Shown here one piece after another: positions 1-64,000 of a stretch of 64,000 nucleotides of DNA. A program made the position numbers and the translations under genes. The DNA is from Mitsuaria sp. 7 (GTDB taxonomy: Bacteria; Pseudomonadota; Gammaproteobacteria; Burkholderiales; Burkholderiaceae_C), in the NCBI RefSeq assembly GCF_001653795.1, contig NZ_CP011514.1:434001-498000 (forward strand). Direction: 5' to 3'. The notes below the pieces were generated by a model. That model saw only the letters and a program-made list of their open reading frames with translations, did no database searches and had not been told where the DNA came from. How positions within the stretch are numbered: the stretch's first letter is position 1; the number at the start of each line of letters is the position of its first letter.

Positions 1-533
1 TCCAGGCTGAACCCGTACTGCGACTTGAAGACAGGCTTGGCACGCAACAACACCTTGATGCCGGCTTCGAGGTCGGCACCGGTCACGCGTCTGAACTCCG
101 AGAGCAGGGCTTCGGCCGACCGGGACCAGATTACCGCGCGTGCCTGCGCCAGAACATCGCCCGTGGACTGGTTTCGCTCGGACAACTCGAGGTAGACGTG
201 GCCGACCTTGGTCGAACTGACTTTTAGGACCTCAGCCGTGGTCCAGACACCTTCACCGAAGGCCTTCGAAATCAAGTTCGCGACCCCGCCCAGGAGTCGC
301 GACAGTGGGATGCCCTTGTTCGGCACGTCCACCTCACGCGACTCGGACTCCAGCGCAACCTGTGAGTGCGCAGGACTCGACTTCGGAGCCGCCGGCAGCC
401 AAGCTGAGAACGGCGCTAAGTCCAACTCCGATGGTACGTACCACTTGCGAAGCTCAGAGTCCCAGCGTGCGCCGAGAGCCTTTACTTGAGCTCGTTCTTC
501 GTACTTGCTGTTGAGGTAGGTGCGCTCACTCAT
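1..533 (-). CDS. DUF5710 / exodeoxyribonuclease VII large subunit-like (XseA) protein, partial
   Basis: This minus-strand gene starts at ATG 533 and runs off the left edge of the window; 177 codons are visible. Residues 4-35 (YLNSKYEERAQVKALGARW..KWYVP) match the small DUF5710 domain often found in mobile-element proteins. After a linker, residues from about 95 on read VWTTAEVLKVSSTKVGHVYLEL and then ARAVIWSR, which is the N-terminal OB-fold of the exonuclease VII large subunit XseA. XseA normally digests single-stranded DNA with the small subunit XseB. Its combination with DUF5710 in a transposon cargo suggests a repurposed nuclease rather than the housekeeping enzyme. The catalytic C-terminal part is outside the window, so activity cannot be judged. 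No strong ribosome-binding site precedes the ATG. Confidence 0.75.
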   Translation of the reverse strand, partial: MSERTYLNSKYEERAQVKALGARWDSELRKWYVPSELDLAPFSAWLPAAPKSSPAHSQVALESESREVDVPNKGIPLSRLLGGVANLISKAFGEGVWTTAEVLKVSSTKVGHVYLELSERNQSTGDVLAQARAVIWSRSAEALLSEFRRVTGADLEAGIKVLLRAKPVFKSQYGFSL

Positions 534-635
534 GAGCAGCGATGGCTTTGCACGGGCAAAAGGTTGAAAGCGACGGGCGACGTTGTCGAGAGTAAGCAAC
601 AGAGTCGCTGGGGTCAAACGATGCGAGGAACGCTG

Positions 636-1331
636 TCAGGGAAGTCGCAGCCGCTTGTAGCCCAGGGACTGCGGCAGGTCCAAATCTGCAAAGTGTTCAA
701 AGTAGGTCTTGCCGTCGTAGCCGGCAGGCTGGAAACCGGTGGCGTCGAGCCACGTCCTGACGCGCGCAATGGCAGACATGAACGCCGGCATCACATCAAC
801 GTAGACCCGGTCATCGGGGTACCGAGCTCTACGTCCTTCGCTCGCCATCTCATCGAACAGCAGCTCGGCGTCCCAAAGTGCTTTCATAGCGGTAGGGTTG
901 CTGATTCGCGGCGCGCCGAGGCGGGCATAGAAGTCATGCAGCGGGTAGTAGAACCGCACGGTATGTCCAGCCTCTCCGGGCGTCGTGCTAGCAAGGAGGA
1001 ACTCGGTCCCTGAAAGCAGGTGCATTCCATCATTCAAGCCGAGCCTGGCGTTCCAGCTTTGAAACAGCGAATGGTCTCGATGATGGAGCGCGTTGCGCAG
1101 CACGATGAGCAACGAGGTGTCCCCGTGGGCAAAGAATTCGAACCCTGGCAGGTCCTTGGTTACGTCATACAGCGAATGGAATTTTTCCAACTTCGCTTCC
1201 ATGGCTCGGTCCATGTTGTTGACGGCCTCTTCCCTGTCCACTTGAAAGAGGTTGTCGAAGCGAAGCTTGCCCTCAACGTAGAGGCGCATGGCATTTGATA
1301 GGCCTTCCCAGGCAAATTGAACGGGTGTCAT
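636..1331 (-). CDS. Hypothetical protein with a possible HEPN-like RNxxxH motif
   Basis: 231 residues; not recognised as a named family. The N-terminal half appears helical and contains RNALHH at residues 79-84, which fits the RNxxxH pattern of HEPN ribonucleases. One short motif is weak evidence, and the rest of the protein (a Tyr/Phe-rich middle, then FEHFADLDLPQ near the end) gives no further match. It lies downstream of, and in the same direction as, nothing obvious on its 5' side, and the next gene on the right (1,633) is divergent. It is about 100 bases upstream of the XseA-like gene and could be co-transcribed with it. Confidence 0.6.
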   Translation of the reverse strand: MTPVQFAWEGLSNAMRLYVEGKLRFDNLFQVDREEAVNNMDRAMEAKLEKFHSLYDVTKDLPGFEFFAHGDTSLLIVLRNALHHRDHSLFQSWNARLGLNDGMHLLSGTEFLLASTTPGEAGHTVRFYYPLHDFYARLGAPRISNPTAMKALWDAELLFDEMASEGRRARYPDDRVYVDVMPAFMSAIARVRTWLDATGFQPAGYDGKTYFEHFADLDLPQSLGYKRLRLP

Positions 1332-1632
1332 TGGTCGAAATCTTAGTGGGGAAGTCCCGTGCAGGGACGCCTCTGGTCCCCGTTAACGCATCTTGCCCGG
1401 GCCAGCGCCGGCACGCTTGACTTGACTACACCCGCCGCTTTTGCTTACGATTCTGCTGCGGCTCAACGGGCCGTGGGTGAGTTGCTCCCGTCAGTGCACA
1501 CACCGGACAAGCATGTCCGGCACGGCAAAACCAGCAGCAGTATTCCGACCTTCCTCGACTTGGTATTGAGTCCCGGAAAGCCGAACAACGTGTGCCGTTC
1601 TTCGATGCGCTTTCCATGACGGAGCTCAATCC
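1332..1632. promoter_or_regulatory. Divergent intergenic region with a 7-bp-stem palindrome
   Basis: About 300 bases separate two divergent genes and should hold both promoters. I see no convincing coding sequence. A perfect inverted repeat CCGGACA-agca-TGTCCGG lies at 1,503-1,520 and is not followed by a T run on either strand. It could be an operator rather than a terminator. A GGAG about 9 bases before 1,633 serves the rightward gene. Confidence 0.35.
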
Positions 1633-3363
1633 ATGTCTACACCCACCTCGGGTTCGTCGGCCAGCCCGGCCGCATCTTCCTCCTCCACCTCTGGCTCGGC
1701 ATCGCCCCTGAGCGATGAAGCGCGCGCCGGCACGCTCTGGACCTTCCTCCAGTCGCAGGCCCCCCGTTTCACGTTTGACGAAGCGCTGGAAGTCGTGCAA
1801 TCGCTGCACGTTGACCCACGCGAGGACCACAAAACGCTGGCCAAGCGTCTGCGCAAGGCGCTGCAGGCACGCGGCATTGCCCTCAAACACGTCAACTCCT
1901 TGCACGCCGCGGCCCAGCTGACCGGCAGCACTAGCTGGCACACCGACAGCGAACCGCCGGTTCCCCGCCTGCAGTTCTACGTCTTCGACGGCGGCTATCA
2001 ACTGCGCCATTCGGAGTTCGCCACCTGGAGCGAGCTGGCAGATGCGCTGCGTGACTGGGCCGACAAGCTGCGCGCCCGGGGCCAGTTGCCTCTCGGCGTG
2101 CTGACCATGAACTTCACCGGCCGCTCGCTCAACTTCTCGGTGCCCGTGCCCAAGGAAGGCGATGCCGCCGGCCGCAACGAGATGTGGCCCCTGGGCGGCG
2201 TTACGCCGATGCTGGAGGACGACATTGACTGGCTGGCCGATGCGCCGGCCGCGTTGGAGAAGCTGCGCCGTCATCTCGAAGAGACAGGCAAGGCCGTGCT
2301 GGATGGCTACGCAGCCCTCAAGCTCTGCGCCAACGCGTATCCCATCCCCGGTGACATCAACGCGGTCACCGCATCTGACGTCGTGAACTCCGAACTGGTG
2401 CTGGTGTTCGAGCCCGACGAGGACGACCCGCACAGCGGCTATGAAATCGCGCGCGGTGACGAGCTGACCTGCTGGCATCAACTGGAGCTGTCCCTGCGCG
2501 AGGACGGCACGAACCGCAAGCCCGACCAGGTCGACATCTACGTTCCCCGTGAGGGTGTGGGCGCCTGGCTGGTCAACGGCAAGCGCTACGTCTGGGCGGT
2601 CGAAACCCTCAAGCCAAACGGCTTCGTGCCCGGCCGCGTCCACCGCCAAATCGGCCCCCATGACTGCGAACGTCTGCTGCGCCGCTACAAGTTGGCCAAG
2701 CGCATCCACAGCGGCGGCTTCCGCCATCACGACTTCACCAAGCGCGTCGACTACTTGAGTGGCCCACCCGATACGTGGCGCGTCGACCTGCACCGCGTGC
2801 TGCACATGCTGGCAAAGGCCGACCTCACCTGGGACAGCTACATCGAGAAGTTCGGCGTCGAGCCGCGCGCCATGGAGAAGAACCTGCCGGTCGGCTTCGT
2901 GATGCAGATGCTGGAGGACCTGAAGGTCGACAACCCCAACCAGGCATTCGCCTGGCCAACGCTGGCCGAGATGGAGCTGGTCACTGACGACAAGCTCCTG
3001 TACAGCCTGCTGCCGCGCGTGGACGCCGTCCGCTACGCCAAGCCGAAGGACCTCGACCCCGAAACGACTACCGCCGTCACTGAGGCCATCGACCAGTTCG
3101 CCAGTGGCCTGAACTTGCAGAAGATGATTTCTGCCGGTGCGATGTCGATGGAGAACGAGCTGCCGTACCTCGTGTACGCCAGCGATGCGCAGGAACTCCG
3201 TGCGAGCGCAGACGCGCTCGGCCTGAAGATGTACGTGGCGGTGTCCCCGCATCTCATCCCGATGAACGGCCTGATGCCGGAGGTCCCTGGCGTGAAGACC
3301 TGGCCCTGGGCCTTCGGCCACGCGCTCATCGTGCGCTTCGAGCGCCAGGGAGATGCGCAATGA
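1633..3363 (+). CDS. Hypothetical protein with N-terminal glyoxalase-related domain
   Basis: 576 residues. The first 30 residues are a Ser/Ala/Thr-rich tail. Residues ~70-105 (AKRLRKALQARGIALKHVN..HAAAQLTGSTSW) match the small helical 'glyoxalase-related' domain found in many plasmid and island proteins, where the usual text is AKRLR..L..RG..LSHSQALELIA..LG...W. The remaining ~470 residues are not recognised. It is the first gene of a tight operon: its TGA overlaps the ATG of the next gene by four bases. The two downstream partners carry PD-(D/E)xK-type nuclease folds, so this protein may be the sensor or regulator of a three-gene system; that is inference. GC-rich codon use resembles the core, unlike the tns genes. 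A GGAG precedes the ATG. Confidence 0.85.
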   Translation: MSTPTSGSSASPAASSSSTSGSASPLSDEARAGTLWTFLQSQAPRFTFDEALEVVQSLHVDPREDHKTLAKRLRKALQARGIALKHVNSLHAAAQLTGSTSWHTDSEPPVPRLQFYVFDGGYQLRHSEFATWSELADALRDWADKLRARGQLPLGVLTMNFTGRSLNFSVPVPKEGDAAGRNEMWPLGGVTPMLEDDIDWLADAPAALEKLRRHLEETGKAVLDGYAALKLCANAYPIPGDINAVTASDVVNSELVLVFEPDEDDPHSGYEIARGDELTCWHQLELSLREDGTNRKPDQVDIYVPREGVGAWLVNGKRYVWAVETLKPNGFVPGRVHRQIGPHDCERLLRRYKLAKRIHSGGFRHHDFTKRVDYLSGPPDTWRVDLHRVLHMLAKADLTWDSYIEKFGVEPRAMEKNLPVGFVMQMLEDLKVDNPNQAFAWPTLAEMELVTDDKLLYSLLPRVDAVRYAKPKDLDPETTTAVTEAIDQFASGLNLQKMISAGAMSMENELPYLVYASDAQELRASADALGLKMYVAVSPHLIPMNGLMPEVPGVKTWPWAFGHALIVRFERQGDAQ

Positions 3364-4331
3364 CGCCCGCCGCCGAAAACCTGCGCATCCTGCTGGAGCG
3401 CCGCAATATCGACGGCTTCCTGGAAGCCTTCGAGAGCTACCGCCAGCAGCACACGGTGGAGCCCGTCGTCACCGCGCTGATGCAACGCGTCTTCCCGTCC
3501 CTGCTGCGCCAGGCGTTCCTGGAAGACCAGCTGCAGCCGGCCACGCTGGTGCGCCTCTACCGCATGGTGCGTTCCAGCCGTCTGGTGCTGGTCGAGGACG
3601 ACCTGCTCGCAGGTATCAACCTGCGCATCAACGAGGCGATGCGCCAGGCTGAACCCGAGACGGCAACGCCGGTGCTGCCGCTGATGACGGGTGAGGACAT
3701 CAAGGCCAAGGAAGTGCGCTGGTCTCCGCCTGGCGCAACCGACGGTCGCCGCGTGCCCGCCACCGAGATGAGGCGCGTGGCCATCGTCAGCGCCTTCTCG
3801 TTTGGCATGTGGTCTGCGGTGGACGCTTTCGACTTCCGCCGCAACGCCTGCGCGAGCCAGCAGGAGCGCGAGTTCCTGCGTGCCGTCCGCCAGTTCTTCC
3901 CGTCGCTGCAGGCCTACCCCAACATGCCGCTGAAGAACTTCATCGACATCGACAAGTTGGAGGCAACCGTCCCTGCGCGCGTCCGCAACTACGCCTGGGC
4001 CGCACAAGTCGATGTCCTCCTGTGCACAGCCGATGAAGACCCTGTGGCCGGCATCGAGCTGGACTCGGTTCACCACGACACCGAAGAAGCGGCGGAGCGC
4101 GACGAGCTGAAGAACCTGCTGTTCAAGCTCGCGGGTTTGCCGCTGGTCCGCATCCGCGCCGACGATGAGAAGGCCGTGCGTGCCGAGGACTTCTACGACC
4201 TGATGATGGCCGAGGCGAAGACGCTAGATGCCCTTCGACCGCGCCGGATGCGGCCACGCAGAACGCACGACTTCCTGGTGCCGGCCGAGTCGGCCACTCA
4301 CACTGCGCCTGCTCGCGCTGTTCGGGGGTGA
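3360..4331 (+). CDS. DUF2726-domain protein (nuclease-like fold)
   Basis: 323 residues. An N-terminal helical region (1-100) is followed by a DUF2726 domain at about residues 165-285: QEREFLRAVRQFFPSLQ, then VDVLLCTADEDPVAGIELD and a final LAGLPLVRI strand. DUF2726 is related to the restriction-endonuclease fold; the acidic pair in VDV...IELD corresponds to the usual Asp/Glu metal ligands, but the following Lys is replaced (D-S-V-H-H). The start overlaps the preceding stop (ATGA) and the end overlaps the next start (GTGA), so all three genes are probably translationally coupled. Family identity is solid; the target and the role in defence are inferred. Confidence 0.85.
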   Translation: MTPAAENLRILLERRNIDGFLEAFESYRQQHTVEPVVTALMQRVFPSLLRQAFLEDQLQPATLVRLYRMVRSSRLVLVEDDLLAGINLRINEAMRQAEPETATPVLPLMTGEDIKAKEVRWSPPGATDGRRVPATEMRRVAIVSAFSFGMWSAVDAFDFRRNACASQQEREFLRAVRQFFPSLQAYPNMPLKNFIDIDKLEATVPARVRNYAWAAQVDVLLCTADEDPVAGIELDSVHHDTEEAAERDELKNLLFKLAGLPLVRIRADDEKAVRAEDFYDLMMAEAKTLDALRPRRMRPRRTHDFLVPAESATHTAPARAVRG

Positions 4332-5737
4332 GCATGGACGAGTACATCGACGCGCCATTTGAAGCTGGCGACGCCGCCCTGCGGCCAGCCCGCCGTCGTG
4401 CCCAGGAACGCCCCCACCCCGGCGAGCCACTCTGGGTCGAGAAGCCGGAGGTCAAGGAGGTGCAAGAGATGGAGACCGGCCGGCACCTGCCGGTCTCTGC
4501 AGTCATCGGCACCGACTACGAGCGGCTGATTCAGCTGCGCATGACCGTCCGAAGCCAAATGCGCAAGGACGACCCGCTGTACCGATGCTCGCTGTGCAAC
4601 GTGGCCGCGTACATCTGCCGCACCAAAGAGAACTTCAGGTTCTTCTTCAAGCATCAGCATGAAGATGGCAGCTGTCCGGCGCAGACGCGCGGCGCGCTCA
4701 GCCAGGATGAAATCAACGCGCGCAAGTACAACGGCGCCAAGGAGAGCAAGCTCCACCGCCGGATGAAGGACTGGGTCTGTCAGTGCCTGGCGGCCGACGG
4801 CCGCTTCGACGACATCGCTCAGGAACCGACCTGGAAGGGTCCGCTGACGGGCGAGCGCCGCCGGCCCGACGTCCGCGCGGTCTACAACGGCCTGCCCATC
4901 GCTTTTGAAATCCAGCTCTCGACCACGCACCTGGACGTCATCGCTGCACGGCGCGACTTTTATCAGCAGGAAGGCGGTCTTCTGGTCTGGCTGTTTGCCG
5001 AGTTCGACACTGAGCATCGGCGCATGACCGATGACGACGTGTTCTACAACAACAACCTGAACGCCTTCGTCGTGACCACGAAGACCGTCGAGTCCTCCCT
5101 GGAAGCCAGCGAGTTCAGGCTCGAATGCATCTGGGCGGCGCCAACCAAGGGTGGCGGCCATTCAGGCCTACACCGGCGCGTCGTGCCGTTCCACGAACTG
5201 ACCCTCGACCCCACCGCTCAGCACGCGTACTACTTCGACTACGCCGGCGCGAAGCGCCAGCTCGAGGCCGATGTGGAAGCGGAGAAGCAGAAGCTGCGCG
5301 ACGACTTCGAGGCTTGGATGGGCATCACCGGGTACCAGGGCAAGGACTCGTCCAGGGACTGGAACGAGTTCCGCCGCCGGTTTGCCCGCTTCGGCATTCA
5401 CCTGCACCAGTACGACAACTACATCGACCGCGAAGTGCTGACGGACCTGTATTCAGCGAAGCACAACCGCCCTTGGGGACAGGGCCAGAAGCTCCTGGTT
5501 GAGGTTGCGCATCGCGTGGCCAACACCGAGAAAAACCATCTGAAGTGGTTCATGCACGCGGTGCGCCGCTACGGCCGCGAGGAGTCCATGAAGGCCGAAG
5601 GGAAGGAAGGGCACTGGCACAAGCGGTACCTGGAGCTCCGTGCCCAGTACGACGTGGACCCAACGCCGTTCGAGCCGAAGCGTGATGCGCAGGCCATGGT
5701 GGAGCTGCTGTTTCCGGAGCTGGTGCCGCTGCCCTAG
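4328..5737 (+). CDS. CoiA-like / DUF6035-type nuclease-fold protein
   Basis: 469 residues from the GTG at 4,328 (an ATG six bases later is also possible). A CSLC pair near residue 87 with a downstream HQHEDGSC may form a zinc site. Residues ~150-225 hold the nuclease-like core: RRPDV with Asp181, then AFEIQLSTT with Glu194 and Gln196, and YQQEGGLLVWLF. This is the PD-(D/E)xK variant with Q in place of K seen in CoiA-like and DUF6035 proteins. The C-terminal half is charged and helical (ADVEAEKQKLRDDF..). It is the third gene of the overlapping operon that begins at 1,633 and ends one base before the convergent gene at 5,739. Likely a DNA-processing effector; substrate unknown. Confidence 0.8.
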   Translation: MSMDEYIDAPFEAGDAALRPARRRAQERPHPGEPLWVEKPEVKEVQEMETGRHLPVSAVIGTDYERLIQLRMTVRSQMRKDDPLYRCSLCNVAAYICRTKENFRFFFKHQHEDGSCPAQTRGALSQDEINARKYNGAKESKLHRRMKDWVCQCLAADGRFDDIAQEPTWKGPLTGERRRPDVRAVYNGLPIAFEIQLSTTHLDVIAARRDFYQQEGGLLVWLFAEFDTEHRRMTDDDVFYNNNLNAFVVTTKTVESSLEASEFRLECIWAAPTKGGGHSGLHRRVVPFHELTLDPTAQHAYYFDYAGAKRQLEADVEAEKQKLRDDFEAWMGITGYQGKDSSRDWNEFRRRFARFGIHLHQYDNYIDREVLTDLYSAKHNRPWGQGQKLLVEVAHRVANTEKNHLKWFMHAVRRYGREESMKAEGKEGHWHKRYLELRAQYDVDPTPFEPKRDAQAMVELLFPELVPLP

Positions 5738-5738
5738 C

Positions 5739-6770
5739 TCAGCTGCTGCGAATCTTGATGGTTTGCAGCGAGCGGAACAGCAACTGCCCCTCCCGGCGGT
5801 CAATCACGAACTTATCAGTGGAGTAGTCGGCATACATCTGCGCCACGTCTGGGTGGCCAAAGACCGCGGGGTCAAGCGGATGCTTTGCAAACGGGTTGTG
5901 GAAGACCGTCAAGCCATCCAACAGCGTCTCCGATGTGTCGGGTTTCGTCTCGACGACGTGATGCGGCAGATGGCTATTGGGGTTGTAGCGCACCGATTGG
6001 ACAACCACCCGTTCGTTGGTAGCTAGTGGTGACATCGTCCTTACCTTGCCCCAGGTGGCGCAAGGGTTCCAGACAACGGCGCTGACTTCCGAGAACGCCG
6101 GACCCTGGAACATTCCCAGCTCAATCGGCGCGCCGTTGTCCTTTTTGACTGACGCTAGATGCTCGCCCTCGAGGGTGTCTTTCTCACCGGCGATGAACGC
6201 CTCTTCGTCGACGTAGTAGTTGTACAGAAGCGCCTCCATCGGTCGCGTGCTCAGCGCGAAAAATGCAGGACTGTCGAAGGCGGCTACGGCCAGCACGAAA
6301 GGCTTGTCTCGGACATGGGCGAGCGCGGAGTAGCCGTCCCGATACTTCTTCACCTTGGAGTGGAAACTGTTGGCGAGCCGCACCATCGCTCGTCGGTTGA
6401 GCTCGTTGAGGTCCCCAAGTAAGGCGATTGCCTCGTCGGTCTGGCCAGGCCCGAGCGGTTTTCCCCCAACTGGTTGCGCAGTAACCGCCTCGATGCAGAA
6501 GTCATGCGGGCTTGTCACGACGAAGTCCGGACGCGCATGGCGGTAGTCCACATCGAGCCGGAACTCCTTCAGCACCGCGTGGAGATACAGCTCCCAGAAC
6601 GAAGAGTTGAAGGTCGTCTGGAACTCGTGAACAAACTTACCGTCACGGTCTTCAAATCCCGCACACCATTGCTGGAGAAGTTCCAGGTCGCCCGATGTCG
6701 CGCCGGCCTCGACGCGTCTGTAGATTTCGCAGAGCTGCTGCTCTGGAACTTTGCGCTCGAAGAGGTTCAT
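5739..6770 (-). CDS. Restriction endonuclease-like fold protein
   Basis: 343 residues, convergent with and one base away from the operon at 1,633-5,737. Residues 58-96 read FWELYLHAVLKEF, then ARPDFVV, then DFCIEAV. The spacing of Glu60, Asp82 and Glu94 matches the core of PD-(D/E)xK nucleases, but the usual Lys after the second acidic residue is Val (E-A-V), so catalysis may use a variant residue or be lost. The rest (VWNPCATWGKVRTM, HNPFAKHPLDPAVF) is not recognised. Similar proteins are frequent in genomic islands. It is likely a standalone accessory nuclease; substrate and partner are unknown. Confidence 0.7.
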   Translation of the reverse strand: MNLFERKVPEQQLCEIYRRVEAGATSGDLELLQQWCAGFEDRDGKFVHEFQTTFNSSFWELYLHAVLKEFRLDVDYRHARPDFVVTSPHDFCIEAVTAQPVGGKPLGPGQTDEAIALLGDLNELNRRAMVRLANSFHSKVKKYRDGYSALAHVRDKPFVLAVAAFDSPAFFALSTRPMEALLYNYYVDEEAFIAGEKDTLEGEHLASVKKDNGAPIELGMFQGPAFSEVSAVVWNPCATWGKVRTMSPLATNERVVVQSVRYNPNSHLPHHVVETKPDTSETLLDGLTVFHNPFAKHPLDPAVFGHPDVAQMYADYSTDKFVIDRREGQLLFRSLQTIKIRSS

Positions 6771-6877
6771 TGTTCTCCCTGCTGTTCATGCGATACACCG
6801 TCTAGCGCAACCAAACGGTGCGCCTGCGCGATGGATGGGGGCGGCACGCGGCACCGCTCCCTCAGAGCACTAACGGG

Positions 6878-7789
6878 TCACAGCTCGGCCGCAACACGCT
6901 CGAAGAACCAGAGCGGCACCTCATGTTGCAGGGAGCCGTGCTTTTCAAGCAGCTTGACCTGCAGCTGCGGTGACGCAACATCGGCGAAGTCGAACACGTA
7001 CCCATAGACCATGTCGTCGTGGCCCTCAATGGCGATGGGTTCGACATCCACCAGCTCTTCAGCTTCTTCCTGCGAAATGCCCAGTTCCTCGGCCAAGGCC
7101 TCGGCCAGCGGCACCTTCGCCGGCTCGTCTTCGCTGTCGCCGTCCCAGTTGTAGTCGAGTTGGGCCGTCTCCAGCCGGAACTCGGGCTCAGTGATGGCCA
7201 CGCGACTCACCCGTTCGATGAAGAGCGAGCAGCGCACGGCAATCTTGTGCCCGGAGTACGGGCGCTCGATGTCTGGGCTCATCGCGATGTGACCTTCAAT
7301 CTCCAGCTCAAAAACCTCGCCAGGCGGTGGCAACTCCGCCAGCGTCAGGTCCAGGGGCAGATAGATTTCAGCGACGCCGTCGTTGTTCGTGGCGTCCATC
7401 GCACTGCTGGTCTGGCCATGGTTGTAGGCGCGGTCATCGACAAGGTCACACAGCACGTCGGCCAGTGCGTCGTCGTGACGGTGCAAGGCCATCCCGGGCA
7501 GCTCAGCCTTGAACGCACCGCGAACCAGGTCAACGAGCGCTACGACCGAATGGGGTAGCGCCAGCTCTAAGGCGCGGTCCGCGAGCAGCGCCTCGTCGAG
7601 CACGGCATGCGCCGCGGCGTCGAGATGCTCGCTTTCCGCGCCCTCGGCAACCGCGGCCTGGTGCGCAGCGAGGGTGTTGTAGCCCAGCGCAGCGACAAGC
7701 TGCGACGCGTGACCATGCCTCAAGGGGTGGGAAGTGGTCTCGCTAGCCTTGCGAACGGCGTAGGCGAGAGAAGAGATACCAACTGGCAT
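6878..7789 (-). CDS. Hypothetical protein with N-terminal glyoxalase-related domain
   Basis: 303 residues from ATG 7,789, chosen over an upstream ATG at 7,822 because GGAGG lies five bases before it. Residues 1-45 (SLAYAVRKAS...HASQLVAALGYNTLAAHQA) match the same glyoxalase-related helical domain as the protein at 1,633. The rest is acidic, with LAEALAEELGISQEEAEELVDVEPI near residues 220-245, and a final FDFADVASPQLQVKLLEKHG. No enzyme motif seen. It lies 107 bases upstream of the nuclease-like gene at 5,739 in the same direction and may be its regulatory partner (inference). Confidence 0.75.
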   Translation of the reverse strand: MPVGISSLAYAVRKASETTSHPLRHGHASQLVAALGYNTLAAHQAAVAEGAESEHLDAAAHAVLDEALLADRALELALPHSVVALVDLVRGAFKAELPGMALHRHDDALADVLCDLVDDRAYNHGQTSSAMDATNNDGVAEIYLPLDLTLAELPPPGEVFELEIEGHIAMSPDIERPYSGHKIAVRCSLFIERVSRVAITEPEFRLETAQLDYNWDGDSEDEPAKVPLAEALAEELGISQEEAEELVDVEPIAIEGHDDMVYGYVFDFADVASPQLQVKLLEKHGSLQHEVPLWFFERVAAEL

Positions 7790-8178
7790 GCAAGCCTCCG
7801 GATGGGTTTCAGCACGGGGCACACCAGCGATTACTTGCCCCGCGCCCAGCGGAGATGCATGGGTTGGCGTGGAGAGGATGGGAACGGAAACCTGTCTGTT
7901 TGGAGCGGCTGGCTGCTCAGGCGGACGCCTTCACCAGAATTATTCCAGGGCCAGACCCGCGAAGCAAATCCGCGTCAGTGCAGACTAGAAGGGGCTGCGA
8001 CCGGCCGGCGACCGATGCAAAACAACCCGTCGTGGTCCTTGGCTACGCGTCGTTATTGGCGCACGGACGGGAGTCGGCAACGGCCGGGTCCGGCAAGGCT
8101 AAGAATGAGAGCCTCCCTCGCCCAAACTGGCTCTGCGGCCTATGCTTCGCTCCCTTGGACGCTGTTCGAGGTTCCCTC

Positions 8179-8589
8179 ATGGCCGTTTGGCAATTCGACG
8201 TGCAGCTCTTTCAGGTTTCGCTCGATGTCCCTCTTCCTTCTGGAACCAGGGGCGAAGCGTGGCGCTTACTGCCTGCTCGATTTGGTGCCAACGTCGCGCT
8301 CGTTGACGGTTGGATAGCCTTCGGTGACGAGGCGGGGAATCGGGTCGACCTGGTGGAGCTAGAGCACGACGAGTGCGAACTTCATGCGCGCTTTGATGCT
8401 CGCTCAAGCGACCTAGAAGATTTCGTTGCTAGGGTCTGCGAGCTCGCAATCCAGCTTGGCTGTCAGTTCTACTGCGATGAGCTGTCCGAAACCATCGCAC
8501 CGGTGCCTGCGGCGTTGAAACATGCGCTTCAGCGCTCGGTCGCGTGGCGCTACGCCTTGGACCCTGGCTCGTTCCTCAGTGGCCTGTGA
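8179..8589 (+). CDS. Small hypothetical protein
   Basis: 136 residues from the ATG at 8,179. The frame is open 324 bases further upstream, but that extension reads as low-quality sequence rich in Arg, Ser and Cys and shifts in character at MAVWQFDVQLFQVSL, so the inner start is preferred. The protein is acidic in the middle (VDLVELEHDECELHARFD) and resembles immunity-type proteins in size and composition, without a match I can name. Stands alone between two minus-strand clusters. Confidence 0.55.
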   Translation: MAVWQFDVQLFQVSLDVPLPSGTRGEAWRLLPARFGANVALVDGWIAFGDEAGNRVDLVELEHDECELHARFDARSSDLEDFVARVCELAIQLGCQFYCDELSETIAPVPAALKHALQRSVAWRYALDPGSFLSGL

Positions 8590-8618
8590 TGAGCGAGCTG
8601 ATGACGTTTGTGAACGAC

Positions 8619-8987
8619 TCAGTCAGCGCTGGGGGTATCGAGGGCAGGGATGACCTTCGAAAGTTTGGCTGACGGGAACGCGCGTCGCACGGCGCTGTTC
8701 GCGCTGTTCAACGCTTCCTCCGCTGACGACGCACTACGGATGAACTGAAGTTCGAGGATGCCGGTGATTCCTGCTCCGACCAATGTATCGGAACAGCCGG
8801 TCTGTTCGAGGCGTGCCATCACAGCTTCTACGAGCACCTCGTGGTCATCCAGGAGATAGCGCAGCGTGAACTCGAACAGATGCTGGGTTGCTCCGTCCGA
8901 ATGTGGAGACACCATAGCTCGGACCAGCTCATCGCTACCTGAGCCCTTAGGGTCAGCGCGCAGTTCTCCTTCACCCTTTGATGTCAT
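8619..8987 (-). CDS. Small hypothetical protein in an SOS-box operon
   Basis: 122 residues. The chosen start (ATG 8,987) immediately follows the stop of the upstream gene with a one-base gap (TGAGATG), which points to coupled translation. The sequence (HLFEFTLRYLLDDHEVLVEAVMARLEQ, then SAEEALNSANSAVRRAFPSAKLSKV) looks globular and helical but matches no family I recognise. It is the second gene of a two-gene operon read from the LexA-like box at 9,290. Confidence 0.6.
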   Translation of the reverse strand: MTSKGEGELRADPKGSGSDELVRAMVSPHSDGATQHLFEFTLRYLLDDHEVLVEAVMARLEQTGCSDTLVGAGITGILELQFIRSASSAEEALNSANSAVRRAFPSAKLSKVIPALDTPSAD

Positions 8988-8988
8988 C

Positions 8989-9258
8989 TCAATGCTCCAA
9001 CTCTCCAGCCGCCAGCTCGTCATGAGACGGTGGCTGTTGAGCAGCCTCCTCGGTGCTTCCGTGTGCATCTAAAGCTCGCACCCGCTCCAGCAAGGCCCGG
9101 CGTGCCGGGTCGGCATTGATGAGCCTGCGCGCCTGGGAGATGGCGACGCGGTGTTCTGGCCGCCGGCGCGACCAGTCCGCCAGCAGTGCGCCGTGGCGCT
9201 CCGGGAAAACTGACCACCAGTTCACGATGGTCTGCGGGTCGTTCAGGTCGAGGAGCAT
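8989..9258 (-). CDS. Small hypothetical protein, first gene after a LexA-like box
   Basis: 89 residues from ATG 9,258, supported by GGAGG seven bases upstream; longer upstream starts would cross the operator. The sequence begins MLLDLNDPQTIVNWWSVFPERH and has a charged helical middle (ARRLINADPARRALLERVRAL). Not recognised. The SOS-type operator 32 bases upstream suggests DNA-damage induction of this gene and the coupled gene at 8,619. Confidence 0.65.
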   Translation of the reverse strand: MLLDLNDPQTIVNWWSVFPERHGALLADWSRRRPEHRVAISQARRLINADPARRALLERVRALDAHGSTEEAAQQPPSHDELAAGELEH

Positions 9259-9289
9259 CTCGCGGCCTCCGAAGTCGGATGCCTGAATA

Positions 9290-9309
9290 TACTGTATGCG
9301 CATACAGTA
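9290..9309. promoter_or_regulatory. LexA (SOS) box
   Basis: A perfect 20-base palindrome with the CTGT-N8-ACAG core, TACTGTATGCGCATACAGTA. This closely fits the Gram-negative LexA consensus. It lies between the minus-strand gene starting at 9,258 and the rightward gene at 9,426, and could control both. Confidence 0.8.
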
Positions 9310-9425
9310 TTTCAACATGTTGGTCCGAGCCCTCTGTTTACGCCGCCTTGGGCGCAAGCGCTCCGCAGATGAGCTGCGCGCCGCCACGCCTCTATCTGGC
9401 CGCCTGCAGATGAACGCGAGCCACT

Positions 9426-9713
9426 ATGCGGGACGAGATGGGCGGGGCAGCCACGTATGGCCTTCTGTTGCCGTTGTCTGGTGGGGTGGAGCCGCTGGTA
9501 CAACTCTTCAGCGCGCAGCTAGTCCGCATCGAGCCTCGGAGAGTACTTATCGCTGGCGAGGAAGACTTCTGGAACCGTAAGCGCCAGTCGAGCTATCGGC
9601 AGGTGCTGTGGGCCTGGCCTACGCCGCCCGAGGTGCCTGAGGCTGCTCCGGAGAAGGGCGTTAGCAGCCCTGAAGTCAGACGCCTCCTGGATGCCCTCGA
9701 CGCCATGGCGTGA
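9426..9713 (+). CDS. Small hypothetical protein
   Basis: 95 residues. The frame opens just after a TGA at 9,411, so ATG 9,426 is the first usable start. The core (GGVEPLVQLFSAQLVRIEPRR, then EEDFWNRKRQSSYRQVLW) has the look of a conserved small protein from Burkholderiales mobile elements; I cannot assign a function. It is divergent from the SOS-controlled pair and lies 117 bases right of the LexA-like box. Confidence 0.6.
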   Translation: MRDEMGGAATYGLLLPLSGGVEPLVQLFSAQLVRIEPRRVLIAGEEDFWNRKRQSSYRQVLWAWPTPPEVPEAAPEKGVSSPEVRRLLDALDAMA

Positions 9714-9752
9714 GAGTCCCGGGACCAAACCGGGGTCTCGTCGCTAACGCCT

Positions 9753-10031
9753 TTAAGCCTTAGCCGCAGCGCGGCGTCGCTTTGCTTCCTTCTTGTACCG
9801 ACGTTCAACGCGGTCGGCGAACTCCCCGAAGGTCAAGCCCAAGCCAACAGCGATTCGGTAGAGGACCGAAATGGTCGGCTGCTTCTTGCCGACTTCAAGC
9901 AAGGAGATGTACGGGCGACCGAGCTCGGTCTGGCCGGCCAAATCCTCCTGCGAGAACCCGAGCTCCTCCCGGCGGACTTTGATTTCCACCGCCAAAGCGT
10001 CAATAAGTTCCGGATTCGCACTCGCCCGCAT
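9753..10031 (-). CDS. XRE-family helix-turn-helix regulator
   Basis: 92 residues from ATG 10,031. Residues 15-70 form a Cro/C1-type HTH: IKVRREELGFSQEDLAGQ, GRPYISLLEVGKKQPT, LYRIAVGLGLTFGEF. The tail is very basic (RRYKKEAKRRRAAAKA). Such regulators control mobile-element or restriction genes; the likely target is its own promoter or the adjacent small genes. A longer reading from ATG 10,106 is possible but would add an atypical N-terminus. Confidence 0.85.
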   Translation of the reverse strand: MRASANPELIDALAVEIKVRREELGFSQEDLAGQTELGRPYISLLEVGKKQPTISVLYRIAVGLGLTFGEFADRVERRYKKEAKRRRAAAKA

Positions 10032-10166
10032 CGTGGGCGCGAGTCTTGGGTATCCGTACACTAAAGACACGTGCCTATAGGTAGCAAAATTGATGCGTCT
10101 TCGCACGCGGCTCCAGAGCTTCCAGCAGGCACGGACTGCTCGAAAACTCTAGACCTAGGAATGCGA

Positions 10167-11030
10167 ATGACCTCGTACCGGCCGCTCCTCGCTTGTGGCG
10201 TCTTTGCTCTCATCTCGCTCGTCGGCTGTGCCAGCAGGGCTCCAACTGCCCCGAGCCAGACGGCAGCGGTCACCGCGCAGACCTCCTTCGCGGACCTGCA
10301 GGGCATCTTCTTGGCGAAGTATCCGAAGGCTTCCCGCCTGGTCTCCGCGGACGGCTATCTGCCCAGGACTGCCCAGGAGTTCGAAGATGTCGCCGGCGCG
10401 AACGCGGTCGCGACGGACGACTTCATGCGGTGGTGCGAGCTGAAGGGAGGGGTGGCCTACCGCGAGGTCGCCCGTACCAGCGTCCCCGTCGAAGTTCGGG
10501 ACCTCGCGAAGGCCGGTGAAGCCATCTTCCAGGTCCAGGCGCAGGTCTACCAATCGCAGGTCGATGTTCCGGCCTGTGTCATCGCTGTCCGCACTCACAT
10601 TTTGTACAGCGCTCGCGCGTTCAATACGCCAGGCGGGCGAGTCTTCCGAGCAATCGCGTGGATGTCACCGGACGACTTGGCGACCTTTGGTCCTCGAGCA
10701 CAGGCCACCATCGCCGAACGGCATCGAGGGGACTTCGAGAAGCGGCAGCAGGAGAGCGCGGCGGAGGAGGCCTCGCAGAAGCGGGCCGCAGCACAGCGTT
10801 CGGCGTTCCTTGAGCGTTCGCCCAAGGGTACTCAGGTGGCTTGCGATGCTCGACAGCGCAGCGGACAAAGTGTCAACGAGCTGACTTTCAACTGCAACGG
10901 GCTCTACGTTTTCTTCAACGACCTGCCAAAGAACGGCTGGCGCATCAACTCCCAGTCCTCGACGCCCGAAGCTGATTCGATTGGCATCATGGGTAATCGG
11001 GTCACGCTTCTGGTGGAGAAGCTGCGCTAG
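10167..11030 (+). CDS. Predicted lipoprotein, function unknown
   Basis: 287 residues from ATG 10,167 (AGGA about six bases upstream; ATG 10,161 is an alternative). The N-terminus has a lipoprotein signal, LLACGVFALISLVGC, with the lipobox Cys at about residue 20. The mature part has a coiled-coil-like charged stretch (RGDFEKRQQESAAEEASQKRAA) near residues 190-215 and a C-terminal globular domain (QVACDARQRSGQSVNELTFNC, then NGWRINSQSS). Not recognised. It presumably sits in the outer or inner membrane facing the periplasm. Confidence 0.75.
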   Translation: MTSYRPLLACGVFALISLVGCASRAPTAPSQTAAVTAQTSFADLQGIFLAKYPKASRLVSADGYLPRTAQEFEDVAGANAVATDDFMRWCELKGGVAYREVARTSVPVEVRDLAKAGEAIFQVQAQVYQSQVDVPACVIAVRTHILYSARAFNTPGGRVFRAIAWMSPDDLATFGPRAQATIAERHRGDFEKRQQESAAEEASQKRAAAQRSAFLERSPKGTQVACDARQRSGQSVNELTFNCNGLYVFFNDLPKNGWRINSQSSTPEADSIGIMGNRVTLLVEKLR

Positions 11031-11273
11031 TACGACCTGCCCATCGAGAGTCAGCAACGAGGTGGGTACCGGGCCGATGCCCGGCTTGGCTTCAGCACGC
11101 ATCGACCACAGCAGGCCCACGGATGTAGTGGCTCCGTTGTGAACGTAGTCAGGCCTGTGGATGCGGATGGGTGTGGGTCGGTGATAGAAGCGCAGGTCCG
11201 CCAGCGGATAGGGTGTGCAAGCGTCCTAGGTGTTAGGCGGTCGCGCTTCTTCCTCAACCCACCTACGTCACCG

Positions 11274-11960
11274 ATGAACTTCCTCCAATTCGTCATCTCG
11301 GAGCTGATTACGACGGCTGGCGTCCTTCTAGTCGCTGGATTTCTGGCCAAGGAGCTGCTCTCACGAAGCCTCCAACGTCAGGCAGATGAGTTCAAGCAGA
11401 GCTTGCAAGACGCCAGCAAGGCCCAAGAACTTTCGCTTCAGTTCCAGCTTGGAAGACAAAGCGAGGAGTTCAAACAGCAGCTTCAGGTCGACGCAAAGAC
11501 GCGGGAGCTAATGCTCAAGGCGCAAATCGACTTCCGAGAGCGCCAACTTGGCGAGCTCTACGGTCCAATCTACGCCTTGATTTGCCGATGGAACACGCTC
11601 TGGGAGCTGGAGAAATCCGGTCGACTGACCGACATTGAGTCCGAGACGCTGACGCTGTACGTGGCCTCCAACGACAGCATCGTCAATCTACTCCTGACCA
11701 AATCGCACCTCGTGGATGGAGAGCGAATCCCTGACTCCTCGACCAAATTCCTGACTCACGTAGCAATCTGGCATGCCTACATGAAGACGAAGCACAAGGG
11801 AGTTCCGTTCTCCGATGAGGAGCTTCCCCAGGCGTACTACCCGCAGGAGTTCTCTGATGAGATTGTCGCGACCACAGTGCGTCTAAAGCGCGAGCTGTAT
11901 GAGCTTCATCGCCGCTACGGGGTCTTGGCTCAGAGCGTTCAGGCCGAGGATGTGGCCTGA
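11274..11960 (+). CDS. Single-pass membrane protein with coiled coil
   Basis: 228 residues from ATG 11,274; the open frame upstream (from 11,139) is not protein-like. One N-terminal membrane segment (FVISELITTAGVLLVAGFLA, residues 5-24) is followed by a long coiled-coil stretch with two related copies, RQADEFKQSLQDASKAQELS and RQSEEFKQQLQVDAKTRELM. The C-terminal half is soluble and helical (LYGPIYALICRWNTLWELE). The architecture is common among uncharacterised island proteins; function unknown. Confidence 0.75.
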   Translation: MNFLQFVISELITTAGVLLVAGFLAKELLSRSLQRQADEFKQSLQDASKAQELSLQFQLGRQSEEFKQQLQVDAKTRELMLKAQIDFRERQLGELYGPIYALICRWNTLWELEKSGRLTDIESETLTLYVASNDSIVNLLLTKSHLVDGERIPDSSTKFLTHVAIWHAYMKTKHKGVPFSDEELPQAYYPQEFSDEIVATTVRLKRELYELHRRYGVLAQSVQAEDVA

Positions 11961-12025
11961 AAGGGGCTGTGGGGTTGGCTTAAGCCATTGCCTGGCCTAC
12001 GACGCAAGCCGGCTTCGTTGTCGCA

Positions 12026-12277
12026 TCATGGGGCGCGCGGTCGAGAAGCTTCCTTCTTTGCGCGCTCAGCCAGCTCGAGGGCCCGCGCTCTCCTGCTGCC
12101 TGAGGCGCACGGACGCTTGTCGATGCGCCACTTGTCTATTCCTTTGAATTGGCCTGCATCCATCTGGACTATGGCGCGTGCGATGTTGTCGCGAAACCGC
12201 TTCAGGGGTGCCTGAGAGTCGTGAGCCTTTGCCTCAATCGCCGGTTGGACGTCGACGTCCTTCGATACCACAGACAT
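12026..12277 (-). CDS. Small basic hypothetical protein
   Basis: 83 residues, ATG at 12,277. Sequence includes RFRDNIARAIVQMDAGQFKGIDKW and a basic C-terminus (GSRRARALELAERAKKEASR). No family recognised and the ribosome-binding site is weak; a chance frame cannot be excluded. It lies downstream of the H-NS-like gene in the same direction. Confidence 0.4.
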   Translation of the reverse strand: MSVVSKDVDVQPAIEAKAHDSQAPLKRFRDNIARAIVQMDAGQFKGIDKWRIDKRPCASGSRRARALELAERAKKEASRPRAP

Positions 12278-12406
12278 GCCGTCAGTTTACGAACGCGGTA
12301 TGAAACTCGCCGCAGTAGCTGTGCCGAGACATGTCGACGTCTGGAGGGACAACGATTCGAGTAAAGGCACGCGGGCCCAACGGACCTTGAGCCAGCGCCC
12401 GGCGAA

Positions 12407-12943
12407 TCAGCTTTGCTTGATGAGAAGGTCGTCCTCAGTCTTGCCGGCTTCTAGAGCAGCCACGAACCAGCCTGGCCGCTTGCCAACGCCAGTCCAGGTT
12501 TGACCTTCTGCGCTTTGGTACTTGGGTAGGCCCGGGCCCTTCTTGCGGCCGCCGGCGGCACGTTTGACGGAAGCGCGCTTCGGCTTACTGTTCACTGCTA
12601 CGCCAGAAGATTTGCTGATAAGAAGCTCGTCCGGGGTCTTGCCGGCCGCCAGAGCAGCCTTGAACCAGTCTGGCCGCTTTCCGAGTCCACTCCAGGTGCG
12701 GCCTTGACCGTCGCCAAATTTGGCCGACGCGTTAGAGCGGGTCCGATATGCCTTGCCTGTGGCAGGGGTTGCTCTACCCGTAGAAGGCACGTCGTCAAAG
12801 AGCTGTGCCGGTGTCAGCCGGTAGTGCTTAATCGCCTCCTTGATGCGGGCGATGACTCCAACAGCTTCTTTCTCGCGAACTGCTTGCGCTTGCGCTTCGA
12901 GCTTCGCAATTTGTGCTTGCAACTGCTCCAACGACTTGGCCAT
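12407..12943 (-). CDS. H-NS family nucleoid protein with two DNA-binding domains
   Basis: 178 residues from ATG 12,943 (AGGAG seven bases upstream). Residues 1-40 form the coiled-coil dimerisation region (LEQLQAQIAKLEAQAQAVREKE). Residues 75-109 and 141-175 are two copies of the H-NS C-terminal DNA-binding domain, with cores TWSGLGKRPDW and TWTGVGKRPGW, joined by a Lys/Arg-rich linker. Ordinary H-NS/BpH3-type proteins have one such domain. H-NS proteins silence AT-rich foreign DNA; carried on this element it could silence cargo or tune transposition genes. Transcribed leftward after the terminator at 13,106. Confidence 0.9.
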   Translation of the reverse strand: MAKSLEQLQAQIAKLEAQAQAVREKEAVGVIARIKEAIKHYRLTPAQLFDDVPSTGRATPATGKAYRTRSNASAKFGDGQGRTWSGLGKRPDWFKAALAAGKTPDELLISKSSGVAVNSKPKRASVKRAAGGRKKGPGLPKYQSAEGQTWTGVGKRPGWFVAALEAGKTEDDLLIKQS

Positions 12944-13105
12944 TTGGGGGCTCCTATGAGGCAAGGGAGGTCTTTGAACAGGCGGATTAAAGCATCCATT
13001 TACCCAAAAGAGTAAATTTCGCCCACCGTTTACCGAATGACCAAAGTGGCGGTGCGCTGACGAATGAACGTGCTGGCGGGCTCTGAAACTCACCTTCAGA
13101 AACAA

Positions 13106-13140
13106 GTCGGCCCTCAGTTCGCATGGAGCTGAGGGCCGAC
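13106..13140 (-). terminator. Rho-independent terminator after the YaaW-like gene
   Basis: A perfect 12-bp stem (GTCGGCCCTCAG / CTGAGGGCCGAC) with an 11-base loop. Read on the minus strand it is followed by TTGTTT. It lies 60 bases past the end of the gene at 13,200 and separates it from the H-NS-like gene. Confidence 0.8.
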
Positions 13141-13199
13141 GAACAGGCAAGCGAGGAGCTTGACCAGACCATCTAGGGCAGCGCTTAGCGCGCTGGTGC

Positions 13200-13946
13200 T
13201 TAGGCCTGGTTTGCCTTGCTATCCACAAGCTGCTTCTGACGAAGCACGATGATTTGGATGACTGCGGGGATAGTCACGCGGTAAGCGGGGCTCGCCAGGT
13301 CAAAGGCAGTCCAAAGGCCGGTGATGACCCAGCCAACAGGGCCGACCAGGATGGCTGCTGTGCGGTTCATCATCCCCGCGGCGGCGAATCCGAGGCCTCT
13401 TCCGATGAGCGCCTTCAGAACTGCGTTGACCACGATGACCAGAATCTGGAAGGACTTGAAGCCGCCAGCCCTGAATACCGCGATGAAAGCCGCAATCGCT
13501 GCATCTTTGGTCAAAGACTGATAGTTCACTACACCGGCCTCTTGGGCCATCTCACGAACTTCCTCATCCGTCATCTTCTCGACCGAGTCCTGGATGATTT
13601 TCATCATCAGGTTCTGCTCGATGAGCTCAACATCGGAATCGCCGTTGTAGTTGACCTTCAGCTTGTCGCAAACATCGGTCAGAACTTCCTTGTAGAGGAC
13701 CCCTTTGCCGCCGCGCAAGATGGTGGCGAAGGTGTTGGCGCCGTAGCTCTGTACTTCAGCCGCCACAAGCTCCCAGTACTTGGCGTGGTCAGGGTGGTGA
13801 CGCTTGTACTCGACGGCGCCAGTCAATTCTTCCGTCAGCCGGGTGCTGCCGTCTTTGTCGTGGGTGAGCGTGGTGACCAATCCATCCAGGTCTTCCGAGC
13901 TGATTTTGGACAGGAACTCGAGGTCGGTGTCAAAGCGGTATGCCAT
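13200..13946 (-). CDS. YaaW-like (UPF0174 / DUF3944) protein
   Basis: 248 residues from ATG 13,946, with AGGAG eight bases upstream. Residues 1-35 (YRFDTDLEFLSKISSEDLDGL) match DUF3944, followed by the UPF0174/YaaW region (ELTGAVEYKRHHPDHAKYW, then RGGKGVLYKEVLTDVCDKL). Two or three hydrophobic segments near residues 165-235 (SFQILVIVVNAVLKALIG, then AAILVGPVGWVITGLW) suggest membrane association. The family has no established biochemical role; relatives occur in toxin/stress contexts. It is the last gene of an operon with the 44-residue membrane protein and the regulator upstream. Confidence 0.85.
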   Translation of the reverse strand: MAYRFDTDLEFLSKISSEDLDGLVTTLTHDKDGSTRLTEELTGAVEYKRHHPDHAKYWELVAAEVQSYGANTFATILRGGKGVLYKEVLTDVCDKLKVNYNGDSDVELIEQNLMMKIIQDSVEKMTDEEVREMAQEAGVVNYQSLTKDAAIAAFIAVFRAGGFKSFQILVIVVNAVLKALIGRGLGFAAAGMMNRTAAILVGPVGWVITGLWTAFDLASPAYRVTIPAVIQIIVLRQKQLVDSKANQA

Positions 13947-13968
13947 GGTTTCTCTCCTGATGTGCGGA

Positions 13969-14103
13969 TTAAGAGTTCTTCGAAGCTGCCTGAGCGCGTC
14001 GTTCGACGTACTTGGCGTATGCGATAGCGAGGATTGCCGTAGCTGCACCAGCTAGGTAGGCACTGAACACAGCTGCGAACGGGTCAATCGGTGAACGAAC
14101 CAT
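13969..14103 (-). CDS. 44-residue single-pass membrane protein
   Basis: A short ORF between the regulator (ends 14,111) and the YaaW-like gene (starts 13,946). It encodes MVRSPIDPFAAVF, then a hydrophobic segment AYLAGAATAILAIAYA, then a basic end (KYVERRAQAASKNS). The spacing to the neighbours is 7 and 22 bases, so the three genes are very likely one transcript. The Shine-Dalgarno is weak, so translation may depend on the upstream gene. The clean membrane-segment/positive-inside pattern argues for a real small protein; it could be a small toxin or a membrane anchor for the YaaW-like protein (inference). Confidence 0.6.
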   Translation of the reverse strand: MVRSPIDPFAAVFSAYLAGAATAILAIAYAKYVERRAQAASKNS

Positions 14104-14110
14104 GTTTGTG

Positions 14111-14779
14111 TCACTCACTGGAAGGCGTCTGACCGTGTGCTTGGTCTCGACGATGGTTGGTTGCGAATGCGGTGGTCAGGAGCAAGGCGGCGAAGCGTTC
14201 TGCCGGCTGCATCTGGGTGATGGGAAGGAGTGATGAGCTCGTGAACACGCGACGCCTCGCATCGGTGTTCCTGGTCGAGAGTTCGGCTCCCATCTCGTTC
14301 TTCGACTCGTTGATGGTCTCCTCCGAGACTTGGTCTTCGATGCCAAGCGCGCGGGCTAGCTGAGCAGCCAGTAGAGCTTGGTCCTGCGTGGTGTCTGGAG
14401 CTGCGTGGGAGAACTTGATTTGCAACTCACCGACTCGAGCGTTTGAACTCCTCATCAGGCTGCCGTAGTGGACGACCACCTGAGCTAGGCGCGTCCAATC
14501 ATCGGGACGCATCAAAAGGAAGGCTGGGGGTACCCCGAGAGCCTCAGCAACGCGACAAATCTGCTTGAGCTTCGGGTTGGCCTCCCCATCGCCACCGAGC
14601 ATCTGCCCGGTGAGGGTCGCCCGGCTGACGCCGGAGGCTTCCACGAGGGAGCCTTGTGTGATGGAGGAGGGGTACCCGTTCTCGGGAATGCCGCCAACGC
14701 TCATCGCGTTGCGGACGTTCCGGACAAGCGCGTCCTGGGTCTCGGACAGTTCCATACGTTTTGGCTGCTGTATTGTCAT
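14111..14779 (-). CDS. Helix-turn-helix regulator (XRE-like)
   Basis: 222 residues. Residues 40-100 contain a lambda-repressor-type HTH: ITQGSLVEASGVSRATLTGQM, then NPKLKQICRVAEALGVPPAFLL. The C-terminal part has no peptidase motif and is not recognised (SEETINESKNEMGAELSTR). It is the first gene of the three-gene operon with the small membrane protein and the YaaW-like gene, and probably autoregulates it. Confidence 0.8.
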   Translation of the reverse strand: MTIQQPKRMELSETQDALVRNVRNAMSVGGIPENGYPSSITQGSLVEASGVSRATLTGQMLGGDGEANPKLKQICRVAEALGVPPAFLLMRPDDWTRLAQVVVHYGSLMRSSNARVGELQIKFSHAAPDTTQDQALLAAQLARALGIEDQVSEETINESKNEMGAELSTRNTDARRRVFTSSSLLPITQMQPAERFAALLLTTAFATNHRRDQAHGQTPSSE

Positions 14780-14831
14780 CAGCGAGTTGTTGCGACGGAA
14801 TGGACTCTATGGGTCAGGTCGTGAGGCCTGA

Positions 14832-14864
14832 GGGAGGCTGTCCAGCTAGCCGGACAGCCCTCCC
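14832..14864 (-). terminator. Hairpin after the PLD-type nuclease gene
   Basis: GGGAGGCTGTCC pairs with GGACAGCCCTCCC (one bulged base) around a short loop. It lies about 90 bases past the end of the gene at 14,953. There is no clear T run, so it may act weakly or with Rho. Confidence 0.5.
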
Positions 14865-14952
14865 GCACTCAGGGGGAATCGCGTGAAGGAATGCGCACAG
14901 TCCGCGGGGCGCAAGGCGGCGTTCGATTCTGTGCTTGCGAGGAGGGGCTCGC

Positions 14953-16170
14953 TCAGTCCTCGACGGTTCCGCGCACGTAGTAGATGGAATCGAGCATCGC
15001 CACGCGGAAGTCCCAGAGCCTGGCGGCCTCGGGCTTGGCTGGCCTGGCGGAGAACCACCATGGGCTGTTCCGGATAGGAACCACAATCCGCTGCCAGTAG
15101 TTCTCCAGGTTCAACCTCGTCCACGGCACATCAAGCGCGGCGCACAAGCCCTTGACGTTCTGCGAGTTGACGGCAACAAACTGGTCGGGGCGCTTCATGG
15201 CCAGCAGACGACTGGCGACGGGATATCCACCCTTGTGAGCCTTGCCTTCGAAAGCGGCGTTGAAGGTCTCAACGAAGGCGGCATATTGCTCGTCCGTGAC
15301 GTCGCCAACCGAGGGGATGTGGTCCAAGGCATTTGAGAGCAGCTCAGGACTCTCATTGACGAGGTTCTGGAAGTCGCCGTGGCCGGACATGTTGCCAAAC
15401 CATGCCCAGTTGATGTCCCCCTGCTTGCGTTCAACCCGCCCCAGCGTCGCAGCGATGCACCGCCGGTCATGACGCTCCATAGCGGAGAAATGCTTGTGCT
15501 CGGCGAAGAGCTCACTTGCCCGCTGCAGCAGCCGCATCCGGGCGCCGTTGTCTAGTCGCTCCTGCTCCTTGACGCGTTTGGAGAACTCTCGCCAGTCGAG
15601 GTCCAGGGGCGAGGGCTCGCTCGAATCCTTGGCCGGAGGGCTAAGTCGATGGAAGGTCTTCAGCTCCTCCCGCGCACGGCGCTTGGCGGCGTACTGACGT
15701 TCATAACCGAATAGGAAGGCTCGCTCGTCGATGGGTTCTCCGGCCTTCCAGCTCTGGTCGATGAATCCCCTTAGGTCGCGCAGAACGCTCGCTGAGCTGT
15801 CTCCCTCGAGGAGGATGCTGGCTTCAACGTTCGACTCGAAGGCTCCGCGGGTCATGTTGTGGCTGCCGACGATGGCTGCGAAGCCTCCTTCGCGCTCGAA
15901 GAGGTAGACCTTCGGATGGAAGAGCTTGGGCTCGTCTGGGGCAATGACCCTCGATTGCGGGAACTGCGCAAATTCGCGGAGTACGGCAGGGTCTGTGATG
16001 TACATGTGCGTGCCGATGATGGCGCGCTCGACCTTCCCGCACTTCAAGACGCATTCGGTGACGGCGTTCTTGGTAGCCCAAGCCACGGCAATCGAAACGC
16101 GGTCAGCCTGCTGCACAAGGCGGAGCGCCTCCTTTGCAGCTTCCTTGTCCGTGAGGACTCTTGTCTGCAT
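14953..16170 (-). CDS. Phospholipase D-type nuclease family protein
   Basis: 405 residues. Residues 83-105 carry a single HKD-type motif: LFHPKVYLFE (His85, Lys87) followed by VGSHNMTRG (Ser103, Asn105). Proteins with one such motif dimerise to form the active site; members include restriction nucleases such as BfiI-like enzymes and defence proteins. The C-terminal two thirds (residues ~170-405) is a separate domain with a possible DNA-binding or sensing role (SGHGDFQNLV, then PVASRLLAMKRPDQFVAVNS). It is monocistronic, with a hairpin downstream. Likely acts on DNA in the cytoplasm; specificity unknown. Confidence 0.85.
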   Translation of the reverse strand: MQTRVLTDKEAAKEALRLVQQADRVSIAVAWATKNAVTECVLKCGKVERAIIGTHMYITDPAVLREFAQFPQSRVIAPDEPKLFHPKVYLFEREGGFAAIVGSHNMTRGAFESNVEASILLEGDSSASVLRDLRGFIDQSWKAGEPIDERAFLFGYERQYAAKRRAREELKTFHRLSPPAKDSSEPSPLDLDWREFSKRVKEQERLDNGARMRLLQRASELFAEHKHFSAMERHDRRCIAATLGRVERKQGDINWAWFGNMSGHGDFQNLVNESPELLSNALDHIPSVGDVTDEQYAAFVETFNAAFEGKAHKGGYPVASRLLAMKRPDQFVAVNSQNVKGLCAALDVPWTRLNLENYWQRIVVPIRNSPWWFSARPAKPEAARLWDFRVAMLDSIYYVRGTVED

Positions 16171-16829
16171 TTATCCCTCCCAGGATTTGTTGTGCGTCAA
16201 TAGTATTTCGAGCCTCGAACTCTGGGGAGGCGGGCGCTGCGATGAAGGCGAGAGCAGTGACTTCCTCCATACGGAAGCGCCGCTAGGGTGCGAGGAGCGC
16301 CGGATTGAGCGACCTGGCACGTAGGCGGATAGCTCAGGGAAGGAAGACCCGAATCGCAAGAGGCGGGCTGAATTGGTTCTCGACTCTTCTTCAACTTGCG
16401 CAACAGTGCTTCGGGGTCTCAGCCGCAGTGGGCACTTGGTTGTCTTCGGCGGGCGCTCGCCGTTCTGAGATGCCTGCCGCGCATGCCGACCATAGCCGCG
16501 AACCTGGCGCTGCGCCTTCTCATACATCTCTCTTCTCTACTTCTGGGGAGTGCCCAGTAGGCTAAGTCCCGCGTTTGTCCAAGCGCGACAGAGACTTGCA
16601 TGGCGATGGCCCTTGGGTCGACGGGAGCCACAAACTAATGACTGGGGAGTCGTTGACTAAGGATTGGGGAGCTTTGGTCTAAGGCGCGGGGAGCCGCGGT
16701 CTAACCGGCCAAGCCGCGCCATGTCCGTAGCGCGAGGCGCGTGGGAGGGGGCGAAGTTGGGGCAAGCGAGCGCCGAGCCGCAATAAGCGGCGGTGGCTAC
16801 ACAGCTCACCAGGAACTTTCTGATGAGCT
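16171..16829. other. Intergenic stretch with no convincing gene
   Basis: About 660 bases between divergent genes. Open frames present here have improbable composition. Its only clear structure is a GA-rich tandem repeat at 16,635-16,700, listed separately. It must hold the promoter of the gene at 16,830 and that of the gene ending at 14,953. Confidence 0.5.
16635..16700. repeat. Three imperfect 22-base tandem repeats
   Basis: Three consecutive 22-base units, each starting CTAA and containing GGGGAG (for example CTAAGGATTGGGGAGC...), followed by a partial fourth CTAA. They lie in the long non-coding stretch upstream of the gene at 16,830. Iterated spacing suggests a protein-binding array; no partner is known. 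Confidence 0.6.
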
Positions 16830-17504
16830 ATGCGAATTCAAATTGATGGGAGTAGGGTGTTCACGGACCCGGGTTACGGCTTCACCACAACCTACGGCGA
16901 AGAGCTGCTGGACCGCTTTGAGCGCCACGGCTACGAACTGCACCTCTGGCGGGGGACCTGCCCAAACAACGTCTTCCTAGCAGATGCCCACGGAGGAAAC
17001 GAGCTGGCCGTCAGTGGCAAAGACGTTCCACGAGGCTGGGCTGAAGCGTGTCCGGCAACCCTCATGGACTTTCTTCCGATTTCTCGCCGCAAGAAAATCC
17101 CGTTCATGGCCTCGGGGTCGTTCGGCCGCGACGGCGCACCCCGCGCGTTGCAGGAGACGTATGTCTTCTGCCCCGAGCGAGCCGTGCATAGCCGTACTCT
17201 GTGGGCGCAACGGCTAGCCGAGGTTCAGCAGTCTCGAGATATCGTGGAGGACAGATGTAGAAGGCGCGAACTGCTGGCGGGCCTAGGGGGGAGGGCGCTG
17301 GCGCTTCTGAAATCCATGAAGAGGCGGCATCAACAGCGCATCTATCCGTTCGAGGAGTTGTCTGCCGAGATTGAACTGCTCAGAGCTCGTGAGGCCGTCA
17401 TCCCTGAGGTGAGCGGACGCCACTTCCAGTATCGACTCAACCGAGCGTTCGACGGATTTGAGTTCTGGCGCGCGCAGTCGATAACGTTTGACGTCGTGAA
17501 CTGA
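16830..17504 (+). CDS. Hypothetical protein
   Basis: 224 residues, ATG 16,830. The N-terminal part (TDPGYGFTTTYGEELLDRFERHGYELHLW) and the basic C-terminal half (KSMKRRHQQRIYPFEEL) are not recognised. It is followed by a strong terminator, so it forms a single-gene unit. The start is uncertain because the nearest AGGAA is some 13 bases upstream. Confidence 0.6.
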   Translation: MRIQIDGSRVFTDPGYGFTTTYGEELLDRFERHGYELHLWRGTCPNNVFLADAHGGNELAVSGKDVPRGWAEACPATLMDFLPISRRKKIPFMASGSFGRDGAPRALQETYVFCPERAVHSRTLWAQRLAEVQQSRDIVEDRCRRRELLAGLGGRALALLKSMKRRHQQRIYPFEELSAEIELLRAREAVIPEVSGRHFQYRLNRAFDGFEFWRAQSITFDVVN

Positions 17505-17509
17505 TTGTT

Positions 17510-17540
17510 GACCCCTCGTTCCGGCGAGGGGTCATCTTTT
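17510..17540 (+). terminator. Rho-independent terminator
   Basis: Perfect 9-bp stem GACCCCTCG / CGAGGGGTC with a six-base loop, followed by ATCTTTT. It lies just past the gene ending at 17,504 and, read the other way, can also serve the minus-strand gene ending at 17,547. Confidence 0.85.
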
Positions 17541-17546
17541 CGCCAG

Positions 17547-19674
17547 CTACGGTTTGGCGCGCATGATGACTAGCGGTCGTGCACCGACCTCCAGGCAGCC
17601 GTGAACGAAGGCGCTAAGCAGCCAGAAGAGCTGTTCAACGTATTTCGGCGCGGTGCCCTTTGGGATGCGTTTCAAACCGCTTTTGAGGCGTTCAATCTCG
17701 TAGCCAGGGATGAGCACTGCGACCTCATGAATCGTTCGAGGGTCAGCCATCAGCTCGCCGAGCGATTTGACCGGGTCCAGCGGGTTGCCCCCAGCATCCT
17801 CTTCCACTCGTCGGACCCGCGGGATGACCGACTGCTTCGGCAGCGTGCAATTGCCAGCCCAACGAGCTGTCTCGTCGGGTGAACCTCTTGTCGGACGAGC
17901 TCATCCGAATGAAGGCGAGGTTCTTCTGGGCCTGACCAACCGCTTCTTGCAGCGCAGAAGCGCTGAGGCTTCCGGGTGAGTCCGGTGCCTTGCCTGATGT
18001 CATCTTGGCGTGGAGCCAGCGCGTGCGACGTTCCGCAACTGAGATTTCCAGGTAGTCGAAGATTTCCTTGCGGTCATCGCCGCAGATGAGTGCAGAGGCC
18101 GCCTTGGCGATGTCGCCCGAGTCCTCAATCCGCCGAAAGCTGGACTCCTGGGGGTAGGCAGCAAAGCCTGCAGGTTCATCTCCCTTCTCGGAGGTTACGC
18201 CGTCCAGGTCTTTGGTCGATGTCAGGAACGAGATGAGCTGGTCTACAGCCACCTGAACATCGCCCGAAGCGTAGGCACCGTCCGCCGAGTACAGCGCGGT
18301 CGCCCCTGTGAAGGAAACTCGCATTGCATGCAGTCGGTTGACGAAGTCCAGGAAGGGCTCGCTCGCGCCGGTCTTGTCGACAAACTCGCCTAGACGAGCG
18401 CCAGTAGGTGAGCGGACTTGGCAAGAGTCTGAGCTCACCTCCAACCGGAGAGTCAGAGCCGGACTCGTGGGAATCTTTCCCTCGAATGTTCTTGTGCCTG
18501 TTGGCCCGAGCGCGGTCGGCGACACGGTCGAGGGCAGCAAGTCGATAGGAACATCGAACGCGTCCAGCAATTGCTCTTCAGTCTGCACGGCGTCCGCATC
18601 TGTTCCTGCCTTCCAGGTGAACTCTTCGCCGTAGCCCTCTTCTCTGAGCACCGCATAGTCCAGCTGAAAGGACACGGGCGTAAGCTTGGCCATGTCGGTC
18701 CGCTTGGCCATCTGCGCAAGGAGCTGGTTGCTTAGCTTCGTTGCCTTTGCCTCCACCTGCAGCGCGGCGACGCAGTTAGCAAACCATTGGATGAGCTTCG
18801 CCTCGGGTACCCGCGAGGAGCCAACACGCACCGTGTGCTTTTGCGGCATGACGTACACCGCCGAGCCGAGACCTCTGGTCAGAGGCTGCCGTGTTCGCAT
18901 AGTTCCCGGTACGGTCTGGTGGAGACCAAGACTGGAAATCGCAGCAGACACATCGTGGGCCTCCACCGTCTTTCGACGCATGCCAGTAGTTGCACCAGAG
19001 ATGAGCCGCATCGACAGCTCCTCGATGCGAGTCGTATCTGCGGTGCTGGCCGTGGGAACGAACGGGTTGAGGAAGTGCGCGTCTTCGAGCGCGGATACAT
19101 CGGCGAGTGGGGTGAGTTCTAAGGACATGCCATCCTTGCTCGCGAAGAGATATCCGTCCTTTAGCGTGCCCGTCTGGTCCGGAATGAACCCTTCCAACAC
19201 AACCGCATGAGGATAGGAAACGTCCTGCAGCAACGAGCCGGCGGCCACCGTTGAGCGCGTGACTGCAGGTTGGACGTAAATGGAGATGAACACTGTGACG
19301 GTCTGTCCCGATGAGGCTAGAGCGGTCGCGAGCCGACCCACCTCTAGGAAGCCGTCTGCGGCCAACCGCTTGTGGATGCCCAGTGCATCTGCAAGTTGGG
19401 GTTGCATTCGTTCGAGGTCCCGACCAGCAGCTCGAAGGACCTGTTCTACTTCAGCCGCGCCCAGTCGCTGTTGGAGACGGTGGAAGGTGCCGCTGCGGCT
19501 GAACTTGAGCCGCGGCACGACGCTGTTGGTCCACTGCTGAATCGCCTCGGCCGGCAGAGTCTGCACATAAGGCGGCTGCGCCACCACGGGCGCGGCACTA
19601 GCCGCTGACGCGGCCTTTGTCTTAGTGCTTGCGGTCTTTGGAGTCTTGAGGGCGGGAGTCTTCTTCGTAGCCAC
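17547..19674 (-). pseudogene. Large hypothetical protein of the sce7725/sce7726 cassette, with a +1 frameshift
   Basis: Reading from a GTG at 19,674 (GGAAG seven bases upstream), one frame runs ~597 codons and then turns into improbable Gly/Pro/Arg-rich sequence ending at 17,743. A second frame, one base further on, continues sensible sequence (SPDETARWAGNCTLPKQS, then SLGELMADPRTIHEVAVLIPGYE) to a stop at 17,547. The switch must lie between about 17,880 and 17,905, near AAG-AGG-T-TCA. Joined, the product would be about 708 residues. The N-terminus is a Lys/Ala/Thr-rich tail; no family recognised. The break may be an inactivating mutation, a sequencing error, or a programmed +1 shift. The gene lies upstream-coupled to the sce7725-family gene. 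Confidence 0.65.
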
Positions 19675-19796
19675 TAGTTCGCTTCCATGTCCAACGGCTG
19701 CTCTGGTCCAAGTCTGGACCCCGGCCGGGCAGAGGCACGGCTGCTCGCCGCGGGTTCCGCATCAGGGCGAGCTGTTCCAGACGTCCAATGTCGAAG

Positions 19797-20747
19797 TTAT
19801 AGGGTGCCGTCCAGCAAGTCGAGCATCAAGCAGATGTGATGCTCTAGCTGCAAAACCTTGTTGGTCCCCAGCCCGGGGAAGTGGCTCGCAGCGACGTGAT
19901 TGGTGTACTCGTCCAGCGCGAAGTTCGTGCCGAACTCTTTGGGGCGAGCCTTGGCGGCCCTCACGAGCTTGCGAGCAGCCTGCAAGAACTTGTCTTCCGT
20001 GCTTCCGACATCCTTATCGGTGTCGTCGGACACGAAGTGCTCAATCCATACGTCGGTAGATTTGTGTTTGTAGATGGCGTGAATAGCCACGGCGGCAGGC
20101 TGGCCGCCACCTGGCGTGAATGCTGAGCCGATGGACGCGTAGTCGCCAAAGCCTGCCCAGCTCGAGCTGAAGGTCTTGTGTCGGTCCGTGAAGAGCTCGG
20201 CGCCGTCGTAGTCGGAATTGCGGTCCAACTTGTTGAAGTAGTCGCGGATGTCGACACGTTTGTTAGAGGGCAGGAGCTTCTGCTGAGCCGTCGTCATCTT
20301 CTCGTTCAAAACGATGTGGAACTTGACGTCCGCATGGGCCGCAAGCGTCTTGAGTTCAGCGTCAGCAAGCGACGGGCTTGAGTAGGCCAGTGCGACCTCT
20401 CGGTTCTCAAAGCGCTTGAGGAACGAAAAAACATGGGCAAGCGTCGTGGTCGAGACGCATCGGAACGTTGGCACGATGGAGTCGTGCTCATCGACCACCT
20501 CAATGATTTCCTTGAGCCAAGCCTTCGCCTCGTCCTTCGGCTTCAGCTCATGCTTGTCTGGATTGAGGATGACAGCCAGCGCTTGGCCAGCCTTACCGAA
20601 TTCCTTGATGCACCTAGCAAGGTCTGTGCTCTTGCGCTTGACCGGCTCGATGACCGGCAACAAGGCGTCCAGCGACCGATGGTCCTCCAGCATCGCGCGC
20701 AGAGCAAGAAATTCGGAACGACGTCCGTAGACGAAAGGAAAGTACAT
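19797..20747 (-). CDS. sce7725-family (beta-type) protein
   Basis: 316 residues from ATG 20,747, preferred to ATG 20,759 because GGAGG lies five bases before it. Sequence MYFPFVYGRRSEFLALRAML and later LLPVIEPVKRK, plus a TIM-barrel-like run of strands (ALAVILNP, IVPTFRCVS, VALAYSS), fit the sce7725 family, related to phage T4 beta-type proteins. These are almost always found next to an sce7726-family gene, as here (20,808). Biochemical role unknown; the pairing with a nuclease-fold partner suggests a defence or toxin function (inference). Confidence 0.8.
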   Translation of the reverse strand: MYFPFVYGRRSEFLALRAMLEDHRSLDALLPVIEPVKRKSTDLARCIKEFGKAGQALAVILNPDKHELKPKDEAKAWLKEIIEVVDEHDSIVPTFRCVSTTTLAHVFSFLKRFENREVALAYSSPSLADAELKTLAAHADVKFHIVLNEKMTTAQQKLLPSNKRVDIRDYFNKLDRNSDYDGAELFTDRHKTFSSSWAGFGDYASIGSAFTPGGGQPAAVAIHAIYKHKSTDVWIEHFVSDDTDKDVGSTEDKFLQAARKLVRAAKARPKEFGTNFALDEYTNHVAASHFPGLGTNKVLQLEHHICLMLDLLDGTL

Positions 20748-20807
20748 GGAGCCTCCCATCGCGTATTCGTTACGCGATTTAATATTTAGGAGGCAAATGT
20801 AATTGGA

Positions 20808-21665
20808 CTAAACGGACGCGGCAAGCGCTGCTAACAGACGTTGGCGCTGTGGTCGAGACAATGGTGTCTCATAGGCCAAGACTCGCAGGCTCTGAGGCAG
20901 GGAAGACACGAAATCCACCGTCTCTGCGTCAGTCGTGCGTGCGCGCATTGAGGAAACAAGCACCTTGTGAGCTTGCTCGCTCGTTAGACCGCAGAAGAGC
21001 TGCTCGTAGTGCTGGGAGAGAAGCCCATTGGGCATCGCCGGTTGCGGACCGATGTGCTTGTGCACGGCGTCCATGTACTCCTGACGACGCAGCATGCGGA
21101 AAACTACCGCGGTCTCAATCCGAGAGACGTCGCGAACCGACTTGCGTATTTCGCGCAGGCTACCCTTTTCGGTAAGGCAGAGGATGCCAACGCGGTCGTC
21201 TACCAGAGACGCATAGCGTTGAGCGAGGTCCGGATGCGTCACAACGTAGACGCTGTCGAAGGCTCGAAGGTACGCAGGGGTCTGGGTGCTCAGGCGCCGG
21301 TGGCTGTCGTATTCGGTCTTGACCTCGTACGCCGTGGAAGTGCCGTTGAAAATCGCCACGTCAATGATGGAGCCCGCCACGCCGAGCTCGATGCTCATGC
21401 TGGAAGTGCGCGGACTGTGCCGACCGAACACTATGCGGTTAGCGATGGCCGCCTTGTAGACGTACTCGCAACGGAAGCTTTGACTCAGCTCAGCAAGCGA
21501 CGCATCGAAGAGGTCCGCCACGACGGCTTTGCGACTTGCCGGCCGCACACCGAGCCCCGAGAGCTGCTTCACGACACGCGCTGCCGTCCCCCGGCGTGCG
21601 ATGTCATCAAGCACGGGCCGGGAGAAGATGCGGGCAATCAGGCGGGAGCGTTCGGTTTCGGTCAT
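20808..21665 (-). CDS. sce7726-family protein (PD-(D/E)xK nuclease-like)
   Basis: 285 residues. Residues 99-117 read SIIDVAIFNGTSTAYEVKT, where Asp102, Glu114 and Lys116 form a complete PD-(D/E)xK active-site signature; the flanking Glu68 may complete it. The rest is helical. sce7726 proteins are paired with sce7725 proteins, which follows 60 bases downstream in the same direction. Probably the catalytic subunit of the cassette together with the frameshifted large protein at 17,547. Confidence 0.85.
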   Translation of the reverse strand: MTETERSRLIARIFSRPVLDDIARRGTAARVVKQLSGLGVRPASRKAVVADLFDASLAELSQSFRCEYVYKAAIANRIVFGRHSPRTSSMSIELGVAGSIIDVAIFNGTSTAYEVKTEYDSHRRLSTQTPAYLRAFDSVYVVTHPDLAQRYASLVDDRVGILCLTEKGSLREIRKSVRDVSRIETAVVFRMLRRQEYMDAVHKHIGPQPAMPNGLLSQHYEQLFCGLTSEQAHKVLVSSMRARTTDAETVDFVSSLPQSLRVLAYETPLSRPQRQRLLAALAASV

Positions 21666-21853
21666 GGAAGTGGGCGGTGGTCGCTCAATCTCCTGTGTAG
21701 GAACGACCGCTTAAACGCGCCGACCTGGCGGCGCAGCCGCGGAGTGTAGCTTTTCGAGCGTGCTCAGAGCCGGAGCTGCTTATCTTTGCGGCACCGTCCT
21801 GCGGCTTCGCTCACGACGCGAACTCGGCTGACGAAATTTGGAGACCCCTCAGG

Positions 21854-22285
21854 TCAAGGCGTTTGCACAAACCTCACGCTGCTCAGGAAGTCATGAACCA
21901 TGAGGCATGCCAGAGCGAGTAAAGCCGCGAACAAGCACCAGAGAGCGAGCAACGTCAAGGAAAGCGCAGTTCGATTGCTCGCAAAAACGCGATGCAGCTG
22001 GCTCGACACAGTCAAGAACGCGAGCAGCACCAACGCTGCGATACCAAGGGAAAGTAGCGCAAACACTATCGTGCCCACGAGATTTGCCACGTTCAGTTTT
22101 CCGTCAATGGCGATGAGCGTGGTGGTCACGGATGCGACCGAAATTCCGACAACGGACAGGAGGTCCGCGCATATGGCTAAGCGCTCCTTCGCATTGCCGA
22201 ACTTTAGAGTTTCATAAATTGTGCGCATATTTCGAGTGAGGGGCCGAGGGCGCTGGTTCTCTGCGAGACGAGCGATACCAATCAT
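21854..22285 (-). CDS. Small integral membrane protein
   Basis: 143 residues from ATG 22,285 (ATG 22,229, MRTIYETLKFG, is an equally possible start). Three hydrophobic segments are visible (LLSVVGISVASVTTTLIAI, VGTIVFALLSLGIAALVLL, LTLLALWCLFAALLALACL). No family recognised. It is divergent from another membrane protein gene at 22,507 with about 220 bases between them. Confidence 0.6.
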   Translation of the reverse strand: MIGIARLAENQRPRPLTRNMRTIYETLKFGNAKERLAICADLLSVVGISVASVTTTLIAIDGKLNVANLVGTIVFALLSLGIAALVLLAFLTVSSQLHRVFASNRTALSLTLLALWCLFAALLALACLMVHDFLSSVRFVQTP

Positions 22286-22506
22286 TTTAGGTCCGCTCGG
22301 ACGCCTCGGTAGTGCGTGCAATTGGCAAATTCGATTGAGACAAGGGAAGACCCTTGGATTTAGATGTCGGAATTTTCCTCGGAATTTCGGCGTGACGAGC
22401 GCGCCTGCTTCAACGTGACGACTAGCCAACGCTTTCGTCTAAGAACCTGGTCAAACTAGCGAAGTTCAGGGGTGCAAGTGCACGCATTAAGGTAAAAATC
22501 GCTGGT

Positions 22507-23307
22507 ATGACAGCAATCGACAAACAACTAGGTGGAGGAAGTGCCAACGAAACGGGGACGTCTCCTTGGCTCCTAGTGTTCAGCGAAAAGTACTTCAAGT
22601 TGCTTGCGACCACGTGGGCTGCCGCAGTCGTGATGGCAACGCTCTTCGCGGTCAACTACCACTTCGGATTTGTGAGAGGCTTCGGCTTCCCAGAGGTGGC
22701 GTTTTCAATGGACTGGCAGAACATAGCGCTGCTGGCTCATCGTTCGTTGCTCTCTGTGTGGGGCAACTACATCTTTCCACTCATAGACGAGCCCGCTTTC
22801 ATCGGCTTATGCGCCTTCGTCGGGTTCCTGGCAGTGGTCTTGTTCTTCTTGAATAACCTGAAGACTCCCAAGACTGGGCTGTCGCCGCGGCAGCATTGGT
22901 GGAAGGATTTCTTGACCAAAAAGTGGGTCATTCGGCCCCTCGTAGTGGTCTGGAGCGCGATGACCGCGGTGGTTCTCTTCCGCGCAATTCTGTTGACGCT
23001 CGCTCTCTTCCTGGTGTTGCCCTTGGTCGCCTACAAGAGCGGCAAACTTGATGCAGCGAAGTTCTTGAGTAGCCGGCCCCGCTGCGATGCGGCCCTCCAA
23101 AAGGGCGATGACCCCTGCTCGACGCTCATCTTGAAGACGGTTGATGCGGCGGGGAAGGATGCTGTGGTCACCTTACGGGGTCGCGTCGTTGTCGGCAACG
23201 AGAAATGGATTGGGTTGGTGACCGATACGGAGTCCGTGGCGCTACCGATGACGATGGTTCGGTATGGCATCGCGGTGGAACCTGCATCGGTAGGCCGTAA
23301 GCCGTAG
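22507..23307 (+). CDS. Integral membrane protein with soluble C-terminal domain
   Basis: 266 residues. Membrane segments at about 30-50 (LLATTWAAAVVMATLFAV), 95-115 (FIGLCAFVGFLAVVLFFL) and 145-175 (VVWSAMTAVVLFRAILLTLALFLVLPL). The C-terminal 90 residues form a soluble beta-rich domain (AVVTLRGRVVVGNEKWIGLV). Not recognised. It precedes the ATPase/methyltransferase operon by 150 bases in the same direction and could belong to that system as a membrane effector (inference). Confidence 0.7.
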   Translation: MTAIDKQLGGGSANETGTSPWLLVFSEKYFKLLATTWAAAVVMATLFAVNYHFGFVRGFGFPEVAFSMDWQNIALLAHRSLLSVWGNYIFPLIDEPAFIGLCAFVGFLAVVLFFLNNLKTPKTGLSPRQHWWKDFLTKKWVIRPLVVVWSAMTAVVLFRAILLTLALFLVLPLVAYKSGKLDAAKFLSSRPRCDAALQKGDDPCSTLILKTVDAAGKDAVVTLRGRVVVGNEKWIGLVTDTESVALPMTMVRYGIAVEPASVGRKP

Positions 23308-23459
23308 GCTCATCAGCGGCCAAGGGAAATCGAGCGCTGGTCCGGAAGATTATTACGACAGATAGGCTGTAGCAGCGCGAGGTGAGGCCATAGGGGCCTG
23401 CACCTTCGGGTGCTCCAGTGAGTTGTCAACGTCAGAGCTTTAGGAGGCTTGGAGAAAGA

Positions 23460-25421
23460 ATGATTGAAGGCGTTGATATCGACGAAGTGGAGTTCAATGA
23501 CATGGGCATTGGTGTCTGGGCGCTCAAGCCCGGCGCCAGGCTGCGCATGTCGAGGCTTGCAAAGACGGTGGTGCTGGCCGGCCCGAATGGCGCAGGCAAG
23601 ACGCGCATCTTCAACATGTTGGTGAGCCTTGGTCAGAAGATTCAGCCCGCAGATGCCGTTAAAGGCAGTCTTGCCTATCTTCTGCAAGCTGAACATGAGC
23701 TTGAGAGTCGAGTCCTTGAAGTGTCTCGCCAGAGGGCGAAGTATCCACCGCAAGCGCTCAGCTTGGTGGAAGCGGAGCGTCAGCATCGCGATGCGTTCAA
23801 CAAGGTGGCCGACATCCAACGCGGGATTCGACACGCGACGGTGCTCCAGCGGTCAAGTGGAGAGGTACCGAGTTTCGTAAGGTTCGTCCCCAAGGTTACC
23901 TCCTTGCTCGACCCGGGAGGCTTCACCCTGAGCGACATTGCCGGACGGGCCCAGCGGCTCTCGAACAGTTCCGAAACGGCGGAAGCGCTTGCTCCGTCTT
24001 ACGCCTTCAGCGTGCTTCGGCAGGCAAACGATGCGGAACTAAAGCGACGCCGGGATGGTGGGGGTGGTTCGTCTGATGCTGAGCTTCGTGCGCAGGCCTT
24101 GATAGATATTCTTGGCCGCCTTCTCGGTGCTGAAACGGCCGTGACGGTCGAAAACGACATGCTCTTGATTGGTGGATTTGCGCCCTCGCAAGGTTCTCTG
24201 TCGGCGGGTCAGCAGGTCTTGTTCCAGTATGGCTGCATGCTGCACGCCCAACAGGAATACTTGCAAGACAACATCGTGCTGATGGACGAGCCGGAAAATC
24301 ACTTGCACCCGGCCGTGCTGGTGCAGGTCATGACCACTCTCGCGTCCATCTTGAGGCACGGTCAGTTGTGGGTTGCGACGCATTCGGTGCCCCTCATCGC
24401 TCATCTGATGTCGCAGGACGACGACTGTCTTTGGTTTGTGAATGATGGGACTGTGACGCGTGCCGGCCGAAATCCTGAGGTGGTGCTGGAAAGCCTACTT
24501 GGAGGGCCTGAAGGGACGAGGAGTCTCCAAGAGCTCATGCAGCTTCCAAGTGCTTATGCGGCGACGCGATTTCTGGGAGAGTGTCTGGTTGCGCCTGGAA
24601 CCGTAGGGCCAAACATCAAAGACCCACAGATGCTGCAAATTCGGGAAGTTCTGCGGCCGCTGGCTGAAGCAGCTGCGCAGAGCGGGCGTCCCCTCCGAGT
24701 ACTTGACTTCGGGGCAGGCAAGGGCAGGTTGTTGGCTTCGCTTCGGGAGACCTATCCCGACGCCTCCCGATTGTTCGACTACATCGCGCTAGACGACAGC
24801 GCTAGGGACCGGCCCGAATGTGTCCATCAGATTGAACTGACTTACGGTAAGCAATCAGCAGCCGATGTCTCGGGCAGATGGTTTGAGAACATCTCGAGTC
24901 TCCGAGCTGGTTTGGATGAGGGGAGTTTTGATGTCATCGTGCTCTGCAACGTGCTCCACGAGGTTCATCCCGACCAATGGCTCGGCGACTTCTCAGTCTT
25001 CGCAAGCTTGCTGCGTACCAATGGCGCGTTGCTGGTGGTTGAAGACTATGCGTTGCCGACCGGGGAGCTTGCGCATGAGTTCGGTTTCTTGCTGCTCGAC
25101 CAGCTCGAGTTGAAGCATCTGTTCCAAGTATCGGAGGCCGATAGGGACCGACACCTCTTCTTGCGCGCTACGCCTGACAAACCGCCCCACAAGGACCGCT
25201 TGGTGGTGCATCTGATTGGCAGGGAACTTTTGCAGCGAGCATCGCGCGACAGCCAGGCTGCGGCTATCGGTGAGCTCAAGAAGCGAATGATGAGCGAGGT
25301 CCGAAGGCTCGTGCAAAGCAACTCGGACAAAAGCGTAGTCGGGAGAGACTACGCGAGAGCTGCCCAACTGCTTGTGAACGCGGAGCTCTGGCTTGAGGCG
25401 CGCGGCCGTACGGCTCAGTAG
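23460..25421 (+). CDS. ABC-type ATPase fused to a methyltransferase-like domain
   Basis: 653 residues from ATG 23,460, chosen for GGAG five bases upstream. Residues 30-330 form an ABC/SMC-like ATPase: Walker A GPNGAGKT (41-48), signature-like SLSAGQQ, Walker B IVLMDEPENHLHP with Asp276/Glu277, and H-loop THS with His308. Residues ~410-560 form a class I methyltransferase-like fold: VLDFGAGKG (Asp416) and VIVLCNVLHEVHPDQW, then GALLVVEDY. The C-terminus is helical. I know OLD-like and RloC-like defence ATPases with this type of head, but not this fusion. The next gene has a nuclease domain, so the pair may be a defence operon in which the ATPase senses invading DNA. Confidence 0.85.
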   Translation: MIEGVDIDEVEFNDMGIGVWALKPGARLRMSRLAKTVVLAGPNGAGKTRIFNMLVSLGQKIQPADAVKGSLAYLLQAEHELESRVLEVSRQRAKYPPQALSLVEAERQHRDAFNKVADIQRGIRHATVLQRSSGEVPSFVRFVPKVTSLLDPGGFTLSDIAGRAQRLSNSSETAEALAPSYAFSVLRQANDAELKRRRDGGGGSSDAELRAQALIDILGRLLGAETAVTVENDMLLIGGFAPSQGSLSAGQQVLFQYGCMLHAQQEYLQDNIVLMDEPENHLHPAVLVQVMTTLASILRHGQLWVATHSVPLIAHLMSQDDDCLWFVNDGTVTRAGRNPEVVLESLLGGPEGTRSLQELMQLPSAYAATRFLGECLVAPGTVGPNIKDPQMLQIREVLRPLAEAAAQSGRPLRVLDFGAGKGRLLASLRETYPDASRLFDYIALDDSARDRPECVHQIELTYGKQSAADVSGRWFENISSLRAGLDEGSFDVIVLCNVLHEVHPDQWLGDFSVFASLLRTNGALLVVEDYALPTGELAHEFGFLLLDQLELKHLFQVSEADRDRHLFLRATPDKPPHKDRLVVHLIGRELLQRASRDSQAAAIGELKKRMMSEVRRLVQSNSDKSVVGRDYARAAQLLVNAELWLEARGRTAQ

Positions 25422-25466
25422 GCTGCACAGCAAGTGAGAGCAAAGGTCCGATGGAGCATTTGAACT

Positions 25467-26540
25467 TTGAAGAATGACGCAATTGTTGGGAAGGCAACAT
25501 CAGAAGTGGAAAAGCCTTCGTCCAGGCTGCTTGTGCGACTTGCAGCTGCGGCAGATGCGCGCGGCCAAGTGCCGCCCGACGTACGCTCGTTTTTAGATGA
25601 CCTGAAAGCCGCGAAGGGATACACCGGAGAGCGCCTGGATGTTCTGCCGAGAATCGGTGAACTGCTGTACGCGCTCAAGCTCTCAGGCTTCGACATCGTT
25701 CCTTCAGGTCGCAGCGATGACGCGCCAACGAAAAGGACCATCCGTGTGGAATGGGACAAACGGATGGTGGCGTACGTCCCCTCAGACCCTTTTGAGCGGC
25801 GGAACGACCTCATCGGGTTGTGCTACTTTGAACCAAGTAGTGGACTCACCCCACAGGTCGTGCCTGACGTGTTTGACCTTCAAGACTTCGCCAGGCAGCG
25901 AGGTGTTCCTGAGGGCCACGTGGTTCTTCGGAGGCACAGTGGAAATTGGTACCTGCGCATTCAGGATTTTGGGACGGCACTCACGCTCATCCGCGGTCAC
26001 GCTGAAAAACTGGATGAGCGACATGCTGCTCCAGTTGCTCGCGGTTCTCGAGCTTCTCAAGGGGCTCCAGCACCCATGGAGCCTCGGAGGTACGAAGAAG
26101 TGCGGAGCGCATCGACGTCTCGCACCCTTCGTGACTACCTTGAAGAATTCTCTGGCCATACTTCGCGGGCTGGTGTGGAAGCGGGAGAACGGTACGTGGA
26201 GCATGGCCTCATCGTGGCCGCGCTGGAAACTGCAGTCCACGCCACAGGTGCGGTGAAAAGCTCTACGGCCGTTGACCTCGCCTGTCTGCGGAAGGACGAG
26301 ATTTTGCTCTTTGAGGTGAAGACGTCGTCTACCACCACGAATGTCTACACCGCGGTGGGCCAGCTTCAACTTCATGGACAAAGCATCTCCTCAGAGTTCA
26401 ACCTCAAGATTCGTCGCCTGATGGTTCTGCCTGAGTTGCCTCGTGCTGACTTCATCCGGAACATGCCCGCCCTAGGAATCGAGCTGGTCACGTTCGAGAG
26501 GGTGGACGGTCGCTACAAGTTCGCAGGCTTCATTGGCTAA
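25467..26540 (+). CDS. Protein with C-terminal PD-(D/E)xK nuclease-like domain
   Basis: 357 residues from a TTG at 25,467; no in-frame ATG precedes it and a GGAG lies 11 bases upstream, so the start is uncertain. The N-terminal half is unrecognised. Residues ~235-330 hold the nuclease-like core: GLIVAALETAVH, VDLACLRKDEILLFEVKT with Asp270, Glu283 and Lys285, then TAVGQLQLHG, the helix pattern of restriction-type enzymes. It follows the ATPase/methyltransferase gene by 45 bases on the same strand and is probably its effector. Intact catalytic residues suggest an active nuclease. Confidence 0.8.
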   Translation: MKNDAIVGKATSEVEKPSSRLLVRLAAAADARGQVPPDVRSFLDDLKAAKGYTGERLDVLPRIGELLYALKLSGFDIVPSGRSDDAPTKRTIRVEWDKRMVAYVPSDPFERRNDLIGLCYFEPSSGLTPQVVPDVFDLQDFARQRGVPEGHVVLRRHSGNWYLRIQDFGTALTLIRGHAEKLDERHAAPVARGSRASQGAPAPMEPRRYEEVRSASTSRTLRDYLEEFSGHTSRAGVEAGERYVEHGLIVAALETAVHATGAVKSSTAVDLACLRKDEILLFEVKTSSTTTNVYTAVGQLQLHGQSISSEFNLKIRRLMVLPELPRADFIRNMPALGIELVTFERVDGRYKFAGFIG

Positions 26541-26584
26541 GCAGTTTGGTTGCATCCGAGGACTTGAAGACTGGCGAAACAAGC

Positions 26585-26782
26585 ATGGTGCCAACGAAGT
26601 GCGCGGCGCGGCAGCCTGAGATGCAAGGCATCGAACCATGGATTGCACGACATGTGCGGCAGGTCGCGGGCACCAGGCTCTATTCAAGGGAAGTCGGCGC
26701 CATCGAGAGACTCATCAGACAAGCGAGGAGAGAAGCTGATGGCAGAAATCGAAATTTGGCGAGGGGACATCGTCCTTGTTGA
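26585..26782 (+). CDS. Possible small partner (antitoxin?) of MazF
   Basis: A 65-codon frame that overlaps the start of the mazF-like gene by 44 bases. The middle reads IARHVRQVAGTRLYSREVGAIERLIRQARREA, a plausible helical segment, and its position just upstream of the toxin is where an antitoxin is expected. It matches no antitoxin family I recognise, and the last 15 residues lie in the toxin's reading region, so it may be spurious. Confidence 0.3.
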   Translation: MVPTKCAARQPEMQGIEPWIARHVRQVAGTRLYSREVGAIERLIRQARREADGRNRNLARGHRPC

Positions 26783-27104
26783 CCTGAGCGGAGCGCTCGG
26801 CGGCGAGAAGAAGAACGATGCAAGCATTGGGGCTAGACCTTGTGTCGTCGTTCAGAACGACGGCGGGAACAGAGCATCTCCGCTCACCATAGTCGCTCCA
26901 CTCAACGACGCGAAGCAGTACAAAGGCTATCCAACGCAGGTTCAGGTGACTCCTCAGGATGGCGTGCAGAAGGATTGCATCGTGGACTGCGGGCACCTAA
27001 GAAACATCGACCGCGACGCGCGGATTCAGAAATGGCTCGGGCGTCTATCGGCTGCAGCGATGACGCGTGTGAACGAAGCGCTTAAAGCGAGCCTTGGGTT
27101 GTGA
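26739..27104 (+). CDS. MazF/PemK-family endoribonuclease toxin
   Basis: 121 residues from ATG 26,739, preceded by GAGGAGA. The MazF/PemK fold is clear: IEIWRGDIVLVDLSG at the N-terminus, ARPCVVVQND, then SPLTIVAPLN and DCIVDCGHLRNIDRDARIQKWLGRLS with the C-terminal helix. These toxins cleave mRNA at short sequences and are held by an antitoxin usually encoded just upstream. No standard antitoxin gene (MazE, CopG or AbrB type) is visible; the small frame at 26,585 is the only candidate. Confidence 0.9.
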   Translation: MAEIEIWRGDIVLVDLSGALGGEKKNDASIGARPCVVVQNDGGNRASPLTIVAPLNDAKQYKGYPTQVQVTPQDGVQKDCIVDCGHLRNIDRDARIQKWLGRLSAAAMTRVNEALKASLGL

Positions 27105-27204
27105 CTCAAAGCAGACCACGCTTCGTCCTTTAAGTGATGCATGCTTAGCTCAGCCAACCGCGTCGTTGGGTTGGGTGGCAAGCGGTCGGAGTTTCGTCAC
27201 CCAA

Positions 27205-27924
27205 TCAATGCGAAGTCCCCTTTCCGGAACTAGGCGTTGAGGGAAGTGTGCTCGTCACCGGATAGCCTGCGCAGAATCTGACGGACAGCGTGTTGAGGTG
27301 GCTTCGAACCAAGAGGTCGGTTTTTTCCCCCGAGGTGGCGGTGACGACGCACGCGGCGAAGCAGCCCACGCTCAGCGGAACGTAGAGTCGTAGCGTCCAT
27401 TTGGAAGAGACCTCGGCTCGAGGCGCATGCTCATCTTTGCGCTCAGCAATGCGGTCTTGAACAATGATGGAGCCGCCCGTCGCCATCAGAGCAAGCGTCA
27501 GGAACGCTCCCGTCAGCACAATCAGACTTGCCACATCCTGGCATGGTGTGCCTACCCACGGTTCGCCATAGCTGAACCACAGCAGGGATAGCGTGACCGA
27601 TGAGAAGCACAAGATGTGCGCCAGGAATCCGAGAACTGGTGCAAACAACCAGCTGTCGAGGTCAGGGGATATGTCGGCGCCTTGAAGGAGCACTGCGGTT
27701 GTGGTCAGGAAGCCGGCGGAGGCCAAGATGAATGGATGAACCTTCCAGGCGTGGGTCCAGAGGTCATAGACAGCACTCTTCGCGGCGGGCACGCCAGCCA
27801 TTGAGAGGCCAATGAGGAGGCCTGAAACCAGCAGGCCGGGGACGCCATGGTGCACGGCTTCGTGAGCTAGTCTCTGGAGGGCGATGACAACGGGGTGGTT
27901 CCAGAAGCCTGATTCAGCGGACAT
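27205..27924 (-). CDS. Integral membrane protein
   Basis: 239 residues with about five membrane segments (VPGLLVSGLLIGLSMAGV, FILASAGFLTTTAVLL, FAPVLGFLAHILCFSSVTLSL, SLIVLTGAFLTLALMAT, LYVPLSVGCFAACVVTA). No family recognised. It is divergent from the small membrane protein at 27,967 and convergent with mazF. Confidence 0.65.
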   Translation of the reverse strand: MSAESGFWNHPVVIALQRLAHEAVHHGVPGLLVSGLLIGLSMAGVPAAKSAVYDLWTHAWKVHPFILASAGFLTTTAVLLQGADISPDLDSWLFAPVLGFLAHILCFSSVTLSLLWFSYGEPWVGTPCQDVASLIVLTGAFLTLALMATGGSIIVQDRIAERKDEHAPRAEVSSKWTLRLYVPLSVGCFAACVVTATSGEKTDLLVRSHLNTLSVRFCAGYPVTSTLPSTPSSGKGTSH

Positions 27925-27966
27925 GGATAAAGAGCCTTGCTACACGGTGCCATCTGGGAGGAAAAG

Positions 27967-28203
27967 ATGGGACGCAAGCAGCCGAGGCAATTACTGAAAG
28001 ACGATGGGCTGGCATTTTTGTTAGCGCTACAGGTGCTCGCGCTCTACTCCACCTTGCTTGTCGTGATGTTTGGCTCGCAGGCGGATGCTGTGTTGCTGTG
28101 GCTGTGGCTAATCTGCCTCATGGCACCCGGGGCGGTCGTGTTCGGAGTTGGACTCTTAAGCTTCGTGCTAAGTCGCCGACGGTCGGCAAGCCTGAGGCGC
28201 TAA
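27967..28203 (+). CDS. Small two-pass membrane protein
   Basis: 78 residues from ATG 27,967, with GGAGG six bases upstream. Two membrane segments, FLLALQVLALYSTLLVVMF and LWLICLMAPGAVVFGVGLL, are followed by a basic tail (SRRRSASLRR). Not recognised. It lies between the cargo membrane protein and the convergent fifth transposition gene. Confidence 0.65.
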   Translation: MGRKQPRQLLKDDGLAFLLALQVLALYSTLLVVMFGSQADAVLLWLWLICLMAPGAVVFGVGLLSFVLSRRRSASLRR

Positions 28204-28255
28204 GTCTTGAACCTGCTTGACGCCTTGAAGGACTAGAAACGACCCATCGGAACCC

Positions 28256-29341
28256 CTAGCCTCGCTGCTTGTTCAGTACGTCAAGAATCGACTGCCAGCG
28301 GCCTGACTTCTGCCAGCGGTGATACGCGATAGAGACGCTCGTGTGCGGGATTCCTTCTGCGTACCTTGTCTCGGTCCAGGATGTACCCGCGGTGAGCTTG
28401 GCCAAGATGCCGTCAACGATGAGCCGCTGGTCGTGCACGTTGCCGGTCTTGCCGTCATGGCTTCCTCCACGGGAGAACAGCGGGGCAATCTCAGACCATT
28501 CTGCGTCGGAGAGCGCAGACGTTCGGTTGCTGTGGAGCTTGATGGAATCGTCCTTGGCCCGTAGCGGTTTCAGTCCGCTGGCCACAACTTCCATGGCCTC
28601 ATGGAACTTGATGACCCTAGCATGTTCGTTAGCGAACTCAAACGGCTCCTCGCGCGGTTCTAGCGAAACGACAGCCAGTTGCGTGACATAGAAATTTCGA
28701 GCGTGCGCGACTCCGTGCACCACCATGTGCGACCAGGCCTTCGGAAGCTGCAACCCCAAGCGGCCGTGAGTGGCGCTGGCGTAGATGCTGTTCCACATCT
28801 CCCGTGCCGATGGAAATGAGTACGCCCAGGACAGTGGTTCGACAATCGTTGCCTTGTTGCTGGTATCGGCGCTGTACCGGTACGACGCGACCATGGCCAC
28901 CACGCCAAAGCCGCCCGCCTGCGACGCGTCACCCGAGTACGTCACCACCGACTCGAGCGACTTACCGCTAAATGCGAGGTCGAACACGGGGTCGTGCGGC
29001 CGCAGCATCGCGCGCATGAGCACCAAGGCCGGCACGACAACGCGCATCCCGTTATGTATGAAAGCCCAGGCGTCGTGAGCCGTGTCGCCGTTGAGGTCCA
29101 TCGACAGTGCGCACGCGTACTCTAGGAATGATGCCGGTCGCCACTGCTCGAACTCGCTCTCAACTCGCATGCGGTCTCGCTTGTTATCGGGCAAGCCTTG
29201 GAACGTGAGGTTGTCTACGTCGATGCCTACCCTCATGCGGCTCGTGCCCGTGCCGTAGGCAACAAAGCGGCCATCTACTCGCTTGATGCCCATAACAAGC
29301 TCGGCGCCGGCATTGCTTGAACGCTTGTAGCGATTCCTCAT
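28256..29341 (-). CDS. Fifth gene of the tns operon: unknown domain fused to an IS5-type DUF4096 domain
   Basis: 361 residues, 31 bases after tniQ on the same strand, with AGAGG before the ATG. Residues ~1-270 are unrecognised (KRVDGRFVAYGTGTSRM, then EPLSWAYSFPSAREMWNSIY). Residues ~273-358 match DUF4096, the N-terminal helical DNA-binding domain of IS5/IS4-family transposases: LSDAEWSEIAPLF, DQRLIVDGILAKLTAGTSW, VSIAYHRWQKSGRWQSIL. The catalytic DDE domain of such transposases is absent, so the domain seems domesticated. In Tn7 the fifth gene (tnsE) directs insertion to replicating DNA; this protein is not a recognisable TnsE. Its position suggests an alternative target selector or regulator (inference). 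Confidence 0.8.
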   Translation of the reverse strand: MRNRYKRSSNAGAELVMGIKRVDGRFVAYGTGTSRMRVGIDVDNLTFQGLPDNKRDRMRVESEFEQWRPASFLEYACALSMDLNGDTAHDAWAFIHNGMRVVVPALVLMRAMLRPHDPVFDLAFSGKSLESVVTYSGDASQAGGFGVVAMVASYRYSADTSNKATIVEPLSWAYSFPSAREMWNSIYASATHGRLGLQLPKAWSHMVVHGVAHARNFYVTQLAVVSLEPREEPFEFANEHARVIKFHEAMEVVASGLKPLRAKDDSIKLHSNRTSALSDAEWSEIAPLFSRGGSHDGKTGNVHDQRLIVDGILAKLTAGTSWTETRYAEGIPHTSVSIAYHRWQKSGRWQSILDVLNKQRG

Positions 29342-29372
29342 GCGTTTGACCTCTCAGCCGCTTGGGACAGCA

Positions 29373-30578
29373 TCAAGTGGGTGTGGCCGGTTGACCGCCT
29401 GCACCGACGGTGCCGCGGACGCTGGTGCGACGTCGACGTTGACGCCTACCGGATTTGCGTAGCGAGGACTCCGTCGCCTTGAAGGCGGTGAGTACCGCGG
29501 CGGTCGCAGGGAATCTGGACCGGTCGTGCCGATAAGCCGACCATTGGCCCAATGAGCTCATCATCTCGGTGACCGTGGTGAGCCTGCCTTCGCGCGCAGC
29601 AGCCTCGATGAGGCCCGACACGAGGCTCGCGACCTGAGCGTCCAGTGCGGCGTAGTCCCGAGTCCTCTTGCCGCCTGGCTGGTACGAGAACGTGCGGGGC
29701 TGGTCAGTCGAGTGCGCGAGGAAGGTGCGCAAGAGCACGTGCTTGAGCGGGCTGAACGGGCCAGAGCTGCGGGGCCGAACCATGAGAGCAGGCCATGAGT
29801 GACTCGGACGACCAAGTCGGCACCCGAGTTGGTCCAGCAACTCATGACCATACAGGGCGCCGAGGTCCTTGGAGACCTGGGCGCTTGCCACCGTCCCCCA
29901 CTTGGCCACGAACCCTGTGGCGTGGGCAACCAACTGGTAGACATGCTGCCAGTCGTCATGCCAGTCCCGAGCCTTGTTCATCACGGATGCGCTGAGCACC
30001 GCTACGGGCTGCAGGACAGTTCGTGGAAGTGGCGCCTGCATGGGTGCTCCCGATTGATATTGGGGGATGTCTCCCTCGTACGCGCGGGCCGACTGAGCCA
30101 GGGCGACGTCGCTCTCGTGAAGCGCCGTGCCATGTTTGTGGCAGACGTAGACGGCAGGTAAGGAATGAGACCGATGCCAGTAGCTCTCGCCGAACCGCTT
30201 GATGTCCACCGCGACGCACCTGGGGCAGTAGCGGAGTGCGTTCACACCCTGTGTGGCGGCCTGGACGAGAGCAGCGGAACACCTCGCGTCATCTCCCGTG
30301 TCCGCAAGCGCTCGCCGTTCCTGCTCGCGCGCCAACGCTGGTGGTGCATGCGAAGTAGCGTAGGGGAAGATGGTGTGCTCCCAAAGCAGCTTGTCCGCAG
30401 AGACATGCATCGCGCTGGCCAATCGAGGGATGTCGACCGGAAGGAAGAACGAAAGATTGGACATGTTCCGCCCGAAGACCTCTCTCAGCAGCCGCTTCTG
30501 CGGGAGCGCGCAGCGGATGATTGCGCGCATGACCACGCTCCCGGCTAGCTCGTCGGGGTAGGGCTTAGGCATCGTCAT
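29373..30578 (-). CDS. tniQ: TniQ/TnsD-family target-selection protein
   Basis: 401 residues; its ATGA start overlaps the tnsC stop. The TniQ zinc region is clear: RYCPRC (Cys118, Cys121), SYWHRSHSLPAVYVCHKHG (His135/His138, Cys146, His149). The N-terminus (PYPDELAGSVVMRAI) is typical of the family. The C-terminal ~200 residues should bind target DNA (HELLDQLGCRLG, then TVTEMMSSLGQWSAYRHDRS). TniQ/TnsD proteins recruit TnsC to a chosen site. Tn7 TnsD (508 residues) recognises glmS; here the element sits in comEC, so comEC codons just right of the element are the likely recognition sequence. Shorter TniQ proteins also serve CRISPR-associated elements, but no Cas genes are seen. Confidence 0.9.
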   Translation of the reverse strand: MTMPKPYPDELAGSVVMRAIIRCALPQKRLLREVFGRNMSNLSFFLPVDIPRLASAMHVSADKLLWEHTIFPYATSHAPPALAREQERRALADTGDDARCSAALVQAATQGVNALRYCPRCVAVDIKRFGESYWHRSHSLPAVYVCHKHGTALHESDVALAQSARAYEGDIPQYQSGAPMQAPLPRTVLQPVAVLSASVMNKARDWHDDWQHVYQLVAHATGFVAKWGTVASAQVSKDLGALYGHELLDQLGCRLGRPSHSWPALMVRPRSSGPFSPLKHVLLRTFLAHSTDQPRTFSYQPGGKRTRDYAALDAQVASLVSGLIEAAAREGRLTTVTEMMSSLGQWSAYRHDRSRFPATAAVLTAFKATESSLRKSGRRQRRRRTSVRGTVGAGGQPATPT

Positions 30579-32293
30579 TCGACAGGGACGAGGGTCTCGA
30601 TATCACGGACCATGTTGAGCTTGATGAGCTCATCCAGAATGGATGCCGTGGACTTGGATTGCGCCGAAACCTTCGCCGCATTCACGACCGCGTTGCGGTA
30701 GTCCAGCGGTCGCTCCTCCAAATTCAACGCACTAACCGCGGCTTCGAGCTTGTCGACCTTGTTGGGACTTTTGGCCTTCGCTTTGCGGAGCGGCGCGGTC
30801 TCGTTCTTCGCCAACTGGACAATCGCTTCGAGCATGTCTTTGGCCGTGCCTTCCGCCGCGACTTCTTCAGCCGCTGCCTCCGCGTCCTTCTCGTTCAAGC
30901 CCAAGACGCGTGCGGCACCCTCGAGGCGAGCGCGGAAGTCGGGGTTTCCGGGACGTGTGGATGCTGCAGCGTTGCGCTTGTCGCGCGAGAGGTACCGATT
31001 CATCATCCGCTCGACGTAGTCGGCGATGTCGAACGGCGCCAAGTCCGGAAACTTCGCCATTTGCTTGGGGGACCGGGAGGCCAGCGCGCCCACCATCTCA
31101 TGTACGAAATGCATGTCCTTTTTGTAGACATCAAGCAGCAGCGCTTCTGACAGGGTCTCCGTCTGGTCAAGCATCGCGCGGACCTGAGCGATGACGAAGA
31201 GCTTCAACGCGAGGTCGATGATGCCTTGGCTGCAGTCGTAAATCGTGTCGTAGAGCTGCGGAGTCAGTGCCACCGGATTCTTGACCCACTGATAGGTCCA
31301 GAGCCGGTCGATGAAGTCATGCCATTCGCCAGGCTCGTCGATGAGCTTACCGTCCTCTTCCTTAGACTCCCACTTCGGAAGTGGAGACCAGTCCCCCAGC
31401 CCCGGGCCGATAGAGCGCCTGGCTTGTCGGAGGTCCAGCTTCATGATTCGGGACGCTTTGTTGGTGCCTACGTAGAGCTGCGGAATTTTTCCCACGTTGC
31501 AGAGCGAAACCAGGTCCGTCATCATCACCTGCTCATCGCCGCCCTTATTTGTGATGTTCTGAATTTCGTCTACGACCAGCAGTCCGAGGTAGTGCTCGTT
31601 CATCAATCGGCTCGCGATGTGCAGCAGCGTCTTTCCACTGTGGCGGCCCTTGGCAACGTACTTTTCGTAGTAGTCAGCATCGGGGATTAGCGAGTCGAGC
31701 TGAGTGATGATTTGGACGGCTAAAGCTTTGAAGCTCGCCCCATCCCGCTCCATCTCGATGTGCAGATAGGTCACCTGGAAGAAGTGAGCCCTAGGGTGGT
31801 AGATGACCTGTGGATAGCGCGCCATCACCCGCCGAATGGTGGTGCTCTTTCCCATGCCTGGGATGGCCAGAAGAGCTTCTGAGCTCCCCATCACTACGGT
31901 GTGATGGGTCTGGCGAAATGTGATGCCCTCTCGCTGCAGCTTGTAGATTTCCTGGAAGATTGCCGCGTGTCCACGCGACTGTGGCTTGCGGCCGACTAGG
32001 CCTGCTCGGAGTCGCGCATCCAACGTCGTGGCGAGATAGATGTGTGAAGTCATGGGAAACATGACGTTCATCAGGCCGAGCAGCTCCTGGATTCGCTCAA
32101 AGTTTTTCCACTCGCGCTGCTCGGAGTCGAATTCGGGATAGAGCTCCAGTGACTCAAAGATTTCGTCTTCGTCCAGTGCGACGGGTAGAGCCTCGATTAG
32201 CGGATTTCCCTGAAAGCGCTTGATGCGCTGAGGCTTGTAGTTCGCGACCTCCACGTGGGGCGGGAGCAAGCTCAGGTCCATCTCGATGGGCAT
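30575..32293 (-). CDS. tnsC: TnsC-family AAA+ transposition regulator
   Basis: 572 residues. Walker A AIPGMGKST at 143-151 and Walker B LLVVDEIQN with Asp242/Glu243 mark the AAA+ domain; MMTDLVSLCNVGKIPQLYVGT follows as the sensor region. TnsC forms filaments on DNA, senses target immunity, and links TniQ to the TnsAB transposase. The C-terminal ~150 residues are an Ala/Lys-rich tail that probably contacts TnsA/TnsB. Lies ten bases after tnsB and overlaps tniQ by four bases. Confidence 0.92.
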   Translation of the reverse strand: MPIEMDLSLLPPHVEVANYKPQRIKRFQGNPLIEALPVALDEDEIFESLELYPEFDSEQREWKNFERIQELLGLMNVMFPMTSHIYLATTLDARLRAGLVGRKPQSRGHAAIFQEIYKLQREGITFRQTHHTVVMGSSEALLAIPGMGKSTTIRRVMARYPQVIYHPRAHFFQVTYLHIEMERDGASFKALAVQIITQLDSLIPDADYYEKYVAKGRHSGKTLLHIASRLMNEHYLGLLVVDEIQNITNKGGDEQVMMTDLVSLCNVGKIPQLYVGTNKASRIMKLDLRQARRSIGPGLGDWSPLPKWESKEEDGKLIDEPGEWHDFIDRLWTYQWVKNPVALTPQLYDTIYDCSQGIIDLALKLFVIAQVRAMLDQTETLSEALLLDVYKKDMHFVHEMVGALASRSPKQMAKFPDLAPFDIADYVERMMNRYLSRDKRNAAASTRPGNPDFRARLEGAARVLGLNEKDAEAAAEEVAAEGTAKDMLEAIVQLAKNETAPLRKAKAKSPNKVDKLEAAVSALNLEERPLDYRNAVVNAAKVSAQSKSTASILDELIKLNMVRDIETLVPVE

Positions 32294-32303
32294 TTGTTGC
32301 TCC

Positions 32304-34877
32304 TTATGAGTTTTGACGGCGCTTGGCGGCCATGCGTTCCCGCAACGTCATTGGGCGCTGTGGAGCTGGCGAAGGCGTGGAGGGATGTTGCGGTGGGTCG
32401 CCATCTCCGTCGTCCTCGGGCTGGGTATGCTCGTACGCAGCCTTCGCGCCTTCGACCTCGAAATCCAGCAGGTCGGGCACGTCTTCGTACTGGGGCGAAT
32501 CGCCATTTGCGTTAGCCACCGCCGACGCTTGTGCGGCGGGGCGTTCAGTATCAGATGGCGACGGATTGAGAGCAGGCGCAGGGGCTGGAGGGGTAGCGGA
32601 CAGAAGGGTGTCAACCGCTGGGGGCGAACCGGCGGGTGCCGTGGCGCTCGCGTTCGGACCCCTCGGCTCGGCGCTGGGTTGCACTCTGACCCCGCTAATG
32701 GGAAAAGCCCCGACGGGAGCGCTCTCCTGGGGAGGCTCCACGACTTGAGACTGGGCTCTGTCGCCCGGTGTCCGGCCCGGGTGGAAAGCACCTGCGGTTT
32801 GTATCCGTTCTTCGCGCAGGTCTTCGGCACGAGCACCGGGAACATCCTTTCGACGGCTGGAATAGGACTCATCTTGCGTTTGCTCCCGCATTTCTTTTAG
32901 GGCGCGTTCGTTAATCGGGCCCACATGCTTGGCGAACTCGTGCCTAGCCTCGCTTTTCTCGTCTTTGGCGGGGGCAGTTATTTTGTCCACCGCTTGAAAG
33001 CTCCGGTGCACTTCGGCATAGGACATCCCTTTGAATTTGACGCTATCGCCAGCGAGCTGTAGCGGCAGTCGTTCGCCGCTTCCGTCGGGAGCATCGACGA
33101 ATATTTCATCGACAAGTCGATAATCGTAGGAGAAGTTGAAGGGCTTACGCTCGATGCGTCCTTCAACCAGCCACCCACGTCGTTCCGCTTCGGCGGATTG
33201 GTAGAACATGCGTTTAAAGGTGAGCCCGTCTTTGTGTATGGTGGTGCTTTCGCGTGGAAGTAGCTCAGCTCGTACTTTGTCGAAGTCGATGATATCGAGG
33301 AGTCCCATGCGCTTTCGAACTCCGTGTCGGAATAGTTCCCGAGGCGAAGGCGGGACCTCATCTTCAATTTGTTGAAAGTTGAGCGGATATTCGACCTGCA
33401 TTGTCCGGTTGTAAGTAATAATTGCTTTTACAATGATGGACTCAAATTCATTGATGTTTAATGCCGCGTTCTTGTCGTATTTGGCGCGTCTGCGCGCTCT
33501 ATTGGCACTGTCTGGGGAATAGGCGATGGTGACTGGGGCAATGATTTGATGTAGCAATGCGAAGCCACATTCGACCAGAGGTTTCATATCAGGCCGCAAT
33601 CCAGGAACGTTTGTTATCATTGCTCTAAGAGAGCGAGTGATTCGACGTGCCTGTTTGTGGACAAGCTCACCTTGGTCGGCTACAAAAGATTCCGGCAGGA
33701 TTCCATGGGCAGGCCAATCCAAAGGGTCGTACTTAATTCCAAGACGTCTGCAAAGCTTTTCCTTGTCCTCGCCGATGCTCAGGATTGCAAGCATAGCGGG
33801 TGTGTATGAGGCGTTTTCAAATCCAACATACCAGCCAACAATCATTCGACTATCACGGTCAATGATGAGATACAGCGTCGGCTTTCCGACGATGTGGGCT
33901 CGATTCCGAAGCGAAACAAGTACAACGTCCGCGATAGTTGCGTCAAACTCGTAGATGTGACCAACGCCATGCGTCCTTAATTGAATTGAGCCGGACGTGG
34001 CGCGATGCTGTGTTGAAAACACTTTGTCGCCTTTTCGGCGACGAATAATTGTCTCTAGAGGATAATTTCTATGGAGAAATCGATAGAACTGGTTGTAGCT
34101 AGGTGCCTCGACTCCTGGCTTTAGATGCACTTCCCCATTTCCGTCAACGTACGTGTAATGTTTTTGTTTGAGTTGTTCATGTGCATCCTTCAATGTGACG
34201 GTAGCGTTGAGTTTCAAGAATACGTTCTCAAGCACATCACGCATCGCTTCATCATCGGACAGCGTGCGCTGGAACGGTCGTAGTCCGTTCGCCGTTTTAC
34301 GACCTCGAAGTGCAGTGCCTGTCTTATCCCGGTGTGCGCAGTTCTGATAACGGCCGCGTAGTGCATCCTGTGTTTGGCCGCCACGCCAATAATCTCGAAG
34401 GTCCCGAAGAAGCGTCTTGGCTGAGCCCGTGACGAGGGGAGGCAGTTCGATATCAGGTATATTGGCAAGTTCGATTAGCTCCAACCTTGCCGCCGCTTGC
34501 AACTTTGCTTCAGCGCTGAGTTCCGATTCACGCGTCTTCAGCAACTTGTTTCGCAGCGATGGATAAAAAATATCGGGGACCAAATCGACTAGCGGACCAA
34601 TGCGCTTCCAAGCGCTGTCGACGTGCAATGACTCCGCGGTTGTTAACTGGATACGCGTTATGCCCCTCGGCGGACCGTGAGAGTTAGGTGTGAAGGGGCG
34701 AAATCCTTCGGGAAGCTTTGAATATTTAAGGCAGTAGGGCAAAGCCTTTTCCGCAGCATCGCCTACCAGGATTAGCCATGCATCGTCGGCGTCGATGTCA
34801 AAAAATAACAGTCGATGCGTTGTTTCATCTTGAAGGCGGACAAGAAGCTGATTTCTATGGAATGGAATATCACTCAT
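32304..34877 (-). CDS. tnsB: TnsB-family DDE transposase
   Basis: 857 residues, longer than Tn7 TnsB (702). The integrase core has Asp312 (IYEFDATIADV), Asp401 (SFVADQGELVH) and Glu436 (KPLVECGFALLH), the DDE triad. The N-terminal region carries the end-binding helices (LSDDEAMRDVLENVFLKL). The last ~150 residues are a Pro/Ala/Ser-rich disordered tail ending in a basic MTLRERMAAKRRQNS, where the TnsC-interacting end is expected. TnsB cuts the 3' ends and joins them to the target. The coding sequence is noticeably AT-richer than the cargo in its N-terminal two thirds. It overlaps tnsA by eight bases. Confidence 0.93.
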   Translation of the reverse strand: MSDIPFHRNQLLVRLQDETTHRLLFFDIDADDAWLILVGDAAEKALPYCLKYSKLPEGFRPFTPNSHGPPRGITRIQLTTAESLHVDSAWKRIGPLVDLVPDIFYPSLRNKLLKTRESELSAEAKLQAAARLELIELANIPDIELPPLVTGSAKTLLRDLRDYWRGGQTQDALRGRYQNCAHRDKTGTALRGRKTANGLRPFQRTLSDDEAMRDVLENVFLKLNATVTLKDAHEQLKQKHYTYVDGNGEVHLKPGVEAPSYNQFYRFLHRNYPLETIIRRRKGDKVFSTQHRATSGSIQLRTHGVGHIYEFDATIADVVLVSLRNRAHIVGKPTLYLIIDRDSRMIVGWYVGFENASYTPAMLAILSIGEDKEKLCRRLGIKYDPLDWPAHGILPESFVADQGELVHKQARRITRSLRAMITNVPGLRPDMKPLVECGFALLHQIIAPVTIAYSPDSANRARRRAKYDKNAALNINEFESIIVKAIITYNRTMQVEYPLNFQQIEDEVPPSPRELFRHGVRKRMGLLDIIDFDKVRAELLPRESTTIHKDGLTFKRMFYQSAEAERRGWLVEGRIERKPFNFSYDYRLVDEIFVDAPDGSGERLPLQLAGDSVKFKGMSYAEVHRSFQAVDKITAPAKDEKSEARHEFAKHVGPINERALKEMREQTQDESYSSRRKDVPGARAEDLREERIQTAGAFHPGRTPGDRAQSQVVEPPQESAPVGAFPISGVRVQPSAEPRGPNASATAPAGSPPAVDTLLSATPPAPAPALNPSPSDTERPAAQASAVANANGDSPQYEDVPDLLDFEVEGAKAAYEHTQPEDDGDGDPPQHPSTPSPAPQRPMTLRERMAAKRRQNS

Positions 34878-35724
34878 CGGTGCACGGCGGATTCTTGTTT
34901 GTAGGCGAAGGTGCGAGGATGCGGAACGTGCTCATTGGTAAGCGCTCCGGAAATGCGTTGTTGAGGTCCATATACAAAATTCTTTCATTTAGCAGCATTC
35001 GTGCGACCCTAAGTCCCGTTCCCTTATCAATACCATTTCTGCGGTCGAACTCCTCGCAATAATCTGAGAGGGATTGCTCAGGGGTGTGAGCGCGAAGTTC
35101 TTGAGTCATTCGAAGCTTGTATTCTTCGAAATAGTCGTCGTATGCAATGATTGCGTTCTCGCTCTTCTGTGCCCGTCGTATCCATCCGAGGTTCTTAACT
35201 TTTTGTGCTGGCAGTAATTCCTTAACTACCAAGTGAAGCGGAATTCCCAGTTGAGCCAAGCTTTCTCTCATGACCTCCAGCAACTCGACTACACGAGGTG
35301 ATTCGAGTTCGTGCGCGACTTTGACTTCGTAAGCCTCGATACGTTCGCCTTCGTCCGTGGACCTGTCCACAAGGAAGTCCACTGTCATCACGTAAGGAAC
35401 ATATGTGCCTTTGTAGAATTGGTGTTTCACTCCTAGGGAGTTGGCGACTTCCTGCGTCAGTTCCCGGTCAAGTGGAAATTGTTCTCGCACATCAGTAACG
35501 CTCACGGCACGCTCCAGAATATAGAAAAGAGATTGCTCTCCGTCGGATAGAAGTTGGTGATTTCTCCCGAACCTTTCACTATATGGTTCGTGCGTGGTGC
35601 CGTCGTAATAGCCTTCTGTTGTGTACAGCCAGGGAAGGTATGTCGCCAATCTTCCTTTTCCGCGGCCCATTTTTTGATATTCCAGAATGTCTTCTTCGGA
35701 CATTCTTTGTTTGCCTCTAGACAT
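34870..35724 (-). CDS. tnsA: TnsA-family 5'-strand endonuclease of the transposase
   Basis: 284 residues, close to Tn7 TnsA (273). Catalytic residues line up as Glu63 (SDGEQSLFYIL), Asp116 (YVMTVDFLVD), Glu133 and Lys135 (AYEVKVA), a PD-(D/E)xK nuclease; Tn7 TnsA has E63, D114, Q130, K132. TnsA cuts the 5' strands so that the element moves by cut-and-paste. The N-terminal helical and C-terminal (DYCEEFDRRNGIDKGTGLRVARMLL) domains are both present, the latter being the TnsC-interacting region. AAGGCG lies before the ATG at 35,724. First gene of the tns operon, nearest the right end. Confidence 0.93.
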   Translation of the reverse strand: MSRGKQRMSEEDILEYQKMGRGKGRLATYLPWLYTTEGYYDGTTHEPYSERFGRNHQLLSDGEQSLFYILERAVSVTDVREQFPLDRELTQEVANSLGVKHQFYKGTYVPYVMTVDFLVDRSTDEGERIEAYEVKVAHELESPRVVELLEVMRESLAQLGIPLHLVVKELLPAQKVKNLGWIRRAQKSENAIIAYDDYFEEYKLRMTQELRAHTPEQSLSDYCEEFDRRNGIDKGTGLRVARMLLNERILYMDLNNAFPERLPMSTFRILAPSPTNKNPPCTDE

Positions 35725-35882
35725 TCGCTATTCGCCTTTTTTGAATGAACTTTGGCCGACACCTGCGGACATGGCCATGGCGCACGCAGTGGTCGTGCGT
35801 GGGTTCCACTATCGAGGTGACAGTTTGAAAATGCATCAAATTTCGGAAAGGCCACGCGTTACAGTAAGTATTCTGAAATTAA

Positions 35883-35892
35883 CTACATGTAG
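35883..35892. promoter_or_regulatory. Candidate operator palindrome
   Basis: A perfect 10-base palindrome CTACATGTAG in the 263-base space between the divergent tnsA and HTH genes. Position fits an operator for the HTH protein, which could control both promoters. The evidence is only location and symmetry. Confidence 0.3.
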
Positions 35893-35987
35893 AGGTTTTG
35901 TGCGTCGCTCGCGCAAATGCGTTCTTAAGCGACAAGTCTGCTGTTTTGAAATACGCTTTCAGCGACTTCACTCATGAGAGAGTCGCG

Positions 35988-36296
35988 ATGGCCAAGCAGA
36001 CGCAGGACCTTGAGTTCGTCACCAAGAATGAGCTTGCTTCTATGCTTAAGGTGACAGCGCGGACGGTTAGCAACTACGTCCGCAAAGGGGCAATTCCTCC
36101 CCCCGTAAAGGTGGGGCGAAGGGCGCTGTGGCGTCGAGTGACCGTTGCGCAGATGTTCGAAACGCTAGAAAGCGCTACTGCGTTTCAGAACCAGGCAAAC
36201 TTCTTGGGCCGAGAGATTGCGTTGGCGAAGGAGGCGGCGGCTAGGAGCGTAGAAGGGTTTGCAAACGTCCAAGAGTCGACGGAAAAGTCGGCGTAG
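35988..36296 (+). CDS. Excisionase/MerR-like helix-turn-helix regulator at the transposon end
   Basis: 102 residues from ATG 35,988 (GAGAG upstream). Residues 9-50 form a winged-helix of the excisionase/AlpA type: VTKNELASMLKVTARTVSNY, then RKGAIPPPVKVGRRALWR. The rest is helical (EIALAKEAAARSVEGFANVQE). It is divergent from tnsA and its 3' end lies over the innermost terminal repeat (36,247), so it is the outermost gene of the element. Likely represses or regulates tnsABC; a direct architectural role at the end is also possible (inference). Confidence 0.8.
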   Translation: MAKQTQDLEFVTKNELASMLKVTARTVSNYVRKGAIPPPVKVGRRALWRRVTVAQMFETLESATAFQNQANFLGREIALAKEAAARSVEGFANVQESTEKSA

Positions 36297-36363
36297 AGGG
36301 ATTTGCAAAAGTGGAACCGGAGAAGAGGCGTTTGCAACAACGTAGAAGCTGATTGCAAACGGC
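36247..36363. repeat. Transposon right end: four TnsB-type binding sites
   Basis: Four related sites in the same orientation begin near 36,247 (GCGTAGAAGGGTTTGCAAAC), 36,291 (GCGTAGAGGGATTTGCAAAA), 36,320 (GAGAAGAGGCGTTTGCAACA) and 36,340 (ACGTAGAAGCTGATTGCAAA). The shared core is GTAGAAGGNTTTGCAAAC. The three outer copies are closely packed, like the overlapping TnsB sites of the Tn7 right end. The outermost copy ends three bases or so before recognisable comEC codons. Confidence 0.85.
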
Positions 36364-36365
36364 CA

Positions 36366-38145
36366 GAATGCCGCCGACTGGGGGCTGTACCGCGACGCCG
36401 GCGTGTCGCATCTGCTGAGCGTGAGCGGCCTGCACGTGACGATGTTCGCCTGGCTCGCCGGCGCCGCGGCGGGCTGGGTCTGGCGGCGCAGCGCGCGGTT
36501 GTGCCTGTGGCTGCCGGCGCCGCGCGCGGCGATGTGGATCGGCGTCGTCGCGGCCGGGCTCTACGCGCTGTTCTCCGGCTGGGGCGTGCCGTCGCAGCGC
36601 ACGGTCGGGCTGCTCGCGATCCTCGCGCTGCTGCGTCAGACCGGCGCGCGCTGGCCGTGGCCGATGAGCCTGTGCGCGGCCGCCGCCGGCGTGTGCGCCG
36701 CCGACCCGTGGGCGCTGACGCAGGCCGGCTTCTGGTTGTCGTTCTGCGCCGTCGCGCTGCTGATGGCCGCGGACCATCGTGCCGATCCCGGCTGGCGCGG
36801 CGCGCTGCGCAACGCCTGGCACACGCAGTGGGTGGTGACGCTCGGCCTGGCGCCGCTGACGCTGCTGCTGTTCCAGCAACTGTCCATCGTGGGCCTGGTG
36901 GCGAACGCCTTCGCCATCCCGCTGGTCTCGTACGTGATCACGCCGCTGGCGATGCTGGGCGCGGTGTGTCCGCCGTTGTGGACGCTAGGCGCGTGGTGCG
37001 TCGCGCTGATGAACGCCCTGCTGGAGGCGCTGCGCGTCCTGCCGCTGGCGGTCTGGCATCTGCCGTGGCCGACCGCGTGGGCGCAGGCGGTGGGACTGGT
37101 CGGCGGTGCCGCGCTCGCGATGCCGTGGCCGTGGCGCCTGCGACTCGGCGGGCTCGCGCTGTGCGTGCCGATGTTCTGGCCGGTGATCGAGCGCCCCGCG
37201 CCGGGTCACCTGGAACTCTGGGTGCCCGACGTCGGCCAGGGCGGCGCCACGATCCTGCGCACGCAGGGGCACACGATGGTCTTCGACGCCGGCCCGTCGT
37301 GGGGGCCGGGTTCCGATGCCGGGCAACGCGTGCTGCTGCCGCTGCTGTACGGGCTCGGCGAGCGACGACTGGATGTGCTGATGATCAGCCACGCGGACCA
37401 GGACCATGTGGGCGGCGCCGCCAGCCTGCTCGCGGCGATGCCGGTCGAGCGGAGGCTGGGCGCGGTGCCGGGCGGGGAGGGCTGCCGGCGCGGGCAGCGG
37501 TGGACCTGGGACGGCGTGCGCTTCGAGGTGCTGTGGCCGATCGTGGAAGGAGAGGCGGGCGGAGCGGGCGGGGCAGGCAGCACGGGCGAGGTGAGCCAGA
37601 AACGCAAGGAAGCCAGGCGCAATGCGGGTTCCTGCGTGCTGCGCGTCGAAGCCGCCGGCCGACGCGTGCTGCTGACCGGCGACATCGAGGCGGCGCAGGA
37701 GGCGCGCCTGGTGCGGGAGGACGGCGAGGAGGGCTTGCGGTCCGAAGTCCTCGTCGTGCCGCATCACGGCAGCCGGACTTCGTCGACGGTCGCATTCGTG
37801 CGGGCGGTCGAGCCGCGCGTGGCCGCGGTGCAGTCGGGATATCTCAACCGCTTCGGCCATCCGAAGCCGGACATCGTGGCGCGTTACCTCGCCGCCGACG
37901 TGCTGCTGCTCAACACGGTCGACTGCGGCGCGTGGCGCTGGCGCAGCGACCGCCGGTCGCCGCCGATCGACGGATGCGAGCGGGCGACGCGACGGCGCTA
38001 CTGGTTGCGCCTGCCGCCGGGCGTTCTGCCCGTGCGCCCGATGCCAGCATCCCTGCCGAAGCTTCCCGACGCCCCCGCCAGCACCGCGGATCCGGACCCG
38101 GATCCTGACCCCGAGGAGACCGTCCCGCGCAGCCTTGCGCCGTGA
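36366..38145 (+). pseudogene. comEC: comEC, 3' part, disrupted by the Tn7-like element
   Basis: About 593 codons of ComEC, the channel that brings single-stranded DNA across the inner membrane during natural transformation. The frame enters at AADWGLYRDAGVSHLLSVSG and continues through the Competence membrane domain (multiple hydrophobic segments) into the C-terminal metallo-beta-lactamase-like domain (VPDVGQGGATIL, ISHADQDHVGG, LLTGDIEAAQEARL, VPHHGSRTS). The N-terminal OB-fold part is missing and there is no native start at the junction; the sequence upstream is transposon end. The ComEC protein is therefore truncated and competence is presumably lost. A remnant could start at GTG 36,403. 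Confidence 0.93.
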
Positions 38146-38245
38146 AGGCGGCGCCCGCTGCCCCCTTCACCGGGGCTGTGCATGCCGCCGGACTGGTGCT
38201 AGCTTTCGCAGGCGACGCCAGAGCCGGCGCCGACGGGAGGATCAC

Positions 38246-39796
38246 ATGGGAATGCTGTCCGACTTGAAGGTAGGAGTGCGACTCGGTCTGGGCTTCGCGC
38301 TGCTGTTGCTGCTGATGCTCGCCATGGGCGCGTTCTCGGCGAGCCGCGTGGCGCAGGTCGAGGCCAAGGTCGACGACCTGGCCACCAACTGGCTGCCGAG
38401 CACGCGCGTGCTGGGCGCCATCAGCGATTCGATGAACCAGATGCGGCGGGCGGAACTGCAGATGCTCGTCGGCGGCGACGCCAAGGCGGTCGCGGACGAG
38501 GCGGCGCGGCTGACCGAGCAATGGCGCGTGCTGCCCGGGCTGCTGTCGACTTACGAGAAGCTCGTCGCCAGCGACAAGGAGCGGCAGGTCTTCGAGGACC
38601 TCGGTCGGCAGATCCAGACCTATCGGTCCGTGCAGGAGCGCTACGTGGCGGCGCTCGGTGGCGGTCAACGGGACGAGGCCGTCGCCCTGCTGCGCGGCGA
38701 TTCACGCACCGCCTTCCGCGGCGCGACCCAGCGCCAGGCGGAACTGGTGAAGATCAATGCCGAGGGCGCCGATGTCGCGCACGAGCAGGCGCGCGCCGAC
38801 TACCGCGTCGTGCTGACCGCGATCTGGACGCTGGTCGCGGCCGCCATGGCCCTGGGGGCGCTGGTCGGCTGGCTGCTGACGCGCTCGCTGACGCAGCCGC
38901 TGCGCGCGGCGTCGGAGACCGCGGACCGGATCGCCGGCGGCGACCTGCGCGACATCGACACGGCCTCGCGCCGCGATGAACTGGGCGATCTGCTGCGGGC
39001 GCTCGGCAAGATGCGCGACGCGCTGCATGCGTCGATGTCGACGGTGCGCTCCAGCGCCGACCAGATCGCGGAGGCCAGCCGCGAGGTCGCCACCGGCAGC
39101 TTCGACCTATCGAGCCGCACCGAGCAGACGGCGTCCAACCTGCAGGAGACCTCGGCGGCGATGCACCAGCTGACCGATGCCGCCCGCCAGAGCGCCAGCA
39201 GCGCCGACGAGGCCAGCCGCATCGCGCAGGACGCGGCCGGCGTGGCCAGCCGCGGCGGGGACATGGTCGGCCGCGTCGTCTCGACGATGGCGGGCATCCA
39301 GCAGTCGTCGCGGCGCATCGCCGACATCATCGGCGTGATCGACGGCATCGCCTTCCAGACCAACATCCTCGCCCTCAATGCCGCGGTCGAGGCGGCCCGC
39401 GCGGGCGAGCAGGGCCGCGGTTTCGCCGTGGTCGCGTCCGAGGTGCGCGGCCTGGCGCAGCGCAGCGCCCAGGCGGCGCGCGAGATCAAGACGCTGATCG
39501 CGGATTCGGTCGAGCAGGTCGAGACGGGCTCGCGCGCCGTCGGCGACGCGGGCACGACCATGACGCAGGTGGTCGACGCGGTGAAGCAGGTCAGCCAGCT
39601 GATCCGCGAGATCGCCGCGGCCACCGGCGGGCAGACGCTGAGCCTGTCGGAGGTCAACACGGCGGTCACGCAGCTCGACAGCATGACGCAGCAGAACGCC
39701 GCGCTGGTCGAGGAATCCGCCGCCGCGGCCGAGGCGTTGAAGGAGCAGGCCGCGCGCTTGACCCAGGTGGTGGCGAAGTTCCGTTTGACGGGTTGA
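38246..39796 (+). CDS. Methyl-accepting chemotaxis protein
   Basis: 516 residues from ATG 38,246 (GGGAGG upstream). Membrane segments at ~10-30 (VGLGFALLLLLMLAMGAF) and ~190-212 bracket a four-helix-bundle periplasmic sensor (MNQMRRAELQMLVGG, then TEQWRVLPGLLSTYEKL). A HAMP domain follows (TRSLTQPLRAASETADRIAGGDL), then the signalling hairpin with its tip FQTNILALNAAVEAARAGEQ. The ligand is unknown. No CheR-binding pentapeptide is visible at the end (KFRLTG). Signals to CheA/CheW for chemotaxis. Confidence 0.95.
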   Translation: MGMLSDLKVGVRLGLGFALLLLLMLAMGAFSASRVAQVEAKVDDLATNWLPSTRVLGAISDSMNQMRRAELQMLVGGDAKAVADEAARLTEQWRVLPGLLSTYEKLVASDKERQVFEDLGRQIQTYRSVQERYVAALGGGQRDEAVALLRGDSRTAFRGATQRQAELVKINAEGADVAHEQARADYRVVLTAIWTLVAAAMALGALVGWLLTRSLTQPLRAASETADRIAGGDLRDIDTASRRDELGDLLRALGKMRDALHASMSTVRSSADQIAEASREVATGSFDLSSRTEQTASNLQETSAAMHQLTDAARQSASSADEASRIAQDAAGVASRGGDMVGRVVSTMAGIQQSSRRIADIIGVIDGIAFQTNILALNAAVEAARAGEQGRGFAVVASEVRGLAQRSAQAAREIKTLIADSVEQVETGSRAVGDAGTTMTQVVDAVKQVSQLIREIAAATGGQTLSLSEVNTAVTQLDSMTQQNAALVEESAAAAEALKEQAARLTQVVAKFRLTG

Positions 39797-39799
39797 AGA

Positions 39800-41023
39800 T
39801 CAGCGGGCCAGCCGCAGCCGCCAGAGGTCGTAGCGCTCGCTGCCCGCCTTCACGGCGCCGGCGAAGTGGCCGTTCAATCGACTGGCGGTGAACAGCAGGT
39901 CCCCGCCCGTCGTGATCGTGGGCGTGTCGGGCCAGAACACGCCGTCGTCCGCGGCGATCAGTGTCATCGCTCGCGAGGCCGGGTCGTAGCGCACGATGCC
40001 GTTGCGGGTGACGTCGGTGATGTAGAGCCGACCTTGCGCGTCCGTCACGATGCCGTCGGTGTTGCCGCCGACATCGCCCAGCGTCCGCACCGCCGCCGCC
40101 ACGCGGGCGCTGTCCGCCTTCGTGTCGCGCAGCGCGGCCGTGTCGATCGCGAACGCCTTCGTGCCGGTCGTGACCGTCCAGTACAGCGTGCGCGCGTCCG
40201 GCGACAGGGCGATGCCGTTGATGCCCAGCACCAGCGGATTGCCCGGCCAGACCTCCTCGTCGTGCGACACGACCTTCGCGCCGGCTTCGGGCATCACGGA
40301 CGGATGCTGGCTCAGCACGCGGCGAACGCGCGCCGAATCGAAGTCCGCCACGATGATCGCCGCCTGGTTGCGCGGCGCGCTGCGCAGGCCGCTGTCGGAG
40401 AGATACGCGACGCGGCGGCCCTCGTCGACCGCGATGTCGTTGAGGAAGCTGCCCTTGCGATCGGCGACGCCGTCCAGCGCGATGCGCTTCACCACGCGGC
40501 CCGTGGCCAGCGCGTAGACGACGATCTTCTGACCGCCCGCCGGCGCTTCGGCCTCGCCGGCGACGAAGCCCATGTCCAGGGCCCAGAGCCAGCCGTTGCG
40601 GCGGTCGATGTGGAAGCCCAGCACGTTGCGCAGATGAAGCGCCGGCGCGGCGTTCGTCGCATTGCCCGTCTCCGAGGGGAAGGCGGCGAGCCGTGCGGGG
40701 CCGCCGTCGACGGATGTGTCCAGCAGGCTCAAGGTGGCGGGCGTGTCCGCAGAGATCAGCCGCGGCGTGCTGACGAAGGCGCGATCCTTGGCGTCGAAGT
40801 GGATCCCCGCGATGGGCGCGTTCACGGAGTTGCGGAAGGCCGCGGCAGGCGCGCCCTGCGAAGCGGGACCCGCCTCCCAGGTCACGCCGCTGTAGCTGCG
40901 CCAGCGCTCCAGTGCGGCGGTGTCGGCGCTCCAGGCGGAGGTCAGCGCGGCGGAAGCGGCGAACGCGGTCAGCGCGGTCAGCGCGTGCCGGGCAAGGCGG
41001 AAGGTGGGGCGGGAGCGGTTCAT
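39800..41023 (-). CDS. Secreted beta-propeller-like (major royal jelly/SMP-30 type) protein
   Basis: 407 residues from ATG 41,023; a signal peptide is visible (RHALTALTAFAASAALTSAWSA). The sequence has repeated strands of a six-bladed propeller type: GFHIDRRNGWLWALDMGFV, SFLNDIAVDEGRRVAYLSDSG, GINGIALSPDARTLYWTVT, GNTDGIVTDAQGRLYITDVT. This fits the L-dopachrome/MRJP-related periplasmic family; substrate unknown. It is divergent from a LysR regulator (41,138), which probably controls it. Three bases downstream of the chemoreceptor, convergent. Confidence 0.85.
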   Translation of the reverse strand: MNRSRPTFRLARHALTALTAFAASAALTSAWSADTAALERWRSYSGVTWEAGPASQGAPAAAFRNSVNAPIAGIHFDAKDRAFVSTPRLISADTPATLSLLDTSVDGGPARLAAFPSETGNATNAAPALHLRNVLGFHIDRRNGWLWALDMGFVAGEAEAPAGGQKIVVYALATGRVVKRIALDGVADRKGSFLNDIAVDEGRRVAYLSDSGLRSAPRNQAAIIVADFDSARVRRVLSQHPSVMPEAGAKVVSHDEEVWPGNPLVLGINGIALSPDARTLYWTVTTGTKAFAIDTAALRDTKADSARVAAAVRTLGDVGGNTDGIVTDAQGRLYITDVTRNGIVRYDPASRAMTLIAADDGVFWPDTPTITTGGDLLFTASRLNGHFAGAVKAGSERYDLWRLRLAR

Positions 41024-41137
41024 CGGAGTCCTCGTGGCGCCCGCGGTGCGGGCAGAAATCGATGAAGCAACTCTATTGATGCTCAAACAGGAGATAAATT
41101 ACCCTGGAGCCAATTCATTGATTCCTGGGAAGACAAG

Positions 41138-42031
41138 ATGAGCCGTCGATTCGACTACCTGGGCGATGTGGAAGCGTTCCTGGCGGTCGTGGAGCAGGGA
41201 TCGTTCACGGCCGCCGCCACGGCGCTGTCGACGACGGCGTCGGTGCTCAGCCGCGCGGTCGTCCGGCTGGAGACGCGACTCGGTCAGCAACTGATGCGTC
41301 GCACGACGCGTCGCATCGGGCTGACAGAAGAGGGGCGTCGCTACCTGGAGCAGGCGCGTCACGCCTTCGGGCTGCTGGGTGACGCGGAAGCGCAGGCGCA
41401 GTCCCAAGGCGCCGCGCTCAGCGGCCGGGTGCGCATCAGCGCGCCCACCACCTACGGCCACCATCGGCTGCCCCCACTGCTCCTGCCCTTCATCGAACGC
41501 CATCCCGGCGTGCGGCTCGAGCTCAACATCACCAACCGCAACGTCGACCTGGTCGCCGAGGGCTTCGACATGGCGATCCGGCTCGGGCATCTGCCCGACA
41601 GCGGACTGGTCGCACGCAAGCTGGAGGACGCGCGCTTGCGGCTGGTCGCCGCGCCGGACTATCTCCGGCGATCGGGCGAGCCGCGGAGCCTGCAAGACCT
41701 GACCCTGCATCGCTGCCTGCCGTTCGTGATGCCGCGCACCGGACGGCTGGGGCCGTGGTCGTTCCTGGTGGCAGGCGAGGAGGTGGAGTGGCAGCCGACC
41801 TCGACGATCGAGGTCTCGGACGACGTGCTCGGCGCGGTCTCGCTCGCGGAGCAGGGCATCGGCGTCTGCCAGACCTATGACTTCATCGTGCGCGAGCGGC
41901 TCGACAGCGGAAGACTGGCGGAGGTGTTGCCCGAACTGGGCGGGCGGACGCGGCCGTTCTCGCTGGTCTACGCGCCGCACCGCCACCAGTCGGCGGCGGC
42001 GCGGGCGTTGATCGAGGCGCTCACGCCGTGA
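41138..42031 (+). CDS. LysR-family transcriptional regulator
   Basis: 297 residues. N-terminal HTH (EAFLAVVEQGSFTAAATALST, LGQQLMRRTTRRIGLTEEG) and a C-terminal inducer-binding domain (GRVRISAPTTYGHHRLPPLL, NITNRNVDLVAEGFDMAIRLG). The last pattern is typical of the CrgA/AaeR-like subgroup. Divergent from the propeller-protein gene at 41,023, a standard LysR arrangement, with about 114 bases of shared promoter. Its end overlaps the convergent glycosylase gene by 11 bases. Confidence 0.95.
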   Translation: MSRRFDYLGDVEAFLAVVEQGSFTAAATALSTTASVLSRAVVRLETRLGQQLMRRTTRRIGLTEEGRRYLEQARHAFGLLGDAEAQAQSQGAALSGRVRISAPTTYGHHRLPPLLLPFIERHPGVRLELNITNRNVDLVAEGFDMAIRLGHLPDSGLVARKLEDARLRLVAAPDYLRRSGEPRSLQDLTLHRCLPFVMPRTGRLGPWSFLVAGEEVEWQPTSTIEVSDDVLGAVSLAEQGIGVCQTYDFIVRERLDSGRLAEVLPELGGRTRPFSLVYAPHRHQSAAARALIEALTP

Positions 42032-42863
42032 ACACCAGCGCGATCTGCTCCGGCTCGCGCATCGCGCGGGCCTTCGCCGAGGCCGCGACCTTGGGACCAC
42101 CTTCGGTCGCCTTCAGGTGGTCGACCAGGAATCGCGCCGTCTCGGGCGAGCGGCTCATCTCCGCCGCGACGACGGCTTCCAGCTCCGACGGACGCACGTC
42201 CATCGCGGCGCACAGCTTCAGCAGGCGCGCCTCGGCTTCGAGGTAGTGCCGCTCCACCGTCAGCTTGCGCGAGAACAGCCCGATCACCTGACCGACGCGC
42301 AGCAGGTGCACGTCGAGCAGCGCGACGTCCTCGGACGCCGACCAGCCGCGCACGATCGCCGACGCCGTCTTCGGTCCGACGCCCGGCAGTTCCATCAACC
42401 AGTTGCGCAGGTCCTGGCCGGCCTCGAAGTCCGGCGCCGAGAGCAGCGCCGGCATCACCGCCGCGAGGTGCTTCGCCTTCGGCGCCGCGAAGCGGAATCC
42501 CAGCGCCTTGCCGTCGACGTCCAGCGGCTCGCTCAGCCACGCAGTGAGTGTGAGCTCGCAGACGCCAGGCTGCACGAAGGCGCCGCGCTCGCGGATGCGC
42601 GCGAACGCGGCGAGCCCGACGGCGGCCGGGATGCCCGGTCCGCCCAGCAGCGACGCGCCGACCTCCTCGGCCAGCGAGCGGCCCGACGCCGCGGGCGGTG
42701 CCGCTTCCAGGCGATGGGCCAGCGCCTGCTGCGTCCAATAGGCCGGAGTGGGGAATTCCTCGACGGCGCCCCAGCGCACGCCGGTCAGCAGGAGGTGATG
42801 GGGATCGGGAAGTTCTCTTTGGAGGGAGCCGTGGCGGGAGACGAGGGCAACGATCTGGGTCAT
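42021..42863 (-). CDS. HhH-GPD DNA glycosylase (8-oxoguanine type)
   Basis: 280 residues from ATG 42,863. The helix-hairpin-helix/GPD core is LMELPGVGPKTASAIVRGW with Lys165, followed by ALLDVHLLRVG with Asp184; Lys plus Asp is the pattern of bifunctional glycosylases/AP lyases such as Ogg. No iron-sulphur cysteine cluster is seen. Removes oxidised or otherwise damaged bases from DNA. Overlaps by four bases the adenine-methylase gene upstream, suggesting co-expression. Confidence 0.85.
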   Translation of the reverse strand: MTQIVALVSRHGSLQRELPDPHHLLLTGVRWGAVEEFPTPAYWTQQALAHRLEAAPPAASGRSLAEEVGASLLGGPGIPAAVGLAAFARIRERGAFVQPGVCELTLTAWLSEPLDVDGKALGFRFAAPKAKHLAAVMPALLSAPDFEAGQDLRNWLMELPGVGPKTASAIVRGWSASEDVALLDVHLLRVGQVIGLFSRKLTVERHYLEAEARLLKLCAAMDVRPSELEAVVAAEMSRSPETARFLVDHLKATEGGPKVAASAKARAMREPEQIALVFTA

Positions 42864-43552
42864 GGGAGAAGAGGAACGCCGCCTCTCTGGGCGGCTGGAT
42901 AGGTGGTGTTCAGCCATTGGGTGAACGCGGCGCGTTCGACCGGGTCCATGGCATGGACACGCTCTTGAAGGCGTTCGAGACGCCGCTTGTGGGTCTGGCG
43001 CTCGCGGAAGGTGGCTCCGCGATGCCGGCTGTCGTGAAGCATCTCAGGCGGTTCGAAGTTGAACCACAGCGTCTCCGTGCGCACATCGGTGTGGGTCTTC
43101 GCGCGGAAGTCCACCGTCCGCCACCCCCGCAGGAGGGCGTCGTACGAGGGATGCGCGTAACCCGACACGATCACCCGGCATGGCAGCGCCGCGAGCAGCG
43201 CCAGCAGCGCCTCGTGGTCCGCCGCGCCGTATTCATGCCGGTAGATGCGCGTCTGCCGACGCGTCTCGGGGTGGTAGGGCGGGTCCACGTAGACCAGCTC
43301 ATCCCCCTCGAACGTGTGCCGCGCGAGGAAGTCCTCGGCACGGCCGTGCACCAGCTCGACCCCGGGCAGTGCCAGGTCTTGCCAGTGCGCGATGACCCGC
43401 TCGTCGGCGTCGATGGCGATCGAACGCGCCGCCGGCAGCTTGTGGCGCAGGACCGCGCCGCCACCCACGTGCGTCTCGATGTACACCCGGTGCGGAGGCA
43501 TCAGGTTGATGACGTGCTGGTACGTCTTGCCCTTGCCGCCTGGATACTTCAT
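42860..43552 (-). CDS. D12-class DNA adenine methyltransferase
   Basis: 230 residues from ATG 43,552, where the family usually begins (MKYPGGKGKT); ATG 43,564 is possible. SAM-binding FXGXG-like region (KYPGGKGK, ETHVGGGAVLRHK) and the catalytic DPPY motif at 90-93 (LVYVDPPYHPET). Methylates adenine N6 in a short recognition sequence. No restriction partner is adjacent, so it is an orphan methylase, coupled instead with a DNA glycosylase. Confidence 0.9.
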   Translation of the reverse strand: MKYPGGKGKTYQHVINLMPPHRVYIETHVGGGAVLRHKLPAARSIAIDADERVIAHWQDLALPGVELVHGRAEDFLARHTFEGDELVYVDPPYHPETRRQTRIYRHEYGAADHEALLALLAALPCRVIVSGYAHPSYDALLRGWRTVDFRAKTHTDVRTETLWFNFEPPEMLHDSRHRGATFRERQTHKRRLERLQERVHAMDPVERAAFTQWLNTTYPAAQRGGVPLLP

Positions 43553-43618
43553 GCGACGGATCATCGTCAGAAGTGACGATGATGTCAAGGCGCGGGAGGC
43601 GTTCCAACGATGGCGCGC

Positions 43619-43704
43619 AAGCCGGCGGAGCCGGTGCCCCTCTCCGCTCAATCTCCTCCTCGCCGCTCGGAATTCGCTCCGAGGGGCACCGGCTCCGCCG
43701 GCTT
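43619..43704. repeat. Perfect 24-bp inverted repeat with 38-base spacer
   Basis: Arms at 43,619-43,642 and 43,681-43,704 are exact reverse complements (starting AAGCCGGCGGAGCCGG...). It lies between two minus-strand genes, 38 bases past the end of the small membrane protein gene and upstream of the methylase gene. It may be a terminator, a REP-like element or part of a dispersed repeat family; there is no T run. Confidence 0.8.
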
Positions 43705-43741
43705 CGAGTCACCGAGGTGTGCGGATCGAGGCGTGCCGTGT

Positions 43742-44005
43742 TCAGAGCGCCGTCAGCCAGTCGCAGCGCAGGCGGCCCGACCGGTGCAGCCGGCGTCGGC
43801 CGCCGGTGTAGGCCATCGGCAGCAGCCAGGCCACCAGACACAACGGCAGTGCGATCCACGCCTGGATCAATAACGCGCCCGGAACACCCATGAAGCCCAG
43901 CATCCAGATCGTCAGCACGACGTTCCAGACCGCCAGCTCCACCGGATGGCGGGCGCTGTGCATCACCATCCAGCGCTTCACCTGGCTGAGCTGCGTGAGA
44001 GTCAT
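43742..44005 (-). CDS. Small two-pass membrane protein, conserved in Burkholderiales
   Basis: 87 residues. Two membrane segments (AVWNVVLTIWMLGFMGVPGALL and WIALPLCLVAWLLPMAYT) and an ending RLRCDWLTAL. Similar small proteins with HPVE and RLRCDWL-type ends are common in this order. Function unknown. Confidence 0.8.
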   Translation of the reverse strand: MTLTQLSQVKRWMVMHSARHPVELAVWNVVLTIWMLGFMGVPGALLIQAWIALPLCLVAWLLPMAYTGGRRRLHRSGRLRCDWLTAL

Positions 44006-44210
44006 GGCGGGCTCCTGGACGACACGATTGATTCAATGGAAGTGTAAGTTTGGAGTCAGGGTTTCCCCATCCCACGGTCGTGGAGCCCGAGTGGAACTGC
44101 GGGTTATCCCGCCATGCGGCATGGGGACCGGGTGCCGACCGGCACGGGTCCGGGAATGCCGGCTCGTGTATGGTTCGCCCCTTCTCAGAAGGTGGACAGG
44201 AGTCCCGCGA

Positions 44211-46370
44211 ATGAAACGACTGATGTGGGCTGCGCTGGCGTTCTACGCCGCAGCCGGCGCCCAGGCGCACGAAGGCATGTGGATGCCGCAGCAGCTGCCG
44301 CTGGTGGCCAAGGACATGAAGGCCCTGGGCCTGAAGTTCGATCCGGCGCGGCTGTCGCAGCCGCTGGGGTACCCGATGGGCGCGGTGGTGAGCCTGGGCG
44401 GCTGCACGGCCTCCTTCGTGTCCCCGCAGGGCCTGGTGGTGACCAACCACCACTGCGCCTTCGGCAGCATCCAGTACAACTCGACGCCGCAGAAGGACCT
44501 GTTGAAGAACGGCTTCCTGGCCGCGTCGCTGGCCGATGAACTGCCGGCCGCGCCGGGCAGCCGCATCCTGGTCACGGTTGCGCTGACCGACGTCACCGAC
44601 CAGGTGATCGACAGGAAGACCGCCGCGCTGCAGGGCAAGGCCCGCATCGACGCGATCGAGGCCAACGAGAAGTCGCTGGTCGCCGCGTGCGAGAAGGACA
44701 CCGGCCACCGCTGCTCGGTGGGCGCGTTCTACGGCGGCCTGATGTACCAGCTGACCAAGCAGCTCGAGATCCGCGACGTCCGCCTGGTCCACGCGCCGGC
44801 CGAAGGCGTCGGCCTGTTCGGCGGCGACACCGACAACTGGATGTGGCCGCGCCACACCGGCGATTACAGCTTCTACCGCGCCTACGTCGGCCCGGACGGC
44901 AAGCCGGCGGACTTCAGCAAGGACAACAAGCCCTTCCAGCCGCAGCAGTTCCTGAAGATGGCGAGCTCGCCGCTGAGCGAGAACGACTTCGTCGCCGTGG
45001 CCGGTTATCCGGGCCGCACGAACCGTCACCGCCTGCCGTCGGAAGTCGACTTCGCGTTCTCGTGGGACTTCCCGCACCGCGTCAAGGCGATGGGCGAGCA
45101 GCTGGACCTGATCAAGGAGGCGACCACCGGCCGCCGCGATGCCGAGATCAAGCTGGCCAACACCGTCGCCGGCGTCAACAACTACTACAAGAACTACCAG
45201 GGCCAGATGGCCAGCTACGCGGGCAGCGACATCCTCGCGCGCAAGCAGGCGGCCTTCGACCAGATGAAGGCCTGGGTGAACGCCGACGCCAAGCGCCGCG
45301 ACGCCTACGGCCCGTCGCTGATGGCGGTGGAGCGCCTGATCGCCGAGCGCCAGGCGATCGTGCGCCGCGAGTTCCTGCTGAGCTACGCGACGCCCGCGCT
45401 CGTCAAGAGCGCGAGCGACCTGTACGAGCAGGCGCTGCAGCGCAAGAAGCCCGATGCGGAGCGCAAGACCGGCTACCAGGACCGCGACCAGCTGCGCCGC
45501 AAGCAGGCCGTGGAGACGCTGGACCGCCGCTTCGACGAGGTCACCGAGAAGAAGGTGGTCAGCCACTTCCTGACGCAATACCTGGCCCTGCCGGCCGACC
45601 AGCTGAACGCCGCGTTCCTGAACGCGCTCGGCGTGCGCGGTGGCATGGATGCCGCGGCCGTGACCGCGCGCGTCGATGCGCTGTACGCGGGCACGAAGCT
45701 GACGGACAAGGCCGAGCGCACGGCGTGGCTGTCGCGGGATGCCGCGGCCTTCGAAGGCAGCACCGACACGCTGGTCAAGGCCGCCGTGGCGCTGCACGCC
45801 GACGAGGAAGCGCGCGAGAACCGCGACAAGGAACTGGCCGGCAAGACCCAGCAGGCCTACGCCGCGACCATGCAGGCCGAGATCGACTTCAAGGCCAGCC
45901 GCGGCCAGCCGGTCTATCCGGACGCGAACAGCACGCTGCGCGTGGCCTTCGGTCAGGTGAAGGGCCGTTCGCCGGGCGTGGACGGCACGACCTGGACCGC
46001 GTTCACGACGCTGCGCGGCGTGGTGGCCAAGCACACCGGCACGGGCGAGTTCAACGCGCCCGCCGAGCAGCTCGCCGCGATCAAGGCGCGCCAGTTCGAC
46101 AAGTACGGCGTGAAGGCGCTGGACTCGGTGCCGGTGAACTTCCTGGCGACGCTGGACACGACGGGCGGCAACTCGGGCTCGCCGGTGCTGAACGGCAACG
46201 GCGAACTGGTCGGCCTGCTGTTCGACGGCACGCTGGACGCGGTGATCTCCGACTGGGACTTCAACGACAACATGAACCGCAGCATCTGCCTGGATGCGCG
46301 CTACATGCTGTGGCAGATGAAGGTCGTCGACAAGGCGGACCGCCTGCTGAAGGAAATGAACGCGCTGTGA
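44211..46370 (+). CDS. S46-family dipeptidyl-peptidase
   Basis: 719 residues from ATG 44,211 (AGGAG eight bases upstream), with a signal peptide MKRLMWAALAFYAAAGAQA cut before HEGMWMP. The chymotrypsin-like S46 triad is visible: His80/81 in VVTNHHCAFGS, Asp in GGDTDNWMWPRHTGD, and Ser655 in GGNSGSPVLNG. DPP7/DPP11 enzymes of this family remove dipeptides from N-termini in the periplasm. The length matches the family (~700). It is monocistronic, with tandem hairpins downstream. Confidence 0.95.
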   Translation: MKRLMWAALAFYAAAGAQAHEGMWMPQQLPLVAKDMKALGLKFDPARLSQPLGYPMGAVVSLGGCTASFVSPQGLVVTNHHCAFGSIQYNSTPQKDLLKNGFLAASLADELPAAPGSRILVTVALTDVTDQVIDRKTAALQGKARIDAIEANEKSLVAACEKDTGHRCSVGAFYGGLMYQLTKQLEIRDVRLVHAPAEGVGLFGGDTDNWMWPRHTGDYSFYRAYVGPDGKPADFSKDNKPFQPQQFLKMASSPLSENDFVAVAGYPGRTNRHRLPSEVDFAFSWDFPHRVKAMGEQLDLIKEATTGRRDAEIKLANTVAGVNNYYKNYQGQMASYAGSDILARKQAAFDQMKAWVNADAKRRDAYGPSLMAVERLIAERQAIVRREFLLSYATPALVKSASDLYEQALQRKKPDAERKTGYQDRDQLRRKQAVETLDRRFDEVTEKKVVSHFLTQYLALPADQLNAAFLNALGVRGGMDAAAVTARVDALYAGTKLTDKAERTAWLSRDAAAFEGSTDTLVKAAVALHADEEARENRDKELAGKTQQAYAATMQAEIDFKASRGQPVYPDANSTLRVAFGQVKGRSPGVDGTTWTAFTTLRGVVAKHTGTGEFNAPAEQLAAIKARQFDKYGVKALDSVPVNFLATLDTTGGNSGSPVLNGNGELVGLLFDGTLDAVISDWDFNDNMNRSICLDARYMLWQMKVVDKADRLLKEMNAL

Positions 46371-46381
46371 GGGCGCGTTCC

Positions 46382-46448
46382 CCCGGATCGCTCGGCTGAG
46401 CGATCCGGGCGATGGATCCAACGAACGCCCCGCCTTGCGCGGGGCGTT
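46382..46448 (+). terminator. Tandem hairpins after the S46 peptidase gene
   Basis: First hairpin CCCGGATCGCTC / GAGCGATCCGGG (46,382-46,409). Second hairpin AACGCCCCGC / GCGGGGCGTT (46,424-46,448), followed by GTCGTTGGGG. The T run is poor, but two strong stems right after the stop codon suggest termination. Confidence 0.7.
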
Positions 46449-46659
46449 GTCGTTGGGGCTTGCTGGTGGAGCAGGCGCAGCCCGGGTGATGTCACCCAGT
46501 GATGAGGGGCCACTAGCAAAGAGGTCGCAGGATCAGCATGAAACTGCTTGCCGACGACTCATTTGAGCTAGCAGGCGTGCATGGCTGGCCGTTGGAGGCA
46601 ATGGTCTCAGTCGCAGTGCGAACGGAGACTGTCGCACCTTTTCCAACCGGCGAACCCCC

Positions 46660-49350
46660 ATGACCCAGTCCCCCGTTTCGAGCGTAGCCCACGGTGTTCC
46701 GTCGACGCTCAACGATGTCCGTTCCTCGACGACAGCACGGCAGAGCGCCGAACTGCTGAAACGACGCGTGGAGGATGAATCCCCGCTTGACGTGTCCGCC
46801 CAGGAACCGGCGGTCGAGGCGGTTCCTGCGGCCGATGAAGCGCAGTCCGTCGCGGCGACGATGCCGGCCGCGGCGGAGGTCGCGACCAGCATTGAGGCGT
46901 CAGGAACGCCTGCGCATCAGGACGACGAGACGCAACGCCTCGGCTGGGCGCTTCTCGGCGTGAGCGGACTGGGACTGGCCGGCTTGGCCGCGGGAGGCGG
47001 CGGCTCTGCATCCAGCATCGTGACGCCCGTTGGGGGCACCGCTCCCACTCCCGTGATGATTTCGCCCCCAGTGGTGACGGCCCCGCCTCCGGTGGTGACC
47101 GAACCTCCGGTGGCGGTCGAGCCTCCGCTGGTGGCTCCGCCTCCCGCGGTGGTCGAACCTCCGGTGGTGGCCCAGCCTCCCGCGGTGGTCGAACCTCCGG
47201 TGGTGGCTCCGCCTCCCGCGGTGGTCGAACCTCCGGTGGTGGCTCCGCCTCCCGCAGTGGTCGAACCTCCGGTGGTGGCCCAGCCTCCCGTGGAGACTGT
47301 TCCCGCAGCTCCCACCGATGGTGCCGTGAAGGACACGGAAGTGGCCGCACCGACCATCCGCACCAGCACCGGCAGGCGCGCGATCAACGACGGCGCTTCG
47401 GTGACGGTCGGCAACATCGAGGCTGGCGCCAACTGGGACTACAGCCTGGACGGCGGCGCGACCTGGACTCCGGGTTCGGCCCTGTCCATCGCCGGCAGCG
47501 CGCTGTCCGAAGGCACGCATCGCGTGACAGTCCGGCAGACCGACGCCTCCGGGAACCAGGCGTCGGCGACCGCTGAGGTGGTGAAGGACACCCAGGTCGG
47601 TCTCCCCACCGTTGCGACGAGAAACGGCACGGGCTTCGTCAATCGCGGCGAGTATCTGACGCTGGGCAACATCGAGGAAGGCGCCAGTGTGGCCTTCAGC
47701 TTGAACGGCGGTACGACCTGGATCGAACGTTCAGTCATCGGCACGCATACCTGGGCCGAGGGCACGAATCACCTGACCGTCCGGCAGATCGACCCCGCAG
47801 GAAACCAGGCGACGACGACCGCCGAGCTGGAGGTGATCGCCTCCATCAGCTCGCCTTCCGTCCGCACCAGTACCGGCAAGAGAGTGATCAACGAAAGCGG
47901 CTCGGTGATGGTCGGCAACATCCAGACGGGTGCCAGGTGGGACTACAGCCTGGACGATGGGAGGTCGTGGACGCCGGGATCCGGTTCATCCATCGCCAGC
48001 AGCGCGCTGTCCGAAGGCCTGAATCAAGTGATCGTCCGCAAGACGGACGGTGCGGGCAACCCGTCGACGATGAGCATCGGCGTGGTGAAGGACACCGTCG
48101 CCCTCGCGCCGACATTGACGCTGGCAAGCGATACCGGTGAGGGCGGTGACCGCCTGACCAACGACGGCAGCCTCAGTGTCGGCGGCATCGAGCCGCTTGC
48201 GACCTGGGAGTACAGCATTGACGGCGGCGGCTGGCTGGTGGGCGGTCCTGCGGGCATCGCGGATCCCGGATTCACTGACGGTGCCCACAACGTCCGAGCC
48301 CGGCAGACGGATGCGGTCGGCAATTCGAGTCAGGAAACCGAACTGAACTTCAGCATCGACAAATCGGCGCCAGACAGGCCTGGCCTCTTCCTGAACGCGG
48401 ACTCGGGCGTCGTCGGCGACCGGATCGTCCGGAGCGCAAGCCTCCGGGTACTCGGCACGGAGATCGGCGGTACCACGCACGTGTCGGTGGATGGCGCGCT
48501 GCAAGGGACGACACCGAACGACGCCGACACCACCCTCATCGACATGGACGGCCAATTGTCCGAGGGCGCCAGGTCCATCGGCGTGCAGCAGGTGGATGCT
48601 GCAGGCAACGCGTCGGACTGGACTTTCATCAACGTCACGATTGACAGGACGGCGCCCGACGCCGCATTCACCGGCCTGTCCGGCTCGGGGCTGGCCATCA
48701 CCAGTGACGAAGGAGGCGAGGTCTTCCTGGTGCGTGACACGCTGTCGCCCGCCGACGACCTGGCGGACATCGACACGCTGGACGCGTCAAGCTGGCGGCG
48801 CTTCGCCAGCGCGGGCCCGGGCAACGAGACGTCGCTCGCGGACCTGTCCGGCCTGCGCGCGGGGACCTATGACGTCTACGCGAGAGACGGCGCGGGCAAT
48901 GCGACGCAGATCGCCTCGCCGCTCTCCGGAACTGGCACTGGCCCGCTCAAGGCGGCGATCGGCAGCGCCGGGTCGGACGTCATCAGTCTCCCGGATGGCG
49001 GCGGCGTGATGGTGGGCAACGGCGGCGCCGACCGGTTCGTGTTCGAGGCGGGCCAGACTGGCACGTTCGTGTTCACGGACATCGACGACGAGATCATCCG
49101 CGGCGAGGCGGACATGGACATCATTGACCTGACCGCAGTGCTCAAGAATTACACCGCCCCGTCCAGCGGAGATGACGCTGCGAACGACCTGTTCCTCACG
49201 CGGGTCGACGAAGCCGGCAAGTCGACGATCTTCGTCGATGTGGACGGCAACGGAGATTTCCAGAACGCCGAGCTGGTGCTGGTGCTCACCGGTCCGGCCG
49301 CCCAGCAATTCGTCCAGTTGGCGACGCCAGGCGAAGTCCTGATGGGCTGA
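46660..49350 (+). CDS. Large repetitive secreted protein (type I secretion, adhesin-like)
   Basis: 896 residues, ATG 46,660. A disordered N-terminus leads to a hydrophobic segment (LGWALLGVSGLGLAGLAAGGG, ~93-115), then a Pro/Val-rich repeat (~135-215), then bacterial Ig-like repeats of about 85-90 residues (GNIEAGANWDYSLDGGATWTPG, GTHRVTVRQTDASGNQASATAE). The C-terminus (GSAGSDVISLPDGGGVMVGNGGADRFVF, FVDVDGNGDFQNAELVLVL) is the glycine/aspartate-rich type I secretion target domain. Probably a surface or secreted adhesin, possibly for biofilm. No type I secretion genes are adjacent in the window. Confidence 0.85.
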   Translation: MTQSPVSSVAHGVPSTLNDVRSSTTARQSAELLKRRVEDESPLDVSAQEPAVEAVPAADEAQSVAATMPAAAEVATSIEASGTPAHQDDETQRLGWALLGVSGLGLAGLAAGGGGSASSIVTPVGGTAPTPVMISPPVVTAPPPVVTEPPVAVEPPLVAPPPAVVEPPVVAQPPAVVEPPVVAPPPAVVEPPVVAPPPAVVEPPVVAQPPVETVPAAPTDGAVKDTEVAAPTIRTSTGRRAINDGASVTVGNIEAGANWDYSLDGGATWTPGSALSIAGSALSEGTHRVTVRQTDASGNQASATAEVVKDTQVGLPTVATRNGTGFVNRGEYLTLGNIEEGASVAFSLNGGTTWIERSVIGTHTWAEGTNHLTVRQIDPAGNQATTTAELEVIASISSPSVRTSTGKRVINESGSVMVGNIQTGARWDYSLDDGRSWTPGSGSSIASSALSEGLNQVIVRKTDGAGNPSTMSIGVVKDTVALAPTLTLASDTGEGGDRLTNDGSLSVGGIEPLATWEYSIDGGGWLVGGPAGIADPGFTDGAHNVRARQTDAVGNSSQETELNFSIDKSAPDRPGLFLNADSGVVGDRIVRSASLRVLGTEIGGTTHVSVDGALQGTTPNDADTTLIDMDGQLSEGARSIGVQQVDAAGNASDWTFINVTIDRTAPDAAFTGLSGSGLAITSDEGGEVFLVRDTLSPADDLADIDTLDASSWRRFASAGPGNETSLADLSGLRAGTYDVYARDGAGNATQIASPLSGTGTGPLKAAIGSAGSDVISLPDGGGVMVGNGGADRFVFEAGQTGTFVFTDIDDEIIRGEADMDIIDLTAVLKNYTAPSSGDDAANDLFLTRVDEAGKSTIFVDVDGNGDFQNAELVLVLTGPAAQQFVQLATPGEVLMG
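47125..47290 (+). repeat. 36-base in-frame tandem repeats (Pro/Val-rich)
   Basis: Four near-identical 36-base units and a partial fifth encode VVAPPPAVVEPP-type segments, with VVAQPPAVVEPP variants. In-frame, so copy number could vary by slippage without breaking the protein. They likely form an extended spacer between the membrane-like segment and the Ig-like repeats. Confidence 0.85.
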
Positions 49351-49355
49351 CCGCT

Positions 49356-50507
49356 TCAGACCGGAAGGGTGCCGGGCAGCAGGATGTCGCGGCCGACGCC
49401 GCGCAACTCGCGATGCCCGCAGAACGCCATCGTGAGATCCAGCTCACGATGGATGATTTCCAAGGCCCGGCTCACGCCGGGTTTTCCCATGGCGCCCAGC
49501 CCATACAGGAACGCGCGGCCGATGTAGGTGCCGCGTGCCCCCAGGGCCCAGGCCTTGAGCACGTCCTGGCCCGAGCGGATACCGCCGTCCAGATGCACCT
49601 CGATGCGGTCGCCGACCGCGTCGACGATGCGGGGCAGCGCGCGGATGCTGGACTCCGCGCCGTCGAGCTGCCGTCCGCCGTGGTTGCTGACGATGAGCGC
49701 GTCCGCGCCGGTGGCCGCGGCGAGTTTCGCGTCCTCCTCGTCGAGGATGCCCTTGAGGATCAGCTTGCCGCCCCAGCGCTCGCGGATCCACTGCACGTCG
49801 CTCCAGCTCAACTGCGGATCGAACTGCTTGGCGGTCCATTCGGACAGCGAGCTCATGTCGCCCACGCCTTTCACGTGGCCGACGATGTTGCCGAACTGCC
49901 GGCGCGGCGTGCCCAGCATGCCCAGGCACCAGCGCGGCTTGGTCGCCATGTTGATGAGGTTGGGCAGCGTGAGCTTGGGCGGCGCGGACAGGCCGTTCTT
50001 CAGGTCCTTGTGGCGCTGGCCCAGGATCTGCAGGTCCAGCGTCAGCACCAGCGCCTCGCACTTCGCGGCCTTGGCGCGGTCGATCAGGCTGTGGATGAAG
50101 CCCTTGTCCTTCATCACGTAGAGCTGGAACCAGAACGGCGCGGTCGTGTTCGCGGCGATGTCCTCGATCGAGCAGATGCTCATCGTCGACAGCGTGAACG
50201 GCACGCCGAAGGCTTCTGCGGCCTGTGCGCCGAGGATCTCGCCGTCCGCGTGCTGCATGCCGGTCATGCCGGTCGGGGCGATCGCCACGGGCATGGCGAC
50301 CGGACGGCCGATCATCGTGGCCGCCGTGCTGCGACCTTCCACGTTCACGGCCACGCGCTGGCGCAGCTTGATCGACTGGAAGTCAGATTCGTTGGCACGG
50401 TAGGTGCTCTCGGTCCAGGAGCCGGAGTCCGCGTAGTCGTAGAACATGCGCGGGACGCGGCGCTGCGCGAGCACGCGCAGGTCTTCGATGCAGGTGATGA
50501 CGCTCAT
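49356..50507 (-). CDS. lldD: FMN-dependent alpha-hydroxy-acid dehydrogenase (LldD-like)
   Basis: 383 residues, the usual length for L-lactate dehydrogenase/glycolate-oxidase family members. Diagnostic regions: FYDYADSGSWTE at the N-terminus, IAPTGMTGM, the catalytic SNHGGRQLDG, and the FMN-phosphate site DGGIRSGQDVLKA. It oxidises an L-2-hydroxy acid, most likely L-lactate, passing electrons to the respiratory chain. The substrate is not certain. Upstream on the same strand is a LysR regulator (50,613) that may control it. Confidence 0.88.
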   Translation of the reverse strand: MSVITCIEDLRVLAQRRVPRMFYDYADSGSWTESTYRANESDFQSIKLRQRVAVNVEGRSTAATMIGRPVAMPVAIAPTGMTGMQHADGEILGAQAAEAFGVPFTLSTMSICSIEDIAANTTAPFWFQLYVMKDKGFIHSLIDRAKAAKCEALVLTLDLQILGQRHKDLKNGLSAPPKLTLPNLINMATKPRWCLGMLGTPRRQFGNIVGHVKGVGDMSSLSEWTAKQFDPQLSWSDVQWIRERWGGKLILKGILDEEDAKLAAATGADALIVSNHGGRQLDGAESSIRALPRIVDAVGDRIEVHLDGGIRSGQDVLKAWALGARGTYIGRAFLYGLGAMGKPGVSRALEIIHRELDLTMAFCGHRELRGVGRDILLPGTLPV

Positions 50508-50612
50508 GCGCCGGATGCTAGGCGAGCGGCGCGGACCTCGGCCGGAAAGTTTCGCGGGCCCGGCCGGAGGATCCTTCCGATCGCCTCAGGGAGTTCCCCG
50601 AGGCGGACGTGC

Positions 50613-51521
50613 TCAGTCGCTCAGAGTCTCGCAATGCCGGACGAGCCAGCGCGCGAAAGCGCGGGCCGCGTCGCCGTCGGCGTGTCGCACGAGTCCGTAG
50701 GGCATCGCCGCCGGCACCGCGAGATCGAACAGGCGCTTGAGCGCACCGCCGCGCAGGTAGGTGGCCGCCAGGCTCGGCCGCCCGAGCACGATGCCCTGGC
50801 CGCAGGCCGCGGCCTCCAGCGTCAGCCCCAGGTCGACGAAGCGCGTGCCTTGCGCGGGCTCGGGCCAGTCGAGGCCGGCGGCGCGCAGCCACGGCTGCCA
50901 GGGCTGCAGCGGCGTGCGCAAGAGCGGCGCCGAGGCCAGGTCTGCCGGCGCATGGATGGCCGGCAGCCGCGCGAGCAGCGACGGCGCGGCCATCGGCGTG
51001 ACGACGTCGTCGAGCAGCACCTCGCCGCCCGCCGGGATGGTGCCGGCGAAGATCTCGACGTCTGCCGGCGGTGCGGGCTGGTCCAGATACGGCGTCGACA
51101 GCAGCAGTTCGAGCTCGACGTCCGGATGCTCGGTCTCGAAGCCGGGCAGGGCGGGCACCAGGACCTGACGCGCGAAGGTGGGCGGGCTGGTGATGCTGAG
51201 CCGGACGACGCGCTGCTGGTCGCGCCGATGCAGCGGCACGGCGGCCAGCAGCGACAACGCGGTCCGGACCTGCGCAAGGTATTCCTTGCCGGCGGCGGTG
51301 AGGCGTAGCGGATGGCGCGTCAGCAGCGGCTGGCCGAGTCGCTCTTCCAAGGTCGCGATGCGTTTGCCGATGGCGCTCGCGCTGACGTGGAGGACCTCGG
51401 CGGCGCGCTCCAGGCTGCCGAGCCGCGCGACGGCCTCAAAGGCCAGCAGGCCGTCGATCGAAGGCAGGCGCAAGGCGTCGTCGATGGGCTCGCCTGGGGC
51501 GTGGCGCGAGGAATCGCTCAT
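50613..51521 (-). CDS. LysR-family transcriptional regulator (GcvA-like)
   Basis: 302 residues from ATG 51,521. HTH at the N-terminus (LLAFEAVARLGSLERAAEVLHVSASAIGKRI) and a type 2 periplasmic-fold sensor domain (VVRLSITSPPTFARQVLVPA, ADVEIFAGTIPAGG). It precedes the lldD-like gene by 105 bases on the same strand and is divergent from a DUF454 gene at 51,622; either could be its target. Confidence 0.9.
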   Translation of the reverse strand: MSDSSRHAPGEPIDDALRLPSIDGLLAFEAVARLGSLERAAEVLHVSASAIGKRIATLEERLGQPLLTRHPLRLTAAGKEYLAQVRTALSLLAAVPLHRRDQQRVVRLSITSPPTFARQVLVPALPGFETEHPDVELELLLSTPYLDQPAPPADVEIFAGTIPAGGEVLLDDVVTPMAAPSLLARLPAIHAPADLASAPLLRTPLQPWQPWLRAAGLDWPEPAQGTRFVDLGLTLEAAACGQGIVLGRPSLAATYLRGGALKRLFDLAVPAAMPYGLVRHADGDAARAFARWLVRHCETLSD

Positions 51522-51621
51522 GGGCGCGACTGTAGCGTCCAACGCCCACCGGCCCCTCAGATCGTCAGGGAGGTTGAACGGCGTGCGACGAGGTGCCTCA
51601 GAGCGCAGCTACAGTGGCGCG

Positions 51622-52065
51622 ATGTCCGAAGTTCCCGAGAGAAGCCTGACCGTCGCTGCCGATGAGGCTGCGGTCGATGACGCCACCGTGCGCGTGTTGG
51701 AGCAGGCGTCTCTCTGGCGTCGTCTGCCGTGGATGGTGGGCGGCGCGCTGAGCCTGGTGCTGGGCGTGATCGGCATCTTCCTGCCGCTGCTGCCGACGAC
51801 ACCGTTCGTGCTGCTGGCCGCGTTCTGTTTCGCGCGCGGGTCTGCGCGCTGCGAGGCCTGGCTGGTCGGCCATCCGCGCTTCGGGCCGATGATCGTCCAG
51901 TGGCGCGCCAACCGTGCGGTACCGCTCCGGGCCAAGCAGATGGCCTGGGGAATGATGGCGGTCAGCTCGATCATTTCCGCCTTCGTCATGCCGGTCGTGC
52001 CGTGGCTACCCGCCGTCTGCTGCCTGGCTGTCGGTATCTGGCTTTGGCGTCTGCCCACGGCTTGA
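51622..52065 (+). CDS. DUF454 (YbaN-like) membrane protein
   Basis: 147 residues from ATG 51,622. Membrane segments match the YbaN family: GGALSLVLGVIGIFLPLLPTTPFVLLAAFCFARGS with the conserved LPLLPTTPF, then two more (WGMMAVSSIISAFVMPV and WLPAVCCLAVGIWLW). Inner membrane; role unknown. Convergent with dinB. Confidence 0.88.
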   Translation: MSEVPERSLTVAADEAAVDDATVRVLEQASLWRRLPWMVGGALSLVLGVIGIFLPLLPTTPFVLLAAFCFARGSARCEAWLVGHPRFGPMIVQWRANRAVPLRAKQMAWGMMAVSSIISAFVMPVVPWLPAVCCLAVGIWLWRLPTA

Positions 52066-52105
52066 TCGGGTGGAACAACGATCGTTGTACAGCGCGCATT
52101 GCGCC

Positions 52106-53353
52106 TCAACTGAACAGGCTGAGGTTCTCCGGCTTCGGCCTAGCGGGCGAGTCCTCCTTCGGCGCAGACGCGGCGCGTCCGCGCGTCTTCGGCTCGATGT
52201 CGCCGGGCCGGCTGAGCTTGCCGACCCGCACGCCGAGCAGCCGCAGCCGCTGGCTCAGGTCCACGCGCTTGAGGCACAGCCCCGCCGCGTGACGGATGGC
52301 GGCCGCGTCCTGCACCGGCGCGTCCAGGGTCAGGTCTCGCGTCACCGTGCGGAAGCCTTCGAAGCGCAGCTTGATGCCGATCGTGCGCCCCAGGTAGCCC
52401 TTGCGTTGCAGGTCCGACGCGAGCTGCTCGCACAGCGCGGTGAAGATCCGCGACAGCTCCGGCCGGTCGCGCTTGGCATGCAGGTCGCGTTCGAAGGTCG
52501 TCTCGCGGCTGATGGACACCGGCTCGCTGTAGGTCACCACCGGTCGCTCGTCGAGGCCCCAGGCCGCCTGGTGCAGCCAGGCGCTGTAGCCCTCGCCGAA
52601 ATGCTGCCGGAGCAGTTCCGGTGCCGCGGCCGCGAGCTCGCCGATCGTGTGGATCTCCAGGCTCTCCAGCTTCGCGCCGGCCTTCGGCCCGATGCCGTTG
52701 ATGCGGCGCACCGGCAGCGGCCAGATCTTCGTCGGCAGGTCCTCCATCATGATCAGCGTCAGGCCGTCGGGCTTGTCGAGCTCCGACGCGATCTTGGACA
52801 GCAGCTTGTTCGGCGTCACGCCGATCGAGCAGGTCAGCCCGGTCGCGCGCTGCACCGAGTTCTTGATCTCCCGCGCGATCGCCCGCACGCCGCCCAGCGG
52901 GTCGTGGCCGACCGCCTCGCGCGCGCCCGGCACGTCGGTGAGGTCGATGTAGATCTCGTCGATGCCGCGGTCCTCAATCACCGGCGCGATCTCGCGCACC
53001 GCCGCCTTGAACAGCCGTGAGAAGTGGCGGTAGGAATCGAAGTCCGCCGGCAGCAGGATCGCCTGCGGCGCGCGCAGCGCCGCCTTCATCAGGCCCATCG
53101 CGGAGAACACGCCCAGGTCGCGCGCCGCGTAGGTCGACGTCGTCACGACGCCGCGCCCGGTGTAGTCGGCCAGCTTGAAGAACTCGCGCGTGCCGTCAGG
53201 CCGCTCCTGCGGCGTGTGGGCGCGCCGGCCGCCGACCACCACCGGCTGGCCCTTGAGCTCCGGATAACGCAGCAGCTCCACGGACGCGTAGAACGCGTCC
53301 ATGTCCAGATGGGCGATCAGGCGATCGGGCAGCGCTGGCGTCGGCTCGGCCAT
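52106..53353 (-). CDS. dinB: DNA polymerase IV
   Basis: 415 residues. Y-family motifs: HLDMDAFYASVE with the metal-binding Asp17, and DRGIDEIYIDLTD with the second acidic site; RRINGIGPKAGAKL is the HhH and STYAARDLGVFSAMG the finger motif. The C-terminus ends KPENLSLFS, the beta-clamp-binding peptide. Carries out translesion synthesis past blocked bases. No clear LexA box was found in the short upstream region examined. Length is slightly above the usual ~350. Confidence 0.95.
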   Translation of the reverse strand: MAEPTPALPDRLIAHLDMDAFYASVELLRYPELKGQPVVVGGRRAHTPQERPDGTREFFKLADYTGRGVVTTSTYAARDLGVFSAMGLMKAALRAPQAILLPADFDSYRHFSRLFKAAVREIAPVIEDRGIDEIYIDLTDVPGAREAVGHDPLGGVRAIAREIKNSVQRATGLTCSIGVTPNKLLSKIASELDKPDGLTLIMMEDLPTKIWPLPVRRINGIGPKAGAKLESLEIHTIGELAAAAPELLRQHFGEGYSAWLHQAAWGLDERPVVTYSEPVSISRETTFERDLHAKRDRPELSRIFTALCEQLASDLQRKGYLGRTIGIKLRFEGFRTVTRDLTLDAPVQDAAAIRHAAGLCLKRVDLSQRLRLLGVRVGKLSRPGDIEPKTRGRAASAPKEDSPARPKPENLSLFS

Positions 53354-53408
53354 GCGAGGGATTGTGAGCGCCGGCGCTGACAGTCGCTGTCAGCAGGGCC
53401 GGCGGCGG

Positions 53409-53900
53409 TCAGTGTCCGCAGCTCGTCGACCCGCAGGCCGAGACGGCTTCCTCGGCCTTGGCCGGTGCCTTGATGGGATCACGGCATTCGCCGGTCTTCG
53501 GATCGAAGCCGCGTTGTTCCATCGTGTAGACCAGGGCCGCGTCCATCATCTCGGCGTGACCGGGGAACCACTGCGACAGCTCGGTGCGCACGATGGCCAG
53601 CGGCTCGCGGTCGCCCAGGTCCTCGGCGTAGCGCACCACCTCGCGCATCACGTTCAGCACCATCGCGTGCTGGCTGCTGTGGCAGTTCTCCGGCTCGAAG
53701 CCGGTCGCCGCCATCCAGCGCTCCTCCATCGCGAAGTGCTCCTCCGTGTGGGCGAGCAGCGCCTTGAACGCCGGCAGCGCATCCTCGCCGCGATCGAGCG
53801 TGTCGGCGTAGCGGTTCAGCAGGTCGACGAATTCCTCGTGCGTGTGGTCGAGCTCGGGCTGATTCAGCACGAGCTCGTCGGTCCAGGCCAGCGCGCTCAT
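53409..53900 (-). CDS. Hemerythrin-family protein
   Basis: 163 residues from ATG 53,900. Iron-binding motifs of bacteriohemerythrin: DHTHEEFVDLLNRY (His), AHTEEHFAMEERWM (His, His, Glu) and CHSSQHAMVLNVM. Binds O2 or acts as a stress sensor via a di-iron site. The C-terminus (CGSTSCGH) adds two cysteines that are unusual for the family. It starts two bases after argH, so the two are probably co-transcribed. Confidence 0.88.
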   Translation of the reverse strand: MSALAWTDELVLNQPELDHTHEEFVDLLNRYADTLDRGEDALPAFKALLAHTEEHFAMEERWMAATGFEPENCHSSQHAMVLNVMREVVRYAEDLGDREPLAIVRTELSQWFPGHAEMMDAALVYTMEQRGFDPKTGECRDPIKAPAKAEEAVSACGSTSCGH

Positions 53901-53902
53901 GG

Positions 53903-55405
<1,503 letters not shown>

Positions 55406-55567
55406 CGGCTTGCAAGGCGTTACGACTTCGCGGCGCCCCGGGCGTGTCCGCATAGGAAGCGGCCGGACGCCTGGGTGAGAATGAGCCGCCGATTCTAAAG
55501 GGGGCGCCACCGGGGCGCCCGAGGGGCTGCGGCCGGAGGGCAGACAGTGCGGGGATGGGAGGATCCG

Positions 55568-56689
55568 ATGGCCACGAAGGCAACGAACGGACGATCGCCG
55601 GGGGAAGACCCGCCGCCGTCGGAAAGCCGGCCGATGCCGATGCAGCCCGCCTGGGAGGAAACCCGCCTGGACGCGCGGCCGGTCGGACCGTCGCGCCTGA
55701 TCGACGCACAGCGGCGCTTCGACGTCTGCCACGTGGGCCTGGTGCTGCGCGCCGTGCTGGGCGTGCAGCTGGTGCTGTCGCTGGGGCTGGCGATGACCTC
55801 GCAGACGACGGCGCAGTGGGCCTGGTCCATGGGCGGCGCGTCGGTCGCGGCGCTGAGCGGCGTGCTGGCCTGGCTGCTGATCGTGTGCGCGTCGAAACGA
55901 TGGCTGGCGCGACTGCCCGAATGGGCGCAATGGACACTGCCGATCGCGCTCGGTGCGCTGTGCGCGCACGGCGGGGCGCAGCTGCTGGAAGCGGTGGACA
56001 TCGGCGTGCTCGGCGTCCTGCAGCGCACCGCGGCGGTGCTGGCCGGGGCGCTGGCGGCAGGCATGCTGCTGGGCTGGCTCAAGCTGCGCGAGCGCGCGCA
56101 GGCGCCCGCCGACGCGCTGGCGCGTTTGGTGGAATTGCAATCGCGCATCCGGCCGCACTTCCTCTTCAACACGCTGAACACCGCGATCGCGCTGGTGCGC
56201 GTCGATCCGAACCGCGCCGAGGAGGTGCTGGAGGATCTGGCCGAACTGTTCCGCGTGGCGCTCGCGGACGCCGGGCCCACGGCCGAAGGCGTGCGGCTGG
56301 ACCAGGAGGTCGAACTGGCGCGGCGCTATCTGGCGATCGAGCAGCTGCGCTTCGGCGACCGGCTGCGCGTGCATTGGCAGCTCGATCCGCACGCCGCGGA
56401 AGCGCGCGTGCCGCCGCTGCTGCTGCAGCCGCTGGTGGAGAACGCCGTGCGCCATGGCGTCGAGCCCAACGACGGCGGCGGCGACGTGGACATCGTGACG
56501 CGCGCGCGCGGCAGCGAGATCGAGATCCGCGTGGTCAACACGGTCGGCCTGCCGACGCGCGGCAAGGGGCACGGACTGGCGCTGCGCAACGTGCGGCAGC
56601 GGTTGAGGCTGATGCACGACGTCGCGGCGCGCCTGGAAGCCGGACCCGGCCAGGGACGCTTCGTGGTGCGCATCGTGATGCCGCGGTGA
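55568..56689 (+). CDS. LytS/AlgZ-type sensor histidine kinase
   Basis: 373 residues from ATG 55,568, with GGAGG before it. Four membrane segments in residues ~55-170, then the His_kinase domain: [14 protein letters not shown] with His197, the phosphorylation site, and an HATPase region ([29 protein letters not shown]). This is the AlgZ family. Pairs with the LytTR regulator at 56,801, 111 bases downstream. Divergent from argH, as in many betaproteobacteria. Confidence 0.93.
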
Positions 56690-56714
56690 CGGAGGACGCA
56701 GGATGACGACAAGC

Positions 56715-56741
56715 GCTGACAAGGCTGACAAGGCTGACAGA
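56715..56741 (+). repeat. Three 9-base direct repeats
   Basis: GCTGACAAG twice and GCTGACAGA once, in the 111-base space between the sensor kinase and response regulator genes. May be chance low complexity or regulator-binding iterations. Confidence 0.6.
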
Positions 56742-56800
56742 GCAATCAGGGCCACCGGAGCGACCGGAGCCGCCAGAGCCATGGGACGGGAGGGAAGGAC

Positions 56801-57628
56801 ATGCTGACGCATCCGCCGCTGAAGGTCTTGATCGTCGACGACGAACCGCTGGCGCGGCTGCGTCTGCGCGGTCTGGTCGAGGCCAACGAGGACCCGCGCG
56901 CCGAGGTCGTGGCCGAGGCCGGCAGCGGCGACCAAGCCCTGGCCTGGCTCAAGGACCATGCCTGCGACCTGATCCTGCTGGACGTGCAGATGCCGGGCCT
57001 GGACGGGCTGGGACTGGCGCAGGCGCTGCGCGGGCGGCCCTTCGCGCCGGCCATCGTGTTCGTCACCGCGCATGTGCAGCACGCGCTGCTGGCCTTCGAG
57101 CTGGAAGCGCTGGACTACCTGACCAAGCCGGTGCGGCGCGAGCGGCTGCAGGCCAGTCTCTCGAGAGCCGTGCAGCGCATCGACGAGCGCGCCGCCGCCA
57201 AGGCGCGCGAGGAGCGCGACGTCAACGGGCAGGCCTCCATGCCGGGCGCCGAGGCGCCGGTCATCAACATCACCGAGCGCGGACGGCTGCTGCGCGTGCC
57301 GCTGGCCGAGGTGCTCTATTTCAAGGCCGAGCTCAAGTACCTGACGCTGCGCACGGCGACGCAGAGCCACGTCATGGACGGCTCGCTCAGCGATCTGGAG
57401 CAGCGTCTGGGCGACCGCTTCCTGCGCGTGCACCGCAACGCGCTGGTCGCACGCTCGGCCGTGCGCGAGCTCGAGCGCCACGTGCCGACCGACGGCCCTC
57501 CCGACGGCGACGGCGAGAACGGCGGCGAACTCGGCTGGGCGGTCCGGATCGCCCATGTCAACGAGTGGCTGGCCGTGTCGCGACGGCAGGTCGCGGCGGT
57601 GCGCGAGGCGCTGGCGGGGCAGCGCTGA
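56801..57628 (+). CDS. algR: LytTR-family response regulator (AlgR-like)
   Basis: 275 residues. Receiver domain with [14 protein letters not shown] and the phosphoacceptor Asp61 in [19 protein letters not shown] completes it. C-terminal LytTR DNA-binding domain ([31 protein letters not shown]). Activated by the kinase at 55,568. Followed by a terminator. Confidence 0.93.
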
Positions 57629-57662
57629 AGCGCGACCCCATTCAATCGCAGACCCGTTGAAG

Positions 57663-57703
57663 CTGCGGTACCGAAGCAGGGCGCTTCAGTCCGCAGTTTG
57701 TAT
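57663..57703 (+). terminator. Terminator after the response regulator gene
   Basis: CTGCGG and CCGCAG enclose an inner GAAGC / GCTTC stem, followed by TTTGTATT. Lies between the convergent response regulator and ppc genes. Confidence 0.65.
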
Positions 57704-57707
57704 TGCC

Positions 57708-60659
57708 TCAGCCGGTATTGCGCAGGCCGGCCGCGATCCCGTTGATGGACAGGTGGATCCCGCGCTGGACGCGTTCCAGACGCGGATCCTCCGCGCGTTT
57801 CTCCGCCGGGATCGCGCGGTAGCGCCGCATCAGCTCGACCTGCAGATGGTTCAGCGGATCGATGTACGGGAAGCGGTGTTCGATCGAGCGGGCCAGCGCC
57901 GGATTGGCCGCGAGGCGGCCGCTCTCGCCGGTGATCAGCGCGATGGCTTCCTCGGTGCGGGCGAACTCGGCCTCGATCGCGCCGAAGATCCGCTTGGCCA
58001 GGCGCTTGTCCTCGACGAGTTCCAGGTAGCGGCGCGCGATGTCCAGGTCGGCCTTGGCCAGCACCATGTCCAGGTTGGACAGCAGGGTCTTGAAGAAGGG
58101 CCACTGCTTGTGCATGCGCTTGAGCAGCGCCAGCTTCTCGTCTCGGCCCGCCTTGTCCTCCCCCTTGCCCTTGCCGAGGAAGTCCTGGATGCCCGAGCCG
58201 AAGCCGCACCAGCCCGGCAGCGTGATGCGCGACTGGCCCCAGCTGAAGCCCCACGGGATCGCCCGCAGGTCCTCGATGGCGCGCGTCGCCTTGCGCGAGG
58301 CGGGACGCGAGCCGATGTTGAGCTCGGCGATCTCGCGGATCGGCGTCGTGGCGAAGAAGAAGTCGGCGAAGCCCGGCGTGTCGTAGACCAGCCCGCGGTA
58401 GGCCGCGAAGCTCGCGTCCGACAGCGCCTGCGCCGCGGTCATGAAGGCCTGCGGCGCCTGCTTGGTCGGATGCAGCAGCGTGGCCTCGAGCGTCGCGGCG
58501 ACCAGCGTCTCCAGGTTGCGCCGGCCGATCTCCGGATTGGCGTACTTGGAGTTGATGACCTCGCCCTGCTCGGTGAGCCGGATCTGGCCGTTCACCGTGC
58601 CGGGGGGCTGCGCCAGGATGGCCTGGTAGCTCGGACCGCCGCCGCGGCCCACCGTGCCGCCGCGGCCGTGGAACAGGCGCAGCGTCAGTGGTCCCTGCTG
58701 GCGCAGCTCGTCGAAGAGCTTCACCAGCGCGATCTCGGCGCGGTACAGCTCCCAGCTGCTGGTGAACACGCCGCCGTCCTTGTTGGAGTCGGAGTAGCCC
58801 AGCATGATGTCCTGCTCGCCGCCGGAGCGGCGCACCAGCGCGGCCATGCCGGGCAGCTCGTAGAAGCCCTGCATGATGCCGGGCGCGTTGCGCAGGTCGG
58901 CGATGGTCTCGAACAGCGGCACCACGATCAGGTCGCTGATCGCGTCGCCGTCGAGGGTGCCGCGCAGCAGGCCGACTTCCTTGAGCAGCAGCTGGACCTC
59001 GAGCAGGTCGCTGACGTCCTCGGTGTGGGAAATGATGTAGTGGCGCAGCGCTTCGCGCCCGAAGCGCTTCAGCGATTCGCGCGCGGTCTCGAAGATCGCG
59101 AGCTCGCCCAGCGCGCGCTCGCTGTATTCGGCGCCCAGCACGCGCAGCGGCCGCGTCTGGTTCAGCAGCTCGACCAGCAGCGCGCGGCGTTCCTGCTCGT
59201 CCAGGGCCGAGTAGTCGTCGCAGACGCGCGCGTTCTTCAGCAGCTCGACGATGGTGAGCTCATGCTGGTCGCTGCTCTGGCGCAGGTCCAGCGTCGCCAG
59301 GTGGAAGCCGAAGACCTGCACCGCGCGGATCAGCGGCTTGAGCCGCGGCGCGATCAGCGCGTGCGCATGGTGGTGCTCCAGCGACTCCTTGATGATGCGC
59401 AGGTCCGCCAGCAGGTCCTCGGGCGACAGGTACGGGTCCTGCGGCGCGACCGCGTGGCGCAGCGCCTCGGTGCCGGTCAGCGATTCGAGCGTTGCCGCCA
59501 GCCGCGCGTACATGCCGGTCAGCGCGCGGCGATAGGGCTCGTCCATCCGGTGCTCGTTCTGATCGGGGCTGCGCTCGGCCAGGGCCTGCATCGCCGGCGT
59601 GACGCCCGCCAGGCGCAGCGAGATCGACAGCTCCGCGCCCAGCTCATGCAGCTCGGTCAGGTAGTGGCGCAGCGCCAGCTCGCTCTGGCGGCGCAGCGCC
59701 AGACGCATCGTGTCGGCGGTGACGTTGGGATTGCCGTCGCGGTCGCCGCCTATCCACTGGCCCATGCGCAGGAAGGGCGGCACGTCCTCGCCCGGCAGCG
59801 CCTCTTCCAGCTCGGTATAGAGCTTGGGGATCTCGCGCAGGAAGGTCGCGTGGTAGTAGCTCAGCGCGTTCTCGATCTCGTCGGCCACGGTGAGCTTCGA
59901 GTAGCGCAGCATCCGCGTCTGCCACAGCTGCGTGACGCGGGCGCGGATCAGGAGCTCGTTCGCGGCCAGCTCGCGCTCGGTGTGCAGGCGGTCGCGCGCG
60001 CCGACCAGTTCGGCGACGGCGCGCTCGGCATCCAGGATGCTCTTGCGCTGCACCTCGGTCGGGTGGGCCGTCAGCACCGGGGACACGAAGCCGTGCGCCA
60101 GCGTCTTGGCCACTTCCGCGGGCCGCACGCCGGCGTCGAACAGCCGTTCCAGCGCGTAGCCGAGCGAACCCGGCTGCAGCGAACCCTCGCGCTCGTGGAC
60201 CTCGCGGCGGCGGACGTGGTGGCGGTCCTCGGCGATGTTGGCCAGGTGCGAGAAGTAGCTGAAGGCGCGGATCACGCTCACCGTCTGCTCGCCCGACAGG
60301 CCCTTGAGCAGCTTGTCCATCTGCTTGCCGGCCTGCGCGTCCCGCTTCAGGCGGAAGGCCACCGACAGCTGCCGCACGCGCTCCACCAGTTCGTAGGCCT
60401 CGCGGCCTTCCTGCTCGCGGATCACCTCGCCGAGGATGCGGCCCAGCAGGCGGATGTCGTCCATCAGCGGCTGGTTCTTGTCCTTGATCGTCTTGATGGA
60501 GCGGGTGCCGGCGGACGCCTTGGCGGAGGGCTTCAGGGCCGTCTTCGTGGCCGGCTTTGCGGCCGGCTTTGCGGCCGGCTGGGGGGCAGGTGTTGCGGCC
60601 GGCTTGGCACGGGCCTTGGCGCGGGACTTCGAGGAGGCGGAGGTGGTACTGGCGGGCAT
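57708..60659 (-). CDS. ppc: Phosphoenolpyruvate carboxylase
   Basis: 983 residues; the first ~55 are an Ala/Lys/Pro-rich tail beyond the usual start. Catalytic His in [12 protein letters not shown], the [10 protein letters not shown] segment, and the [14 protein letters not shown] loop are all present; it ends [13 protein letters not shown], the family terminus. Fixes bicarbonate onto phosphoenolpyruvate to refill the citric acid cycle. Divergent from hemC across 225 bases that must hold both promoters. Confidence 0.97.
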
Positions 60660-60884
60660 GGCGGCGTCAGAGGTTCGTCAGGGACCAGGGGAGGGGGTGA
60701 TGTAACGAAGTTACCTTCGGTTGACTTTAGCAGTTTCTTCGTGCGCGACTCGCGCGGTGCCGTGGCGCGGACGCAGCGATCTGCCGCGATTTGCTCCGGG
60801 ATCGCACAAGCCACGCTTCGCGGCAAACGAGCTTCCCTCCATGGAGGGACGACAGGGGCATCCGCTCGGCTAGCATGCCGCCCC

Positions 60885-61814
60885 ATGAACCAAGAATTCG
60901 TGATCGCCACCCGCGAGAGCCGCCTGGCCCTCTGGCAGGCGGAACATGTGCAGACGCTGCTGCAGGCGCGCGGCCTCGACGTGCGGCTGCTCGGGATGAC
61001 CACGCGCGGCGACCAGATCCTGGACCGGACGCTGTCCAAGGTCGGGGGCAAGGGCCTGTTCGTGAAGGAGCTCGAGACGGCGCTCGAGGACGGCCGCGCG
61101 CAGCTCGCGGTGCATTCGCTGAAGGATGTGCCGATGGAGCTGCCGGAGGGTTTCGTGCTCGCGTCGGTGCTCGAACGCGAGGACCCGCGTGACGCGCTCG
61201 TGTCGCCGGCCTACGGCCACCTGGCGGCGCTGCCGCAGGGCGCGTGCGTGGGCACGTCCAGCCTGCGTCGCGTGACACAGCTGAAGAACCTGCGACCGGA
61301 CCTGCGCATCGAGCCCTTGCGCGGCAACCTCGACACCCGGCTGCGCAAGCTCGACGAGGGCCAGTACGACGCGATCGTGCTCGCCGCCGCCGGACTGAAG
61401 CGCCTGGGCCTGGAAGGCCGCATCACGCAGCATTTCGAGGTCGACGAGATGCTCCCGTGCGCGGGGCAGGGCGCGCTGGGCATCGAGATCCGTGCGGGCC
61501 AGGCGCCATTGACGGCGCATCTGGAGGCGCTGGCGCACCGGCCGACGTGGCTGGCCACCGCGGCGGAGCGCGCGGTTTCGCGCGAGCTCGGCGGTAGTTG
61601 CTCGATGCCGCTGGCCGCGCACGCGGTCTGGGCGGCCGACGGCCGGTTGACGATCGCCGTCGCGCTGGGGCACCCGGACGCCCCGGAACGCCCGCTCCTG
61701 CGCGCGGGCGCCCTGGCGCCGGTCGCGGATCTCCAGGCCGCCGAAGCGCTGGGGATCGCCGCCGCCGCCTCGCTGCGCGAGCTCGGCGCCGCCGAGTACC
61801 TGAAGGACGTCTGA
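60885..61814 (+). CDS. hemC: Hydroxymethylbilane synthase (porphobilinogen deaminase)
   Basis: 309 residues from ATG 60,885. [18 protein letters not shown] at the N-terminus, [26 protein letters not shown], and [12 protein letters not shown] with Cys239 that carries the dipyrromethane cofactor. Joins four porphobilinogen units in haem synthesis. Overlaps hemD (TGATG). Confidence 0.98.
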
Positions 61815-62668
61815 TGCCGGGCGCCGCCGCCCCGGCCCGGCTGCTGCTGACCCGTCCGCAGGCCCAGGCCGACGATTGGGCCAGACGCATGGCCGCGTTG
61901 GGCGTGCCGACCGCCTCGCTGCCGCTGATCGAGATCGAACCGGTCGACGATCCGGCGCCCGTCGAGGCCGCCTGGTCGGGTCTGTCGTCCATGGACCTGG
62001 CGATGTTCGTCAGTCCCAACGCGGTCGAGCAGTTCTTCGACCGCCGTCCGGCTGGAATCCCTTGGTCGGAACGGACCTGGGCGGCGACCGTCGGACCGGG
62101 CAGTGCGCGTGCGCTGGTCGAGCGAGGCGTGCCGCCGTCGCGCCTCGTCCAGCCGCCGGCGGCGTCCGACAGCCTCGACTCTGAACACCTCTGGCCGGAG
62201 CTGGTCCGCGTCGCGGGCGCGGACTGGTCGGGCCGCCGTGCCCTGCTGGTGCGCGGCGACGGGGGGCGCGAATGGCTGGGCGACCGGTTGCGCGATGCGG
62301 GCGCCGAGGTGGCGGCGGTCAGCGTGTACCGACGGACCTGCCCCCGGCTGTCCGTGGAGACGGCCAGGCTGCTGCGCGAGGCCATGGCGGCGCCGGAGCG
62401 CCATGTCTGGCTCTTCAGCAGTTCGGAGGCGATCGGGCACCTGGAGGCCCTCGAAAAGGGGACGCGGGCGCAGACCGTCGAGGGAGGTCATGGCGACCTG
62501 TCTCCCCCCGGATGGCGACAGGTCCGGGCGCTGGCCACCCACGAGCGCATCGCGGCGCGTGCACAAGCCCTCGGCGTGGGGCATGTGGTTTTGGTGCGAC
62601 CCGAAGCGGAGGCCGTCGCGGCCGGGTTCCGGATGCTGTCAGGGTCCACCCTAGAATCGTCGACGTGA
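61814..62668 (+). CDS. hemD: Uroporphyrinogen-III synthase
   Basis: 284 residues; its ATG overlaps the hemC stop. N-terminal LLLTRPQAQADDWARRM, VSPNAVEQFF and later LVRGDGGREWLGDRL and VSVYRR fit HemD, a weakly conserved family. Closes the tetrapyrrole ring. The next gene starts with GTG within its stop. Confidence 0.93.
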   Translation: MPGAAAPARLLLTRPQAQADDWARRMAALGVPTASLPLIEIEPVDDPAPVEAAWSGLSSMDLAMFVSPNAVEQFFDRRPAGIPWSERTWAATVGPGSARALVERGVPPSRLVQPPAASDSLDSEHLWPELVRVAGADWSGRRALLVRGDGGREWLGDRLRDAGAEVAAVSVYRRTCPRLSVETARLLREAMAAPERHVWLFSSSEAIGHLEALEKGTRAQTVEGGHGDLSPPGWRQVRALATHERIAARAQALGVGHVVLVRPEAEAVAAGFRMLSGSTLESST

Positions 62669-63843
62669 GCGAGACCACCACCCCCGCGGCCGACCTTGCG
62701 TCGACCCACAAGCCCGCCCGGCAATCCGGCGCCACCTTGACCCAGGCCGTCGTGGCCGGCGTCGGCCTGGTGGCCCTGCTGGCCCTCGGCCTGGCCTGGC
62801 AGAGCCAGCAACGGCTCAAGCAGGTCGAGCAGGAACTCGTCCGGCGCCAGGACAGCAGCCAGAGCGAGGCCAACATCGCCCGCGATCAGGCGCGCCAGGC
62901 GCAGGACCTCAGCCGCGACACCGCGGCCAAGGTCGCGCTGCTGGACGCGCGCCTGTCCGAGGTCGCCGTGCAGCGCGAGCAGCTCGAGACGCTGATGCAG
63001 TCGATGAACCGATCGCGCGACGAGAACGTCGTCGGCGACATCGAGGCCTCGCTGCGGGTCGCGATGCAGCAGAGCACCATCACCGGCAGCGCCGAGCCGC
63101 TGGTGGCCGCGCTGCGCCAGGCCGACGAGCGGCTGGGCCGCTACAAGCAGCCGCGCCTGGAAGGCGTGCGCCGCGCGGTGACGCGCGACCTGGAACGCAT
63201 CAAGGCGGTCAGCGTCGTCGACGTGTCGACGCTCACGATCAAGCTGGACGAGGTCGTTCGCCAGGTCGACGACCTGCCGCTGCTGGCCGTCGCCCAGCCC
63301 GGACAGGATCCGGCGGGAACGGGCGCCGCAGCCTCGGCGACAGCCACGCAACACCCGACCCCCGCACCCGCCGCCGTGAAGACCGCCGCGCCGCGCAAGC
63401 CCGCTTCCGGGGCTTCGGCGGGAGCCTTGCAGGCCGCCGAAGACGGCGAGCCCGGCTGGTGGAGCCGCCTCTGGGACCAGGCCGGCGATCGCTGGACGAC
63501 GCTGTCCGGTGATGTCTGGCGCGAAGCCCGCGGTCTGCTGCGCGTGACGCGCATCGAGCACCCCGAGGCTGCGCTGATCGCGCCCGAGCAGTCCTTCTTC
63601 CTTCGCGAGAACCTCAAGCTGCGGCTGCTGAACGCGCGACTGGCCTTGCTCAGCCGCCAGTTCGACACCGCGCAGGTCGACCTGCGCGAGGCGCAGGCGA
63701 TGCTGGACCGCTATTTCGACGCGCGTTCGCGCAAGCTGACCCAGACGACGGAGTTGCTGCGCCAGGTGCAGGGCCAGTCCCGTCAGGTGAGCGTGCCGCG
63801 CCCCGACGACACGCTGGCCGCGCTGAGCGCGGTCGCGCGTTGA
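62665..63843 (+). CDS. hemX: HemX-family membrane protein
   Basis: 392 residues from GTG 62,665, overlapping the hemD stop. A membrane segment (AVVAGVGLVALLALGLAW, ~28-46), a coiled coil (LKQVEQELVRRQDSSQSEA) and a periplasmic domain with WWSRLWDQAGDRW and a FFLRENLKLRLLNARLALL ending typical of HemX (often mislabelled as a methyltransferase). Accompanies hemC/hemD/hemY in this order. Confidence 0.9.
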   Translation: MSETTTPAADLASTHKPARQSGATLTQAVVAGVGLVALLALGLAWQSQQRLKQVEQELVRRQDSSQSEANIARDQARQAQDLSRDTAAKVALLDARLSEVAVQREQLETLMQSMNRSRDENVVGDIEASLRVAMQQSTITGSAEPLVAALRQADERLGRYKQPRLEGVRRAVTRDLERIKAVSVVDVSTLTIKLDEVVRQVDDLPLLAVAQPGQDPAGTGAAASATATQHPTPAPAAVKTAAPRKPASGASAGALQAAEDGEPGWWSRLWDQAGDRWTTLSGDVWREARGLLRVTRIEHPEAALIAPEQSFFLRENLKLRLLNARLALLSRQFDTAQVDLREAQAMLDRYFDARSRKLTQTTELLRQVQGQSRQVSVPRPDDTLAALSAVAR

Positions 63844-63853
63844 GGAGATCACC

Positions 63854-64000
63854 ATGCGCATGGTGATCTGGCTTTTGCTGCTGTTCGTCGCGGCCGTGGT
63901 CGCGGCGCTGATGCTGGGCAACAACGACGGTCTGGCGAGCTTCTACGTGCGCGGCTGGCGCATGGACCTGTCGCTCAACCTGTTCCTGCTGCTGCTGCTG
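63854..64000 (+). CDS. hemY: HemY N-terminal fragment (cut by window edge)
   Basis: 49 codons from ATG 63,854 to the edge. Begins MRMVIWLLLLFVAAVVAALM, then LGNNDGLASFYVRGWRMDLSLNLFL, the double-membrane-segment start of the HemY haem-biosynthesis accessory protein. Follows hemX by ten bases. Confidence 0.85.
   Translation, partial: MRMVIWLLLLFVAAVVAALMLGNNDGLASFYVRGWRMDLSLNLFLLLLL

Follow-up and report, generated by a model that had tools for sequence, protein, structure and literature searches.

A lineage of Tn7-like transposons, represented here mainly in Burkholderiales, probably has one codon of comEC, the gene of the DNA-uptake channel, as its chromosomal home, with a TniQ protein that would read comEC and a second protein, termed X, that would act as a further selector. 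A more detailed reading, which we hold to be probable with somewhat less confidence, is that of a new lineage in which a dedicated C-terminal domain of TniQ reads the codons, insertion leaves 4-bp duplications, TnsE is a chimera of an N-terminal part and an IS5-transposase helix-turn-helix, and the home has been switched at least once (comEC/glmS).

The window is the whole stretch of 64,000 nucleotides of Mitsuaria sp. 7 that was analyzed, and its features are listed in Table 1. The array of genes for the TnsA endonuclease, TnsB, TnsC, and TniQ/TnsD, as identified by Pfam, profile, and identity comparisons, places the element among the Tn7-like transposons; TnsB was recognized by its similarity to Tn7 TnsB, as the Pfam scan gave no family below 0.001 for this protein. 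The element was read in this genome across both junctions and over its full length as G000:C1:401432-470365 (68,934 bp). The initial annotation had listed it at 28256..36440; the whole element measures 68.9 kb. The 5' part of comEC ends at C1:401431, and the left end of the element (TGGGTGTTTGCAATTAGCTCCTACG) follows directly at C1:401432, a position 32,569 bp upstream of the window. The proposal that a Tn7-like element lies within comEC, with the missing 5' stretch of the gene and the other end of the element to be sought upstream, was thus borne out by comEC pieces on both flanks. The tnsA-side end, estimated at about 36,365, was placed at exactly 36365, behind clustered repeats. Similar repeats occur in inverted orientation at the left end, and both ends carry several predicted inverted repeats of the TnsB-site type and TG...CA termini, as in Tn7-like transposons. 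The target duplication had been expected to be 5 bases long, but the sequence found on both flanks (GAAT) has 4 bp. The right end did not match plasmid DNA.

Table 1. Features of the element and of its target in the window
Feature	Position	Strand	Basis or remark
Right part of the Tn7-like element	1..36365	.	junction sequences and length
X, 361 aa, remote TnsE homologue with C-terminal IS5-type helix-turn-helix (DUF4096), predicted	28256..29341	-	Pfam, profile-profile comparison, AlphaFold model
TniQ/TnsD, 401 aa, probable comEC reader	29373..30578	-	Pfam, TnsD alignment, TniQ comparison
TnsC (AAA/TniB)	30575..32293	-	Pfam
TnsB	32304..34877	-	30% identical to Tn7 TnsB across 564 columns (E 7e-64)
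TnsA	34870..35724	-	Pfam
Small HTH_17/MerR-type gene between tnsA and the right end	35898..36296	+	Pfam
Right end of the element	36245..36365	.	clustered repeats TTTGCAA....TCTACGC, probably TnsB-site type; terminus CGGCCA
4-bp target duplication GAAT	36366..36369	+	second copy directly before the left end
comEC 3' part (Competence and metallo-beta-lactamase domains), severed from the 5' part	36366..38145	+	domain matches
Predicted recognition stretch, codons of RDAGVSHLLSVS	36388..36426	+	analogy with the geometry of Tn7 TnsD (PMC2918618)

The codons for ComEC SGLHV start at 36424, 58 bases past the right end, close to the distance of about 55 bases given before. The insertion destroys the gene, as had been stated; comEC of Mitsuaria sp. 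7 is cut into a 5' and a 3' piece, and the gene is broken each time in the comEC-sited elements. A search of the genome for a second comEC gave one ComEC 3' part and one ComEC N-terminal domain (DUF4131). No comEC paralogue is therefore apparent, and the objection that the broken copy might accompany an intact comEC elsewhere finds no support in this search.

The survey of related elements comprised 34 entries (23 of 80 related loci and 11 genomes) from 29 distinct genomes, found via TniQ or X homologues. In these other genomes, comEC was split at residue ~240 in 15, represented by the 5' piece only in two, and intact in 12; the two pieces of the split genes lie on different contigs in 6 of the 15 cases, and several of the genomes are metagenome bins. 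When the junctions of the 15 elements and our own were compared, the right flank started at -5 to -1 from codon 240, so that all 16 insertion points fall within 5 bp, at ComEC residue ~239-240. An exact 4-bp duplication is possible in 12 of the 16, although in four of these (G801, G808, G243, and G061) the end choice giving 4 bp merely ties in score with another. No convincing 4-bp duplication was found in G088, G341, G466, and G669; the last allows one 5-bp fit using a lower-scoring end choice, and the other three allow none. The tnsA-side end points towards the 3' comEC piece in all one-contig cases (10/10, our own included). The end sequences vary widely among the elements, whereas the target is constant. 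Among 399 drawn genomes of the order, a near-full X match was present in five (Mitsuaria sp. 7, G088, G466, G669, and G762), and comEC was split in every one of them. Nucleotide conservation of comEC did not separate occupied from unoccupied genes; the sites L134 (G808) and L161 (G466), in which the pattern was unmatched, were left out of this comparison. The comEC gene of G808 also holds a second insert.

A dispensable comEC under relaxed selection might gather unrelated insertions by chance, as in Piscirickettsia salmonis, where a variety of elements interrupt the gene and their positions are not identical (PMC12955456). For the present elements this is scarcely credible. Clustering at a single codon already contradicts it, and the insertions, within 5 bp of each other and in a single orientation where readable, occur in different host families with orthologous machinery. 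It is also very unlikely that one old insertion was handed down vertically without repeated homing. The long branches of the TniQ tree make the ages uncertain and would leave room for such inheritance, but the insertion points are up to 4 bp apart, the duplication sequences differ, every element has its own end sequences, and the hosts belong to several families. Moreover, in 10 of the 12 other members of the host genus that were searched, comEC is one long frame running across the insertion site (of the remaining two, one has comEC divided between two contigs and the other yielded no match). Repeated homing to one codon is the reading that we retain.

Residues 1-282 of TniQ align with residues 1-289 of Tn7 TnsD (E 5e-24 in the profile comparison) and are followed by a C-terminal extension of ~100 aa, which does not align with TnsD and is common to the comEC group. 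Among the 18 elements read that have a long TniQ (385-439 aa), 16 are in comEC (two of them, L005 and L010, assigned from the 5' piece alone), one, L021, is unplaced, and one, L012, lies 25 bp behind glmS. L021 has a TniQ of 385 aa, yet its comEC is intact. None of the nine elements with a short TniQ is in comEC, which is intact in 9/9. A search via repeats and pairwise locus comparison revealed no insertion site for any short-TniQ element or for L021; the TniQ of G061 was not located. The distribution of long and short proteins points to the TniQ with the ~100-aa C-terminal extension as the likely reader of comEC, although this link rests on few switches in poorly resolved trees. The initial annotation had suggested a TniQ that recognizes conserved comEC codons, and both the geometry of the insertion and the TniQ comparison argue for it. 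Its further expectation, that TniQ homologues lie next to comEC fragments at the same codon, held for elements from several host families, and the 16 of 18 long-TniQ elements in comEC speak against close homologues being scattered over many unrelated sites.

Profile-profile comparison of X with 23 TnsE sequences (probability 95.5, E 1.4e-8; controls E 0.46, 0.26, and 0.34) detected the TnsE N-terminal region and identifies this protein, annotated as a transposase, as a remote TnsE that ends in a predicted IS5-type helix-turn-helix. The TnsE_C domain (PF18623) is absent from X, in which hmmscan gives DUF4096 only; the TnsE_C search had no match anywhere, and its controls were likewise silent. 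An AlphaFold model built from a 38-sequence alignment reached a pLDDT of 85.7. Foldseek with this model returned nothing from the PDB at E <= 0.001, and a looser look gave weak matches only; TnsE was not among them, an absence that carries no weight against the TnsE assignment. In plasmids, seven records matched X, none covering 80% of it and six matching the helix-turn-helix part only, and a scan of viral contigs confirmed no relative. X retains a DNA-binding-type domain of its own and could share in the choice of comEC.

X itself, rather than TniQ, might read comEC, with TniQ as a hub and the IS5-type helix-turn-helix binding the target. The X gene is often directly behind tniQ, the protein ends in a DNA-binding-type domain, and the comM target of Tn6022 is read by TnsF, a partner of TniQ (PMC10293859). 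We nevertheless consider this unlikely. X occurs in elements within comEC, in L012 at glmS, and in others, among them 8 of the 9 that have a short TniQ and leave comEC intact, as expected for a target-independent second selector, and in several elements its gene is kilobases off or on the other strand. The comEC label changes four times on the X tree and three times on the TniQ tree, both built without G641 (truncated genes), or twice on a TniQ tree that also omits L017, L021, L023, L024, and L043; the difference is small, and L021 is a row that speaks against TniQ as the reader. The TnsE family, to which X is remotely related, chooses replicating or conjugating DNA in Tn7. With TniQ kept as the reader, we infer from sequence comparison that X would be a TnsE-type second selector for a plasmid or replication route.

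Here, we propose how the element reaches its target. A single TniQ/TnsD would bind the conserved comEC codons RDxGVxHLxSISGLH, ~20-60 bp past the tnsA-side end, by means of its ~100-aa C-terminal extension. The bound protein would recruit TnsC and TnsAB for insertion, and X may serve the plasmid or replication route. The host may lose little when DNA uptake fails, and the element would escape replacement by transformation.

The element resembles Tn7 (TnsABCDE, attTn7/glmS) in having TnsA, TnsB, TnsC, TniQ/TnsD, and a TnsE-related protein, and in a fixed site with the tnsA-side end towards the presumed recognized codons; its relative L012 even sits behind glmS. Prototypic Tn7, in contrast, lies behind glmS without breaking a gene, and its target duplication is 5 bp. 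The TniQ described here is also shorter than TnsD, and X has an IS5-type helix-turn-helix at its end and no TnsE_C. According to Faure et al. (2023, PMC10293859), Tn6022-type elements (TniQ and TnsF) insert into conserved codons of comM and break this natural-transformation gene, a similar homing strategy. The element described here instead targets the uptake-channel gene, the neighbour of TniQ is related to TnsE, and the likely reader is one TniQ with a C-terminal extension. The same source describes Tsy, a tyrosine-recombinase transposon with TnsF in comM; its machinery is not Tn7-like, but it is an independent element sharing a competence gene with a Tn7-like one (compare the second insert in G808). 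The phage phi1207.3 lies inside pneumococcal comEC/celB and impairs transformation (PMC10383233). It is likewise a mobile element within comEC, but a prophage from another phylum with another integration mode. Our searches of an open-licence literature collection turned up no description of a Tn7-like transposon that homes to comEC.

Mobile elements have been proposed to switch off transformation and thereby avoid replacement via homologous recombination. The transposon precedent found in print is Tn6022 in comM, and a different Tn7-like lineage appears here in the uptake channel itself. A second such lineage in a competence gene turns the idea that elements target competence genes into a repeated, testable pattern. 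This small TniQ, whose target is well defined and whose relatives include a natural switch to glmS, may be useful for studying DNA reading by TniQ/TnsD and for insertion tools, and X suggests a TnsE rebuilt with a borrowed DNA-binding domain. If TniQ recognizes the best-conserved codons of the channel gene, as is probable, each homing event would switch off natural transformation, and it is plausible that the loss of comEC prevents removal of the element by transformation.

The gene set claimed in the initial annotation was confirmed in the window, which corresponds to C1:434001-498000 of the genome: TnsA, TnsC, and TniQ were assigned by Pfam, and TnsB by its 30% identity with Tn7 TnsB over 564 columns. 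A fifth protein, X, a remote TnsE homologue, lies beside them; according to PMC11406308, nearly all elements that target glmS or comM have a TnsE homologue. One TniQ was found in the element, which is spanned by the window and loci L003 and L004 together. The right end is preceded by repeats of the type TTTGCAA....TCTACGC, and the 3′ part of comEC starts immediately past it. The SGLHV codons do lie to the right of this end, at a distance of 58 bases rather than the ~55 claimed. The left end and the 5′ part of comEC were both found upstream of the window; in the fetched DNA, comEC reads to ...GCGCGGTGAAT, followed by TGGGTGTTTGCAATTAGCTCCTACG, and the latter closely resembles the inverted right end. 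GAAT flanks the element on both sides, so that a flanking repeat is present, of 4 bp and not the 5 bases initially sought. A search of the genome found one 3′ part and one N-terminal domain of ComEC, with no sign of a paralogous comEC; DprA is also present. Among 12 other members of the genus, 10 carry comEC as one long frame running through the insertion site. In another (G401), the gene is spread over two contigs, and a ComEC search of the last (G405, 95% complete) gave no match.

Coordinates of the element, its target gene, and associated features
Feature	Position	Remark
Whole element	C1:401432-470365	68,934 bp
ComEC N-terminal domain	C1:400796-401278	upstream of window
X	window 28256-29341	minus strand; beside Tns genes
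Right end	window 36365	
SGLHV codons, start	window 36424	
PD-T7-5/PD-T7-1 family defence protein	window 5739-6770	strong PADLOC match
PemK-type toxin gene	window 26643-27104	Pfam
GajA and GajB of Gabija	L004:11341-15181	strong PADLOC match
DUF6471 gene	L006:4816-5067	
DUF6471 gene	L009:4925-5191	
DUF6471 gene	L012:1660-2115	
DUF6471 gene	L016:4974-5228	
Locus L188 of Duganella aquatilis FT26W, with second comEC insertion	G808:C33:40600-60400	

Protein searches returned 17 proteins with X and 44 with TniQ, own proteins included, and 80 loci were kept after genome contigs had been scanned with an alignment of TniQ. A homologue of X (24–31% identity) adjoins the Tns genes in 17 of the 18 best loci (L005–L022), and one is also found there in L026, L031, L032, L034, and L043. 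The 5′ pieces of comEC in L005, L006, L008, L010, L013, L088, and L096 share one end residue. A whole-genome search with full ComEC covered 34 entries, 23 taken from the 80 loci and the others being 11 further genomes. Five entries were duplicates, leaving 29 distinct genomes. Insertion at the same codon among relatives, the check proposed in the initial annotation, was borne out: in 15 of the 29, both pieces of a comEC broken at residue ~240 were located. Only the 5′ piece was found in two (G797 and G802), and the gene is intact in 12. The two pieces share a contig in nine split genomes, ~22 to 61 kb apart, and lie on separate contigs in six. The tnsA-side end points towards the 3′ piece in all 10 one-contig cases, including the own element. 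When 399 genomes drawn from the order were searched with X, eight gave a match. It was near full length in five (own, G088, G466, G669, and G762), all with a split comEC. G641 has a split comEC with truncated X and tniQ genes; G753 (partial match) has an intact comEC, and G770 (partial match) gave one strong ComEC match. Homing of this lineage to one comEC codon is well supported.

Both junctions were compared in 16 elements (own and 15 others). The ends read TG...CA with clustered repeats, whose sequences vary strongly from element to element. The junctions of 12 of the 16 are compatible with an exact 4-bp duplication: those of the own element, G800, G762, G807, G805, G809, G641, and G167, and, with an end choice that ties another in score, those of G808, G801, G243, and G061. 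The chance of such a count is 2e-14, allowing ten chance alignments per element. No exact duplication was present at the compared junctions of G088, G341, and G466, and for G669 a 5-bp duplication results from an end choice with a lower score. Relative to codon 240, the right flank begins at −5 to −1 (−4 in the own element, counted by hand), and the insertion points therefore span 5 bp. The right junction of G808 was taken from a 72-bp comEC piece remaining between two inserts. The second insert of this genome, which is ~18 kb long and encodes both a large serine recombinase and an integrase of phage type, cuts the SGLH codons some 60 to 70 bp from the first site.

TniQ is likely, but unproven, to be the reader of comEC. 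Residues 1 to 289 of Tn7 TnsD align with residues 1 to 282 of TniQ (E 5e-24), and the invariant Cys118, Cys121, Cys146, and His149 are consistent with the CCCH zinc finger reported for TnsD in part of PMC2918618. In long TniQs (385–439 aa), the TnsD-like part is followed by a ~100-residue extension with a conserved motif around GxWxxFRHxRxxFPxT...FRxSDxSERQxGRR. Among 18 elements with a fully read long TniQ, comEC is the site of 16 (for L005 and L010, judged from the 5′ piece alone), and L021 has no placed site and an intact comEC. The remaining one, in Thiobacillus at L012:1-2115, ends 25 bp past the glmS stop, close to where Tn7 sits, and the comEC of its host is intact; in its TniQ, the SDxSERQxG stretch of the motif is missing. 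L012 is a change of home inside the X/TniQ family. comEC is intact with all nine short TniQs (291–339 aa). When five rows that were long branches or outgroups (L017, L021, L023, L024, and L043) are left out of the tree, the remaining long TniQs group together (93/89; 15 comEC and one glmS); the tree with all rows gives a weaker picture, with three changes. Tn7 TnsD has its site in the final 36 bp of glmS, and insertion occurs ~25 bp away (PMC2918618). By analogy, the TniQ footprint on comEC would lie at about 36388-36426 of the window. Nucleotide conservation did not tell occupied from unoccupied comEC genes.

The site itself reads [LQ]LMR in L135, L139, L150, L155, L156, and L158 (Paraburkholderia and Burkholderia hosts), where the elements have a short TniQ and comEC is intact; most other sites read VFxR or similar. 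A small DUF6471 gene lies directly before tnsA on the opposite strand in all four loci checked by Pfam, and look-alikes were seen by eye in several more. In the own element, an HTH_17 gene occupies this position. The DUF6471 gene is perhaps a regulator.

Among 10 cargo proteins of the own element scanned with PADLOC, the matches other than those in the table were weaker. Pfam, run on ten proteins, further identified, among others, a STAND NTPase and a Na/H exchanger. Cargo rich in defence genes is reported for Tn7-like elements in part of PMC8649781.

Searches of the open-licence full-text literature found no account of comEC as the homing site of a Tn7-like element (for wider queries, among the matches listed). 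Relatives in spirit appear in portions of other papers: Tn6022/TnsF and Tsy insert in comM (PMC10293859), comM islands and transformation are treated in PMC11472951, pneumococcal comEC carries phage phi1207.3 (PMC10383233), and Piscirickettsia salmonis comEC is broken at varying places (PMC12955456). Here, we hypothesize that the loss of transformation benefits the element.
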